Positions 1 to 64,000 of a stretch of 64,000 bases of DNA are shown in pieces; position 1 is the first letter of the stretch, and the number at the start of each line of letters is the position of its first letter. The position numbers and the translations under genes are program-made. This stretch comes from Gymnopus androsaceus JB14. Its lineage: Eukaryota > Basidiomycota > Agaricomycetes > Agaricales > Omphalotaceae. The stretch lies in the NCBI GenBank assembly GCA_009733575.1, contig ML769630.1:1-64000 (forward strand), in the 5' to 3' direction. The notes beneath the pieces were generated by a model. The model saw nothing but the letters and a program-made list of their open reading frames with translations, ran no database searches and was not told the origin of the DNA.

Positions 1-1053
1 CTCTCTCTATCTGCTCTACAAGCTTAACCACTTGGTGAGTGCTAGTCACTGCGCCTCCTAGCTTATATGCTGCGCAACATTCCCTCCAAGATGTAAACCA
101 GGAATGCTCAACTTAATAGCTGGGAAGTAGATTGAATTGCCTCAGTGTTATCAAGGTTACAAGAATGCCGCCTGTTTCAAAGGTTGTATAGACCAATGTT
201 ATGCACCTGCAGATGTCAAATACTATACAGGACCTAAGATAGAACTGCGATTCAGGTATCAAGTCTAACTTGTCATTCCAAGATAGAGTAGCTACCCTTA
301 TATACTGAGTGAGATAAGGTGAAACAGAATAAGTAAATAGAAAAACGCAAAATCTCATCCATATATGCATGCATACTACGGTTTTTCCTTGTTTATTCCT
401 GTCTTGTTCAATTTGTCTTCCTCAATTAGGTCAAGTTTTGGGTTTTTGGTCCAAATCAACTTGAATCATTTGCCTTTTACAAAGCTTCCCAGCTCATTTA
501 GCAGAACAGCCCTCAGAAGTATTCTATGTTTTTCTTCACAATGGGACTGCTTGTTATCCTAGTTCCATGTGGTCTTGAGTCTAGATGCTTGGTAGCACAT
601 GGATCTCAGGAAAACACTGAGGCTCGGAAAGAGATTTCTCCTAGTCATTCCATACTCCTGAAGTCGCTACAGCAAGTTTGGTCATGTGGCCATGTTGGCT
701 TTCCACAATAAGTTTGCCTAGGCACTTTTGTACCAACAAGCATCAACTTTGGGGGGACTAGTTAAGGTGCTTAACCATCTCAGTCAACCATGCTTTGTTA
801 ATAGAAATGAGTGTTTTGAAGACTCCTCAGAGCCAAGAACACAGATTTTGTAAACAAAAACTATTACCATTGTAGGTAATATCAATGTCTACAAATTATT
901 TACAACTGTAGGTACAATCACTTTGATATAGTAATACAATCTGGCGCGCAAATTTCGGGCCCACCTCCGCTTCCCTCCCCTGGGGCCCGGAAGTCATCAG
1001 CGGGCATCCTAAAGCCTCATTTGCACAGTTGCACTTATTTCAAGAGGTGGCAG

Positions 1054-1089
1054 CCCCTAACCCTAACTCCAACCCCTAACCGCTAACCC
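1054..1089. repeat. CCCTAA telomere-like short repeat
   Basis: An imperfect run of CCCTAA-type units, the complement of the TTAGGG fungal telomere repeat. It lies inside the 831-2097 insertion, so it is interstitial and is not a chromosome end. Confidence 0.6.
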
Positions 1090-1099
1090 AGCATGTTTG

Positions 1100-1175
1100 G
1101 CAATGCCGGAATAGCTCTCTGATGTTAGGGTTCACCCTTTGGGTGAGCCCTAATGAGAGCTAGCCACGGCATTGC
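1100..1175. repeat. Long hairpin (inverted repeat, 3-nt loop)
   Basis: Arms of about 35 nt (1100-1137 and 1141-1175) pair around a TTT loop. The stem contains GCAATGCC/GGCATTGC, TAGCTCTC/GAGAGCTA and TTAGGGTTCACCC/GGGTGAGCCCTAA. There are only a few mismatches. It may be a nested miniature element or a palindrome of the host insertion. Confidence 0.75.
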
Positions 1176-2468
1176 AGAGAAAGAAAAAAAGAAAAAAGGA
1201 ATTAAACTGATACCTAATACATTAGAGATTCGAACACCTGTTGGCAGGTAGCACACAATTCCCATCAGATGAGCTGACTGAGAATACCGTTATACCGTTA
1301 GGCGCATGTATTGTAATGATCCAAGTGAAATATATTACTGGTAGGTGCCAACACCTGCAAAGGATTTGTGTGGGCGTCAGGTGACTTTCCCATGAAATTG
1401 TGGGAAACTGCACTTGAGTCTTGCTTGAGTCGGACTTGACCTCAATCTAGCCTCCATGGACTTATAAGAATTATTTATAGCATCCATATAGCAAATTATA
1501 CAGCCCAGAATAAGAATTTGCAGAATGTGCAGAATGGTCAGCAAAACCCTCTTGAATATGCCTATAAAGTGGTTTTCGGATTGGCATCAATTTGGGCGCC
1601 GACTGATCTGCCTGCTAAGGTTGTGAAAATGAATCAGTGAATAGACACATGGATTATTCTCCAAACTCTTATGTTCAGAGAGAAACTATGGTTATTTTAG
1701 CAATCTAAAAATGATCCGGGGATTAGATTACTTTTAAATCATCATAATCCTACTTTTTGGGGCATCTCAAGGGTAGCTTTGGCAGACAGACCCCCAGGAT
1801 TTGTCTCTAGCTGTCCAAAGTTCAGTGAAATTTGAACATTTCATGCAAAAAGTCCAAACATTCTCATAAGAAACATGTTTATAGTATTATTTCTCACTGT
1901 AGCTAATTGTGCAAGTAAGTTCTTGAGCTGGTTAATGTTCTTGCCACTTTTTCGAAGATTTTGAAAGTTTAGCGCTCATAATTGATCGTAATTTTTGGCG
2001 GGCGTTGGCACTTACCAATATTACATTGGCATTGTTAAATTGTAAGTAATTTGTTGACATTGGTATTGATTGTAAACAAATCCAATGCCGTAGGTTGCTC
2101 CTCAGTGAGCTGATTGGGGAAGCAATGCCTTGGTTAAGACTTTTGAGTATATTCCTCAATGACCTAGCCTAGTATAGCTTGTATGTGGGCTTGTTTATCT
2201 GCCTTGGTCAGCAACTTGTTTTCCAACAAGCTTTCCTCACTACACCATACTGTGCATAGGACTTTGGTCAATGCACATTCCCAAAGTTAAGTATGGTACC
2301 ATTACATGTACCATTACTCTGCACCTCTTGGGTACAACAGGCCCTTGATGGATTTTAACTATCAGCTCAGGCTCACTATAGTTCTCTTATTGACTGTGTT
2401 TTTTACAAACAGAACTTAGGATTATCAGTTCTGTGCAGTTCTAGCTTTGGCCAAAAATTAGTGTATCA

Positions 2469-3258
2469 CAGGGCCATGGATTCCAGAGTGCCAGGACCTC
2501 TGGCATCCCTTGGCTCTGGACTCCAGGAATATCCTGGATTCCACATCTTCTTAGTATTGGCTACCAGATAGCTATTGAGAGCAATAGTGATGACTGCTTA
2601 TCCAGTCATCTGATAACCTACTTCTACTGATCTCAACAACATTCATGTGACACTGTCACACTATGAATTAAACTTTTCAAAATTGTTATTGATAGCCTTA
2701 GTGATCACCTTCTCATCTACACCCAACAACCTACCTTTGCTGATCCCATCAGCACTTATGTTACACTGTCACATACACTATGAATTAAACTTGCTCCTTG
2801 ATATGGGGATGGATTCCAGGAGACCTAGGTATGAGGTTTAATGTAAACACACATTGTGACAGTGTGAAAGGTGTCATACTAAAAAGATTGAGCATTAGGT
2901 GCCATAATTACTCCAAAAAATGATGCAAATATTCATGGGATGGGTTTGCCACCTGTATATCACTTTTAAAGGTTTGTGAAATCCATGAACTACAAACTAT
3001 TGTAGTCTATGGAATCCATGAGCTATAAACCACTTCAGGCTGCCTGAATTTTGAACGAGTTAGATAGACCAAAGTGTAACAATGATTAAAATCCACAGGA
3101 AACTCATAGCCCTGCATTCCAGCGATCCAGCCTGCAATATATGATGTGACCAGTGTCACACGAAAATGTTGTAGTCTATAGAATCCATGGATGACAAAAT
3201 AAAATATCATAGTCTGTGGATTTCATGGACTACATTATCCTGTGGTGCATACATTAGG
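2469..3258 (+). repeat. Dispersed repeat 'A', partial copies
   Basis: 2469-3000 corresponds to the interior of repeat A copies at 22021 and 41337. Shared blocks include 'gggccatggattccag', 'gacactgtcacac' and the ATTCATGGGATGGGT-type block. A fresh repeat A start (CACTTCAGGCTGCC) occurs at 3031. 2990-3240 also contains several 'ggaatccatgaac' palindromic units like those at 23742 and 43787. No coding sequence is seen. Confidence 0.65.
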
Positions 3259-3700
3259 TGTCCAAAAAACACAGCAGTATGCAGCTATTACCATAAAAGG
3301 CACACAGGGAGCAAACCCATCCACTGAATATACTGAACATTTCCCATGATTTATTCAGCCTTTATGGGAGCTCACGCCGTAATAATTTCGATGAAATAAG
3401 CACCAATAGGTGCCCAAACAGTGCACCAGTGAGCAGCTATAACCATGAAAGGCATACACAGGGAGCGGACTTACCCCTTGAATATTTCAAAAATTCTCAT
3501 GATTTATTCAGCAACTGTTTTAGAAAATAAGTGCCTGTAAGTGCCCTGCCAGTGGGCAGCCATGTGCATGAAATAAGTGCCCAACCCACCTTTTTTCAAG
3601 CACTGATAATATTTCCAAATATTTGCCAAAAGAGTTGAAAAGCTTGCTAAATATTTGGCAAAACAATGAAATAAGTGCTGGATGAGAGATAATCAATAGC
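3259..3700 (+). repeat. Tandem repeat, about 145-bp unit
   Basis: Units start near 3259 and 3403 with 'taggtgyccaaa' and share 'gcagctat.accat.aaaggca', 'cacagggagc' and 'catgatttattcagc'. A third, shorter unit follows with 'aaataagtgcc' motifs. The same 'aataagtgccc' motif occurs at 8890-9030 and 28690, so it is a dispersed satellite-like sequence. Confidence 0.6.
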
Positions 3701-4450
3701 ACCCACCTTGCCAACTTCTTGATGGTTGGCATTGGTTATCTGAAGGTACTTCTCTTGTTCTCAAAGACCCTCCACAGGCAGTGCTTTAGGGTCAATGGTG
3801 ATTTCCAAAGCCTCTGCATTTATAATATACAGCTGAATATCTTGCAATTCCAAAGGATGCAAGCACCATCTAAAAATGGCCATTAGCCACAGGGAAAATA
3901 ATGCACTCAATGCCTAGCACATGTCTTAAATATGCATCCCAAAAGTACAACTTCAACCTCCTCAGTTCCAAGGGTACATCCAGCTTATCCTCTGTAAAAA
4001 TAAAAATGAAATGAAAAAGAGGAATGGTAAGACTTAGAGCTGAGCTTCTGGGGTCTGGTTCAAGCTTGCATTTGTGTCTGAGTGGCATGCTGGTGGCTGA
4101 CAAGAAAGAAGCTGCAGTGCTGCTTAGATTTGGTGCCACTTATATTCGATGGCACTTAGATTTGCAGTGCTTATGTTTTGATCATGACAATTTCTCATGG
4201 AATTTTCCCCAACTTCAACCCTGCTCAATTGTGCTATCTTTTCATGGCCACCCATACCCCTCAAGCTCGAGCTTGAGCTCATGCCAGGAGGAATATCCTC
4301 AATATGCAGACCTGCTCATGGCCTCCAAGGCACATCCTCCAATCAATGCCTCTTGACTTCTAGGCAGGTGACTAAAAGCATTAGTAATGCTGTGGAAGCA
4401 GCAAGACAGATTCTGCAGCTGAGAGTCAATGCCAAGCTGATGAATTTGAT
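3701..4450. other. No gene recognised
   Basis: Several short overlapping ORFs occur on both strands. None shows a domain I recognise, and none is long enough to stand alone. It may include diverged upstream sequence of the ORF at 4451. Confidence 0.4.
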
Positions 4451-4699
4451 ATGCCATTCAATGTGCATATTATGCCTGAAGACCAACTTGGCAGTGACAG
4501 GAGTAATTCTGATGGTGATGGAGAGGATGAAGTGCTTGTAAAGATGCAGGAAGAGATGTGTAATGATATGAGGCAAGAGTATAAGGACTTCCAGACTTGT
4601 AGGGATTGGAAAGATAAAACCTGGTGGAGTTTCAAGCCTCAGATGGATGAAATGGTCCAGGCCTACATGGATTGGGATTATTCAGAGAGAAAAGGGTAA
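4451..4699 (+). pseudogene. ORF fragment, weakly KDZ-transposon-like N-terminus
   Basis: An 82-codon open frame with an acidic, Ser/Asp-rich start, then 'WKDKTWWSFKPQMDEMVQAY' near residues 53-72 and a terminal WDYSER. A Trp-rich segment followed by an (M/L)V.AY(M/L).W motif is reminiscent of the N-terminal part of fungal Kyakuja-Dileera-Zisupton transposase-associated proteins. No CxC cluster or DDE segment follows; a Tc1/mariner-like element starts 105 bp downstream. Treat it as a possible fragment only. Confidence 0.3.
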
Positions 4700-4804
4700 T
4701 AGAGTTATTTTCCTAAATAGGAAGTAGCAGCAGTAAGTCCACACAAGACTTAGTAGTATGATCACACAGATTGATGGGGGACAATGGTGTTATCACTGGG
4801 TATA

Positions 4805-5944
4805 CAGTACCGTTTTGACCAAGTGTTTGGTCATGCATCACCTTCACCCAAAATAAACAGGTCACAGGTGGCTGTCACTGGTCACTTTGAGCTGTGAACA
4901 CCGTGACAATTGAAACAAAAAAAGAAGTCTCGAAAATCAATCAAAAATGGTAAAAAAGCTTGAAAATTTGTTCAAAATAGCCTCAATTCATCTTCGACAA
5001 GCCTGAATTTGGTTCAAAAATAAAGCAACAGATCACTGAGTACCTGCATCTGAAGGCCCAGTGAACAGTTCACAGATCCACCAGTCGCTGCTATCTGTGA
5101 ACACTAAAAATTGTGAACAGGTCAGGTCACACATCACAACCCGTGAACACTTGGTCAAAACCAAGGGGGAACCAGGATTACGGACCGGTACACTCCAGTG
5201 GTTGGTTGGTTCACCCACCGAGACCACTAAAAACAATTTTGCCCAACCTTTTGCCAGTAAGGTTCGGTTGAAATACTAGGTTTCTGAAGGCTTGAAGTTT
5301 TTTTCACACGGTTTCTGCTACTTTTGTTAAGCTCAATGAGCTATGCGAGCAGTGGGGAATGCATGGGTGGTGTACCGGTACCTATAGGGGACATATAGTG
5401 ACATCAGATGTCACACTTACATCATGATATACAGCTTTGACACCCTAATAAGGCACTTATCATGTCACAGGGTCGGTCGGTTCACTCTTCGAGGCCATTC
5501 AAAAAAAATTCGACCCTGTGTAATAATACAAAATCTTTGGTCCCCCTTTCAAGTGGTGTGTACAAAATATTTTTTGGACATCGCATTTTTTTTGGGGGTT
5601 ACTGAGGTCAAGGAATCCGAATATGAAGTCTATTTGTAGTCACAGCGAGCCATTCACTGGGAATTTGGACTTTAGTGGGGAAAAAATGATTTTTTTCTCT
5701 GACCTTGTTCTGCATCAAATGCACCATTGTGCACCTTTTTCAATTTTTTTTTTCGCAGGCCAGACCCCTCCCCTCCCCCCCAAATTTCCTTTTTAGGAAG
5801 GAGGCTGCACAAATCGGAATAAAATCGGGAAAAATCTGAAAATATTTTTTTGAGCTTCCCAGCCCAAATAAACCCCAGAGGCAAGGTGATGTCAAAAAAA
5901 TAATTTTTACATACCCCTTGTCCCCCTTGGTCAAAACGGTACAG
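4805..5944. mobile_element. Tc1/mariner-like non-autonomous TIR element, TA target
   Basis: The left end CAGTACCGTTTTGACCAAG (4805) and the right end, read on the opposite strand as CTGTACCGTTTTGACCAAG (ending 5944), form near-perfect terminal inverted repeats. TA lies on both outer flanks (4803-4804 and 5945-5946), as expected for the Tc1/mariner superfamily. The 1140-bp interior has no transposase and contains repeated 'gtcggttcac' type motifs. Confidence 0.75.
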
Positions 5945-6136
5945 TAGTACCTAGGCTTATATATGGTCCTATGTACAAATGATATATCAGGCAAGTGCCT
6001 ACTGTGTTGCTACTGTGGGAATGTTTGTGGCTACTGTGCATATGATAAAGTGGGTACCATGAGAGAGTAGGTGGATACCTTGAGAGCAAGAGTGGAGACT
6101 GCAAGATAGTAGTAGTGAACTGCATGGGGTGGTGAT

Positions 6137-6614
6137 TAGTGTTGCCGCAGCTCGGCTAGCCGGTAGCCGGCTCAAGGTGGTTTTCACAAACTGGCGTGAG
6201 GACAGCACTAAGATGCATTGTGAGCATTGTATACCAATATATCTGTATCCTCGAGTCTCCCTTATGCTGCTGTGCTGTCATATGACACAGTACAACACTG
6301 ATTGAGGCAAAATATGGTTGACCGGAAATTATGTCATTTAAATATCAATTAAATATATTAAACTTTGTTGTGCCTGTGCATTGTGTTGCACGTTCCCAAG
6401 GCAATTTTGGTTCATTTGAGCATTGCTATCACCTTGGACGTGCTCCTACACCTAAGAGCAGTCGAAAGAACCTTTTGTAAGTTGCGATATGAGTGAGCTA
6501 AAAATTGAGAATTTGAAGCAGCTTGAAGCTGTTGTAGCTGGCTCAATCGGCTTCAGCTTGGCTGGCTTGAAAACCAGCTTTGAGCTGGCTGACGCCCAAG
6601 CCGCGGCAACACTA
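6137..6614. mobile_element. hAT-like MITE with perfect 8-bp TSD GTGGTGAT
   Basis: The element begins TAGTGTTGCCGC and ends GCGGCAACACTA, and is flanked by GTGGTGAT at 6129-6136 and 6615-6622. TIR form and an 8-bp duplication fit hAT. The 478-bp interior has GC-rich subterminal AGCCGG/AGCTGGCT repeats and no ORF of note. It lies just downstream of the decayed gag gene on the minus strand. Confidence 0.85.
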
Positions 6615-6675
6615 GTGGTGATACAAACAAGTGGAGTATACAAGAAAGTGTTCCATGAATAGATAGACAAAAATA

Positions 6676-8430
6676 CCTTCAAGTAGAAATTCTCAAGGGC
6701 CTTGTTGTCCTCAAGGTGTTCAACCTCCTTCATCATCTTGCTGAGTGTAGCAAGATTGGGAGCAGCCCCACATTCTATTATGTGCAAGATGATATGTGCA
6801 GGCAATCCATCAAGGAATATCTTCCTCACGGTATAGGTATTAGGTGGTTGGATCATTCTTGACCCCCCACCACTGCCATTTGGCATTATACACCCTTTTC
6901 AGGGTCACAGGTCATTTCCTCGAACTTCTCAGCTGTTATATGCATTGTTCTAGCTTGCACATATTGGGTGAATAACCTGAAAATGAGTTTCTCGAAAGTC
7001 CATTCTAGTTGGGAACAATGAAGTCCTGTAACTTCATTATTATACCAGTATAATGTGTCTTTATTGAAGAAACTTCCTATGACTTGGATGCATTGGTCAT
7101 CATTGACCTTTTGAACTAAACATGAAATTACAATCCATTGGAGTAGGGCTCACAGCCAAGTGTTTAATTCCTTGACACTGTTTGATCCCATGAATCTAGA
7201 GGCATTCAGGATTTTGATGCTCTTGGGCATCTTGGTACTTTGAACCATTCATGGTGGCAGTACTGTATTTTTTTTTGGTATTCATGTAGAATACCCTTGA
7301 GCCAGAACTCTCAATGTTTGTTGTCCTCAGTCTTGGCACTAATCTTCTTGATAGTCTTGCATTGTAATTTGCAACAGGCTTTCTTATCAAGTAATTTGTT
7401 TCTTGGTGCTATTGCAGCTACCCAGCTATCATCTGATGATGATTCATCCTCAGAAGAAGATGATTCATTCTCAGAAGAAGATGAGGGGTTACATCATAGT
7501 TAAGGGGGATGGCAGAGATTCATCTGAGGATGAATCATCATCCCAAGGAATGCAGTGACAATGGAAAGGCTTTTTGTCTTTACAATCCTAGTTGTCCCTA
7601 CTGTCACCATCACTATCTTCTTTGTCCCAGGAAGACCATGAACCAAGGGGTGTTCAAAAAAATAAGTGCTGACATGACCTTGGGGGGGGGTCTGAGAATT
7701 CCTTATGGACAAAAATTTTTTCATACTACTTATTGAGGCTGCGGGGGGTGTTTTAGGTTAATTCAACTACTGAAATAAGGCTATAAAAACTATTTAAAGC
7801 ACTCAACATCTCAAATCTCCCTGAAAAACATGGATTCTATAGGATATGATGCATTTTAGTACCAATTGAGCACCTCCATCAAAAAAATTGTCAATGCAAG
7901 TGCACTTACACCAGGTTGAATTGAACTTAGATGAACTGCTGTGTATTAATTACCTCTGAAAATGTTGTTTAAAGGTGCAAAGGAGAAATTTTTGTTATGT
8001 AATACAAATTTGAAGTTGGAAATCCTCCGAAGTGTGGGAAAAATTTACTATATAAAGGCAGTGGAAGGGGGGGGGGGGCTTCATGAATCCTTATGACCCA
8101 AAAACAAGATCATGTCGGGACTTAGTGGGTTGAACACCCCTTGCCATTAACACTTGGAGGACTGTGTCCTCCATCAAGAGGAGCTTGTCCTTTCTTGTAT
8201 CTTCCATCCTCACTTCCATGAGGACTATATCTAGTTCAGTTTACTGAACCACTTTGAAATCCATTATTGTATGGATTCTGCTGGTTCGCAGGTGTAATGC
8301 CTGCTTCCCCAGTGTCTAGTAGGAGAACCATTGTTTCTCTCCTATCCCACAACCCACATGGAGTGTTGGCCTTGTTGACAGGGTGTATGCTTCTATTGAA
8401 GCCAATTTTCTGGTCTGGGATAATCAACAC
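6676..8430 (-). pseudogene. Decayed retrotransposon gag, split by a hAT MITE
   Basis: Reading right to left, 8144-8430 and 7410-7640 encode a low-complexity start and an acidic Asp/Ser/Glu-rich stretch (DDDSSSDES, SSSSEDESSSDDSW). 7160-6680 encodes a gag-like core: WTFEKLIFRLFTQYVQ, AEKFEEMTCDPEKGV and YTVRKIFLDGLPAHII, then a helical AAPNLATLSKMMKEVEHLE. The W.FE..I..L...YV pattern and FL.GLP match basidiomycete Gypsy/Ty3-type gag proteins. Stops and frame changes interrupt it, and the MITE at 7644-8143 lies inside. No zinc knuckle or pol is adjacent. Confidence 0.6.
7644..8143. mobile_element. hAT-like MITE, copy 1
   Basis: TIRs CAAGGGGTGTTCAA at both ends extend imperfectly to about 45 bp, including 'GACATGA.CTTG'. 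Flanks CCATGAAC (7636-7643) and CCATTAAC (8144-8151) are an 8-bp duplication with one mismatch. A second copy of nearly the same sequence is at 21487-21989. A G-tract (8068-8078) lies near the right end. There is no transposase. Confidence 0.85.
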
Positions 8431-8527
8431 TCCAGTCTTTCAGAGGTCATTGTTCCTGAGTTGTTGTGTAGTGACTCATTTTTCAGGTTGGCATTGGTCT
8501 AGCACCATTTCCATTCATGCAAACAAA

Positions 8528-9242
8528 AATTCATTCACCTACTAAAATATACCTACTTAGGCTTAACTTTTGCCTTCCAAGTTGGGCCTAAGTAGGGTAA
8601 ATACATGGCATATTCCACCCAAACAGTATTACCATGTGGTGGTATTGCCATGGTGGTATTACCATGGCTGGTATTACCATGTACTCAGTACAAGATGGTA
8701 TTATCATGAATTTTTGAAACCATGGTATTACAAAGGATTCTTCAAACATGGTAAATTGATTGATTTATTGTTTGAGGTAAAATAGGTACCCATGAGCACC
8801 AGGACAGTGGGGCAGTGCAGCCGAAAGATTTCTTTGATCTTTCATGATTTTCAGGGATTTGCCAATCCCAATTGGTGACTTTTTTTCCTCAAAATAAGTG
8901 CCCATAAGTCCCAGAGAGCAGGCAGCACTGCCTAAATATTTCATGATTTTTCATTATTCTTCCTAGACTTATCAATCCCAATTCCCAACATTTTTTGGTA
9001 AAATAAGCACCCATAAGTGCTGGTAGATGTAGTTACATATATATAAGTAATGTTGTAATTTACTAGTACTGGTATCAGTACTAGCAACTAAGCTAATGGT
9101 TGTACTGGTACCAATAACTTAGACTAGTAACTAATCTTATGGTTGTACTAGTTCAACATCTTATTAGGTTTACTAACTGTGAGATTATTTACTAATCTGA
9201 GTTGTTGGTACTAATACAACCATTAGCTTAGTTGCTAGTGCG
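8528..9242 (+). mobile_element. Left part of a MULE-like inverted-repeat element
   Basis: 8535-8625 matches the left TIR of the element at 28212 (TCACCTACTAAAA, 'cctacttaggcttaactttt', 'ggcatattccacc'). 8630-8760 carries 'taccatgg' repeats and 8890-9242 the 'gtactggtaccaataac' minisatellite, in the same order as in the intact copy. The right half is missing here, because the element is interrupted at 9243 and then by Copia sequence. A matching right TIR lies at 15517-15603, but flanking 9-mers do not match, so the two may not be one insertion. Confidence 0.65.
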
Positions 9243-10194
9243 GGATAATTCTATTAACCAATCCTGCTGCCCGAACACAATCCCTCATTTTGATGCAAAT
9301 CATAACAACCCGGCCCACAGATTGTTTTCATTGAAGTCGTGAAGCGGCAGAGGTTCGGAGTGATGTGACTGATGACCGGTGAATTGGGCGCTAAACCACT
9401 CAAAATTTGTCGTCATTGCGTTGGATAACGAGCAGCTCAACAACTAACCTCAAAATCCTCACAAAAACTATACCATGTAACTTGGGCTGCCCATAACTAC
9501 TGATACCACCCAAATTCTGACCACTTTATGACATTTTTCACTGACAATGCCCCCAAAAAACTCGGAGAGCTTGACATCGTGCCTGGCAAAAACAAGGGGT
9601 TTTTGGACCAAGGGAAAGTGGCGAATGGGCTTTAGGGTGATAGGATACGCTAGAGAGAAGCTATTTGCAGCAACTCAGTGAGTGATGTTGTGCCGAAGAG
9701 CAGGAAAAGTTCTGGGTTTCAGGTACGCATGCAGCCTCGATGTTTTGTGGTCCAATCTCACTTTTCATTATCCCTAGGATTACTGCATGATCTTCTACGC
9801 TATCTGCATGCCTTCCAAGGACATAATTCACCCAAATCCTCCTTCAGCAACATCCACAAGTTTTGGAAATGTAATTGTTGTTGTCGCTCTATTTTTGAGC
9901 TTTCTGGCCTTTTTTTTCTGGGATATAGACACTCTGGGAAATTCTACACTAGACTATGTACATCGGAATATATAAAATCTCCTTAATGCATTACTGCTCG
10001 CCATTTCTCTCTACGACGACGATTTTTCAGCGTTTTAGCGCCCACCTTCCCAATTTGGGGGTCCATCAGTTTTGGCCACCACTTAATTGCGGGAATCTGC
10101 GGAGGGCTTCGCATATCGCACCAGGGCTGCTCCAGAGGCAACTCATTGAAGGAGGGTTGTGTTTGAGCAGCAGGGTTGGTTAATAGAATTATCC
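9243..10194. mobile_element. TIR element with perfect 9-bp TSD GCTAGTGCG
   Basis: The ends GGATAATTCTATTAACCAA (9243) and its inverted counterpart (ending 10194) form TIRs of about 40 bp. GCTAGTGCG is duplicated exactly at 9234-9242 and 10195-10203. A 9-bp duplication points to the Mutator (MULE) superfamily. The 952-bp interior has no convincing transposase; the ORFs at 9678-9986 look like noise. A related end occurs at about 42340-42505. Confidence 0.85.
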
Positions 10195-10232
10195 GCTAGT
10201 GCGAGTTATTGGTACTATTATAACCACTAGAT

Positions 10233-10312
10233 TGTTGAACAAAGTAAGCAATAATCCTCAGAGCAACACAACTGTAACGGTGTCAAAAGACTTGTATTAA
10301 ATATATATCTAC
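10233..10312 (-). repeat. Partial extra Copia LTR copy
   Basis: TGTTGAACAAAGTAAGCAA and the following 'acaactgtaacggtgtc' block repeat the end of the LTR that starts at 10314. It sits directly beside that LTR and is truncated. Confidence 0.6.
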
Positions 10313-10313
10313 C

Positions 10314-10716
10314 TGTTGAATGAAGTAAGCAATAATCTGATGTAAAGTGGAGTTAGCTTCATAATATACCAGGGAGATCTAAAATAGGCTTACCCTCAGA
10401 GCCACACAAATGTAACGGTGTCGAAAGACTGAGGGTAGCAAGTAAATAAAAGTCTGTTTATAGGAAAGGTCCATAATGACCGATCTTGCACAGCAAGTTG
10501 GTTGCTGTAATATGTCGCTGGATTGAAATGATAAAGAGGAGCGTCAAGAAGTTTAGTAAGTAAAACGTGTATGGGCATTCGAAACTAAGAAACAATTGTA
10601 AAAGGAATCAGATAAAGGATAAACTGAACTTGGTGTATGGAAACTGGAGTTTGGGATCTCCGGTGGGACTCGATTGATATCCTACACTTTGACCGACTCC
10701 TCAAATATCTTCAACA
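10314..10716 (-). mobile_element. Copia 3' LTR
   Basis: A 403-bp block bounded by TG (10314) and CA (10715-10716) lies immediately downstream, on the minus strand, of the Copia RNase H end. Reading on the minus strand, it is preceded by the purine-rich 'cgccgggactagggcag', a plausible polypurine tract. It assigns the 3' boundary of the Copia element. Confidence 0.75.
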
Positions 10717-10738
10717 CTGCCCTAGTCCCGGCGGAAGA

Positions 10739-11578
10739 TCACAAGTTTAGACGGATAAGTCCAACTTGATGGCAGTGGAGAGTAGTGCCCAGGAACTTAG
10801 TAAGAACATCGGCAGGGTTATCTCCGGATGGGATGTAATCGACTTTGATATCACCTTGTTCAATGGCTTCTCGGATGTAGTGATATCGAATGTCGATGTG
10901 TTTAACACGAGAATGGAATTTCGGTTTTTCGGAGATAGCAATCACACCTTGGTTGCTACAGCAAATGATGGAAGAAGGGTGATAGAACGACCAACTTCAG
11001 AGAGGAATTGGTGCACCCACTTCCCTCACTGAACAACTTTCGTGAGGGCAATATATTCAGCTCCAGTTGTCAATAGGGCCACTACTGGCTGCCTCTTTGA
11101 CATCCAGAAGACCAGACCCCCTGCTATGAGAGTCAGCACGCCGGATGTAGAACTACACGTATCTACGCACAATGCATAATTGGCATCAACATAGGTGACC
11201 AGGGTGATTCCTCCTGGGGCATCCCTTGAGAATGTAACTCCATATTCTCAAGTTCCTCCAATATATTTGACAAGGTGGATAAGCGTGTTCCAATGGCTTC
11301 ATCAAGAGTTGTGAGCAAATCAAGACAAAACATTAACTGTGTGAGCAATGTCAGGGTGACATGCTCCTGCTCCGAATTGAATTGCTCCAAGAATTTCTTG
11401 ATAGGGTTTATCTTGCATGAATTTGATTTCATTGGGGGATTTGGGTGATGAATCAAGAGAGAGTATTGATCCAGGAGGGAGAGGAGTCGATTTAGGTTTG
11501 AAAGAATAAAGTCCGTGCTTAGCAAGAAGATTCTCCCAGTAGGTGGGCATAGAAAGGGTAGCTGTTCTGCATTCTCAG
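10739..11578 (-). pseudogene. Copia pol: 3' part of RT and RNase H, decayed
   Basis: On the minus strand, 11550-11320 encodes the end of the RT domain (PKSTPLPPGSILSLD, YQEILGAIQFGAGACHPDIA). 11180-10740 encodes Ty1/copia RNase H: an SGV.TLIAGGLVFWMSKRQP-like segment, TTGAEYIAL, then HIDIRYHYIREAI and the terminal IPSGDNPADVLTKFLG. The reading frame changes twice and a stop follows TKVVQ. It continues the Copia pol of 13396-14834, from which the solo Gypsy LTR at 11579-13395 separates it. Confidence 0.85.
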
Positions 11579-13395
11579 TGATGAGTTAGATTTGTGCTGG
11601 GTATGAAAAATGACCAAACAACAATCACCCCAATCAGATTCAATCCAAAAGGTTTAATTTAATGCAAGGAAGGAGGTTGTTGAAGGTTCCCTTGACTACT
11701 AATTGATTTGAAGAGAAAAGCACTTGACAGTGGCACAGACAGTGCGAGATGAACAAGGTTTATATTTGGAGGGAGGTTTCAAAAAGTCAACTAACGTACG
11801 ACAACGCGCTGAACTAATCGAGGGGAAAGCAAACACCAAAGCCTGGGTCAAGTATGCTGGCTCAACAAATGACTTTGCATATCCGCGGTGAAATACCAAT
11901 GCCCAAGTCAAGTACGCCAACTCAAAATTTGTGTATCTCGGGAGCATTTACGTCGCCACGCAATGATACTCCAACTCTCAGGGAATCCTGCAAGTTACCT
12001 AACAAGCTTATATGACCGCCGCACAAGTCACTTGAGTAGGTGTTTTTAACACACTCAGTGAAGAGTGGGCAAGGGGTAGAATCTGTTGGTAAAGCTAGGT
12101 AACACTCCGAGAAGCTTCCTCCCTAAAACTAGACTAAGCCAACACTTGGGTCCAAGACCTTCCTAATCAACAACGGGCTCGTTGAGGTGTGCATGTTAGG
12201 CTCCACCTGCGGTCCTAAGACTGATGTGACCTCTCTTTGAGATGAAAACCAGGAATGCTCGACTTAATAGCCGGGAAGTAGAATGAATTGCCTCAGTATT
12301 ATTGAGGTTACAAGAAGGCCACCCATTTCAAAGGTTGCAGAGGACGATGCAGACACATCTGAGCATGTACAAATCACTACAGGTCCTAAGATAGAACTGC
12401 GTTTCAGGTATCAAGTCTAACTTGTCATTCCGAGATAGAATAGCTACCCTTATATACTGAGTGAGATATAATAAAATAGAAGAATGAGAGAAACTGAGTG
12501 AGATAGGATGAAACAGAGTACAGTAAATAGAAAAAGATAAAATAATGTCCATATACATGCATGTATACTACGGTTTTGGCTCGATATTTCCTGCCTCATT
12601 CGTTTGTCTTCCTCAATTGGGTCAACTTTTGGGATTTTTGGTCCAAATTGACTCAAGTCATTTGCCTTTTTACAAGGCTCGCCAGTTCCTTTAGCAGAAC
12701 AGCCCTCGGAAGATTTCTATGTTTTTCCTCACCAATGGGAGACTGGTTATTATCCCTAGTTCTGTGCAGTCTTGAGTCTAGATGCATGGTAGCATATGGA
12801 TCTCTGTAAAATGCTAAGGCTTGGATAGAAACACTCCTTGGTCCTTCAGTGCTCTAGAAGTAGCTACAGCAAGTGGGTCAAGTGGCCGCGTTGGATTGCT
12901 GCAGCTATCTGCCTGGGCACTTTCCAATGAGCGTCAACTTTGAGGGCACCCATTATGGTACTTCCTCATCTCAGTCCACCTTGCTTCATTTAATAAACTT
13001 GAGTGTCATGTAGACTCCTTGGTGAGCTGATCGCGGAAGCGATGCCTTGTTTAAGACTTCAATCCCTTGGGTATATCCTTTGATGACCTAGCCTAGTATA
13101 ACTGGTATGTAGGCTTGTTTATCTGCCTCTGTCAGCAACTTGTTATCCAACAAGCTTGCCTCACTACACCATACCATGCATAGGACTTTGATTGAGGCAC
13201 ATTCACAAAGTTAAGTATGGTACCATTGCGTGTACCATTACTCTGCAACCTCTTGAGTAGAATAGGTCCTTGGTAGATTTTAATGATCCACTCGGGCTCA
13301 CTATAGTTCTCTTATTGACCGTGTTTTGTTACAAACAGAACCTAGGATTATTGGTTCTGCTCAGTTCTAGCCTTAGCTGAAAAATTGGCATATCA
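11579..13395 (-). mobile_element. Full-length solo Gypsy LTR, reversed
   Basis: The 1817-bp sequence matches the LTRs of the Gypsy element at 41172-61368 end to end in reverse, from TGATGAGTTAG (complement of ..CTCATCA) to GGCATATCA (complement of TGATATGCC). TCAG flanks it on both sides (11575-11578 and 13396-13399), a 4-bp duplication. It is inserted inside the Copia pol gene. No internal Gypsy sequence remains, so it is a recombination-derived solo LTR. Confidence 0.9.
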
Positions 13396-14834
13396 TCAGT
13401 CATGGGGAAGCTTCATTCCTAGAGCAAACTGAATACTATCTGTGTTCTTTATATGGTCTCATTCCCCAATTGTCTGTTTCGCCTTCTCCATCTCCTGAAT
13501 TAAAGATGATCCCCCAAGTGTGTTGTTGGTATATGTTCCCATCATTGTCTCCCCTGATCCTGATGTCCTAACCCTAACACACTGGTCTGCCTGAGACCGC
13601 TTGAATCCCATCTCCTTGTACAATGCATTGAGAGTCCTCCACCCATTTCTTCCAGCCTGCATCATCCCGTATATGGATTTCTGAATCCTCATTACTTTTC
13701 CAGTTCCCTGTCCCGGATATCCTTCAGGAGGCCAAGCATATAGCTCCTCTTTGAGATCGGTGTTTAGGTAAGCAGAGGAAAAGTTGATTTGCCAAATATG
13801 GTACCCAAGGACGACCCATAAGGCAATAAGGATGCAAAGGGATTTATAACACAGTACGGCTGCAAAGGTCACGTAAAAATTGTGTCCTTCTTCCTGGGTT
13901 CGACTGTCAATGACAAGACATGCTTTGTGTTCAATACTGGCTCCTTCTCCATTGAGTTTGTGAGCAAGAACCCATAGGGAGCGCAGAATCATTGCATTAG
14001 AAGGAGGGTCCTGTAGGGTCCAAATACATTGAATTCTTTCATCCACTGAATCTCCTTTTTGATCGCAGGTGACCAACGGTCAGGGTCCTCCATGGCTTTA
14101 GCGTAGATTTTTGGAACAGGAGGGACTCCCAGCGTGGTAAGTGCAGAATTCAATTCAAAAGATACTTCATCAAACCCCTGGATCAAGGTTGCCATGCTGG
14201 CTCAAGGCTGGGATGCATCAGGTGTAGGTGGAATAGTCTGGTGTCAAGCAGATCAGCGGAGAGGGATGCTTGGGTCAGGGATATATTTTGTTCAAGTACA
14301 ACAAGTTTGTTGTTTAGGAACCAGAGTCTGGTCAGGGGTTTGATCGGAAGACAGAGTTTGTGGATGATCAAGGATTTGATCAGAAGAAGATTTGATCATT
14401 GTGGCATCGGTGGCGCCAGGCGTGAAATCAACAATGTCATTGTCATCCATATCTTCCTCCCCTATGCCTGGTGACAATGTACAACTGAGGTGTCCTTCCT
14501 CAAAAACCACGTCTTGAGTTGAGATGATCTTTCCGGAAGGTAAGTAGAGCAAATATACCCCCCTCTCACCATATCCAACCATTCTACCCTCAATGGCACA
14601 ACTATCCAATTTCCCTGGGGTACCATCGATGATAGTTGCCCATCCACGCACTCCAAAAGGTCTCAGATGAGAGATGTCCTGACAAATACAGAGGAAGATT
14701 TCTGCTGGAATACAAAAGCCATTTCGAGACAAGGGCAAGAGGTTCTCCATGTATACAACATAAGCTGCTGCAATCGCCAATAAGAACAGGGCATCAGCAA
14801 AAACTGTTTTGGGCCCAGGAGGATCTAAGCTCAC
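13396..14834 (-). pseudogene. Copia pol: end of integrase and RT, catalytically dead
   Basis: Minus strand. 14790-14300 encodes the end of the integrase region (YVVYMENLLPLS, RPFGVRGWATI, RMVGYGERGVYLLYLPSGK, then an acidic linker with VVFEEGHLS). 14195-13989 encodes PKIYAKAMEDPDRWSPAIKK and EFNVFG, the start of Copia RT. 13960-13459 encodes RT proper: a YVTFAAVLCYKSL-like segment, WQINFSSAYLN, YAWPPEGYPGQG, SIYGMMQAGRNGW and MGTYTNNTLGG. Motif A (normally .D...A(F/Y)LN) reads INFSSAYLN and the YxDD-equivalent reads YTNN, so all catalytic Asp positions are Asn. The 5' side is cut by the fold-back element at 14792; protease and gag are not seen. Confidence 0.88.
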
Positions 14835-15207
14835 CTAGTCCTCTTAGGCAACCTGAGGCATCCTAGTTGGCCCAGGAAAAAGGGCAAAACTTTGGACACC
14901 TCAGGTATCCTAGTCATCCTAGGTGTCCTGGGAGATTCTGGGATGTCCTGAGGGTGTCCTGGGGTATCCTGAGGCATCCTGAGGCATCCTGAGGCATCCT
15001 GGGATAGAAATTTTATCCTAGGATGCCTCAGGATGCCCCAGGATGCCCCAGGACATCCCAGGATGTCCCAGGACACCTAGGATGACTAGGATACCTGAGG
15101 TGTCCAAAGTTTAACCCTTTTTCCTGGGCCAACTAGGATACCTCAGGTTGCCTAAGAGGACTAGGTGACATTAGATCCTCCTGGGCCCAAAACAGTTTTT
15201 TCTGATG
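14792..15207. mobile_element. Fold-back element, copy 1
   Basis: A near-perfect palindrome about 416 bp long. The left end CATCAGCAAAAACTGTTTTG is mirrored by the right end ending CTGATG at 15207, followed inward by GGGCCCAGGAGGATCTA and mirrored 'aggatgcctc' units, with a turning point near 15010. Sister copies lie at 22726-23074 and 42662-43023. It interrupts the Copia integrase. It has no coding capacity and is expected to form a strong cruciform or hairpin. Confidence 0.85.
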
Positions 15208-15235
15208 GGGTAAACCAGAGTCATCCAGGATGACA

Positions 15236-15516
15236 CATTCCAGGCTGCTTTAAAATCTAACAAGTTAGATAGTCCAAAGTGTAACAATCCAGTATCTAAT
15301 AAGATGTAATTCCTATGGAAATTCAAGGCCATTGATTCCAGTGCTCAACATGGATTCCATGGGGCCAGGACATCTGGCACTCCTTACCAATGGATTCCAG
15401 TGCCACTATTGTGTAGCTTGACAGTGGATTCCAAGGACCTATGTATACATATGTAGGACTATGTTTGATAGTTGTAGGGGAGCATGTGTGACATGTGTGA
15501 CATGTGTGAGGAAAAA
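15236..15516 (+). repeat. Dispersed repeat 'A', truncated copy
   Basis: It starts CATTCCAGGCTGC and continues with 'gttagatagtccaaagtg' and 'taacaatccagtatctaat', as at 22021, 41337 and 63912. It then runs into 'ggattccagtg' and 'catgtgtgacatg' sequence. It is shorter than the other copies. Confidence 0.7.
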
Positions 15517-15603
15517 GTAAAGTTGGTCATTACCCCTACTTAGGCACAACTTGGAAGGCAAAAGTTAAGCCTAAGTAGGTATATTTTAGTAGGTGACTGA
15601 AGT
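15517..15603 (-). mobile_element. MULE-like TIR end
   Basis: 'cctacttaggcacaacttgg' through 'tagtaggtgactgaagt' is the right TIR of the family at 28212-30499, where the same sequence ends at 30499. It may be the lost right end of the copy that begins at 8528. Confidence 0.7.
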
Positions 15604-15611
15604 GGGTGGTT

Positions 15612-15895
15612 AGTATATATAAGTTGAAGATATACCATTTTCACCATATTCAGAAGCTGTGATGCCCCGTCCAGACAAGATTGTTTGATTCTTCATAAAA
15701 TCTTGTTTTCAAGATGAGAACATCGCTCCATGGGGTACCTCTGGCTACTCGAGGGTCGGAAATAACCACAACAAGATGTGTGCCCATCTATATCGTGAAT
15801 AAAGGTCCATATTGTACAGCCCAACGATGGATAGCTTGCTGGGAATATTGGCGAAGGAGGTATCGAAAGTTCGGACCAGGAGGGAGCCGGTTCCA
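15612..15895 (-). pseudogene. Cytochrome P450 N-terminal fragment, broken
   Basis: Minus strand, in three frames: RLPPGPN (the proline hinge after the membrane anchor), ANIPSKLSI, HRWAVQYGPLFTI, then after a TAG MGTHLVVVISDPRVARG and PWSDVLILKTR, then FMKNQTILSGRGITASEYG. The order LPPGP - W..(Q)YGPLF - VVV(I)SDPRVA - (I)LSGRGIT corresponds to the first 100 or so residues of fungal P450 monooxygenases. The haem-binding Cys region is absent, and at least one stop and two frame changes are present. It is a dead 5' fragment. Confidence 0.65.
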
Positions 15896-17175
15896 CCGGT
15901 ATCCGCAATTAAGGCACACATGAACAATGGACTGATTATCCGTATCGTAAAAAATAATCCAAGACACCCCACGACATCTAAAACAGAGTATTTTATGAAT
16001 CAATTCGCCAGAAGGCATAGTGAAAGCACAGGATGCTAACCAGTGAATATAACACTATTTTCGATGTAAAAAGGCGGGAGCGGGAATCTGACAGTTGTTC
16101 CTTGCTGTCGCACATCGCGCACACTGTCTGCAGTGGTCAGGCTGTGATATCAGAACAGTTGAGAAACCCTAGATACTGGTCTGCCCTTTACCATTCATTG
16201 AGCTTCTTGCAGAATATGCATAATAGATACTGCTCAATTTGTAATTTTGAGCTGTAAACATTAGAGGAAACAATGAGTGACAAGTCAAATAACTAAGATG
16301 TTTGCGCGAATGTCGAAAAGAAAAATCTCATAAGTCTCAGGTTACTAAGTCCGGGAACTTACAGTTAAGAGCTCATCGTAATTTTGATCCCAAATAGACC
16401 CTTGAGAAGGGAGAAGGAGTTGTAGCCGTCCTTCTGATGTAGCAGCTCCCTAATTGGGGATCACAGGGACTAGCACCTAAGTGTCTTCATCAAGAAAACC
16501 CGTAACATGAAGTTTTAGAAGAAGGTGGCAGGTGTAAATCAGAGTAAGTAGACGTGCCTGAGACCTTACGATCTATTTGGCATTAACATCACAAATTAAA
16601 ATCACGTTGAGCTCAGGATTTTGATGTCCAACAGACCCTTAAGATGGGAGAAGAAGTTGTAGCCATCCTTCCGAGTCCCGATATAACAGCTCCCTAAATG
16701 GGGACAACAGGGATTTATGTGCTGCAGTGACCGTGAATAGGCTCGTTCCTTGTCCACATAGTGAGGTGGTGGAGTGCATAGTTCTTTCAAGGATCTATTA
16801 ATTGATTTGCCAATTGATCTTCCAGTGATCTTCCGCTGGCACGGTCTGGTGTGCCTTAGCAGCCTACCTTCTCAGGGAATAGATCGGGAGTTCAAGGCGC
16901 ATGCTGGGCGCCACGGATGTAATATACATGAATTTAGTTTGTCTCCCAAAGACAGCATTGCATCTCAAAATTTTCTTTCAAGGGTCCAAAGCCAAGGCAG
17001 AGATTGATGCGGTGCTTGCCCTCACCTATCCATTCTGGAATCTCAAACGGTTCAATCTTTTGCACCAGCAGATACAGGTACCAATACATCGAACCATGAA
17101 ACCAGTACATCCCACATGAATGCTCGCAAAGAGATCTAACTACTGTATATACTACCTCCGCCAAAAAAAGATGTT
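15896..17175. other. Unassigned stretch with a duplicated segment
   Basis: No recognisable gene. 16365-16470 and 16605-16725 are a diverged direct repeat ('gggagaaggagttgtagcc' against 'gggagaagaagttgtagcc', then 'cagctccctaa.tgggga'). Plus-strand ORFs at 16774-17119 (77 and 72 codons) show no domain I can name. Confidence 0.4.
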
Positions 17176-18850
17176 CTCGAATTTATGGAAAAATCTATTG
17201 GGAAACCCCCTTTCTAAGAGAAACCCCCCTCCGAGAACCCTGGCTATTGAGGAACCCGGGTGCTGGCTCGGCTTAGTAACACCATCACCGGCCGGTGTGG
17301 TCTCCAATGAGCTCCAACGATGTTGCGCGACGGTCTCCAAGACCTTGAATGGCGGGCCCTTAACTACTCTTTTGATCTTTGAACTAATGATAATTTCTGT
17401 TGTCGCCCCTCAAAGCTTTTTAGACAAATCAAGGCAGCGGACTGGTAGAATTGAATCCAAAGGTGTGTTTCGGTGTTCTTCTACTTAACGTTGTCCTAAT
17501 GAAAGTAAGCAAGCTCTCTCAAATCTCGACACCTTGCACTCTCTCTGCGCCACGTCTTCCTGCATTACATCTTCCGCATACGGATAGGCTGCCCAGCCCA
17601 CTCTATGACCAGGCATTCGTCAGTTAGCATCATTAGCCGTCGCCCAGATTTCAAATTTGAGTTATGAGGGATTGCTGCGCATGCTGTCTGTATTACCTGT
17701 AGGAAGTAAACACAGCAAGGAATTTCGTTCCGCGTTCGAGTGGCTTTATAACTACATAAGATGCAAATACATTATTATTTGCCGTGAAGCACAGGACAAT
17801 AAGCACGCATATCTCCCTGTTCCGACGCACTTTATGTTTTTGTCCACTCCCTCAGGTTTCGCATGCCCGAATTGCCTTTGCTTGCACCTCCACCCTGTAT
17901 TTGCGGTGCGCGGGCAACTGCGAGTCGCGATGCTGGACAAGTGATCAAAGCTGGATTGTGCAGTTGTTTGTGTCTTGAGCTTTCTATTAAAAAGCTCGAA
18001 AACTATTGAAATAGTGGTTTTTCTATCCAACCTCTATTTCAAGTCTACGCACGGGCGCTTGCTTCTCAATGGGTGCCTGTTTCGGCCGGTCATCACACAC
18101 CGCCAATAATTATGCTTCAGTCAAGCTGAAGCATAATGGGAAATAAATAAATTCAATCCCTATATGAAGCGTACTTTCTCAGACAAAAACAGAAGAGGTA
18201 TATTTCAATAGATTAGAGTATAAATTAAATTCCGACATTCTGAATTTAGAACCTTATATAGATGTACAAAAGGAAAGCTTTCAATTGGACTCTGGGAACA
18301 ATAGTTTTAATGAGGACTTGAAAGCCCTGCTTTCACAATAAGAGTAGAAGTAATTGTTTCGAAAAACAATTCAATCTTTCACTGAAAGATTGCCTTTCGC
18401 TGTGCGGTTTGGCGGCGGCCCAGTCCTGCCCGAGAATTGAAGTATTGTCTTTCGGGAACCAGTTGAAAGGTTTCTCGCAATAGTTACTTTCACACTTATT
18501 GTGAAATAAAAGTATTCAGTCTGCATCAAAACTATCACTTTCAGAGCTCAATTGAAAAGTGTTCTTTCAGATGTCTGATTAAAATTTAAAATTCAGAGGG
18601 TCTGGATGTAATTCCTTTGTAAGTTCATTGAAATATTTATTTTATCTACTTGTATGAAAAAGTATATTTATCTTATGTACTGAAATAATTCATTTCCCAA
18701 AGTACTTCAGCCTGACTGAACTATAATCATTGGCGGTGTGTCAGAGAAACCCTCAAGTCACTTTTTCGAGAGGGTTTCCCGAGGAACCCGGGGTTTCTCA
18801 GAGAAAGGGGGTTGCAGAATAGATTTTTCCCGAATTGATAACAATCTATC
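17176..18850. mobile_element. Inverted-repeat element with a nested element
   Basis: The left side 'ggaaaaatctattgggaaac' and 'ccctttctaagagaaac' near 17185-17225 is mirrored near 18765-18840 ('gtttctcagagaaaggggg' and 'aatagatttttcccgaatt'). The exact termini and duplication were not resolved. 17120-17490 and 17657-17944 hold plus-strand ORFs (122 and 95 codons) without recognisable domains. Confidence 0.5.
18095..18741. mobile_element. Nested TIR element, ACACACCGCC ends
   Basis: ACACACCGCCAATAATTATG at 18095 mirrors the right end, read on the opposite strand as ACACACCGCCAATGATTATA (ending 18741). The similarity continues as 'TTCAGTCA.GCTGAAG'. The 647-bp AT-rich interior has repeated 'cttt(c)a.ttgaaag' motifs and no ORF. 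A target duplication was not found. Confidence 0.7.
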
Positions 18851-19483
18851 CGATGAGGAATGTTGCATCGATTAAATTAGCCCAAGTTGTTTTCGGAAAC
18901 TTGAATAGATGCCTAGACCAATTCAGTTCAACTTCCAGTGCAGGCCAAGGGCACCGACAATGCCCCGCGGTGAACAGCTAGAAATCCAATATACCAATTC
19001 GAGCTGTGTAGCTGTATGGGTTTGATTTTTCTGTCCACATCCAACCAGGACACACAGCATCCGGTATTCGAATTCATCCTCCCAGTGAACAAAATATCTT
19101 TCTTTCTGAACCTTAATCCGATTCCAAGCTATCGGTTCATATCAGTAGAAGTATTTCATGGGAAACGTTAATTATACACGAATAGCCATTCAATTTGTCA
19201 AAAAAGCGGAGAAAGTTATTTTTCCATAAGATATTGAAATAGTATCAATACACTAAGCAGGTCGCCTGACCTGTGACAGACCTGACAAAATCGAAATTGG
19301 GGCCATTAATTATGTTTCAGTAAGCTATCTAGTGCTGACCTGTAACATCGCGCTTGCATGCAACTGTCCAATCATATTTCTACTCTTGCCGTCCGGGTCG
19401 AGCTAATACTCTGGCTCAGTGAAACAGATTAGCTCCCGTCATTCCCATGAGTTTGCGAACAACCTGTTTTGTAATTTGCAGCA
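18851..19483. other. Intergenic, upstream of the reductase gene
   Basis: No gene or strong repeat seen. Sequence is of mixed composition, unlike the AT-rich transposon interiors, and forms the upstream region of the gene at 19532. Confidence 0.5.
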
Positions 19484-19490
19484 TATATAA
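19484..19490 (+). promoter_or_regulatory. TATA box of the reductase gene
   Basis: TATATAA lies 42 bp upstream of the ATG at 19532, followed by a pyrimidine-rich 'ctcttctcccc' at 19510-19520 that could mark the transcription start. Position and sequence suit a TATA element, but no transcript data are available. Confidence 0.5.
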
Positions 19491-19531
19491 ATTGCTGAGA
19501 CTGCAGTAACTCTTCTCCCCATTTGGTTCTC

Positions 19532-20881
19532 ATGCCTACAGTATCCGCTGGAGGAAAAGTCCTTGTTACCGGTGCAAATGGCTATGTTGCCTCCTGGGTT
19601 ATCCGCGCCTTGCTTGAGAGCGGTTATTCTGTACGGGGAACTGTTCGTACTGAAGAGAAGGGCATTCATCTCAGAAAACTCTTTTCCGATCACCAACAAA
19701 ATTTTGAGCTGATTGTCATCGAAGATATCACCAAGGTGTGTTTTATTTGTAATTTCGACTTACTCAAATAACATCTTTCAAATTATTTTACCAGGAAGGG
19801 GCATTCAATGAAGCTCTCATAGGCATCGATGCTGTGGAACACACTGCTGCTCCTTTCCACTTTATGGCCGATGATCCTCAAGGTGAGATGTCTTTGCGTG
19901 TTTGGTGACATCCAGACCTGATCCCATCGTTTTCCAGAGGTGATTACCCCAGCAGTAGAAGGAACTCTCAGTCTTATGAGAAGTGCACTCAATGTTTCTT
20001 CCTTGAAACGTATTGTCGTACTGTCGTCCACTGCGGCTGTTCTTTCCATTCTCCAAAACCCGAAGCCCTTCACTGAATTTGACTGGAACGAGCAGTCACT
20101 TGAGGATGTTAAAAAGAATGGGAAAAGTGCAAGTGCAATAAGTAAATATTGTGCTAGCAAGACACTGGGAGAGAAAGGTGTGTTTTCCAAGTGTAGTGTA
20201 AGATGTCTCACGGCATGGATGCTGATAGTACATTAAATGAAAATAGCTGCCTGGGAGCTGTATGAAGCTAACAAAACACGAGTATCCTGGGATCTTGTGA
20301 CTTTGAACCCGCCATATGTGAGTCTTCATTCTTTGTTCTTCAAAGGGATATTCATCCTGAGACACCGTCAAGATCTTTGGTCCAATTATACATGATGTAA
20401 CAGACATTAAAAACCTTAATACCTCTACTGGAGACTGGTACAACTCTGTTGTTCGTGCTGATATGGGTGGAAAGTCCATTAATGAAATTACCGGCTTTGG
20501 TAATGGCTGGATTGATGTCCGGGATGTTGGACTAGCGCATGTGTTGGTCCTACAGAAGGAGAGAGCGGGGGGTGAAAGACTCATAATATGCAAAGAGGCG
20601 TTTGTCTACCAGGATTTTAGTATGTTCTATAATTTTTTCCAAGCCCTCTTCCTGCTGATTTTTTCCATTCAGTTGATGCTGCAAGCTCCCTTTCGCCTTC
20701 TCCTATTCCATCACACAAGGACCTACCAAAGGGAATTCCCGGGGCAGGGAGAACAGCAAAGCCAATGTTTCCGTTTGATTCAAGCAAGGCATCAGTAATC
20801 CTGGGTCCTGAGCTGGTATACCATTCCAAGGAGGAGTGCACAAGAGACATGTTGACAGACTTCGAAGAACGAGGCTGGTAA
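19532..20881 (+). CDS. DFR/GRE2-like NAD(P)-dependent reductase, six exons
   Basis: Exons by splice-site reading: 19532-19735, 19795-19882, 19938-20177, 20247-20317, 20373-20619, 20673-20881, giving 352 residues, a normal length. All introns are GT..AG and 52-69 nt. The N-terminal Rossmann motif TGANGYVA (residues 13-20) binds NAD(P). Y168-C-A-S-K172 is the catalytic YxxxK of the extended short-chain dehydrogenase family, with SST at 127-129 supplying the catalytic Ser/Thr. [10 protein letters not shown] near residue 265 is a family block. Such fungal proteins reduce carbonyls (methylglyoxal/aldehyde or flavonol-type ketone substrates); the exact substrate cannot be told. ATG at 19532 is preferred because a TATA box is correctly spaced and no upstream in-frame ATG exists. 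There is no signal peptide, so it is cytosolic. It is the only apparently intact host gene here. Confidence 0.92.
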
Positions 20882-21486
20882 CTCCTAATACCAACCTAAT
20901 ACTTGCAGGACTAGGCAAATGTTTCCTCATATGATGTCATTCTTTCTTTCCAATAAACATTTTATTTCGAGTGCCCATTGAGGCAAACATCCACATTCTG
21001 TGAGGGTTCAATCTACAGTTCTCCCAGAACTGTTCCTATATCAGCCACTCTGATGCATATAACTTGACTTGAATGTGCAAATTTATTGGTACACTGGCCA
21101 CATAACTCTCTGGTGATTTTTGTAAGAGTGATTTGAGAATGAGATTTTTTCTTTTAAATTGAGTACTGTTTGACATCTATTCAATGATGAATTTGAGCTA
21201 TTGGCAATTGCAGGCTGGCAGCTTACACTTACATACTTGTGAGCAGTGAGCAGTAATATCTTTAAGAAGTCTTGTTCCTTCATAGCTAGTGCTCCGATAA
21301 CTCAACTTCAAGCGATGACTTATCAGTGTCAAGCCGGTCCGAAGTGGTCCGAAGCCAAGCCAAGCCAAGTTGTAAATGGACCAACTTCAGAGCTGCTCCG
21401 AGTGACTTAGGTGCAACTCTAGTCACAAAATTGCAGCCCTTCAAGACGCCATACTTTTTGTTGAAACTGATACTCTTTCTTTCTTT
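20882..21486. other. Intergenic, 3' of the reductase gene
   Basis: AT-rich sequence with no gene or repeat recognised. 'aataaacattttatt' near 20951 could serve as a polyadenylation signal for the reductase transcript. Confidence 0.4.
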
Positions 21487-21989
21487 CAAGGGGTGTTCAA
21501 AAAAATAAGCACTGACATGACCTTGGGGGGGGCTCTGAGAATACCTTATGGCCGAAAAAATTTTCATACTATTGAGGCTCTGAGGGGTGCTCTAGGTCAA
21601 TTCTACCACTGAAATAAGGCTGTAAAAACCATTTAAAGCCCTCAACATCTCAAATCTCCCTGAAAACATGGATTTTATAGGATATGATGCAATTTAGTAC
21701 CAATTGAGCACCTCCATCAAAAAATATTGTCAATGCAAGTGCACTTACACCATGTTGAATTGAACTTAGATGAACTGCTGTGTATTAAATTGCCTCTGAA
21801 AATGTTGTTTAAAAGTGCAAAGGAGAAAAAAATTGTTATTTAATACAAATTTGAAGTTGGAAATCCTCCGAAGTGTGGGAAAATTTTGCTATATATAGGC
21901 GGTGGAAGGGGGGGGGGGGGGGGGCTTCATGAATTCTTATGACCCAAAAACAAGGTCATGTCAGGACTTGGTGGGTTGAACACCCCTTG
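21487..21989. mobile_element. hAT-like MITE, copy 2
   Basis: Closely similar to 7644-8143 throughout, including the TIR CAAGGGGTGTTCAA and an even longer G-tract (21908-21924). Flanks CTTTCTTT (21479-21486) and CTTTCTGT (21990-21997) form an 8-bp duplication with one mismatch. Confidence 0.85.
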
Positions 21990-22020
21990 CTTTCTGTCCA
22001 GTTTTCCTGTATGCTATTGG

Positions 22021-22680
22021 CACTTCAGGCTACCACAATTTATACCATGTTAGATAGGCCAAGGTGTAACAATCCAGTATCTAATATGAAGTAAATCCAC
22101 AGGATATCCAGGGCCATGGATTCCAGGGAGCAGGACCTCTGGCACCTCTGGATTCCATGTCTCCTTAGTATTGACGACCAAATAGGTATTGATAGTGATA
22201 GTGATGATGGTCTCATCTAGTCATCTGACAACCTATCTCTACTGATCCCATCAACAATCATGTGACACTATCACACAGTACAAATTGAAATTTTTGAAAT
22301 GGTGATTGATCATTACAGTGATGACTTTCTCATCTACACCAAGTGAGCTACCTCTGCTGATCCCATCAGCACTCATGTGACACTGTCACAGAAACAATAA
22401 ATTAAGCTTTTGATTACTATGAGGATGGATTCCAGAAGAAGACCTAGGGATAAGGTAGACTGTATAAGTAGTGTGACAGTGTCACATGTGTCACATGACA
22501 AAAGTCGGGCATGAGGTGCCATAATTATTGGAAAGATCATGAAAAATCATGATAATATTCATAGGATGGGTCTGCAGCCTGTACATGACTTTTAAGGGAA
22601 ATAATGTAGTAGTCTATGGATTCCATGAACTAATGAATATGCTAAGGTAGAGAGCAGGCAAGTCCTGCCAATGTCACGTG
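22021..22680 (+). repeat. Dispersed repeat 'A', long copy
   Basis: It starts CACTTCAGGCTACC and aligns with 41337-41990 for about 650 bp: 'taacaatccagtatctaata', 'gatggtctcatctagtcatc', 'gtgacactgtcaca', 'catgaggtgccataatta'. The segment at 24540-24676 is an inverted copy of its middle. No coding sequence. Confidence 0.75.
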
Positions 22681-22725
22681 CTTTTGGTAACACAGGTGTC
22701 ACAATGCCAAATGCAGGCAAATTCG

Positions 22726-23074
22726 TCAGGAAAAATGGTCTGGGCCCAGGATGACCCTAGGTCACTTAGGCAGCCTAGGCCACCTAGGAATAATGCAAAA
22801 ACTTTGGACACCTCAGGTATCCTAGGCCTCCTAGGTCTCCTAAGCCTCCTAAGCCTCCTAAGCCTCCTAGAAATTCTGAGGGTATCCTCAGGATGCCTCA
22901 GGACAGCCCAGGACAGCCCAGGATAGCCCCCAGAATGCCTAGGAGGCTTAAGAGGCTTAGGAGGCCTAAGAGGCCTAGGATATCTGAGGTGTCCAAAGTT
23001 TTTGCATTATTCCTAGGTGGCCTAGGCTGCCTAAGTGACCTGGGGTCATCCTGGGCCCAGACCATTTTCCCTGA
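22726..23074. mobile_element. Fold-back element, copy 2
   Basis: TCAGGAAAAATGGTCTGGGC at the left is mirrored at the right (ending CCTGA at 23074), with CCTAGG-rich mirrored units such as 'cctaggcctcctaggtctcc' inside. It belongs with 14792-15207 and 42662-43023. The ends share the TCAGGAAAAA.(C/T)G pattern. Confidence 0.8.
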
Positions 23075-23741
23075 TGTTCTCTTCAAAAATACTGTAGAAA
23101 ATGTTTCACTCACATTGTGGCTTAACCACTCCATGGATCTCTTGAAATACTACTCAGATGGCTGGTAATAAAATCTGGAAGGAATTGATTAAGTATTACT
23201 GGTGTTGAGGCAAGAAATAGTGAGAATACTATGTACAATACTGTAATATACTACTTTTATACGATGAATGCATATCTACAATATATTAGCCTTCTCTAAA
23301 TCATCCATAAGAGAGCCGGGAATGTTATACAATGAACTGATAGCAGTAATATAACATGCGTATGATTTCTACTTCTTTTTGCTTCTTTTTTCGTGGCAAA
23401 CATACATCCTTAAGCTTCTCTAAACCTTGCTTCAAACTATCCTTGAAGTTGTTGGCACGATTTCGGAGGTGTGTTCGCTTTTGTGGCATGATAGCAGATG
23501 GACGCGACTGAATAAGATGTGCAGATCACTCTTTTTGGTCATAACTCTCCCAAATTTTTGAATCTGGCAAAACGGTTTGTTCTAGATCATTCTATACTTA
23601 TTTTTGCATGAATGCATGGAGCAGATTTGCCAGATATGTACAAGGGAATTCTTGAGCTATTTTCTTAAATCATTTCACCTTATTTAGATTGTCAGGCTTA
23701 GTGCACGTGATGTTGGCGGGACTTGCCTGCTCTCTACCTTA
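23075..23741. other. Unassigned spacer
   Basis: AT-rich; no gene or known repeat. 'gcaggcaagtcctgccaa' at 22656 and its inverse 'ggcgggacttgcctgctctc' at 23715 bracket 22650-23735, so the fold-back element and this spacer may together be one larger inverted-repeat insertion. Confidence 0.4.
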
Positions 23742-24066
23742 GTCAATGGAATCCACAAACTAGTGCATTTACTACTCCATGGATTGCATGAAATAATGGC
23801 CTACTCCATGGAATCCATGAACTAGTACATTTACTAGTCCATGGATTCCACAAACTACAAAATATACTACTCCATGGAATCCATGAACTACAAGATATAC
23901 TGCTGTATGGAATCCATGAACTACAAAATATACTAGTCCATGGATTCCATGAACCAATGAATATGCTAGTTTATGGAATCCACAAACTAGTGTATTTACT
24001 AGTCCATGGATTCCATGAACTAGTGCATTTACTAGTTGATGGATTCAGTACATTTACTAGTCCATC
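23742..24066. repeat. Minisatellite of palindromic CCATGGATTCCATG units
   Basis: About ten units of 33-36 bp, each with 'ccatgga(t/a)tccatgaact' followed by 'agt.catttacta' or 'acaaaatatacta'. Units alternate between the GGATTCC and GGAATCC forms, so the array is nearly self-complementary. The same units occur at 2990-3240 and 43787-44087. Repetitive translation products here (repeated VHGFHELVH-like residues) are artefacts. Confidence 0.85.
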
Positions 24067-24539
24067 ATCAGCAAAACCTGGGTGGTCTCCAGAGATCTCC
24101 AGAGCACCTGTAGCTTCTGGAGCAGCTGGAGCAAGGTTACCTATTCCAGAGACCAATATAAACCTCTGAAGACCTCTGGAGACCTCCAGAGGGCTATTCA
24201 ATCAAGTTTCCATGTCATGTAACCATGCATTAATAATAGAAATTTTATATTCAGCATTTTATGTAGTACTGTGACAATATTTAGGTGCACTGCAGAAGTT
24301 ATTATTATGTAGTAGTAATAATTGGCAAGTACTGGACAAGTCTTCTGTTTTTCCCCTCCCAATGTTTCCATAGTGCTCTTCTCGATTTCTGCCTCCATTG
24401 CCCAAACCCTTCTGCATTTCTGGAAATCACCTCTAAAAAGCAAAATTATGTGAAAGTGAAACTTATGGTGAAAGGATGGAACATTGCAATGTGCAACAGT
24501 CTTGATGAGAAAGTCATCACTGTAATGAACAATCACTAT
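24067..24539. other. Unassigned, includes CTGGAG-rich short repeats
   Basis: 24084-24190 has repeated 'tccagagatctccagagcac' style units (CCAGAG/CTCTGG). The rest is AT-rich with no recognisable gene. Confidence 0.4.
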
Positions 24540-24676
24540 TTCAAAAATTTCAATTTGTACTGAGTGACAGTGTCACATGATTGTTGATGGGATCAGTAGA
24601 GATAGGTTGTCAGATGACTAGATGAGACCATCATCACTGTCACTATCAATACCTATTTGGTCGCCAATACTAAGGG
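24540..24676 (-). repeat. Inverted partial copy of repeat 'A'
   Basis: Reverse complement of 22165-22310 ('gatgggatcagtagagatag', 'gactagatgagaccatcatc', 'tatttggtcgccaatactaa'). It stops abruptly at 24676, with the inverted-repeat transposon beginning about 140 bp further on. Confidence 0.75.
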
Positions 24677-24816
24677 GACCACCTGCTAGTCCCCACTAAC
24701 AGGCTTTATAAGAGGCCCGGGAGGAAATTATTTTAGTCTTATAAAGGTTCTTAAGAGAATTTCTCCAGGTATGAATAAAACCCAATAAAGTTTACAATAA
24801 TATCCTCTCGTGTTAG

Positions 24817-25157
24817 TGGATGACTTCCGGTAGGATTTTTGTAGTTATCACCGAGCTACAAAACTTTGATCAGATTTTGATGCAAAATTTGTAGACGGAA
24901 TCTGTAGACATGTGCATCCCGTAGCTTTTCTAGACTAGATATCAAATTTCATTTCCGATCATGGATATTCCTGCAACGCCAGCAGGAAGAAGACTTGAAC
25001 GATGAAGCACACCTGCAGCAGCTTGTCTGCTTGCTACTTTTTTCTTTGGCATAACCGAAAATGAACAGAACAAAGTACAGCATTGAAACCCTTCATGCAA
25101 TAGGCGGGAGCTACGCGGTTCATTTTTAAAATATTTTTTCAAATGTCAGCCAAACCA
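24817..25157 (+). repeat. Left inverted repeat of the kinase-carrying element
   Basis: Outer block 24817-24870 and inner block 25101-25150 both match the right arm (39881-40385) inverted. The middle is poorly conserved. It ends about 90 bp from the alpha-kinase stop codon. Confidence 0.65.
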
Positions 25158-25246
25158 GTTTGAGCGCTTGGTATGATCATACAATGTATACCTATTTTGA
25201 GCACAAAACTGGTGTATGTGAGTTGTGACACTAAATACTAGTATAA

Positions 25247-27650
25247 TTACGAGTCTTCTCCATTGTCCTGAAGGCCAGATAGTTCCATCAATTCGCAGAC
25301 CTCGTTACACTTGTGATCGTTCACAAAACCTTTCATCCCAGCCTCACCATGGTCGCCGCAGCCCGAGTTCCTGAAAAAAATTTAGAAGACATTCATGTAC
25401 TAGGTATCAGATGACTTACCCAGCTACAGTGTGCGTCATCGGTCAAACAATACAAGGAAGTCCTTCCCGTTCTCGGAGACTTGTGTTTCTATAACACCTT
25501 GTGAGCTCCGTAATGTTGGATGTTTGAGCTTTAATGTTACCCTGAAGGTCCGCCATGACAAGTTGACCATTGGTGTACCAATGTACATAATGGGCGAAGG
25601 CATGCACTGTATTGGAGGTTTCGCCTCTATTGCTGGATGGTACATGCACAACCGTCCCAGTAAATTTTGTGAACGAAGATTCTCTTTGACCAGCCATGTA
25701 ATTCCTTCCTTATCCTAGGTCAAATCATCCAATTCCGAAAAGTCCGAGTCATCAAGAAAAGAGACAATTCCAGAGGCAAGACTCGGACTGCAACCTGTTT
25801 CTTGAGCAAGGAACCCTGTAGCAAACTGAATATCTGTAGTATCAAACATACAGTGAGATGGAGTTACTTGTAAGCTCAAAATGCAAACTTACGGAGGTCC
25901 ATATCAGTTGCGCCGAGCATCTTGGCTCTAGCATAAAAGCTCTTCATAAAAACTGCACCCTGGGCAAGACGAGCAGCATCAGGATAAATCATGGATCTAT
26001 TCTGTTTAATTTTGTCGGCATCAGTGAGAGCACCACTATTAACACTTAGCGTGAATTTATTATAACGCTTCGCAACCAGCTGCTGGTTCCCCACTCGGAG
26101 CTATTAGAAATCTGAGTTAGTTTGTTACACTCAATGCTAACAATGCACGTACATCAACAGCAAGCTTCATACCTCCTTCAGCAAATGGCTTGTCGTCTAG
26201 CTGTGCTTTAATGTTAGGAGAATCGGCCTGCAAGTTAAGAAACTTGAATTGTAAGCTGCGTGTATCAACTTCACAGTCGAAGTGCTTGAATTTGACGTGA
26301 GTAGGCGAATAGATCTTGATTTGTGTCCCATAAGCATTAGGCATTGGCATATACTGGGACTGCAATGCCAACGATGCGGATCCTATGTCATAACAAGCTT
26401 AAGTACTCCAAGGTGATTTAATAAGGAAAAGTTGACTTACTTGATCCCCCTTTGGAATGTTTGCCACCTTGAATACTGGAAAGGGAAATTCCAGAAGTTG
26501 AGCAGGTACGCTTCCGGGTAACTGAAAGTTTAGATGTTTTGTTTTTGGAAGCAAACAAAAAATCATCATCAAGCTCAGTGCGGATCTTGTACTAAGGAGA
26601 ATTAGTCTCAGAAATATGGATGAATTTGTGTCGAGCTACGTACAGCTTGAAAATTGATTGCAAATTCTAAGTAGAACTTGCGTGTTTTGGCATTCTTGGA
26701 ACCATTGCCTTTGCTGAGATGAGCCGGGAGATTATGAATATAAAGTTCAAGATCGGCGGATGTTTTTGAGTGCATCATGTAGAAATTGTCAACTGTTGCA
26801 GCCTCAGTCCCTGCAATTAAGATGCAGCCCGTATGCCATCGAAATTTGTTCTCCTCTCTAGACAAATTCAGAATATACTTATGGACAAGCATTGGTGAGG
26901 AGTACACACGCTTTGATACGTTGCTGGTTGTTCTGGCCTGATCCGGTGAATTCAGCATTAAATTTACCCAAAATCAAAGCTTTCAATTCTGGATGAATGC
27001 ATTAAAATCATCTCTGCGCATTGAAACTCCATCCTTACCATTCATAAACGTTGACCCTTTGGGTTTTTCTGCCCCATTCCCAAATGTCTTGCTGAATTTA
27101 GCACTCTCTCCCAACAATATAGCCTGTAGTAAAAGTTATATCTCAGGACAGTATATGTAATTCCGAATTTGGTTTACTTACCTGCCAGAAGACCACATAC
27201 TCGTATTCTTGAGAGTGTATCATTGCTTTCATGATGCACGAATGTGTTTGTATTAATCCTACTCGGTTCAGCAGCAGGCGGGACACTGGCATGCAATCGA
27301 TCTCGGGTCTTTTGGGCAAGGTCAGCATATGACTGTGGAATGTTGGCCGTGTCTGGCAAAGCATCAGTAATATGATTCCATTTGACTTGAAATGAATACC
27401 AACTTGGACCTCTTCGCATTTGTGGCTGCATTTGGCCTCCTGAAAAACACTTACTACAATCTTGTGAACCACATGTTTGGAGCTCTGGGGAGTCACATTC
27501 CGGCATGCCATGCCTTCGGGTGACTCCACAGACAAGACACTGTAGTTGGCGCTGCTGAAAGGTCAGGTAAAGGCTGTAGTGATAACTTTGGGTACCCACA
27601 GAGATGTCCTTATATTGTTGAGAATCTTGACTAAGCGAGTTGAGTTTCAT
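25247..27650 (-). pseudogene. Fungal alpha-type protein kinase, frame-broken
   Basis: Alpha-kinases are atypical Ser/Thr kinases. Minus strand, N to C: a Cys cluster (LQCLVCGVTRRHG, CGSQDCSKC) near 27560-27460; a middle region with FWQ|AILLGES, WHTGCILIAG and QGGKHSKGGSS; then the kinase core: PFAEGGMKLA (glycine-rich loop), LVAKRYNKF (nucleotide-binding Lys), DEGITWLVKE-like segment, FTKFTGT, HAFAHYVHWYTNGQLVMADLQG (split here: HAFAHYVHW at about 25600, ADLQG catalytic), LVLFD, then GCGDHGEAGMKGFVND and HKCNEVC (Zn-binding His/Cys). GT..AG introns are visible (e.g. 26115-26165, 26400-26455, 27124-27181). Breaks: TAG at 25715-25717, a frame change near 25690, a one-base loss near 25440 (expected D-P-M-T-H) and a frame change near 27230. 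All key residues remain, so it died recently or some breaks are mis-read introns. No eukaryotic-type kinase motifs. Confidence 0.8.
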
Positions 27651-27842
27651 GCATTTTGCACAATTACCTTGAGATTGCTGAAGAGGAAATAGTTATTCGC
27701 AGCCCGGACAAGCTTGGGCCATTGGAAGCTTTTGAGATGAAGCACAAGAATAAAATCTCACTCTTATATGAGAACTGGTTGACATGACTCACGGTTCATT
27801 TCACCCATTCTCAATGGCCAGAGTTGCCAGACTGAGACGAAA

Positions 27843-28211
27843 CTATTTTTTATGAAAAAAAAGACTCAGAGGCAGTGGGTTGCATCGCGTCGGACTGCTT
27901 TTTTTGAAAACAAAAGACTCGGTCACCTCGGACTACTTTTTTTTTTGAAAACGAAAGACTCAGAGGTAGTGAGTTGTGTCACGTTGAACCAATTCTTTGC
28001 AAACAAAAGACTCGGAGGCAATGAGTCGTGTCGCGTTGGACCAATTCATTGCGAACAAAAGACTCGGAGGCGGTGAGTCGTGTCGCGTTGGAGTACTTTT
28101 TTTTGCAAACGAAAGACTTGGAGGCAGTGAATCGCATTGCGTAGGACCACTTTTTTTGCAAACAAAAGACTTGAAGGCAGTGAATCACGTCTGAGTTGCA
28201 TTGTGTTAGAC
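27843..28211. repeat. Minisatellite, about 54-60-bp unit
   Basis: Six to seven units of 'aaaagactcggaggcagtga' + 'gtcgtgtcgcgttggac.a' + a T-rich spacer. The array continues at 30500-30575, on the far side of the MULE-like element, so it was one array before that insertion. It lies upstream of the alpha-kinase, in the intergenic space it shares with the transposase. Confidence 0.85.
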
Positions 28212-28616
28212 ACTTCAGTCACCTACTAAAAGATACCTACTTAGGCTTAACTTTTGCGTTCCAAGTTGGACCTAAGAAGGGGTAAATGCCTGGCATATTC
28301 CACCATGGTGGTATTGCCATGGTAATACCATCATGGTAGTACCATGGCCATGATGGTATTACCATGGTACTACCATGATGGTATTACCGTGGTGATATTG
28401 CCATGGTGGTATTACCATGGTACTACCATGATGGTATTACCATGATATTATCATGGTGGTACTACCGTAATATCATGAGTGGTAATACCATGGGTGGTAA
28501 TACCATGGGTGGTATTACCATGGGTAGTATTACCATGGGTAGTATTACCATGGGTGGTATTACCATGAGTGGTATTCTTCAATGGTATATTGATTTGTCT
28601 ATTGTTACCCATCTAA

Positions 28617-28655
28617 TCTTTAACCCTAACCCCCAATCCTAACCCCTAAGTCCTA
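28617..28655. repeat. CCCTAA telomere-like repeats inside the MULE-like element
   Basis: 'taaccctaacccccaatcct' and 'aacccctaag' degenerate units. A mirrored TTAGGG-type copy lies at about 30285-30325. They are part of the transposon subterminal region, not a telomere. Confidence 0.65.
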
Positions 28656-29343
28656 ATTTATAAATCTCAATTCATGACAATTTTTTTTTGGTAAAAGAAG
28701 CACCCGTAAGTGCTGATAGATGTAGTTACATGTATATAAGTAATGTCATACTTTCCTAGTACTGGTATTAGGACCAGTACATATAGTACTAAGTCACACT
28801 AGTAGCTCTTAGTTGGTATTGTTAGCAGGTTATTCATGAAGTGGTAGAAGTGGGGTAATTGCAGATAGAGAGTACACTCCCTAGAGCCTAGTATTTATAC
28901 CTTCTACCTAGTACATGGGAAACATACATGAATGACTCAACCTGACTAGTAGTGACTACTACTGACTGCACTTGACTGGTATATATTAAGTCAGTCACAC
29001 TGACTGTGGTAGTGTAAGTATGAGTCAATAATGACTCAAGTTTGTCATAGTAATGCACTGGTGAACACTGTTTTACTTACAGATTGTAACCAGGGTATTG
29101 CACTGCATTTCCAAGATATTCTCCAACAGGTATCACCAATAATTTCTACTAGTAACTAATCTAATGGTTATAATAGTACCAATAAGTTGCACTAGTAACT
29201 AATCTAATATTGTACTAGTATAACAACTTATTAGGTTTACTAAGCATTACATTAGTTACTGGTGTAACAGCTTATAAGTACTACTAACCATTAGTTACTA
29301 GTTCAACGATTTATTAGTACTAGTATAACAATCAGATTAACTA

Positions 29344-29968
29344 CTACATTCGAAGACCTCATATGGAATACATTCGGGGTAGGCCCAAACCATATTCCAT
29401 ATGGCGGATATTCCATACTATATAAAGTCAGTTTTTACCGGTTATTTATGTCTAAAAATGTGTGTTTCAAGCATTCTGAGTGTATTACAAGTAATTGAAT
29501 CTATTTATGACCTATTTGCAACCAAAAAAGTCCATGATCCAGGTCAAAGACCTCAAGCCAGTTGCTCAATGTAAGGTCTACCTTACATTGATGCAATGAC
29601 TTTAGCAGTTGTACGCGGTTGATCAGTATGTTTTTGTGGCTAAATTGGTTGGTTGTTTGACATTTTGGTGAAACATCTGAGTTTTTGGGATGGTTTATTT
29701 AGGCATGATTGAGTGAATAAATGGAAAACAGAAATTATGCTGCAAATCAAGCAACTTCAACTCCAATACACATGAAAATACCAAAACTCTAAAATTTTTG
29801 TTTTAATGTAAGAGAATTTATGAATAACTTGGTCACTGCGATATGGAATATCCCCCAAAATTTTGCCAATATCATATTCCATATTCCGGAGTACGGATCC
29901 ATGGAATATCCCCGCCTCCCAAGTTGGGGAATGAAATATTGCATTCCATATGAGGTATTTGACTGTAG
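29344..29968. mobile_element. Nested TIR element in the MULE-like element
   Basis: CTACA..TCGAAGACCTCATATGGAAT at the left mirrors CTACAGTCAAATACCTCATA at the right (read inverted, ending 29968). About 625 bp, interior unlike the surrounding minisatellite, with further 'attccatat' motifs at 29375-29420 and 29850-29900. No ORF; no clear target duplication. Confidence 0.65.
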
Positions 29969-30499
29969 TGCAATAACTTATTAGTACTAAGCATTAGATT
30001 AGCTACTAGTACGATAAATTATTAGTACTCACTGTTACATTAGTTACTAGTGTACCAACTTATTAGTACTAAGTAGTATAACCATTAGGTTAGTTACTAG
30101 TACAAATTATTGATGATACCAGCTAAGCGCTACTAGTGTGACTTAGTACTATATGTACTGGTCCTAATACCAGTACTAGTAAAGTATGACATTACTTATA
30201 TACATGTAACTACATCTATCAGCACTGACGGGTGCTTATTTTACCAAAAAAAAAATGTCAGGAATTGAGATCTATAAATTAGGACTTAGGGGTTAGGATT
30301 AGGGGTTCGGGTTAAAGGTTAGATGGGTAACAATAGACAAATCAATATACCATGTTTGAAGAATAACACTCATGGTAATACCACCCATGGTATTAGGTAT
30401 TACCATGGTGGAATATGCCAGGCATTTACCCCTACTTAGGTCCAACTTGGAAGGCAAAAGTTAAGCCTAAGTAGGTATCTTTTAGTAGGTGACTGAAGT

Positions 30500-30575
30500 G
30501 TGTTAGACTACTTTTTTGAAAATGAAAGACTTGGAGGCAGTGAGTCCAAAGTCGCATTGCGTTGGAATACTTGTG
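30500..30575. repeat. Continuation of the 54-60-bp minisatellite
   Basis: Resumes with 'gtgttagactac', 'gaaagacttggaggcagtga' and 'gcattgcgttgga' directly after the 9-bp duplication of the MULE-like element. Confidence 0.8.
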
Positions 30576-30925
30576 TTGCACCATGCATATCTGCAGCTTG
30601 GTTTCATTTTTATCTTTTTTTTTTTTTTTTTTTGAATCCCGTTTATTCGCCGAAGTGCGTAACCATATGGTAGCGAAATCCTATCTAGTTATGTATTCGA
30701 GTCTCGTGGATATATGGGTACTGTGCATGTGTGTAATTCTGCCAACAACGAAAGGCACTCAGTGGAGGCCCCGGTAGGATAAATCCCACCTAACCGCAAG
30801 GGCTGGATTATATGTGAATAGGTAATATATGTAAGGTAAGGGGAGAGGGAGGGGAGAGAGGGGGAAGGGATGAGTGGAGAGCAGTAGAGTCCGTGATGCT
30901 GCATTCAGGCGCGAGTCGCCTTCTG

Positions 30926-33900
30926 TTATTCCTCTCCCCACTGTGGTAGTTCGCCAACTATATGATAGAATCTGCGCGTGTCGTTTATGAATTGGAAGAG
31001 CTCCTTGAGCGTTTCTGCTGTTGTGAGGAGCGCCAATAAGGTGCAGCTTCTGCGGCCTATCGCTCTCCTCATTCTGTCTCTGCGGGTACGATGGGCTGGG
31101 CATTCCATTAGATAGTGATAGACCATTTCCGGGTGGCGTTTGCAACATGGACATAGTGGTGAGTCGACTCGATTGATGTTGTATAGGTGCTTTTGCAGGG
31201 GTGCATGGCCAATTCGTAATTGTGTTAGGATCGAGAGGAGCTTTCTTGGTAGGCCCCGTGTCAGCTTCAAGTACGCTCGGCTGACTGCAGTAGCTGGAGA
31301 GGGATCGATCTTCTTGAATTTCGCATACCGCGGGGACTTTTTCCACATTCTGTTATGCTGTTCCTCGAGGGACTTTCTGAACGTGCGGATGATGGCGGTC
31401 TGGCTCCTGGGAAGAGATTTGTGGAGTTGTTTGGGGAGTTTTGCTTTTGGGCTAGACCTGGACATGGCTGCCCTTTTCGCTTCCTCATCAGCCCTTTTAT
31501 TCCCTGCTACCCCAACGTGTCCCGGGACCCAGTGAATGTGTACTGCAATGTCGGGGTGGGTTAGCCTGAGTTGTTGTAGTAGCTCATGGAAGTAATTGAG
31601 GAGGTAGTGGGCCGGGCCCGTGGCCGAGGTGTCGGATGCTGTGATGGCTGACGAGTTGTCGATCCATATAGAGATTTTCCGAATGGATCCCTTCTGCAGG
31701 CATGCTTGGTGTAAGGCTAGGAGGAGGCCAACACATTCGCCCTCGTAGACTTCGTGATCATCGTCCGTTCCCAGCCTGAAGCGTAAAACTCCTTTCTCCC
31801 TGCCATTCCTATATATGACCGAGGCTGCGCCTACTCCTCCTTTATAGCCAGACCCATCCGCGAAGCATCTAATGTCAGAGTCATCCTCCTCAAGCAGTTT
31901 CAGTGCCTCCTCTTTATTTTCCGCTATGACTATGACTAGGTCTGGGTCCCAGCTTGATTCGTATCGAACCGCCTTCTTTTTTTCTATGCGTTTCGGCTTT
32001 AGCTGGTAGGCGCACATTAAGTTGTGGAGCGGTGAGAGGTGTCGAGTCCGACGTGTATTCCGTGCTGCGGCTTCGACTCTGGGAGCAATTGGGTGGGTGT
32101 GAGGAAGGGTGGATAGGCGTACTGCTGCTCTGTGACGGTGTCTTTCAATCTCTAGTTCCATGGGCAGTAGGGTTGCATGTATATCGAGAATGTCAGTGGC
32201 TGATGTGGTCATCGCGCCCGAGATTAGGATGGCTGCCTGTCGTTGGATAGATGTGAGTCGGCGTGATACCTGGGAGTGTTTTGGTGCTTCTCCTTTTCTC
32301 CGCTTTTGTTGGGGGGTCAGGACTATATCCGCTGCGTATAGCATATGCGGGATGGCCTTTGACTTGAACAGTTGGCGAATGTGGTGACCTGCCATACCAT
32401 CTTTCATTCGTGCAAGATGTCTGAATTGGACGATCCATCCCTGTCCCCGTTTGATCATGAGAGCGTGCTGTTCCTTCCAACGTAAGGCCTTGTCCATGAT
32501 AGTCCCTAGGAAACGCGCGCTGTCTTCCGAGTGGACTAGCGTGTCTCCTATCGTAATCCCTGGACCATTTACCAGTACCGTTTTTTTCCCCCCTGCTTTC
32601 GACTTTTCTAATACCACTGATTTTGTTGTCCCATCCGTCTGCGTTCCCAGTGTTAGTTGCGTTAGTCCTTTAACCGCTTCCCTTTTCCTCGTGAAATCAA
32701 CCAGTTTGAATTTGTCGACACCAAATGAGCAGTTGTGCTTTTTGGCCCAGTCTAGGACGCCGCCATCTCTTTCCATCATCTCTTCTAGACCTTCGTGAAT
32801 CTCCGCAACATTGTCCCTGCCCGCATTGCCGCAATATCATCCATAAAGCCGAAGCCCTCTTCGTTTTCTCTCCTCTTGAATGTGTTTAAGGCTCCAGCCG
32901 AGTACAGGATGTAGCCAATCCCTGCCGCTGGGTCACCCTGATCCTCACCGCCTATGACTTCCATTGTCTCCGACACGTAGTCGTCAAAGACCATTCGCGT
33001 GGTGCGGTTGGCGTATCTCCGTTCTAGCCATGTCACTAGTTCATTGGGGACTCCCAGTAGCCTCAGTTCATGATATAGCATTGTGAGGTCGACGCTAGGA
33101 AAGGCGCCTTTCACATACATATAGAGTACTGAGACGATGTCGCTTTGTCTCCAGAGTTCCTTGATACGATCGACCATTATCTGTGGTGTTACGTCCTGGG
33201 TGTGCTCCGAACTGTCGGGCTGGGATTAGGCCAAGGATTTCTGCATTGCGGGTGACTTCATCAGCGACATAGCCATTCAACCCTCTGGCATGTCCGTGTG
33301 ACAGCACAAGAGGGCGATGTGAGCCTGGGATTCGATAGTCGGACTTCCCTGGTTTACGTGCAATAATGGTTTCGTTTGTTGCCCAGTCGTCGGGGTATAT
33401 GGTTTGGGTAAAAGTCACTCGGTAGATTGGTGCAAGGTGCGGAGTGAGTATGGTATTGTTGGCTTTATAGAGGTCATTGGGGAAGGTGCCGGGTCGCGTA
33501 GCTTTTCCGCTTTTCATTTTCCGAAATACATTGTATATTTGTCGATTTGTTGGTGGTGCGAAGGACCAGGCAGGAGCTGGGTAGACCGTGTTGATCGGGA
33601 CATTGGGCTTGGGCGGAGGTGGTGGGAAAAAGGCCTGCTTGAAGGCTTCGACTTTACCAGCATTGTCACAAACTGTCCTTTCTCCTTCCTCATCTCTCAC
33701 CAGCAGTTCTGGGATTCGTGTCCTTCCACCATCCAACGGTCCACTTTCTGCCATCCTGCCTATGTCCCAGATCGAACTGGAGTTTGCATTTGTTAGGTAT
33801 TCGAGCCATTTCTCGGATTTTGCTTTTTCGATCTCTGTCGACATGGTCTGTCGCATTCGATGATTTTGTTTGTGGACTGGGTGCTCGGGCTGTGCTCTGC

Positions 33901-34948
33901 GGTGATACGAGTGCCCTGCCAGTCGATCTCGCACCTTCTTCATCTTTTTGAGGTCGTCTGTCCACCATCGGCGCTGCATGGGGCTAGGTTTGACCATCGG
34001 GACCTCTTCTTCGATCACAGATTCTACTGCTTCGTCAAGCTCCTTGAGCCTTTTCCGGAACTCCTCCCGACTCGTTATTTCCGTTGGCCTCGCTAGTGAG
34101 TTGAGTTTCGTTTTCAGTTTCTCTTGGAACGACTCCCAATCCGTTTTCTTCCAGTTTCTCCTTGGTCTGGGGTCAACTACTTCAATGCCCATGTCTATTA
34201 TAGTCTCTATTGGGAAGTGGTCGGTTTTAACCGGTTGTCACGTTGGAGCTGTGTCGCATTTGATTATGCGTTCAAGCAGGGTTTTTGAGCAGAATACGTT
34301 GTCAACCCTGGTGTAGTTGCCTGTGGAGAACGACTTTAGAGTGGGGATGTTTTCCGGGAGGGCCATGAAGAGATGGTGTTGGGCTAGCATTGTGAGGAGT
34401 TGCTGCGCAGCATCGAGGTTCCGTGTAGTGAAGAGGTGGTGATTCCTGGGCTCGTCCCACGTTGGGTGGTGACGATTAAAGTCGCCAAGCCACACTGTGT
34501 GTAGCGGGTGTTTAGGTATGTCCCTTGCCCCATTGGAGTTAGTCCAGCGGAGAATACTTTCTAACGCATCGTCATTTCCCCCATTGTTATAGATGTTGAA
34601 TATACGGATTGTCCTGAAGTCTCCACAGATTTGGATGGCTGTTACATCGAAGCTGTCGACCGGGATTTGTGTCCAGCTATTGGTTGGAAGGCGGATGTTT
34701 ACTAGTAGAAGGGAACGAGTTGTTTTTCCTTCATCGGCGGGTGGGTGATTATTGGGGTATATTGTAATGTAGTGGGAGAGGGCTCGAGATTTGTTCAAGT
34801 AGTCAATGTATGGCTCCTGGATGGCCAATACGTGGGACCTGCCCTTGTCACCTTCGACGAAGTCGTGCATGCTACTGGCAGATTTATTAGTGTTGATTTG
34901 TGTTATTGTAAGTCTGTCGCTTTCTATTATTTCTGGTTGTGCACTCAT
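30926..34948 (-). pseudogene. LINE ORF2: APE endonuclease, RT, RNase H, with lesions
   Basis: Starts at ATG 34948. Endonuclease (34948-34190): QINTNKS, AIQEPYID (catalytic Glu), WLGDFNRHHPTWDE, TRVDNVF, then after TGA (34238-34240) VKTDHFPI (catalytic Asp-His). RT (about 33700-32815): fingers KPGKSDYR, ARGLNGYVADEV, motif A reads YMYVKGAFPSVD where Asp is expected at the second Y, GEDQGDP, and intact FMDD. Frame changes occur near 33170 and 32812. RNase H (about 31910-31450): CFADGSGYKGG, YEGECVGL, WIDNSSAI, HWVPGHVG..NKRADEEA keep the D-E-D-D set. A C-terminal CPCCKRHPEMVYHYLMEC (CX2CX8HX4C) follows. The element cannot make active ORF2 as written. Confidence 0.92.
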
Positions 34949-36720
34949 TAAAAGTGTCTAGGGCGATGACCTTCCTCATAGCTATCCCTGCCAGTGTCCC
35001 TTCGTTCGTAGTAGGTGGGTGTATGACTTCTGCGGGGAGGTGGAGAGCGAGTTCTATATCGCGAGCGAGACCTGGGCTGGTAGTAGGAGTGGATGGTAGG
35101 CTGGCGAGCGTTGGATGGTGCTGGCGGGGGCTTGTCATTGCTAGCATTGCCCCTGGGTTGCGAGCCAGGTGGGAATCCACTGGCCTCATCAGGCAGTCCA
35201 CCTGCGAGTCTCCCTTTCCCTCTTCCGCCTTTCACTATCTTCCACCCTTCCTGATAGTCCTTCTGGACTTCAACTCGCCAATCCCTGTTATGATCGACAT
35301 CTTCTGCATCGTTATCCCTAACCCAGGTGTCCGGGTGATCAGTGACGAAGTATTTGTATCCTGCTTCCGGGTTTCGCTGTACACGTTCCCTGAGTTTGCG
35401 AGCTAGGGTCGGGCAAGACCTGTCTGACGCTGTATGGCCCGGCTTCTTGCAGACGGCGCAGTAGAAGTTGTCACTCGAGGCAGTACATTCGCTGGTTCGG
35501 TGAGTGCCATCACATCTGCCACAGATATCCTTTTCTGAGGGGCATTCTTTCGCGATATGATAATGTTGTTGGCATTTCATGCATCTCGGGGGGTCCCTGA
35601 GGTCGCGGTGTCCTTCAACCCACTTTCCTCTGATCGACATGCCTCTTTGGATGGCTTGGTTGGCCGCCTCTCTTGTGTTGAACACAATGATGACATGGGC
35701 TGCCTTCTGATGTGGTTGTCGTTTCTCCTCCCTCTTTGCCCACACGATTGATGCAATGGATTTGGATGGGAGTTGGCTTTTGTCCTCAACTCTTGGGAAT
35801 GTTTCCGGGCCTATGGATGTGCTGACTGGGATGAAGCACATGAATACGCTGTGGAGATTGGGCCGGGCTGTGACTGCCGCGCCCCACCAACCGCAAAATC
35901 GGGTAAGTCTGTCCCCTTGTCTCATCCAGTTCATCTCATCGACTGAGCGCATGATGCAGGCTACACCCTTGCCCCGAATCTTCTGTACGGCTGCGATCTG
36001 GAATGTGCCTTCCATTTTGCCTTCTACTTCGAGAAGCTTGTCTAGCGCGTGGGTGGCTTTTGTGAGGAGCACGGGTTCGGTTTCGTCCATGTTAGTGTCA
36101 CCATCTGTGCGGACGATAAACCTTCTGTCTGTCATGTGGCCTGCAAGGATGGCTGCATTGTGTTTGGGGCGCTGGAGTTGGTGTGCAATGTCAGTTGCAC
36201 CAGATCCAGCCATTTGTGCGTAGGATGGTCTGGGTGGGAGCTCTCCTGGTTCAGGGGGAGGGGCACTGAATGGGTCTATCGTGATAGGAGGGGGTTTAAT
36301 GGAGTCAATTTTGTCTTCCAAGTGGGCGAACTTTTCTGCCAAAGTTTCTAGCCTATTGGTAGTGTTTTTGAGCTCCTCCGATGCGTTTCCTGTCCATTCG
36401 CAAGCGGTATCCACTTTCTCCGCCACTTTATCCACTATCTCTTGGATGAGTACGTCAGTCAATGGTTGTTGGCCTAGGGTCCAGCCTTTCCACTTCATTA
36501 ACTTTGCCATCATCTGTACTGCTTCCCATGCTCTCTTTTTATCTGGTGTATTGGCTGTCACTAGTGGTATTTGTTTGTTCGCTAGCTTTAAGAGTTGATT
36601 CGGAAAGGTGTCGAAGTAGTCATCCCCCGGATTCATCATTTTTAGTTGTATCAGTCTTTTTTCCCACTCATTTTTCTCCTGTTCGGTTACTGGTTTGGTG
36701 GTAGACCGTGTACCGGCCAT
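34948..36720 (-). CDS. LINE ORF1 protein, gag-like with three CCHC knuckles
   Basis: An uninterrupted 590-codon frame. Residues about 95-140 look coiled-coil (EIVDKVAEKV, LETLAEKFAHLEDKI). A proline-rich stretch PPPITIDPFSAPPPEPGELP follows near 145-165, then a globular part with RRM-like segments (VIIVFNTREAANQAI near 350). Three zinc knuckles near 380-450: CMKCQQHYHIAKEC, CGRCDGTHRTSEC and CAVCKKPGHTASDRSC. The C-terminus is basic and Arg/Ser-rich (RSRSRYRTRSPPPRRS). It should bind LINE RNA and chaperone reverse transcription. Its stop codon overlaps the ORF2 start as TAATG (34946-34950), which suggests coupled re-initiation. ATG 36720 lies 158 bp from the element start. Confidence 0.9.
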   Translation of the reverse strand: MAGTRSTTKPVTEQEKNEWEKRLIQLKMMNPGDDYFDTFPNQLLKLANKQIPLVTANTPDKKRAWEAVQMMAKLMKWKGWTLGQQPLTDVLIQEIVDKVAEKVDTACEWTGNASEELKNTTNRLETLAEKFAHLEDKIDSIKPPPITIDPFSAPPPEPGELPPRPSYAQMAGSGATDIAHQLQRPKHNAAILAGHMTDRRFIVRTDGDTNMDETEPVLLTKATHALDKLLEVEGKMEGTFQIAAVQKIRGKGVACIMRSVDEMNWMRQGDRLTRFCGWWGAAVTARPNLHSVFMCFIPVSTSIGPETFPRVEDKSQLPSKSIASIVWAKREEKRQPHQKAAHVIIVFNTREAANQAIQRGMSIRGKWVEGHRDLRDPPRCMKCQQHYHIAKECPSEKDICGRCDGTHRTSECTASSDNFYCAVCKKPGHTASDRSCPTLARKLRERVQRNPEAGYKYFVTDHPDTWVRDNDAEDVDHNRDWRVEVQKDYQEGWKIVKGGRGKGRLAGGLPDEASGFPPGSQPRGNASNDKPPPAPSNARQPTIHSYYQPRSRSRYRTRSPPPRRSHTPTYYERRDTGRDSYEEGHRPRHF

Positions 36721-37859
36721 TTTTGTTGTATTGTTGATTTACGATATGAGTAAGAGTAGTTTTTACTTCGATAATCTGAATACTATAGCCTGTAAGGCTT
36801 CTTTCACGCCCGACGATCTTTTTAAGAACCGTGGGAACAATCAAAGATGGTGGCAGTACTAGATCAAAAGGAGTCGTCTCATTTTTATCTTTGCAGTCAG
36901 CAATGCACTTCAAGGGGTTGTACAATGAAACTCTGTTATTTCCAGTATTCGAAATCTCAGTCTTGTGTTGGTAATCTGGATTTTTTTAAAGACTACAACA
37001 GCAGTACAGCCGCTAGCATCCATAAAGGTTTAGAAGCAAACATGGTATCTTGATTAATTCACTGCTAAATATGCCCAATCCTCCAGGAATTAACGGTTAT
37101 GGCACCATGGCCAAGGATAGTGAGTTCATATTCCATTCGTTACGTAGAATTATTTTGGACTTATTATTATTGTCAGAACCTGCCAATGATGTATTGAAAG
37201 CTAGTTTAATCAAGTATCAAGATGAACGGCAAACTCAAAATCAGAAATTGCAGTCCTTAGCAAAAGACCACGGGTATGTCATTGGGTATGCGTTGATGAT
37301 TGAAGTTCTTCTCAGTATACTGATGTATCTTGTATCGCCAAGGACGACAAAGTTGAATCAAGAAGAGAACTGGCTTGGAATATCAAGCAAGCATTACTTT
37401 AAACCTTCCGCTGAACAGGTTCGGCAAGCAGTCAGCGATGAGGTAGAAAAAGGTCTTGCCTAAGGGAATGGTCCCGACTTCATTGGATCAGCTGAAACAC
37501 AACTATAACTTGCATGTTGGTTGGTGATTCATTGCTACAAATTTTGAAATTATGCATTGAAGCTAAAATCATATTAGAGATCTCGTTACAAAGATTATGA
37601 AGGATTACTTTCCCCAAGATTTCCTGAAGTGCTTCCCGGGAAAGAAAAATATTCATCAGAACCGGACAACTCTTAAATTGATAGGTCCATTCTGGGAGCT
37701 CAATGGCGATGGTCATGAAAAGTTAGCACCGCAAGCATTTCAGATGGGCGGTGTAGGATTTTCCATTTATTCATATAAAGAGAAGTGGTCGGACGATCTT
37801 CCTTGTGGCATGACACTAGCACCAGAGTGTCAGGCCTTGGCTCATTTCTCATCCGCTAT

Positions 37860-39060
37860 CCACCCTCTGATGTTTCCCACGCTTCCTGGCCGTCCGCGGA
37901 TACTTCCCACGCTTCCTGACCGTCCGCGGATACTTCCTGCACTCATTACCTACATTGCGGGCGCTTTCCATGCTTATTTACCATTTATCCTGCCTGCCGG
38001 GCACTTTCTACATGTGATTACCACTTATCCTGCCTCCCGGGTGCCTCCCGCACTTGATAACCATCCATCAGGCCCTCCTGACGACTTACACAGCCACCCT
38101 ACAGTATATAAGTAGACACCCCGAGTCCATGCACCCTAGTCTGTTATTACCATTGTTACTGAATCGATCCCGTTTTGCTCTGTCTCTGTCTCTGTCTCTC
38201 TATTTCTATCTGTTCTAACCAGCTGTGCCTTCCGAGCTCCGTTCGAAGGCCCACTGTCATCTGCATTAACTGCGAGGCTCTGTCCGTAGATAACAAATCT
38301 ATGTCCAGAGCTCACTGCCTTCTATCTCTGTTTACAACTTTACAACCAAAGCTCCCCGGGAGCTTCCTATTTGGGTTTTGCTACCTCTAGAACCTCTGGG
38401 ACTGTCCGCTTTCACTCAATTCCGCCCGCTCCCACGCTATTTCCACCCGCTCTCACGCTAATCCAACCGCTCTCACGCTAATCCAACCGCTCTCACACTA
38501 TTCCCATCCGCTTTCACCCTATTCCATCCACTCCCACGCTGTTTCCGTCCGCTTTTGCACTATTCCGTCCGCTCCCACGCTATTTCCGCCCGCTTTCACC
38601 CTATTCCACCCGCTCTCACGCTATTTCCATCCGCATTTGCTGTATTCCATCCACACTATCCATATTTGGACTTATTACACCTTTTTGGACCACCCCTTCA
38701 CCCATATTCCATCCACTCCCACTCATTTCTGGTCGTCGGACCACAATACCACCCGCTTCCTCCTGATTACGTCAGCGGGTGGCCCGTACACTGTTCCTTG
38801 CACCTCTGAGGCTTGTACTGTTCCGTACAACACTCATACTACTGTCCAGACCCACCTTACGGCACGGTTACCCGGGTGGTCGCATTTGGTCTCCACCTAC
38901 ATCTAGGTGCAAGACATTTGGGATACGTTGGTCCGAGATCCGTTTCGTGCACCGGGTCTCACACAGAGAGCCATACCGCAGTTATAGGCGGACACATTTT
39001 TCTTGACTTTGTTGAATCACGTGGATGTAAGTCAAGCTCCACACTGTTACATTGAGTCTT
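37860..39060 (+). mobile_element. Insertion in the transposase gene, probable solo LTR
   Basis: It interrupts the transposase between the W..K..D segment and TTDKG. It carries a TATA-like 'acagtatataagtagacacc' (38102-38121), a following CT-rich 'tctgtctctgtctctgtctc' tract, and a later tandem repeat, which resembles the promoter and leader of a fungal LTR. Exact ends and target duplication could not be fixed, so the LTR assignment is an inference. Confidence 0.45.
38405..38660 (+). repeat. Minisatellite, about 24-bp unit
   Basis: About ten units of 'tccgctttcaccctattcca' or 'cccgctcccacgctatttcc' type, pyrimidine-rich on this strand, inside the insertion at 37860-39060. Confidence 0.8.
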
Positions 39061-39879
39061 CACTAATTTTTGGGGTGTTCTCGGCTTATGTATTCCTGTT
39101 CAGTTGACTACAGACAAAGGTCCTGAGATTGGCTATCAACATGCATTCATGTTTTCCCTATGGTGTGGATCTGTTGTCTGAAGTCTAACAAGTCCTCACA
39201 TGTTACTTATTTTCTAGCGATACTTATGCTCCTGACATTGATACAGTACAATTTCCACCACATATCATTCTAAAAAGCACTAGCAATACACCGATTGAAG
39301 GTGTATGGTGTCAATGGCTTCAGAAGAAAGGTATTAGCTTGAAGGAATACATTATGCGCAGTAAGACTCAATACATTTTTGATGTGAACAATCCAAAGCA
39401 TGCGTAAGTCTCTGCCTGTTTTAAATTTGGTGCTTCCAATTACTTTATTTAGGTTGCTCTTCTATTGGATATTCGTTCCGCTTATTCAAGCACAACTTGA
39501 CGAGTTTGCCAACCTAACAAACATATGCCATCTGGACATGTCCCAGCTTATGCTCTCCAGCACCCAGAGGAGTTCGGTGGTGTAGATTGTCACATTGCAG
39601 TCCCAAAGGAAGCCGTCGATCAACTGCGCAAGTTTCAAGAGGAGAATAGTAATAAAACACGTGCCGAGTGTTTTCAGTGGTTCACGGATGATTTTGGTGC
39701 ATTGGCAAAGGAGGTACATGAATCAATCGGAAAACCAGTTCTAACATTAGACTCTGCCTGGCAAGTTTTCATACAAATGTCTCCTATGCTAGCTAATTAG
39801 AGCATATACATACATAACATGCTGACTGGCATGACCCAATGATTCTTATTAGCACTCCTTGGCAGCAATCAGTTCGGTT

Positions 39880-40385
39880 CAGCTGACATTTGAAAAAATA
39901 TTTTAAAAATGAACCGCATAGCTCCCGCCTACCGCACCCTTCACATTTGTATCTGCACTGACATCAGCTCATGCCATTCCCTCGTCTCGACTCACCTTGG
40001 CAATGACTTTGGGCAGCTCAGGATGACTGTTCATTTATAACTACAATGGGGTTTGATGTCAGGACATTCCGCTAGTCTTTTAAGTCTTTCAAAAATTGTA
40101 GTTGGGACAATGCAGAAAGTTGTTCAGACCGTCGCGCTCCGTATACACCAAAAACAGCCCAAAAAGAGAATGAAACAGATCTCATCTTTGATGGATGTGA
40201 AATTCCGTTGATTTCTAGTGCAAAAACGGTCTGTAGGAGGGTCCGGACCCTTCTACAGATGTAAAGTTTCTAACCAGCTCTGAATTTGCAATTTTGTTGA
40301 TGGGAGCGTTGGCATTGCGGCTGATGCGGATTTTTCGTCATTTGTAGCTCGGATTTAGCTACAGAATGCTATGGGAAGTCATCCA
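39880..40385 (-). repeat. Right inverted repeat of the kinase-carrying element
   Basis: Inner block 39881-39931 and outer block 40335-40385 match the left arm in inverted orientation; the interior (39940-40330) is less conserved and longer than on the left. The transposase stop lies at 39800. Confidence 0.65.
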
Positions 40386-40396
40386 GTACTAGCTTA

Positions 40397-40555
40397 GAGC
40401 CTGTTTGGCAAAATATGATGTTGAACTTTGACCACTAAATCTTGCCCATAAATAGCAAATGACTAAAAATTGAATGGTGGAGCAATTAGTCATTTGCTAT
40501 ATATAGGCAAGATTTAGCAGTCAAAGTTCAACATTATCAGTTGCTGAACAGGCTC
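40397..40555. mobile_element. Tourist-like (PIF/Harbinger) MITE, TTA target
   Basis: A 159-bp near-palindrome that begins GAGCCTGTTTGGCAA and, read from the other end, GAGCCTGTTCAGCAA. Arms of about 70 bp include 'atgttgaactttgac' and 'ctaaatcttgcc'. TTA flanks both sides (40394-40396 and 40556-40558). A G(G/A)GCCTGTTTGG start with a TTA duplication is typical of PIF/Harbinger MITEs. It sits 12 bp outside the kinase-carrying element. Confidence 0.8.
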
Positions 40556-40826
40556 TTATGTACTAATATCTCGGACTAGTACTTATATTAGTACTAATGT
40601 ACTAACTACCCTAAATTACCAAATAATGAACTATCAAATCAGAGCATAGTTCTACATACAGAGGTGACAGTCATATACATGTCACAGTATGAGCTTAGGT
40701 GATAGACTGAGCTGACTCCGAAGGCCTTGATATGATGATGAAATAGATACCTTTTGTGATTATTTTGTGTGATTGATGCATGTCACAATTGAATGTAATG
40801 TGACAGAGCTAAATATAACTATGACA

Positions 40827-41090
40827 TAAGGTAGGTGTAGGTGCAAGCGGGTACATCACATGCCTGAGCGCTTCCTTAGAAAAAATACAAGAAAATGTAT
40901 CAAAAAATTGACTTGTCTTGATTTCAGAAATCTGGCCCCAAGGATTCCTTCCGATGGTCTAAACGGAGAACTCCTCAAAGCCATATTTTGAATCTTGAGT
41001 CTTGGTGATTTTCTGATAAATTTTTGATGGATTTTGCTATGGAAGCGCCCAGGCATGTGATGTACCCACTTGCGCCTGATGCCTACCTTA
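40827..41090. mobile_element. Short TIR element (MITE), about 264 bp
   Basis: TAAGGTAGG at 40827 and inverted at 41090. The arms share 'GGGTACATCACATGCCTG' and 'GCGCTTCC'. If the flanking TA is the target, the element starts AGGTAGG. The interior shows no ORF of note. The 108-codon minus-strand frame across it is an artefact. Confidence 0.75.
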
Positions 41091-41336
41091 ACATTAAAGA
41101 TGGGATATGACAAAGCCTCTGCAACTACAACTATTGCCTCTGTATATAGAACCATATATGGCAAGCTATGATGATATGCCAATTTTTCAGCTAAGGCTAG
41201 AACTGCGCAGAACCAATAATCCTAGGTTCTGTTAGTAACAAAACACGGTCAATGAGAGAACTATAGTGAGCCCGAGCTGATAGTTAAAATCTACCAAGGA
41301 CCTATTCTACCCAAGAGGTTGCAGAGTAATGGTACA

Positions 41337-41990
41337 CATTCCAGGCTACCACAATTTATATCATGTTAAATAGGCCAAAGTGTAACAATCCAGTATCTAA
41401 TATGAAGTAAATCCACAGGATATCCAGGGCCATGGATTCCAGGGTGCCAGGACCTCTGGCACCTCTGGATTCCAGATATCCTGGATTCCATGTCTCCTTT
41501 GTATTGGCAACCAAATAGGTATTGATAGTGAGAGTGATGATGGTCTCATCTAGTCATCTGACAACCTATCTCTACTGATCCCATCAACAATCATGTGACA
41601 CTGTCACACAGTACAAATTGAAATTTTTGAAATAGTGATTGATCATTACAGTGATGACTTTGTCATCTACACCAAGCAACCTACCTCTGCTGATTCCATC
41701 AGCACTCATGTGACACTGTCACACAAACTATAAATTAAGCTTTTGATTACTATGAGAATGGATCCCAGGAGGAGACCTAGGGTTAAGGTAAACTGTATAA
41801 GTAGTGTGACAGGGTCACATGTGTCACATGACAAAAGGCGGGCATGAGGTGCCATAATTAGTGAAAAAATCATGAAAAATCATGAAAATATTCATAGGAT
41901 CTGTACATGACTTTCAATAGTAGTCTATGGAATCCATGGACTAGTAAATGCACTGGTTCATGGATTCCATAGACTAAAGTCTGCAATTTG
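41337..41990 (+). repeat. Dispersed repeat 'A' in the 5' LTR
   Basis: Starts CATTCCAGGCTACC and matches 22021-22640 closely. It runs into 'tctatggaatccatggacta' palindromic units at 41925-41975. Confidence 0.78.
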
Positions 41991-42339
41991 GCTTGATGGC
42001 TCTAACATCACTTGTACAGTCGGATATAGAGGTGGGAGTTGGACTGGATGAGGGTGAAGTAGACTGGAATGAAGACCAGGGACAGGAATATATTAGCACT
42101 GAAGACAGATGACTGATAACCAGCACTTTTTGTGTGCACTGAAAACAGATGACCAGAAAAGAAGGACTAGACAATGGCAGCAAAACTGACATCCAAACGA
42201 TGATATAGTAAAGAGGCACTGGATTCAAGCTTTCTCAATGGCAAGATAGATGATTGAGTTCTAAGGAGATGCCGAGGATGCTGGTGAGAACGGTGGAGCG
42301 TCGGAAAGAGCAGTGATCAAACATAACCTTCATTGTACA
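41991..42339. other. Unassigned spacer
   Basis: No gene recognised. An 84-codon minus-strand frame (41974-42228) shows only low-complexity Ser/Pro-rich sequence. Confidence 0.35.
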
Positions 42340-42505
42340 ATTGAGAATGTAATAATGCTAAAATTCACCGGTCCTCAGTCACATCACTCCGAACCTCCGC
42401 CACTTCATAACCTCAACAAAAACAATCTGTAGGCGGGGTTGTTATGATCTGTGTCAAAATGAGGGATTGTGTTCGGGCAGGAGGGTTGGTAAATAGAATT
42501 ATCCA
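42340..42505 (-). mobile_element. Orphan end of the 9-bp-TSD element family
   Basis: Ends in 'ggttggtaaatagaattatc', with 'gagggattgtgttcgggcag' and 'tcacatcactccgaacctc'. It is the inverted counterpart of 9243-9390. The other end is not present nearby. Confidence 0.65.
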
Positions 42506-43786
42506 ATCTAAGGGCTATAATAGTACCAATAAATAAGACTAGTTACAAATCTAACAGTTGTAATAGTACCAATAAGTCGGACTAGTAGCTCATCTAACGG
42601 TTGTACTAGTACTAATAACTTGTACTAGTAACTAATCTAATGGCTGTTGTAGTACCAATAACATCAGGAAAAATGGTCTGGGCCAAGGACAGCCTAGGTA
42701 ACCTAAGCCTCCTAGGTTACAGGGGCTGGACTTGGGATGGTCTAGGCAGCCTAGGCCTCCTAGGTTACCTAGGACTATCTCAGGCTGCCTGAGGTTTCCC
42801 CAGGGTTCTTCCAGGTTTCCTCAGGTTTTCTCAGGTTTCTCAGGTATTCTCAGGTATTCTCAGGTATTCTCAGGTGACTCAGGTTGTCAAAAGTCCACCC
42901 CCTAATTCCTAGGTCATCCTAAAGGAACCTAGGCAACCTAGGTGGCCTAGGTGGCCTAGGTATCTTTGAGTTACCTTGAGGTTAACTTCAGGCCATCCAA
43001 GGCCCAAACAGTTTTTCCTGATGAAGTCAGACTAGTAACTCAGTAAATAATCTAATGGTTGTAGTAGTACCAATAAGTCAGACTAGTAACTCATACAACG
43101 GTTGTACTAGTACTAGTAGCTTGTACTGCTAACTAATCTAATGGTTGTAATAGTACCAATAACTCGGACTAGCAACTAATCTAATGGTTGTAGTGGTACC
43201 AACAAGTCAGACTAGTAGCTCATATAACGGTTGTACTAGTACTAGTAGCTTGTACTGCTAACTAATCTAATGGTTGTAATAGTACTAATAACTCGGACTA
43301 GTAACTAATCTAATGGTTGTAGTGGTACCAATAAGTCAGACTAGTAGCTCATATAACGGTTGTACTAGTACCAGTAGCTTGTACTGCTAACTAATCTAAT
43401 GGTTGTAATAGTACCAATAAGTCGGAGTAGTAACTAATCTAATGGCTGTACCAGTACCAATAACTCGGACTAGTAACTGATCTAATGGTTGTAATAGTAC
43501 CAATAAGTCGGACTAGTAACTCATATAATGGTTGTAGTAGTACCAATAAGTTGGACTAGTAACTCAGTAACTAATCTAATGGTTGTAACAGTACAAATAA
43601 CTCGGACTAGTAGCTAATCTAATGGTTGTAATAGTACCAATAAGTCATACTAGTAAGCCATCTAACAGTTGTACTAGTACTAATAACTCATACTGGTAAC
43701 TAATCTAATGGTTGTACTAGTACAATAACTTGGGCTAGTAACTGATCTAATGGTAGTAATAGTACCAGTAAGTCATACTAGTTCAT
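42506..43786 (+). repeat. Minisatellite, about 43-bp unit, long array
   Basis: Around twenty-five units of 'ctaatctaatggttgtaata' + 'gtaccaataagtcggactag' + 'taa'. The fold-back element at 42662-43023 is inserted in it. The same unit occurs singly or in short runs at 9050-9240 and 29150-30150 inside the MULE-like elements, which may be its source. Confidence 0.88.
42662..43023. mobile_element. Fold-back element, copy 3
   Basis: CATCAGGAAAAATGGTCTGG at the left, mirrored by '..GTTTTTCCTGATG' ending 43023. Interior CCTAGG-rich with tandem 'ctcaggtatt' units at 42838-42870. Because the surrounding tandem unit is known, the insertion point can be read: 'accaataa' on the left and 'aagtcagac' on the right suggest a 2-bp AA duplication. 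Confidence 0.82.
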
Positions 43787-44087
43787 GGAATCCATGGACT
43801 AGTATATTTTGTAGTTCATTGAATCCATAGACTAGTACAGTTACTAGTTCATGGATTCCATGGAGTAGTACTTTTGTAGTTCATGGAATCCATGGACTAG
43901 TAAATGCACTATTTCATGGAATCCATGGAGTAGTAAATGTACTAGTTCATGGATTCCATGGACTACTAAATGCACTAGTTCATGGAATCTATGGACTAGT
44001 AAATGTACTAGTTCATGGATTCCATGGAGCAGTATATTCATTAGTTCATGGAATCCATGGACTAGTAAATGCACTAGTTCATGGAAT
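43787..44087. repeat. Minisatellite of palindromic CATGGAATCCATGG units
   Basis: Eight to nine units of 'ttcatgga(a/t)tccatgga' + 'ctagtaaatg.acta'. Same family as 23742-24066. It ends exactly where the 5' LTR resumes. Confidence 0.85.
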
Positions 44088-45538
44088 CCAGAGTCTACAC
44101 GACACTCAAGTTTATGAAACTAAGCAAGGTGGACCAAGATGAGGAAGTACCCTAACGGGTGCCCTCAAATTTGACACTTGCTGGAAAGCGCCCAGGCAGA
44201 TAGCCGCGGCAATTCAACACGGCCACATGACCCACTTGCTGTAGCTACTTCTAGAGCACAGAAGGACCAAGGAGTGTTTCTATCCGAGCCTCAGCGTTTT
44301 ACCGAGATCCATATGCTACCAGGCATCTAGACTCAAGACCGCGCGGAACTAGGGATAATAACCAGTCTCCCATTGGCGAGAAAAAACATAGAAATCTTCC
44401 GAGGGCTGTTCTGCTAAAGGAACTGGCAAGCCTTGTAAAAAGGCAAATGACTCGAGTTGATTTGGACCAAAAATCCCAAAAGTTGACCCAATTGAGGAAG
44501 ACAAACGAACAAGGCAGGAAACGTCGAGCCAAAACCGTAGTATACACACATACATGGACATTATTTATCTTTTTCTATTTTACTTACTCTGTTTCATCCT
44601 ATCTTGCTCGGTTTCTCTCATTTTCCTATTTTATTATATCTCGCTCAGTATATAAGGGTAGCTATTCTATCTCGGAATGACAAGTTAGACATGATACCTG
44701 AAACACAGTTCTATCTTAGGACCTGTAGTGATTCGTACATGCTCAGATGCATCTGCATCATCCTCTGCAACCTTTGAAATGGGTGGCCTTCTTGTAACCT
44801 TGATAATACTGAGGCTGTTCATTCTACTTCCCGGCTATTAAGTCAAGCATTCCTGGTTTTCATCTTGAAGAGAGGTCACATCAGTCTTAGGACCGCAGGT
44901 GGAGCCTAACGTGCACACCTCAACAAGCCCGTTGTTGATTAGGAAAGGTCTTGGACCCAAGTGTCAGCTTGGTCTAGGTTTAGGGAGGAAGCTTCTTGGA
45001 GTGTTACCTAGCTTTACCAACAGATTCTACCCCTTGCCCGCTCTTTGCTGAGTGTGTTAAAAACACCTACTTGAGTGACTTGCGTGGCGGTCATATAAGC
45101 TTGTTAGGTAACTCAGGGGATTCCCTGAGAGTTGGAGTATCATTGTGTGGCGACGTAAAAGGCTCCCGAGATATGCAAAGTCATTTGTTGAGCCGGTGTA
45201 CTTGACCCGTGCTTTGGTGTTTCACCGCAGATATGCCAAGCCGTTTGTTGAGTCGGCATACTTGACCCATGCTTTGGTGTTTGCTTTCCCCTCGATTAGT
45301 TCAGCGCATTGTCGTACATTAGTTAGCTTTTCAAAACCTCCCTCCAAATATAAAACCTTGTTCATCTCGCACTGTCTGTGCCAACTGTCAAGTGCTTTTC
45401 TCTTCGAATCAATTAGTAGTCGAGGGAACCTTCGACAACCTCCTTCCTTGCACTAAATTAAACCTTTTGGATTGTATCTGATTGGGGTGATTGTTGTTTG
45501 GTCGGTTTTCATACCTAGCACAAATCTAACTCATCATC

Positions 45539-45556
45539 TGGAGCCCACTGCAAGGG
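45539..45556 (+). other. Gypsy primer-binding site (candidate)
   Basis: TGGAGCCCACTGCAAGG starts two bases after the 5' LTR. TGG pairs with a tRNA CCA end and the position is right for a PBS. I could not assign the tRNA. Confidence 0.4.
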
Positions 45557-45593
45557 AAGCTACTTTTGGTTGAAAAATTATTAAGCACAAGTA

Positions 45594-46760
45594 ACTGTTG
45601 ATCAGTTAGTGCACTAAAAAGGATTCGCCATTGCAGTCAAAATTTCTGGCTCATTGCATAATCCACCAGCTGGGAGAAGTACACATAACTCCAGCAAACA
45701 GCTACTACCGCCAATAGAAAATCCCGACGTGCTACTGAAAAAGAAGCCGAAGGTACCTTTGTACCCACAGCCACCCTATCCGCAGACGCCTGAGGACAGA
45801 ACTACAGCGAGAGTAGCACCGCGAGCTCCTCGTTCAATTAGAACTTTGCCGTCAACTAGACCTTCACCTGTACCCAAGGAAGAACGTAACAGCCCATCCT
45901 TAGTGACTATAGAGGAAGTTCTTGCTAGCTGAGCAGAATCATCTACAAGTTGAGCCCCGCGTTCACCAAAAGGGAATTCATCTCGGAATAGATTGACAGA
46001 CTAATTGTCAGATGACGAAGAGTTTCAGATACCTATCATCAAGACAAGACCCACAGAGCAAGACCCACAAAGACGAACTCAAACCCCACAAGCTAAAAGA
46101 ATGTCTATACCTACAACAATCAGTAACATTAAAGTTCAGCTCATGCCGGGAGCCGTGCTTGAACTTCAAAATGACAAGCTCCCAAGCATTCATAAAAAGG
46201 CCCTGCCCGAGTTCAACGGTGATAAGCCCGAGAATTTGGTGGCATGGCTAGCCGCTTGCAAAGCACTCTTTGAATGTTGCGGAAGGACAAAGTCCTTCAA
46301 ATTGCTAGACAGAGACGGTGGATGGTCGAAGACCAGTCTAGTTACTTCTTTGAAGAACCAGACAATCCGCTCCCTGAGGAAGTATTTTATCAGGAGCCTG
46401 CTGGAGGTTCCTAAGGCATTAGCCTGGATGCCTTCACTAAGCACCTGTTTAATTTCTTCCTGAACAAATCCGCGAGTGAAGAGAACAAGAAAATGATTGG
46501 GAAAGATGTGGCTGACGCTTGGTTGAAAAACCACTGAGCTCGATGAAGGTTTCCACCGAACGGGAAAAACCTAGTAGGATGGGTACGAAACCGGAGGGCA
46601 CAACTACGCAAATAAAACCCACATCTCGCAAAATGGAAGTTGTTATCCCAAAACCCAAAAATTTTAATTGAGAGGTATACAAGCCTTTCGATCTCAATGC
46701 TAAGGAAAAATCAAGTGAGGCAGCAGAAAAGAAAAGACTAAAGTGGCACCAAAGCAAGTA
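45594..46760 (+). pseudogene. Gypsy gag, broken by stops
   Basis: One frame from 45654 reads through TGA codons at 45930, 45951 and 45999 into LSDDEEFQIPIIKTRP, a Lys/Thr-rich linker and KALPEFNGDKPENLVAWLAA then CKALFECCGR. The PxFNGDKPENLV segment resembles the start of the fungal gag core. After about 46290 the frame changes; FFLNKSASEENKKMIGK and DVADAWLKNH continue it. No zinc knuckle is seen. Confidence 0.65.
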
Positions 46761-46975
46761 CACTTTGAGACATCTTCAAGTGACTCTGAAGATGAAAGCA
46801 ATGGAGAGGTTTCAACACCTGGCACCATGGTACCATTGAAGGAACAAGTTGAAAGGGCTGCGCAATCAGCTACTAGACCCTTTGACAGTATAAAACCACT
46901 TACAGTTACTCCTATTCCGAGGGACTTACCTAAAGGTGTGCTCCCTGCCCCGTGACAAAGTATGAATCCCAGTAA

Positions 46976-47890
46976 ACCCCTGAATCAACTGGCAAGATGT
47001 TCGAACTCTCTCCTCAGTTGAAAAAGCTGATGATTAGGAAGAACCACAACTCTTGAGTTCTGATTCAGAAAGCCAGTCAGTTCCTTTACAAAGTACCTGA
47101 CCCAGATGATGTTTCATCGAGGAAGGATAGGTTCACTGAGCTGCCTGATGCAACTATGCCTCTAGCAGCCCAATGGATTGAGATTACTGATATGGCTCTG
47201 GGTGAAATCAAAGTCTTAGAGCAGGATGAAGGCGGTTTAGCAAAAGGATCCTATGTTCATCGTGATGTTGTTGAAATGTTTAAGCAAGATTTACTGGAGA
47301 ATGATCCTTGACAAAAGATAACAATTGTCGCTCGTCAATTGAACAGTCTTAGAGTTATTTACCCTAAGGTCAATGGCTCGAAAGAAGAGGTTGAAGGAGT
47401 CCTGGATCCCAGCTTGCAAATCATTTCAATGAAGAAGCGTATAGCAGTAGGATGTGGAGTCTCTTGGGACCCTGACATTGTCATTTGAGTGCAAATGGGA
47501 GAACTAAACTCGACATTGGGTATGGCAAGCAACGTACCGGTATTCATTGGAGATATAACTATCTACTTCCAAATCCATATTCTCGAGGACACTCCGTATG
47601 AGATGTTGATTGGTAGACCTTTCAATGCACTGGTGCGGACAAGGATCGAGAACAACATCAACGGTGGTCAGATCATTACAATGACTGACCCCAACAATGT
47701 ACATAGATGTACCATTGGGACATTTGCCCGAGGAAAGGGAAAGCACATTGAGCCCCCTCCTGATGGCAGTCTAGAGCCAATGGATAGGCCAGCTGCTGGA
47801 AACACACTTTCAGGCTGCTCGATCCTTGTCAACAGAGAGACTAGTCTCCAAGGAAGAAATAAATTCTCCTTCCTCCAAGATCTGCAGTAG
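46976..47890 (+). pseudogene. Gypsy aspartic protease region, broken
   Basis: KMFELSPQLKKLM near 46997, PDPDDVSSRKDRFTELPDA, ARQLNSLRVIYPKVNG, then LDPSLQIISMKKRIAVGCGV (47402 onward) at the position of the catalytic D-(S/T)-G; Gly is missing. After a TGA at 47488 it continues MGELNSTLGMASNVPVFIGD, ITIYFQIHILEDTPYEMLIG and RPFNAL, the flap and the conserved (I/L)GRPF of retropepsins. It lies between gag and RT. Inactive as written. Confidence 0.75.
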
Positions 47891-48615
47891 CCAACAGGGA
47901 GAGGTAATGCTTAACATAGGCTTAATAGACGGAAATTTTGTATTAGAGGGATATAAGTTGCCAGACAATGGGGAAGAGTTTGAAAGTCAAGAGCTCGCCA
48001 AGGCCTATGTAATGGCATCAATGAACGAGATGGAAGAATTTGAACCTGTCACGGCCACAAGGGTTAAGGCATGGTTGAATAAAGAAGCCACAAAAGACAG
48101 GAAAATGTTTTATAGTGAATGGAGGGAAGGTTTACCGACCGCTGAAAGTCAGTCTATTAAAATGACCCCTCAGGAGTTTGAAGCATTTGCCAACAATGGC
48201 AAGGCCTCAAGGAAAGCTTTTATGTTGAGGAGGAAGACCCTCAAAACCAGACACTAGACATACTCCCGTATCTGACGAGTCAAACCCAAAAAAGGCGTAC
48301 AATGGCACTAAATCATATCAACCAAAGCCTAACTCAATGCATACCTTTAAACAAGTTCTCTTGGCAAAGAAGAGAGAACAAACCACTGAAGAATGGAAAT
48401 GCTCACAACCGCGACCACACTACTTCAAGGTTCCAAAAGATGAAAAAGGAAATAAGCATTATAATGTGTTCCGAGTCTTTGGGGCAAGAAAATATAAACC
48501 TGTCACAATAAAAGTCCAACCAGTTAAAACTGAATTGCCCAAAGAATACAGAGTGCAAAGGGATATCAAAGGAGATCCACTTAAGGATATACTGGAGCTT
48601 CCTACTCATCCTTGA
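47891..48615 (+). other. Linker between protease and RT, partly open
   Basis: 47826-48257 (143 codons) and 48337-48615 (92 codons) are overlapping plus-strand frames rich in Glu, Lys and Ser with no recognisable domain (NEMEEFEPVTATRVKAWLNK; KVPKDEKGNKHYNVFRVFGA). They fit the low-complexity spacer of the same pol region. Confidence 0.5.
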
Positions 48616-50178
48616 CCATTTATTCCCACTGGTAGGTTCACGCAGGAAAGGAAAGAAATTTTTGACAAAAATCATAATGAGGGATTCCTCTGGGAAGAGG
48701 AGTTAGCCTTGTTTCACAATATAATGATGGATCAGGAGTCAGGTTTTGCATGGTGTGCCGAGGAAGGAGGATCATTAAAACACGAGTACTTTCCACCAGT
48801 TAAAATGCCTGTAATTCCTCATGAACCCTATGTCGAGAAAAATATTCCAATTCCACCAAGAATTTTTGAAGAAGTGTATCGTATTCTCAAAGACAAGATT
48901 GATGCAGGGGTATATGAGCCTTCAACATTGTCTTACTGAACCAAGTGGTTTTGTGTAACTAAGAAGGATGGGAAAAGTTTACGAATTGTACACAGTCTCA
49001 AACCTCTTAACAAAATCACTATCCAATTTTCAGGTGTGCCCCCAGCCACTGTGGATGTCGCGAGACCTTTTTCAGGAAGAGCATGTGGTGGTACCTAGAT
49101 GTGTTTGTTGGTTATGATGAACGGGATTTGCACATGTTGTTGCGAGACTACACTGCGTTCCAGACACCTGTTCGGAACGTACCGATTGGTAAAACTACCA
49201 ATGGGTTGGACAAATTCTGTACCATCTTTCCACGACGACATGACTTATATATACCAGAGACGAGATTGTGACTGGAGTTACCAGACCATATCTCAATGAT
49301 GTTCCTATTTCGAGTCCGGCTACTAGGTATGAATTACCAGGAGGTGGCTATGAGACTATACCAGAGAATCCAAAGATTCGATGGTTTGTTTGGGAACATG
49401 CTTTGAACTGTGAATAGGATTATCCAAAGGTTCAAATATGTTGGTGGAACCTTTTCTGGACCAAAAGCATTTTTGTGCTGTAAAGAAACAACTGTTGTTG
49501 GTCACAGATGCTCTTACAAGGGAAGATTGCCCAAGGAGAGTCAGGTCGAGACTATTCTAACGTGGCCGAGATGTAAAAAGCAAATCTGATGTTAGGGCGT
49601 TCCTCGGAACTGCAAGTCAGCTACGCATGTTCATAAAGAATTTTGCTAAGCTAGCAGCACTGTTGACGTGACTAACTGGAAACGATCCATGGGAATGGGG
49701 AATTGAACACTGATATGGCAATGGACCTCATAAAAGAAGGTATCAAAAATGCTCCGTGTTTAAGACCTATTAACTATGATTGGGATGTTCATCTTGTAGT
49801 GGACACATCGTACATGCAGTCGATGTATATCTATCAAGTGACCCTAATGATGAGACAAAAGTCTACTTCTGTTACTTTGGGTCAAGCACTCAATGAAAGA
49901 GAAGCTCGTTTTTCCCAGTCTAACATGAACTATACGGATTAAAGATTGCTTTACAAGCGAGCTACTATCAACTCTATGGGTGCAGGCAGTTAACAGTTTG
50001 TACAGATGCTAAATACATCAAGGGTATGCTAGACAACCCAAGCTGTGGACCCAATGCTACCATTAATCGCTGGATCAAGGAAATATGCAAGTACCACTTT
50101 GATCTAGTCCATGTTAAAGGAAAAGAAAACGATCTCGCCAATGGTTTATCTCGCCAAGCCTATGGAGGAAAAATGTAG
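48616..50178 (+). pseudogene. Gypsy reverse transcriptase and RNase H, dead
   Basis: Fragments in order: FLWEEELALFHNIM, PVIPHEPYVEKNIPIPPRIF, IDAGVYEPSTLSY, a TGA (48938), TKWFCVTKKDGKSLRIVHSL then KPLNKITIQ (fingers), FVGYDERDLHMLLRDYTAFQ, NVPIGKTTNGLD. The YxDD box reads YLNDVP (49289-49300), so the first catalytic Asp is Asn. Then YELPGGGYETIPENP, FKYVGGTFSGPKAFLC, VGHRCSYKGRLP (thumb). RNase H: HLVVDTSYMQSMY, LNEREARFSQSNMNY, LTVCTDAKYIKGML, CKYHFDLVHVKGKEND and LANGLSRQAYGGKM. Many stops and frame changes. Confidence 0.88.
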
Positions 50179-50446
50179 AAAAGACAACTGTCCTAATGAG
50201 GACGATTTTGCTGATCGAGAATGATGGTGAACCTGTGCCCTTCTTCATGGGTAAAGGTGAAACTGAATGGCCCCTGGATCATCGAGGAGTTTAAAGACGA
50301 AATTGATACCCGCGGAGGCTTCTTCCTCAACACGGAATACGATCTCGATAGAGCTGGGTCTAGTGACGACTTAGAAGATGATATTCAACTCACGCACTGG
50401 ATGAAGAGAAGCAATGCCATTTGGATAGGAGAATCGGATCTGGAAC

Positions 50447-51540
50447 TTGAACGGAATCACAGCAGAGCAATTCGCTGTTGCGATAAAACCTGCGGAGAAG
50501 GTCGATCACTCAAAATGGGTTGTAGCTGAGGACACAAAAGAGTGGAACAAAGCGCACCCTTATGTAGAGGATCACCGTAAAGACTTCGCTAAAGAACAAG
50601 ACGAGCTTATACCTTGGATAGTAGATTGGCTGAAAAATAAAGGCCAAATCACTCTACCAAGCAGCTCAGTAAGGGATTACTCCCGACTTGAAAAGAAAGC
50701 TATTAAGTTCTTCCTTGATGATGAAGAACACTTGTACCGACAGAATCCAGAGTGGAAGGACAACACTTGTTGTTTGTACCTAAAACCCGCCGAATGTTCA
50801 TGATGCATAGTGCTCACAATCACCTTGGACACAAGGGCGTGTTTGCAACTAAAGAATTGATCAGGAAGCGTTTCTGGTGGCTAGATCTTGATGGAGATGT
50901 TAACTGGTTTGTCAAAACTTGCTTAGCTTGCCAACATTGCAGGTTAGAGTGGATAAAGATACCACCCACTTTAACCCACACTCCTTCATTGTTTCAAAAG
51001 ATTCATGTAGACACTTTCCACTTGTTGACACCGAGTAACGGGTGCAAATACATTGTACACGGTCGGTGCACGCTTTCTTCTTGGTCCGAGGCCAAGAGCT
51101 CTGAAAGTAGAGAATGCACGAACTTTGGGAGAATGGTTTTTCAACAATATTATTCGTTGATGGGGTGTCCCGAGGAAGTCGTTACTGATAACGCTCCTCA
51201 GATGAAGAACATGTTGGAATGGCTTGAGAAGAAATATGGAATCCGAGGTGTGCGCATCTCGCCATATAACTCTCAGGGAAATGGAAAGATCGAATGCGCA
51301 CACTTTGACATTAGACAATCCTTGGTCAAGGCTACTGCGAACAACTTATCCAAATGGTTCTGGTTCTTAAAACCAGTATTGTTTGCTGATAGAGCAACGA
51401 CACGTAGAGGTTTTGGCTGTTCACTTTATTTTATGGTAACAGGCGCGGAACCTCTGCTACCTCTCGATATCATGGAATCTACCTGGTTAGTGAAAATACC
51501 AGAAAGAATCTTGACGGATGAGGAACTCGTGGGTTATTGA
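50447..51540 (+). pseudogene. Gypsy integrase, core open and catalytic triad kept
   Basis: 50447-50803 and 50752-51540 overlap. Zinc-binding H2C2: HNHLGHKG..KELIRKRFWW..CLACQHC. Core: KIHVDTFHLLT (D), EVVTDNAPQMK (D), GNGKIECAHFDIRQSLVKA (E), FADRATTRRGFGCS. 262 codons are uninterrupted. It is followed by TGA codons (51538 and 51562) where Arg is likely, in LVGY*ATALAKY*VHIRD, consistent with CGA to TGA changes. It would insert element cDNA into the genome. Confidence 0.85.
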
Positions 51541-51579
51541 GCTACAGCTCTAGCCAAATATTGAGTTCATATCCGTGAT

Positions 51580-51861
51580 ATGATCTCCCATGTGGATGAA
51601 AACAAACACCGAGAACTCAGGCGTTTCGAGAAGGAATATGGTCATACCATTAAGGAGTATGATTTTAAACCTGGCCAGCTAGTTCAAGTAAGGAACACTA
51701 TGATTGAGAAGTCTCTTAATCGTAAACTGCAGCCGAGGTATAAAGGACCACTCGTGGTGATTAATCAAACGCGCGGAGGATCTTATATCCTCGCTGAGAT
51801 GAATGGAGCAGTCCTAAAAGAGAAAGTAGGCGCCTTCAGGGTGCTACCACATCATGCTTGA
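51580..51861 (+). pseudogene. Integrase C-terminal (SH3-like) domain of the same polyprotein
   Basis: FKPGQLVQVRNTMIEKSLNR, KLQPRYKGPLVVINQTRG and GSYILAEMNGAVLKEKVGA form the DNA-binding C-terminal fold seen in Gypsy integrases (PG..V.(V/R)..., K..P(R/K)Y.GP..V, Y.L..). It follows the core after two stops and stays in the same frame. FRVLPHHA ends it. Confidence 0.82.
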
Positions 51862-52526
51862 TACGAACCTATTGAACTCCCGTGGAACATTCATGACCTT
51901 ATTGACCTCACACCGAGGCAACTGGACCACATGATGGAAAGCGAGGAAGTGGGTAGAGATTTGGCATTTGACACTATTCCGAACTGAAAGGAATCTGTGG
52001 ACAATGAGTATGATCTTGACATCAATGACTTAAGCAAAGATTTCGTAGAATGAGATTCTGACCAGTCAGAAGATGAGGATGAGGAAGCAAGTCACAATGC
52101 TCCAAGGAAGACAAGGTCTTATACTAAAAATCAGGCCGAGTTACCCGCAAATGAGTCTTGAAAGACCCGCTCACATTCAAAAAGATCTACATAAGCAGAT
52201 GAAGGGATATGGGTGTTTCAACAGAGTTGCCAAAGAAAGACTTCATCGACTCCTTGGTTGAAACACAATACATGATCTATATAAAAGTAGATATGTACAA
52301 AAACCCATAAACAATGGGCAAAAGAAGTGTTAAAGGCTAATGAGACCCGAGACACAACAAAACCATCTAAAACAATGCAGCGTCCTAAAAACCAAAGTCC
52401 TAATAACCGTAGAATATACCATGTTCTGTGCAAACAATCCAATCGAGACTTGGGGACAAAAAGAAACCCTAATTCATCAGCGACTCGTCAAAGAAAGACT
52501 TCAGTGACTCCTTGCCGACGAATTCC
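51862..52526 (+). other. Tail of pol and boundary to the antisense block
   Basis: 51862-52200 still shows pol-like acidic sequence in broken frames (LDTYEPI.., RFHRM..). From 52200 no plus-strand coding is seen. The antisense coding block ends at 52527. Confidence 0.4.
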
Positions 52527-52838
52527 CTAATTTCCATCTGTTTCCATTGCATCAGTCAGCTGGACCAAGCTCTTGATGAATTTGGGCAGTCTATCCAAAT
52601 CAATCTGAGGAAGGGGGTAACCCTTCTTCATCATAGATTTGTGTTGACCTATGAAGAGCTGGAGAGAATGTTTGGCTTCATCGTGGAAATGCTTGGCCAT
52701 GCCACGACAATAGATGAAGTCGAGGCGGTAGCAATTAAGCAAACCGTATTGAATGTCCTCGACAGAAGGATTGAGCTCGAGATAGCCCTCGAGGGAATTC
52801 AGAGCTTGCTTTAAGTGTTTGTCCTGAACCTCGGCCAA
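52527..52838 (-). CDS. Last exon of the antisense gene (unknown)
   Basis: 103 codons in the minus frame: DLAEVQDKHLKQALNSLEGY, LELNPSVEDIQYGLLNCYRL, QLFIGQHKSMMKKGYPLPQ, ending VQLTDAMETDGN. An acceptor 'cgttttacag' precedes CCGATTTGGCC (about 52845), supporting splicing from upstream. Mainly helical and charged. No family recognised. Confidence 0.5.
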   Translation of the reverse strand: MAEVQDKHLKQALNSLEGYLELNPSVEDIQYGLLNCYRLDFIYCRGMAKHFHDEAKHSLQLFIGQHKSMMKKGYPLPQIDLDRLPKFIKSLVQLTDAMETDGN

Positions 52839-53011
52839 ATCGGCTGTAAAACGAAAAAGTTTCAGTCAGTAAACTGATTCGAGATGAAGTAGAGACAAAC
52901 AAAGTTAAAAGAAAAGCAGAATGGGAATGCGCTTTAATGCAACTGGCAAGACCAGTTGTAAAGGTCGGAGTTGTAGCCGCTTTCATGATGATTGCGACAA
53001 GGGTTGTATTG

Positions 53012-54433
53012 CTAACCGCGGACGACTGTGGAATTGAAATGTGATGCGATCTCAGTGATCAGAACCTCGTCTCCCGGAGAAAGCTGCTGGTACATGGGTC
53101 TTACTGACAACAGTGGCAGACAGGACTGTGAACCCAAGAGAGAAGTCAACTTCTTGATGAGCAGTGGAGGATGATGAACTTTGAAGGGAGGACATGTTTG
53201 CAGAAGTGCAAAGGCAGCTTCCCCCCCAAAAAATATTCTGCCATGTTGATATAAGCAAGGAAATTGCCTAGAATCAAAAATATCCACAACCTTTTGAGGG
53301 TCAGACCAGTTGATATACACTTCACGAGCAAATTTCCATTCCTGAAAATTTGGCCACGATTCTTTGTTAGCAGACAAGGTCTTGGCCATGCGCTGGGAGA
53401 ACTCGTCAGGCTGGAAGTTGGATGGCTGAACAGGATGAAGCTTGGGATGATGAAGAACAGGTTTGACTGAAGGACGGACCTCGTCAAGCAAAGCAGGGCT
53501 CGTGAAGGGATAGGAGCTGCGAGAATTGTAGTACTTCCAAGTTGCAGGGTCATAAAAGACCTCGACGTGATCTGGACAATGGATTGTTGGATAGAACTGA
53601 TGAGTAACCAACAAAGGACTGTTTGGGCCCGGCAAATCCACAACCAGTTCTAGGGTCTGTGCAGTGGGTTGGCTCGGATAACTGACCAGCACATTGCAAA
53701 CCCAAGAATAGTCGAGGAAAGACTCCATCAACTCGCCAGAATGACAGTTGCAACGGTCAGACTGAGGAAAATTATTCTCGAGACTAGCACAAAGTTCCTG
53801 AATTTGTTGAAGGTGTTGTGGAAATGGAAAGTCTGTATACCCGGCATCGCAAAGGTCACCGTAGGAAAGGAATTGGCCTGTGACTTCATGAAAGCTGCTA
53901 GTCCTGTACCAAAGACACTGGACAGAAGCTTCTTCACAGAAGGGACAGAATTCGTGTGAAGGAATCCAATCTGAAGGATAGGATAAGTTGATTGCAGGAG
54001 CTGGAGAGAAGGGAAGTTCTCGATCCAAGAAGCAATTGTGCGAAGCACGATTGAGGGATGAGATGTACCACTTCGAAAGCCACTGGATGGTGAAGGAAAA
54101 GTTTCCGGTAAAGGCAAGAAACTGGGTAAAGGAGCCTCGGTAGCCATAAAATACAAAAAATTGCTCATAAGCAATAACTTTGTATGGTACCTCGGCTCCC
54201 CCAGCAGCAAAGTATCCTATGGTCTCAGGAATTTCACAATCCCAAGGACCAACCATCTGAGGAGTAACGTCCTCGATCAAAGGAGCATTCCCGGTCTGGA
54301 CAATTGCCTCGATAAGGGAATGAAAAATGTTCTCACCTGATGTCTTGGGCCTACGAAAGTTGGACGCATTGTCATTAAGACGAGTACGTTTGCCCTTCCG
54401 AGCCTCAACTCCAGCTGTACTCTCATGAAACAT
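53012..54433 (-). CDS. Uninterrupted 473-codon antisense ORF, unknown
   Basis: It reads from ATG 54433 with no stop for 1422 nt, opposite to the gypsy pol direction, in a part of the element with no plus-strand coding. The start is basic and NLS-like (ARKGKRTRL, NFRRPKTSGENI). The body has IPETIGYFAAGGAEVPYKVI, EQFFVFYGYRGSFTQFLAFT, a Cys-rich segment CPFCEEASVQCLWY, then CNCHSGELMESFLDYSWV, a Pro-rich stretch and FARRVYINW-like FAREVYINWSDPQKVVDIF near residue 380. It ends EIASHFNSTVVRG. There is no transmembrane or signal segment. The long open frame inside decayed DNA argues that it is a real gene, captured or element-encoded. Function unknown. Confidence 0.65.
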   Translation of the reverse strand: MFHESTAGVEARKGKRTRLNDNASNFRRPKTSGENIFHSLIEAIVQTGNAPLIEDVTPQMVGPWDCEIPETIGYFAAGGAEVPYKVIAYEQFFVFYGYRGSFTQFLAFTGNFSFTIQWLSKWYISSLNRASHNCFLDRELPFSPAPAINLSYPSDWIPSHEFCPFCEEASVQCLWYRTSSFHEVTGQFLSYGDLCDAGYTDFPFPQHLQQIQELCASLENNFPQSDRCNCHSGELMESFLDYSWVCNVLVSYPSQPTAQTLELVVDLPGPNSPLLVTHQFYPTIHCPDHVEVFYDPATWKYYNSRSSYPFTSPALLDEVRPSVKPVLHHPKLHPVQPSNFQPDEFSQRMAKTLSANKESWPNFQEWKFAREVYINWSDPQKVVDIFDSRQFPCLYQHGRIFFGGEAAFALLQTCPPFKVHHPPLLIKKLTSLLGSQSCLPLLSVRPMYQQLSPGDEVLITEIASHFNSTVVRG

Positions 54434-54823
54434 AATGAAACCCTTCAGTCAAATCGAGCTGATGAGGAGATACATGTGTGCATACATTGGGGCAAGATGA
54501 AGAAGGTGAAGGAGATTCCTACGAAACAAATTAGAAGGCAAAATGAAGAAGTAGACCAGTTGACTTACACGCCAGTGATGCGAATTAGGAGCTGTCGCGA
54601 CATGGGCACGAGGCCTGGTCTAGCGAGGAAATTAGCTTTGAATATGAAGAATGTGATGAACACATATGGGTGTTGCACTTGTGCTGGCAACTTTTGGGGG
54701 AGCCGGGACTTCAACTACTCCTTCATCCTCTCGGATAGACCGCCAAGAGGAACCATCCTTTTTAGAAAACTGAGGCCTGGTCAACAAGATACAAGGAAGA
54801 GTAATAGTGCAGTAGAACTTTGC

Positions 54824-55443
54824 TCACTTCTTTAACAAGTTGAGCTTTTGCTGCTGATGAACAGGGGCCACCAAGTCAAGCAGCGTCTTGTACAATTCTT
54901 GGTACTCAGTCTGAGAAGTAACTTTGAGACTGGCAGGATAGTGCTGAAGGGTGTTTGCTATTTTAGCACACACACTAGACTCTGCAGAAAATTGGGGAAA
55001 CCATGTACCAAGTAGACAAGAGCCTGCTCGCAAGTAGGGTGAAGGATGCTGAGAGCGCACTTAACCTTGGCAAGTACCTCGATAGCATCGGCCTGCTTCT
55101 GGAGCTGGATCCTGTGGTCTGGGTAGTCCTTGAGCGTGATGAAAGGACGCGCAGGCTAAGAGGACATTTTGGAATGGATGTGCTTGTTTGAAAGTAGAGT
55201 TGAAAGATGTAAGCAGAGGCTCGAAAATTTATCCTCGAGATACTGAGGCCTTATATTCGAGACGAAGCCAAGTTTGGGATCTGAGACGGCACCAGGCTCG
55301 ACAAAATATTTTCCGCCAAAATACTGCCATATGAGAGAAGAATTTGCTTTCGCTGCAGACATCAGAACAATGGGACTCAGAGGATCATGGACAGACTTTG
55401 CCGCGATAGAAATATCATCGCAGCGAGACATGAAACCGGAAGC
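54824..55443 (-). CDS. Antisense exon pair, unknown protein
   Basis: From ATG 55430: MSRCDDISIAAKSVHDPLSP, ANSSLIWQYFGGKYFVEPGA, RPQYLEDKFSSLCLHLSTLL. After a TAG at 55156 the same frame goes on with ITLKDYPDHRIQLQKQADAI and EVLAKVKCALSILHPTCEQA. A second frame has AKIANTLQHYPASLKVTSQT and LVAPVHQQQKLNLLKK. Helical, some coiled-coil. Joining is uncertain. The MSRC start is shared with the ORF at 58178, so the two may be related by duplication. Confidence 0.4.
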
Positions 55444-55470
55444 TTGAAAAAAAAAGGGTCCGTTCTGCAT

Positions 55471-56369
55471 AAAATATTCTGCCGCGCTATGCTTGGCTAC
55501 CCTCCCTCAACTGGGACAGTTGAGATTTTAGTTTGGGGAGAGGATTGGTGAGATAGATTATTTGCGGTCCAAACAAGAGTTGATCGTGGCAAGACTGGTG
55601 AACAAAGAAGCAAAATTCAAAGCTACAGCTAAAGAATGGGCACGAACATGTATCTATGTTTTATCTGGCTAGAACTTGTTAACTTCACTCCTGGTCTTTG
55701 GCATGAAAACCAGTTTGCAATAAACAGTTTGAATCCGACGCTTTGACCAATCAAACTCTTGCTTGATAACAAGGTGGCGTAATCACACAATCAAAACCAT
55801 ATGATGCGCTTGACAACTTAGAGCGGAAGAAGTCCACTGTGGCTAGAAGTGATACTGGTCGCGGTAAACAATTTTGAAATGAGATTAGGACACAAAAACT
55901 GCATATATCAAGCCAAAACATCTGCGAGCAAGTCTTGACAGATGGCCGTGGTGACTGGCTTCAAGTTCGGTAGTTCGCCGCACCGAAGGACTTAACAAAA
56001 CTTAGGAAAGAGTCTTCATGAGCTATAAATTTGCTTGAGACAACTTAAAAAGTTCTGCTTATGTTTTTTCGCACAAAATAAAGAACGAAACTGGAGTTAA
56101 GACTCCTTTTATTTTGCTATATACAAAGGCTCAAAATTCTACTATGCTGCTATATACAAGTTGTGGCATAAAGTAAGAAATGAGCTATGAATCAATGTGT
56201 TTAAAGTCCAATGGACTATGATGCATGTAAGAACAAAAAATTAAAATAAAAACAAAAACCTGCAAGGTGGCAAAAGAACTGCCACGATACCTCGAGTTAC
56301 GGTTGGAAAAACGACCCCGGCCAAGGCAAGGACTACGAGACGGCAAAGGAACTGCCTACAAATCTCGAG
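55471..56369. other. Spacer between antisense genes, with a PPT-like motif
   Basis: No gene. 'gattttagtttggggag' at 55527-55543 resembles the polypurine tract before the 3' LTR ('gatttttagtttggggg', 59586-59602). Confidence 0.45.
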
Positions 56370-58178
56370 TCACTTACGCTTGGTCTTAGACTGAAAACTA
56401 GTCAGACCAAAGAAAGACAGAGGATGAGGGAATCGTCTTACCGAGGAGCCCTCAGCATGATGCGTCTTGGGCTTCTGAAAAAGCTTACAACAAAGCTGAG
56501 AAGTCGTAGTTTGAGGAACAACGACTCTCTAAAGAAAAGACTCATTAGCACATTCTAAAGTCAGAAAACGACTAACAGAACTTTCTCAGGGCCGGCCCCT
56601 CCTCTGGTGAAAATGGAGTTGTAGTGTAGCAACGAAGTGTTGACACGACCACCCTCGAGCTTGGGGAAACCGTCGAAGCCAGGGCTCTTCGTGTTGGTAG
56701 TTGAATAAGCAAACCGAGGATTGATGGGAGTAGGTTCGAGACCTCGGGGACCCATGAACTAGTAAAAGGGGTCAATACACTGGACAAAGGGAAATGTGAT
56801 GAAAAGAAACTTACCAAAGAGGGATGAAGTTTGCCCAGACTAGGAGGGGCCTGCCCAACAAACTCCATGTCCGAGCCAGCATCATCATTAAATAACCTCA
56901 TTGGAGGTGAAGAGTCTCCAGTCGGTGCCTTGACCAAAGGAGGAGTAATGTCGCGGAAGCAATGATTGTTGTCCAAGGGGTCATTGGTCGGATTGAACCG
57001 CGATGAATCAGTGGGATACCTGTGAAACGCGTAAGGTTGCTAGAGCAAAAATCAATATTAGCGAAAGAAAAGAAAAGGAGGAAGTGAGACGTACATTTTC
57101 AGGAGGAATCGTCTGGGAAAAATAGTGAGATCATTAGCCTCAACAGTTTTCCTCAAGAAAAATGAGGAACTTACCACCATCCAACGGGTCTTGTACAAAA
57201 TCTTCTGAGGAAAATGATGACCTTGAGGGACCTCAAGCAAAGTCTCTGAGTACGAGATTTTGAACTGAATAAAGTTCAAAAACTTGGCCTCGAGGAACTT
57301 CCGAGGGGTGAAAATGGCATTGTACAATTGAAGCGGCTTGAAATAATAAGGGTCAGCCTTGAGCAGGAAAAGTCAAGATAAAAGAAAAGCTTACCCTTTC
57401 CTCCCCAATGAAGGCACATCGAATCAACTTTGATTCGTTGAAGAACCAGTCTCACTGATGTCTATCAGAGGTGACAGGGTCCGCCTCAAAAACCTTCTTG
57501 CACAGCTCTTGAAGCCGCAACGAAAAGGTGGCTGCCCAAACTGGGAGCTTCTTGACATTGTACTTGGCACGGTAGGCCATCTGGAAAAACAAAGAAGTTA
57601 TTATCTCGGAAACAGTGGAAGAATAAGCAAGGGACTTACAAGTGTGGGAGCCATCAAGTCAAATATGGCTATGAAATCGTTCCTGGAGGGCCAGTTGGGT
57701 GAAGCACCTAGTTGCCAAAAGGAAACCAGGCAGCCCCTGTAGGATGACAACATGGAGGAACCAGATATGTTCCTCATAGAGCTCTAAAATTTTGGGAATT
57801 GTTAGTAAGGTGACCAGGGACACTCCAACAAAAGGAGCACATACCCTTCTGGTCTTCAGAGATAGCAATAGTCGACAAGGCAAGCTGATTGTGGAGACCA
57901 ACCGAGGCAGGCTTTGTAGTAGATACGCCAAGACCAGCAGCACCACAACCAGCTGGGCGCCTCGAAGAGGATGCCCTCGAGGGACCTGCAGTCTAATTGG
58001 AATGACATTTGGACATCGAGGGACGCTGATTGTCAGAGAAGGGAACCATGATTGTTTGTCAATGAGGTCTCGACGAGGCGGATGACTGGGTGGCCCTGGT
58101 GGACCTAACGAGCGAGGAGGACGGAAGAAATTTGTTGGCAGAATTGGCTTGCGGTTTTGAAGAAGTGCATCTGGACAT
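56370..58178 (-). CDS. Antisense multi-exon gene, unknown
   Basis: From ATG 58178 (MSRCTSSKPQANSANKFLPS). Segments with plausible GT..AG joins: KPASVGLHNQLALSTIAISE; LYEEHIWFLHVVILQGLPGF then LLATRCFTQLALQERF; MAYRAKYNVKKLPVWAATFS, RLQELCKKVF; YYFKPLQLYNAIFTPRKFLE, AKFLNFIQFKISYSETLLEV, QGHHFPQKILYKTRWM; NNHCFRDITPPLVKAPTGDS, MEFVGQAPPSLGKLHPSL, joined across a 56-nt intron to FMGPRGLEPTPINPRFAYST and FTRGGAGPEK; then VVVPQTTTSQLCCKLFQ, KPKTHHAEGSS and a basic end SKTKRK with TGA at 56370-56372. The basic tail suggests nuclear targeting. No family recognised. Introns about 50-60 nt as in the host reductase. Exact exon set uncertain. Confidence 0.45.
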
Positions 58179-58199
58179 TGTTTGAAAAGCGCACAAAGA

Positions 58200-59580
58200 G
58201 GAAGAATTGGGAAGTTTGGGACTTACGAGCTCGAAATCCCGAGCCTCTTATACCCGAGAAAAGTAACCTACGTGATTAAGTCACGACAAAAAGAAAAACA
58301 AAATATTTTTCAGGAAGACAGCATGATTCCAATAGGAAGTAATGCGTCTTACCAGTTGTGGCATCTGGAAAAAGATATATCACGTGAGGAAGTACTTCTT
58401 GCAGAAAAGATGCACCCTGTATGAGGATTGAACCCTGCACGGGCATCTTTCGAGGTCTAAACACGTCCGCAAATTTAGGTTTTTAGAGAATATCATGACC
58501 GAATACGGATGCTTGACTGATGAATCGCAAAGAGTTCTGACGCGGGGACCTCAAAGGACTGTAATGAGACATAGGAATTCCACCATGCAGGTACTCCTCG
58601 TACCAACCAAGGAATTCCTGTCTCCTAAAAATGGGAATGCGGTGTTTTCATTTAGGAAAATCATACGCTTGCTGATTGAGTATGTGATATCTCAAAGGAA
58701 ATATGGCAACGGTTTATCTGGAAATTGTGATATCACAATGACAAGTACGAGATACGGGAAACGCGTGATAAAGATAGGGAAGACCCTTTTACTTGAATCA
58801 CCATCTCAAGCTGTTCAGTTGATGAAAAAGTCGAATTCAGCACCGTGCATCACTTGTCTCGAAGTGATTAATGAGATTCGGGCATCAACTTGAATCTATT
58901 TATATGATAGGTAGCCTGTCAAAAATGGTGTCAAGGACATGGAATTTATTTCTGTGATAGGTAGTCCATCAAAAATGGTGACAAAGGCACCTTGGGGCAT
59001 AGAAAATAGAAAGCCAGAAGAAGCCACATGCTAGCAGCAGATGCACAACTCGGGACTCCGACGTGATGGAATGGAAAGATGTGATATGAGGAAAGAGCCC
59101 CTGGACCCTGCATAAGCAGGAAAGGCAGAGTCACGTCCCAAAAGAGATTTAAGCGCTGACCAGGATATCCCAATCACATCACACCAGAATGTCTGGAAGA
59201 AGAGCACAGCAAAAGAATCATTATGGTTTCTACGGAGAACAAGAAATCAGGGGATTGCAGGGTCCAAAGGCCATGTGTCTGGACCATGCCAAAGAAAATG
59301 GGACACCCAAGTGTATCCAGTTGATCTCTTGCCAAAAGTAGGCATTGATTTGTTAAGGTTGCCGCAACTGATGGGATGTGCCAAAAGAGCATTAGACCCT
59401 GATTAAATGCAAGCGGCAACTACGGAATGCACCAAGGCCAGTTCATTGAACTTAGTGCCGCGATGGGCTTCCTCGGCAAGAGCAACTCAGACTTCATAAA
59501 ACAGTCAATGCCGTTCAATTACTCCAACTTGATCTGGGTACAGGTTACCTCGCCGAGATACGGCTTCAACTTGTTCCTCA
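58200..59580. other. Gypsy 3' untranslated interior
   Basis: No recognisable gene on either strand. Plus-strand frame 58495-58893 (132 codons) shows no domain. 'aggtagcctgtcaaaaatgg' (58910) and 'aggtagtccatcaaaaatgg' (58958) are a short direct repeat. Confidence 0.4.
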
Positions 59581-59585
59581 ACCAA

Positions 59586-59605
59586 GATTTTTAGTTTGGG
59601 GGAGA
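59586..59605 (+). other. Polypurine tract of the Gypsy element
   Basis: 'gatttttagtttgggggaga' sits immediately before the 3' LTR start TGATATGCC at 59606, the position of the plus-strand primer. Confidence 0.65.
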
Positions 59606-61368
59606 TGATATGCCAATTTTTTGGCTAAGGCTAGAACTGCACAGAACCAATAATCCTAGGTTCTGTTAGTTACAAAACACAGTCAATAAGAGAACTATAG
59701 TGAGCCTGAGCTGATAGTTAAAATCTACCAAGGACCTATTCTACCCAAGAGGTTGCAGAGTAATGGTACGCGCAATGGTACCATACTTAACTTTGTGAAT
59801 GCACCTCGGTCAAAGTCCTATGCGTGGTATGGTGTAGCGAGGCAAGCTTGTTGAATAACAAGTTGCTGACCAAGGCAGATAAATGAGCCCACATACCAGT
59901 TATACTAGGCTAGGTCATCGAAGGATATATCCAAGGGATTGAAGTCTTAACAAGGCATCACTTCCACGATCAGCTCACCGAGGAGTCTACACGACACTCA
60001 AGTTTATTAAACTAAGCAAGGTGGACCAAGATGAGGAAGTACCCTAACGGGTGCCCTCAAAGTTGACACTTGCTGGAAGCACCCAGGCAGATAGCCATGG
60101 CAATCTAACGCCGCCACATGACCCACTTGCTGTAGCTACTTCTAGAGCACAGAAGGACCAAGGAGTGTTTCTATCCAAGCTTCAGTGTTTTACCAAGATC
60201 CATATGCTACCAGGCATCTAGACTCGAGACCGCGCGGAACTAGGGATAATAACCAGTCTCCCATTGGCAAGGAAAAACATAGAAATACTTCCGAGGGCTG
60301 TTCTGCTAAAGGCACTGGTGAGCCTTGTAAAAAGGCAAATGACTCGAGTCAATTCGGACCAAAAATCCCAAAAGTCAGCCCAATCAAGGAAGACAAACAA
60401 ACGAGGCAGGAAACGTCAAGCCAAAACCATAGTATACACGCATATATGGACATTATTTATCTTTTTCTATTTTACTTACTCTGTCGCATCCTATCTCACT
60501 CAGTTTCTCTCATTTTCCTATTTTATTATATCTCGCTCAGTATATAAGGGTAGCTATTCTATCTCGGAATGACAAGTTAGACATGATACCTGAAACACAG
60601 TTCTATCTTAGGACCTGTAGTGATTCGTACATGCTCAGACATGTCTGCATTGTCCTCTGCAACCTTTGAAACGGGTGGCCTTCTTGTAACCTCGATAATA
60701 CTGAGGCTGTTCATTCTACTTCCTGGCTATTAAGTCGAGCATTCCTGGTTTTCATCTCGAAGAGAGGTCACATCAGTCTTAGGACCGCAGGTGGAGCCTA
60801 ACGTGCACACCTCAACAAGCCCGTTGTTGATTAGGAAAGGTCTTGGACCCAAGTGTCAGCTTGGTCTAGGTTTAGGGAGGAAGCTTCTTGGAGTGTTACC
60901 TAGCTTTACCAACAGATTCTACCCCTTGCCAGCTCTTCACTGAGTGTGTTAAAAACGCCTACTCGAGTGACTTGTGCGGCGGTCATATAAGCTTGTTAGG
61001 TAACTCGCGGGATTTCCTGAGAGTTGGAGTATCATTGCGCGGCGATGTAAAAGGCTCCTGAGATATGCAAAGTTGTTTGATGAGTCGGCGTACTTGACCC
61101 GTGCTTTGGTGTTTGCTTTCCCCTCGATTAGTTCAGCGCATCGTTGTACGTTAGTTGGCTTTTCAAAACCTCCCTCCAAATATACAACCTTGTTCATCTC
61201 GCACTGTCTGTGCCAACTGTCAAGTGCTTTTCTCTTCGAATCAATTAGTAGTTGAGGGAACCTTTGACAACCTCCTTCCTTGCATTAAATTAAACCTTTT
61301 GGATTGTATCTGATTGGGGTGATTGTTGTTTGGTCGGTTTTCATACCTAGCACAAATCTAACTCATCA
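59606..61368 (+). repeat. Gypsy 3' LTR, 1763 bp
   Basis: Uninterrupted. TG..CA ends, a TATA-like 'tatataagggtagctattct' near 60541-60560, and matches to 44088-45536, 11579-13395 (reversed) and 88-2468 (reversed). The plus-strand ORF at 60185-60547 is the usual LTR noise frame. Confidence 0.92.
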
Positions 61369-62049
61369 ACAATACTGTGAAAAAAAGTGTGACACATGTG
61401 ACACATACATAAAAAATAAAAAGTTGGCCATTAGGTCTCATAATTAATGGAAAAATCATCAAAAATAATGAAAATATTGAGGGTGCAGATTTACATCCAG
61501 TGAGAGCTTTTTATATCTAAAAAGTATTGTGCAGTCTGAAATATTAGTTGTCATATGCTTTTCTAGTAAGGAAGCAGGTTTTATTTTGTATTAATGATTT
61601 TATGTATGAACTAAATAAGAACTAAATGCCAGTAGGTAAAGTATGGGACAAGCAAACTCAACCAACCCCAAGTGAGCATGTCACATGTTACCATCATGCT
61701 CCTTAAATGGAAACTTTATGCTCGTGAACTCTTTTTTTTTTCATCTCATCTCAACCTATCAGAGTCTTTATGGAAAATTCACTTCAAACATTCCATTTAG
61801 ATACATCTTATGATACTCACTGAATATTTCCGTGATTTTTAATTAACATCTGCAAGAGAAATACACAAGATACTACTATGATTGTCAAATCATGCTCACT
61901 CAGTAAACTATTCTCTATGCTTGTACTTGCTTATAACTCTAGTGCAACAAAGATGTAACTTACTGTATGTTGAAGTGCTAGTCAAAAGGTGGGTGCTACA
62001 GCTGTCTACAGAGACTATGGATACAAGATAAGTATGTACATTCAGCTTG
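61369..62049. other. Repeat A-like fragment and unassigned AT-rich DNA
   Basis: 61380-61490 holds 'gtgtgacacatgtgacacat', 'taggtctcataattaatgga' and 'aaaaatcat.aaaaataatg', the inner part of repeat A (compare 22480-22560). The remainder is AT-rich with no gene. Confidence 0.45.
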
Positions 62050-62310
62050 CTAGGTAATATCTTTGTCAAGCAGTTCTTGCATTATGGAATCAGGAGCCTT
62101 CTTTGGACCAACTACATACTGGATCATGGATGCCAGAGAGAAGCAAAGGCAAATTGATTTCATGGGAAATGATGGTGGTGTTCCTTTTGGAATATCCAAT
62201 CTAAATTGCAACTGAAACATCTCTGGTCGATTCAACTCTTCTAGAGTATCATCTTGCTCTATTCCATTTTCAATACAACAGATAATTTCATTTTTGAAGT
62301 AGTCTATAAA
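62050..62310 (-). pseudogene. Unknown coding fragment
   Basis: An open minus frame of about 87 codons: FIDYFKNEIICCIENGIEQD, DTLEELNRPEMFQLQFRLDI, FPMKSICLCFSLASMIQYVV, ending LLDKDIT. Sequence is protein-like (mixed charged and hydrophobic), with no known domain recognised and no start context. Possibly a transposon protein remnant. Confidence 0.3.
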
Positions 62311-63714
62311 GATCTATTGAGTAGAGCTGAAGTACAAGCATACAAGACACACACTGCATTATGATCAGCGGTTGTTTCTCACTTCTTTCTCGGAGAAAGT
62401 GTCTCAATCATGCTTCTCTTCACCTTCCCAAAATCGGCCACATGGCTTTGAACCCAGTTTTTTTGTCTGCCCATGCAGAGGTGTGAGGATAGAGGAGAGT
62501 GGACAAATAAGAGTCTGAGTTTACCTTTACCTTCTTGATTACCATGATTAGCAGGCATTGTTCCGGGTCCTTACTTTACATAAGGAAACTCGGTTCTTAG
62601 ACATCAGGTTTAGTATGGGATTTTCACCAAGACTTGTAACTGTGTGGATCTTCATTAGGAAATTTTAGATGCTCTAAGTTTTTTAAGCGCTTTTTATTTT
62701 TTGAATGTCATCCATACTATTGGAGTGGAATCCAGCCTCTACTCACCATCGGAATTGGTTCCTAACTCAATAATCATGCAGTTATATCACTATGATAATG
62801 ATTCACCAAAAAACGGATATGATTTGACCAAAAATGGAAGGAGTAATTGCTGTATAGGCAGCAGCGCTCTAGTTTTTGTATGTGTTTAGTACTTTAGTAC
62901 TCATGGGCGCTTATATAGATAATATTCCCACATCAAGTGACCTCATGTTTTTAAACGTCATCCAAACTATTGTAACATGATCCAGCCTATAATCACTATT
63001 AGAATTGGGCACTAGCTCATGCTGTTATATCATTGTTAGGGAGCATCGCACTTCCTCACAAGTCTGCAAATGTCTGATTGGACCAACAGCTGATGGACCG
63101 GAAATCCGATGGCAATAGCCTGCCGGTTGTGACAAGTGCTCAAATTCTTTATTTCTCATACCACCATGTCAATTTCAATTTTGGCTAATTTTGGCTTTTG
63201 TTTTGTGCCTGGAACCAAACCTAAACACAAAGTTCTGGGGGTTTTTAAAACAGTTGTAGTATGTAGGTGTAGAGCTTCAAAATTGCTCTCAAATGCACTC
63301 AGCCTTGTCCAATTCCATTGAGAACTGAGCAAGTTATAGTGTTTTCGTGTTTGGAGCAATTTAGTGCATGGCGGGAACAAGTGCCAATATGATATAACAA
63401 CCAAAAAAGGCATGTGTGTCATCTTATATCCGTAATGTTAACAAGTCATAAGTGTTATCAACTGAGTAAATATAAGTTTGTCATTATCCTATTGGGGTTG
63501 TTATTAACACCCAAGTAAGGGTTTTGTTCCGTTGCCATTCCCATTCTCATCAGTGGAGATCATTCAGCTACTCGTATTTTTGTATGAGCAGCTGAATAAT
63601 GTGGGACATGTGATCAAAATCAGGGCAATATAGGTAATCATGATACGCGTGACCATTGTAAGTAGTGTTGTGACTCTGAGTACAGTTTACAAGTTAAATT
63701 GAGCCATTGTTAGG
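62311..63714. repeat. AT-rich region with a direct repeat
   Basis: 62700-62800 and 62949-63040 are diverged direct copies ('gtcatcca.actattg', 'gatccagcct', 'agaattgg', 'gcagttatatca' forms). No gene recognised elsewhere in the stretch. Confidence 0.45.
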
Positions 63715-63905
63715 GGATGGTGCAGGATAGGGGTAGAACGGGATAGAGGATAGTGTGATAGGGTGAGTGAAAGGATAGGGGTAGAATGGGATATGGGATA
63801 GTGTGATAGGGTGAGTGCAGGGACAGGGGTAGAACAGGATAGGGGATAGTGTGATAGGTGTAGAATGGGATAGGGGATAGTGTGCTGGAGCGAGTGCAGG
63901 GATCG
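63715..63905 (+). repeat. Minisatellite, about 56-62-bp unit
   Basis: Three to four units of 'ggataggggtagaa.gggata' + '.gggatagtgtgatagggtga' + 'gtgcaggg', G-rich on this strand. Confidence 0.85.
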
Positions 63906-63911
63906 GGATAG

Positions 63912-64000
63912 CATTCCAGGCTGCCTTAAAATCTACCAAGTTAGATAGTCCAAAGTGTAACAATCCAGTTTCTAATAAGATGTAAATCCTATGGAAATCC
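63912..64000 (+). repeat. Dispersed repeat 'A', start of a copy cut by the window end
   Basis: CATTCCAGGCTGCCTTAAAA and 'gttagatagtccaaagtg' as at 15236. The rest lies outside the window. Confidence 0.75.

What the first reader, a model, noticed from the sequence alone, without database searches (positions are those of the whole stretch)
24817..40385. Inverted-repeat transposon carrying an alpha-kinase beside an integrase-like transposase
Seen: inverted copies of about 50 bp, nearly identical, at 25101-25150 and 39881-39931, and a weaker outer pair ending TGGATGACTTCC at 24817 and its inverse at 40385. An alpha-kinase (minus) and a DDE integrase-like transposase (plus) lie divergently between them, each ending about 80-90 bp from the inner repeat. 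Known: alpha-kinases and integrase-like proteins are both common in basidiomycete genomes. Inferred: the two genes moved together, so the kinase may be an element-encoded accessory gene that spreads by transposition. I do not know of a described element of this kind.
Basis: partly seen in the sequence, partly recalled or inferred. Interest (0 to 1): 0.87.

Follow-up and report, generated by a model that had tools for sequence, protein, structure and literature searches.

The report
Jumping gene carrying its own kinase
A fungal-type DNA transposon carries, beside its transposase, a protein-kinase gene that has evolved in step with it in copy after copy of this genome, so the kinase looks like part of the transposon's own machinery; the gene pair has been mentioned in print, its stable partnership has not been in what was searched.

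Summary
The finding is real. The 61-bp inverted repeats (25096-25156 / 39876-39936) are the ends of a transposon flanked by a 7-bp target duplication (CCCTTCA). Two of five fetched copies of the surrounding repeat are clean empty sites. The weaker outer pair belongs to that older repeat. The window copy is decayed and about 15 kb long only because a LINE, a fold-back element and a solo LTR landed in it.

Six further elements in this genome have both TIRs and recognisable alpha-kinase and integrase-like DDE transposase. In all, 13 of 18 alpha-kinase loci found lie beside this transposase, and 12 of 15 transposase loci of this clade have the kinase. Kinase and transposase trees of 11 elements share 7 of 8 splits; kinase dN/dS is 0.11-0.18 in three usable pairs. 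So the kinase is a long-standing component, not recent cargo; its biochemical role is inferred.

Novelty is limited: Kojima (2025) states that TET-carrying IS3EU transposons hold transposase and alpha-kinase genes in opposite orientation. Here no TET gene was detected, TSDs are mostly 7 bp (not 6), and termini differ. New here: the co-evolution, the selection, and that most alpha-kinase loci found are transposon-borne.

The parts
25089..25095 (.). left target site duplication CCCTTCA
   Evidence: single copy in the empty sites C8 and C14
25096..25156 (+). left terminal inverted repeat, starts TGCAATAGG
25247..27692 (-). alpha-kinase gene in several exons (5' end not determined), decayed in this copy: compared with C655 the frame is interrupted near 25.68-25.72 kb and again near 25.44 kb
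28212..30499 (.). nested fold-back element, 9-bp duplication GTGTTAGAC at 28203-28211 and 30500-30508; absent from sister copy C655
30618..36878 (-). nested LINE-type retrotransposon (endonuclease, RNase H), duplication TCATTTTTATCTTT at 30604 and 36879; absent from sister copy C655
37077..39800 (+). integrase-like DDE transposase gene (5' end not determined), exons split by introns and by a solo LTR
37828..38963 (.). solo-LTR-like insertion inside the transposase, TG..CA ends, 5-bp duplication CAGAG
   Evidence: duplication; split of the gene
39876..39936 (-). right terminal inverted repeat
39937..39943 (.). right target site duplication CCCTTCA
24817..25095 (.). left part of the surrounding repeat (separate family of about 740 bp) in which the transposon sits
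39944..40385 (.). right part of the same surrounding repeat

Best explanation
The block is a decayed copy of a two-gene cut-and-paste DNA transposon of the IS3EU/GingerRoot type. Shown: TIR-bounded elements, 2.7-7.1 kb where not blown up by later insertions, mostly with 7-bp target duplications, that carry an integrase-like DDE transposase and an alpha-kinase, usually divergent; seven such elements with both ends in this genome. Shown: the two genes have nearly one phylogeny across 11 elements, and the kinase has been under purifying selection while older element lineages split. Inferred: the transposase binds the TIRs and cuts and joins DNA with a 7-bp stagger. Inferred: the kinase, made from the same element, phosphorylates the transposase or a host chromatin or silencing factor and so licenses transposition or element expression; copies that lost a working kinase left fewer descendants.
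For: Boundaries: 61-bp TIRs, CCCTTCA on both sides, uninterrupted empty sites in the C8 and C14 copies, 2 of 5 copies fetched and aligned (C32 and C98 lack that stretch, C548 does not span it). Recurrence: TIRs + kinase + transposase in C281, C56, C42, C254, C288, C22, plus this copy; gene pieces. TSDs over 10 end pairs examined: 7 bp in 6, 8 bp in 1, 6 bp in 1 (C22, read by eye), none in 2. Linkage: 13 of 18 kinase loci have the transposase and 12 of 15 transposase loci of this clade have the kinase (count); my arithmetic for chance neighbours within 10 kb is about 0.07. Specificity: 81 hits of the related rva_4 family (PF24764) on 45 contigs share no contig with a kinase locus. Co-evolution: Mantel r 0.93, none of 20,000 permutations reaching it; 7 of 8 splits shared, 0 of 5,000 shuffles. 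Selection: kinase dN/dS 0.11, 0.18, 0.15 in three older pairs. ATP Lys, DxQ Asp and zinc His invariant in 7 of 7 aligned kinases; HxCxxxC in 12 of the 12 linked loci that gave a match. All three DDE residues seen in 8 of 12 elements checked.
Against: No activity was shown. The window copy is interrupted in both genes, and between the two closest copies (C248/C655) kinase dN/dS is 0.61, as in decay. Three further pairs had saturated dS and say nothing. Five of 18 kinase loci have no transposase in the sequence held (C198, C66, C387, C437, C173), though C437 and C173 have the TIR beside the kinase. Two of the 13 links rest on weak pieces: 20-22 residues of transposase at a contig edge in C655 and a 69-residue kinase match at E 1.3e-4 in C411. 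Gene order is not fixed: divergent in 9, tandem in 2, convergent in 2. Gene-free elements with the same ends exist (C84, C21). What the kinase phosphorylates is a guess.
Confidence: 0.8

Rival explanations
1. The kinase is passive cargo: a host gene captured by chance, carried along and free to decay, as has been proposed for TET genes that pass between transposon superfamilies.
For: The window copy is interrupted; C248 versus C655 gives dN/dS 0.61; one pair of sister elements differs in gene orientation (C22 tandem, C254 divergent).
Against: The co-phylogeny is almost complete, dN/dS is 0.11-0.18 in three older pairs, and catalytic residues persist between kinases that differ at 60-80% of sites.
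Confidence: 0.12
2. The kinase is kept because it benefits the host; the elements merely multiply a useful host gene family.
For: In rusts the alpha-kinase family is described as expanded (PMC4469406, passage), and one stem-rust alpha-kinase is listed as under diversifying selection (PMC4150398, passages). That this host is a rust is not shown.
Against: 13 of 18 kinase loci here lie beside the transposase, several copies are interrupted or fragmentary, and the two divergent loci without it (C66, C198) could be the true host kinases.
Confidence: 0.12
3. Kinase and transposase are neighbours here by chance or by nested insertion, and the 50-bp repeats are a MITE.
For: Elements of about 1 kb with the same ends and no detectable genes occur at C84 and C21; this region is full of nested insertions.
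Against: Seven elements carry both genes between TIRs, all seven with a target duplication of 6-8 bp, and empty sites were found.
Confidence: 0.01

Closest known systems
TET-bearing IS3EU DNA transposons of Pucciniales (Kojima 2025, Biology 14:1741, PMC12730594; abstract, passages and Discussion part 1 seen)
   Same: Transposase and alpha-kinase genes in opposite orientation within a TIR element; TIRs longer than 30 bp.
   Different: There a TET/JBP gene lies between the two genes; here none was detected at the kinase loci. There TSDs are 6 bp and termini TAYGG..CCRTA; here TSDs are mostly 7 bp and termini TGCGG.., TGACG.., TAACG.. or TAGCG... The parts seen do not treat co-evolution or selection of the kinase.
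IS3EU / GingerRoot superfamily in general (PMC10045372; passages seen)
   Same: Termini TA..TA, or TG..CA as in some GingerRoot; DDD/E transposase.
   Different: TSD 6 bp (IS3EU: usually); no kinase mentioned in the passages seen.
Alpha-kinase family PF02816 (recalled members: eEF2K, TRPM7, myosin heavy chain kinases)
   Same: Pfam match over the cut-off; ATP lysine, DxQ aspartate, zinc His, HxCxxxC, and GxGxxG in 10 of 12 linked loci with a match. Residue roles are recalled.
   Different: Carried in a transposon; signature SGxGDHG in 8 of those 12; no solved structure found by sequence profile at E 0.01.
Integrase core domain rva_4, PF24764
   Same: A clade member (C411) matches over the cut-off, 29.5 against 26 bits.
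   Different: C56 falls below it (15.9 bits), and the family search did not list the clade's loci; the 45 contigs it lists hold no kinase locus.

Membership tests
IS3EU / GingerRoot superfamily | integrase-like DDE transposase related to IS3/IS481 types | tested here: inconclusive
   DDE residues seen in 8 of 12 elements; PF24764 match over the cut-off in one clade member of two scanned over that region. No IS3EU sequence was at hand to compare, and that PF24764 covers IS3EU is recalled.
IS3EU / GingerRoot superfamily | terminal inverted repeats beginning TA (IS3EU) or TA/TG (GingerRoot) | tested here: met
   TG in C248, C42, C288, C84, C48, C21; TA in C281, C56, C254, C22
IS3EU / GingerRoot superfamily | 6-bp target site duplication | tested here: not met
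   7 bp in 6 of 10 end pairs, 8 bp in 1, 6 bp in 1, none in 2. PMC10045372 says 'usually' 6 bp for IS3EU, so this argues for a distinct subgroup.
TET-bearing IS3EU of rusts | TET/JBP gene between transposase and alpha-kinase | tested here: not met
   PF12851 gave two weak hits, below the cut-off, on contigs C425 and C361, none at a kinase locus; its sensitivity for the rust type of TET is unknown
TET-bearing IS3EU of rusts | transposase and alpha-kinase in opposite orientation | tested here: met
   opposite in 11 of 13 linked loci (9 divergent, 2 convergent); tandem in C22 and C699
TET-bearing IS3EU of rusts | host in Pucciniales | not testable with these tools
   the assembly is unnamed and no relatives are held
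Alpha-kinase PF02816 | Pfam gathering score and catalytic residues | tested here: met

The most novel reading that the evidence does not exclude
A protein kinase is an obligate, ancient second protein of a whole DNA-transposon lineage: the kinase, not the transposase alone, decides when the element moves or escapes silencing, and the expanded alpha-kinase families of the host group are largely this transposon.
Probability: 0.4. Interest if true: 0.82.

Novelty: new variant of a known kind. Interest (0 to 1): 0.62.

Why it matters
Many cut-and-paste transposons manage with a transposase alone (general knowledge). A signalling enzyme kept under selection and inherited in step with the transposase over deep divergence points to regulation of transposition by phosphorylation, encoded by the element itself. 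It also offers a testable explanation for why alpha-kinases are numerous in some fungal genomes: if most are transposon genes, lists of expanded kinase families and of candidate effectors drawn from them need re-reading.

Tried and rejected
Pfam scans of ten single exons of the window genes gave no alpha-kinase or transposase family, as the exons are short and the genes interrupted; the PF02816 genome search and relatives' pieces worked. A plasmid search with the TIR gave nothing. A solved-structure search with the kinase alignment gave nothing at E 0.01, so catalytic residues were judged by motif. A second dN/dS figure for C248/C655 over 2,082 codons counted overlapping frames and was dropped; the 302-codon figure (0.61) is used. 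Pairs with saturated dS (C110/C288, C110/C42, second C288 locus/C47, and the C22/C254 transposase) were not used. The TSD script missed C22 because its two ends differ in one base; it was read by eye from the same output. Considered and rejected: outer repeat as the true transposon ends; a MITE-only reading; chance neighbourhood.

Limits: counts of loci are lower bounds because the search scores only the best candidates. C437 (two pieces 10 kb apart) and C387 (two pieces 2.6 kb apart) are counted as one locus each. A 20-residue kinase piece, identical to the window's, beside the C932 transposase remnant was not counted as a kinase locus. 1,939 positions of the C110 stretch read N. C548 (transposase hit) was not fetched as an element. 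No other genome could be searched, so spread between species is unknown. Absence of prior art was judged from searches only; of the 35 papers with IS3EU (30 listed) two were opened. Repbase Reports and most subscription papers are not held.
Full report
Observation. The window (G000 contig C248) holds a 61-bp inverted repeat at 25096-25156 and 39876-39936, 92% complementary. A genome search returns 10 matches to it, the window's two included. Directly outside lie two copies of CCCTTCA, at 25089-25095 and 39937-39943. The joined outer flanks gave 57 matching pieces, the window's own included. Of five copies fetched and aligned, C8 and C14 run through the junction with a single CCCTTCA; C32 and C98 lack that stretch, and C548 does not span it. 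C8 and C14 are empty sites: the inner repeats are the ends of a mobile element that duplicated 7 bp on insertion.

Genes. On the minus strand next to the left TIR is an alpha-kinase (PF02816 over the cut-off at 25533-25682; exons). On the plus strand next to the right TIR is an integrase-like DDE transposase (second Asp). In this copy both are interrupted: the kinase frame near 25.68-25.72 and 25.44 kb compared with C655, the transposase by a solo LTR. Its length of 14,841 bp comes from three later insertions. A LINE sits at 30618-36878 with a 14-bp duplication. A fold-back element sits at 28212-30499 with a 9-bp duplication. The solo LTR sits at 37828-38963 with duplication CAGAG. The sister copy at the edge of contig C655 is 94% identical over 3.2 kb and lacks the LINE and the fold-back; there the first pieces of kinase and transposase lie about 0.8 kb apart.

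Recurrence. Elements with both TIRs and recognisable parts of both genes lie at C281 (6.0 kb), C56 (6.3 kb), C42 (6.2 kb), C254 (2.7 kb, transposase incomplete), C288 (7.1 kb) and C22 (5.2 kb). Target duplications over the 10 end pairs examined: 7 bp in C248, C56, C42, C254, C288 and the gene-free C84; 8 bp in C281; 6 bp in C22 (by eye); none in C48 and C21. In C248, C281, C56 and C42 the motif TTCAT occupies positions 24-28 from the terminus, with one base changed at one end of C42 and of C56 (read).

Linkage counts. Kinase loci found by any search: 18 (C248, C655, C437, C699, C281, C56, C22, C254, C288 twice, C198, C42, C110, C66, C47, C387, C173, C411; counted). Transposase adjoining: 13 (C248, C655, C699, C281, C56, C22, C254, C288 twice, C42, C110, C47, C411). 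C655 rests on 20-22 transposase residues at a contig edge, C411 on a kinase match at E 1.3e-4. Of the other five, C437 and C173 have the TIR beside the kinase. C387 is in two pieces, 93% and 79% identical to the C56 kinase. C198 and C66 have no match to the transposase model in the 7.5 kb held around each, and are divergent. Transposase loci of this clade: 15 (C248, C699, C48, C110, C288 twice, C56, C42, C932, C411, C254, C22, C281, C47, C548); six loci that are rva_4 loci (C129, C901, C193, C9 twice, C342) were left out before the count. Twelve have the kinase. C48 is a short copy with both TIRs, C932 is a rearranged remnant on a short contig with a 20-residue kinase piece, and C548 was not examined further. 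The 81 hits of the related family PF24764 lie on 45 contigs, none shared with a kinase locus. Orientation of the 13 pairs: 9 divergent, 2 tandem (C22, C699), 2 convergent (C47 and the second C288 locus).

Co-evolution and selection. For 11 elements with both genes, pairwise distances of kinase and transposase correlate at r = 0.93, with no permutation of 20,000 reaching it; for 9 elements without the convergent pair r = 0.946, P = 5e-5. Maximum-likelihood trees share 7 of 8 splits, and the one conflict has support 41 and 40; three shared splits have kinase support under 90 (86, 66, 65). Some rows are short (C47: 69 kinase columns, second C288 locus: 94). Kinase dN/dS is 0.11 (C288/C42), 0.18 (C281/C56) and 0.15 (C22/C254, dS near saturation); transposase 0.27 and 0.11 for the first two pairs. 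Three further pairs are saturated. These are simple counts on stop-free frame pieces, not model fits. C248/C655 gives 0.61, consistent with decay. The ATP lysine, a Glu in WL(L/V)E, the zinc His and the DxQ aspartate are invariant in 7 of 7 aligned kinases. HxCxxxC follows in 12 of the 12 linked loci that gave a match, GxGxxG in 10 of them; C173 and C437 have lost the His. Roles of residues are recalled from TRPM7-type kinases. In the transposases all three DDE residues were seen in 8 of 12 elements checked (C248, C42, C288, C56, C22, C110, C47, second C288 locus); in C254, C281, C699 and C411 at least one was not found in the pieces held.

Reading. A chance neighbourhood or a MITE alone is excluded. 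Passive cargo is unlikely, because cargo would not be expected to track the transposase phylogeny and stay under constraint across paralogous elements at unrelated sites. The best reading is a two-protein transposon in which the kinase helps the element; the target of phosphorylation is unknown (transposase or host silencing factor, both inferred).

Known work. Kojima 2025 (PMC12730594; abstract, passages, Discussion part 1) says that all TET-bearing IS3EU families contain a TET gene between transposase and alpha-kinase, which are in opposite orientation; those of Pucciniales have 6-bp TSDs and TAYGG termini. That establishes the pair. Here no TET gene was detected at these loci (two weak hits elsewhere), TSDs are mostly 7 bp, and termini differ. 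PMC10045372 (passages) gives IS3EU TA..TA and usually 6 bp, and GingerRoot TA..TA or TG..CA and 6 bp. So this is placed as a TET-free, 7-bp-TSD variant near IS3EU/GingerRoot, not as a member of the TET-bearing group. PMC4469406 (passages) mentions alpha-kinase expansion in rusts, citing a paper that is not held; PMC5295586 and PMC4150398 were seen in passages.

Noticed in passing
window 30618-36878 (-): LINE-type retrotransposon with endonuclease and RNase H domains and a 14-bp target duplication.
   Followed up: yes
window 28212-30499: Fold-back element with long imperfect inverted arms full of short repeats, flanked by 9-bp GTGTTAGAC.
   Followed up: partly
window 40387-40565: Hairpin repeat of two 80-nt arms, 83% complementary, directly beside the outer repeat.
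   Followed up: no
window 24817-25095 and 39944-40385: Repeat family of about 740 bp with TGGATGACTTCC ends, many pieces in the genome; one copy (C548:16771-17429) lies about 0.5 kb from another transposase of this clade (C548:15831-16214).
   Followed up: partly
C84:97465-98484 and C21:175166-176199: Elements of about 1 kb with nearly the same ends as the window transposon and no detectable gene, possibly moved by its transposase.
   Followed up: partly
C66:43428-43625 and C198:31846-32145: Divergent alpha-kinases without a transposase in the 7.5 kb held; candidates for true host kinases.
   Followed up: partly
45 contigs listed: A large related rva_4 integrase-like family without kinases on the same contigs.
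   Followed up: no
C425:9685-9906 and C361:35380-35622: Two weak Tet_JBP matches below the curated cut-off.
   Followed up: no
C932:5495-6807: Rearranged remnant: transposase pieces, a 20-residue kinase piece identical to the window's, and one TIR.
   Followed up: no
window 13459-14079 (-), 50725-51540 (+), 53012-54448 (-): Copia-type reverse transcriptase, an integrase zinc-binding domain, and a 478-aa open frame without a Pfam match.
   Followed up: partly
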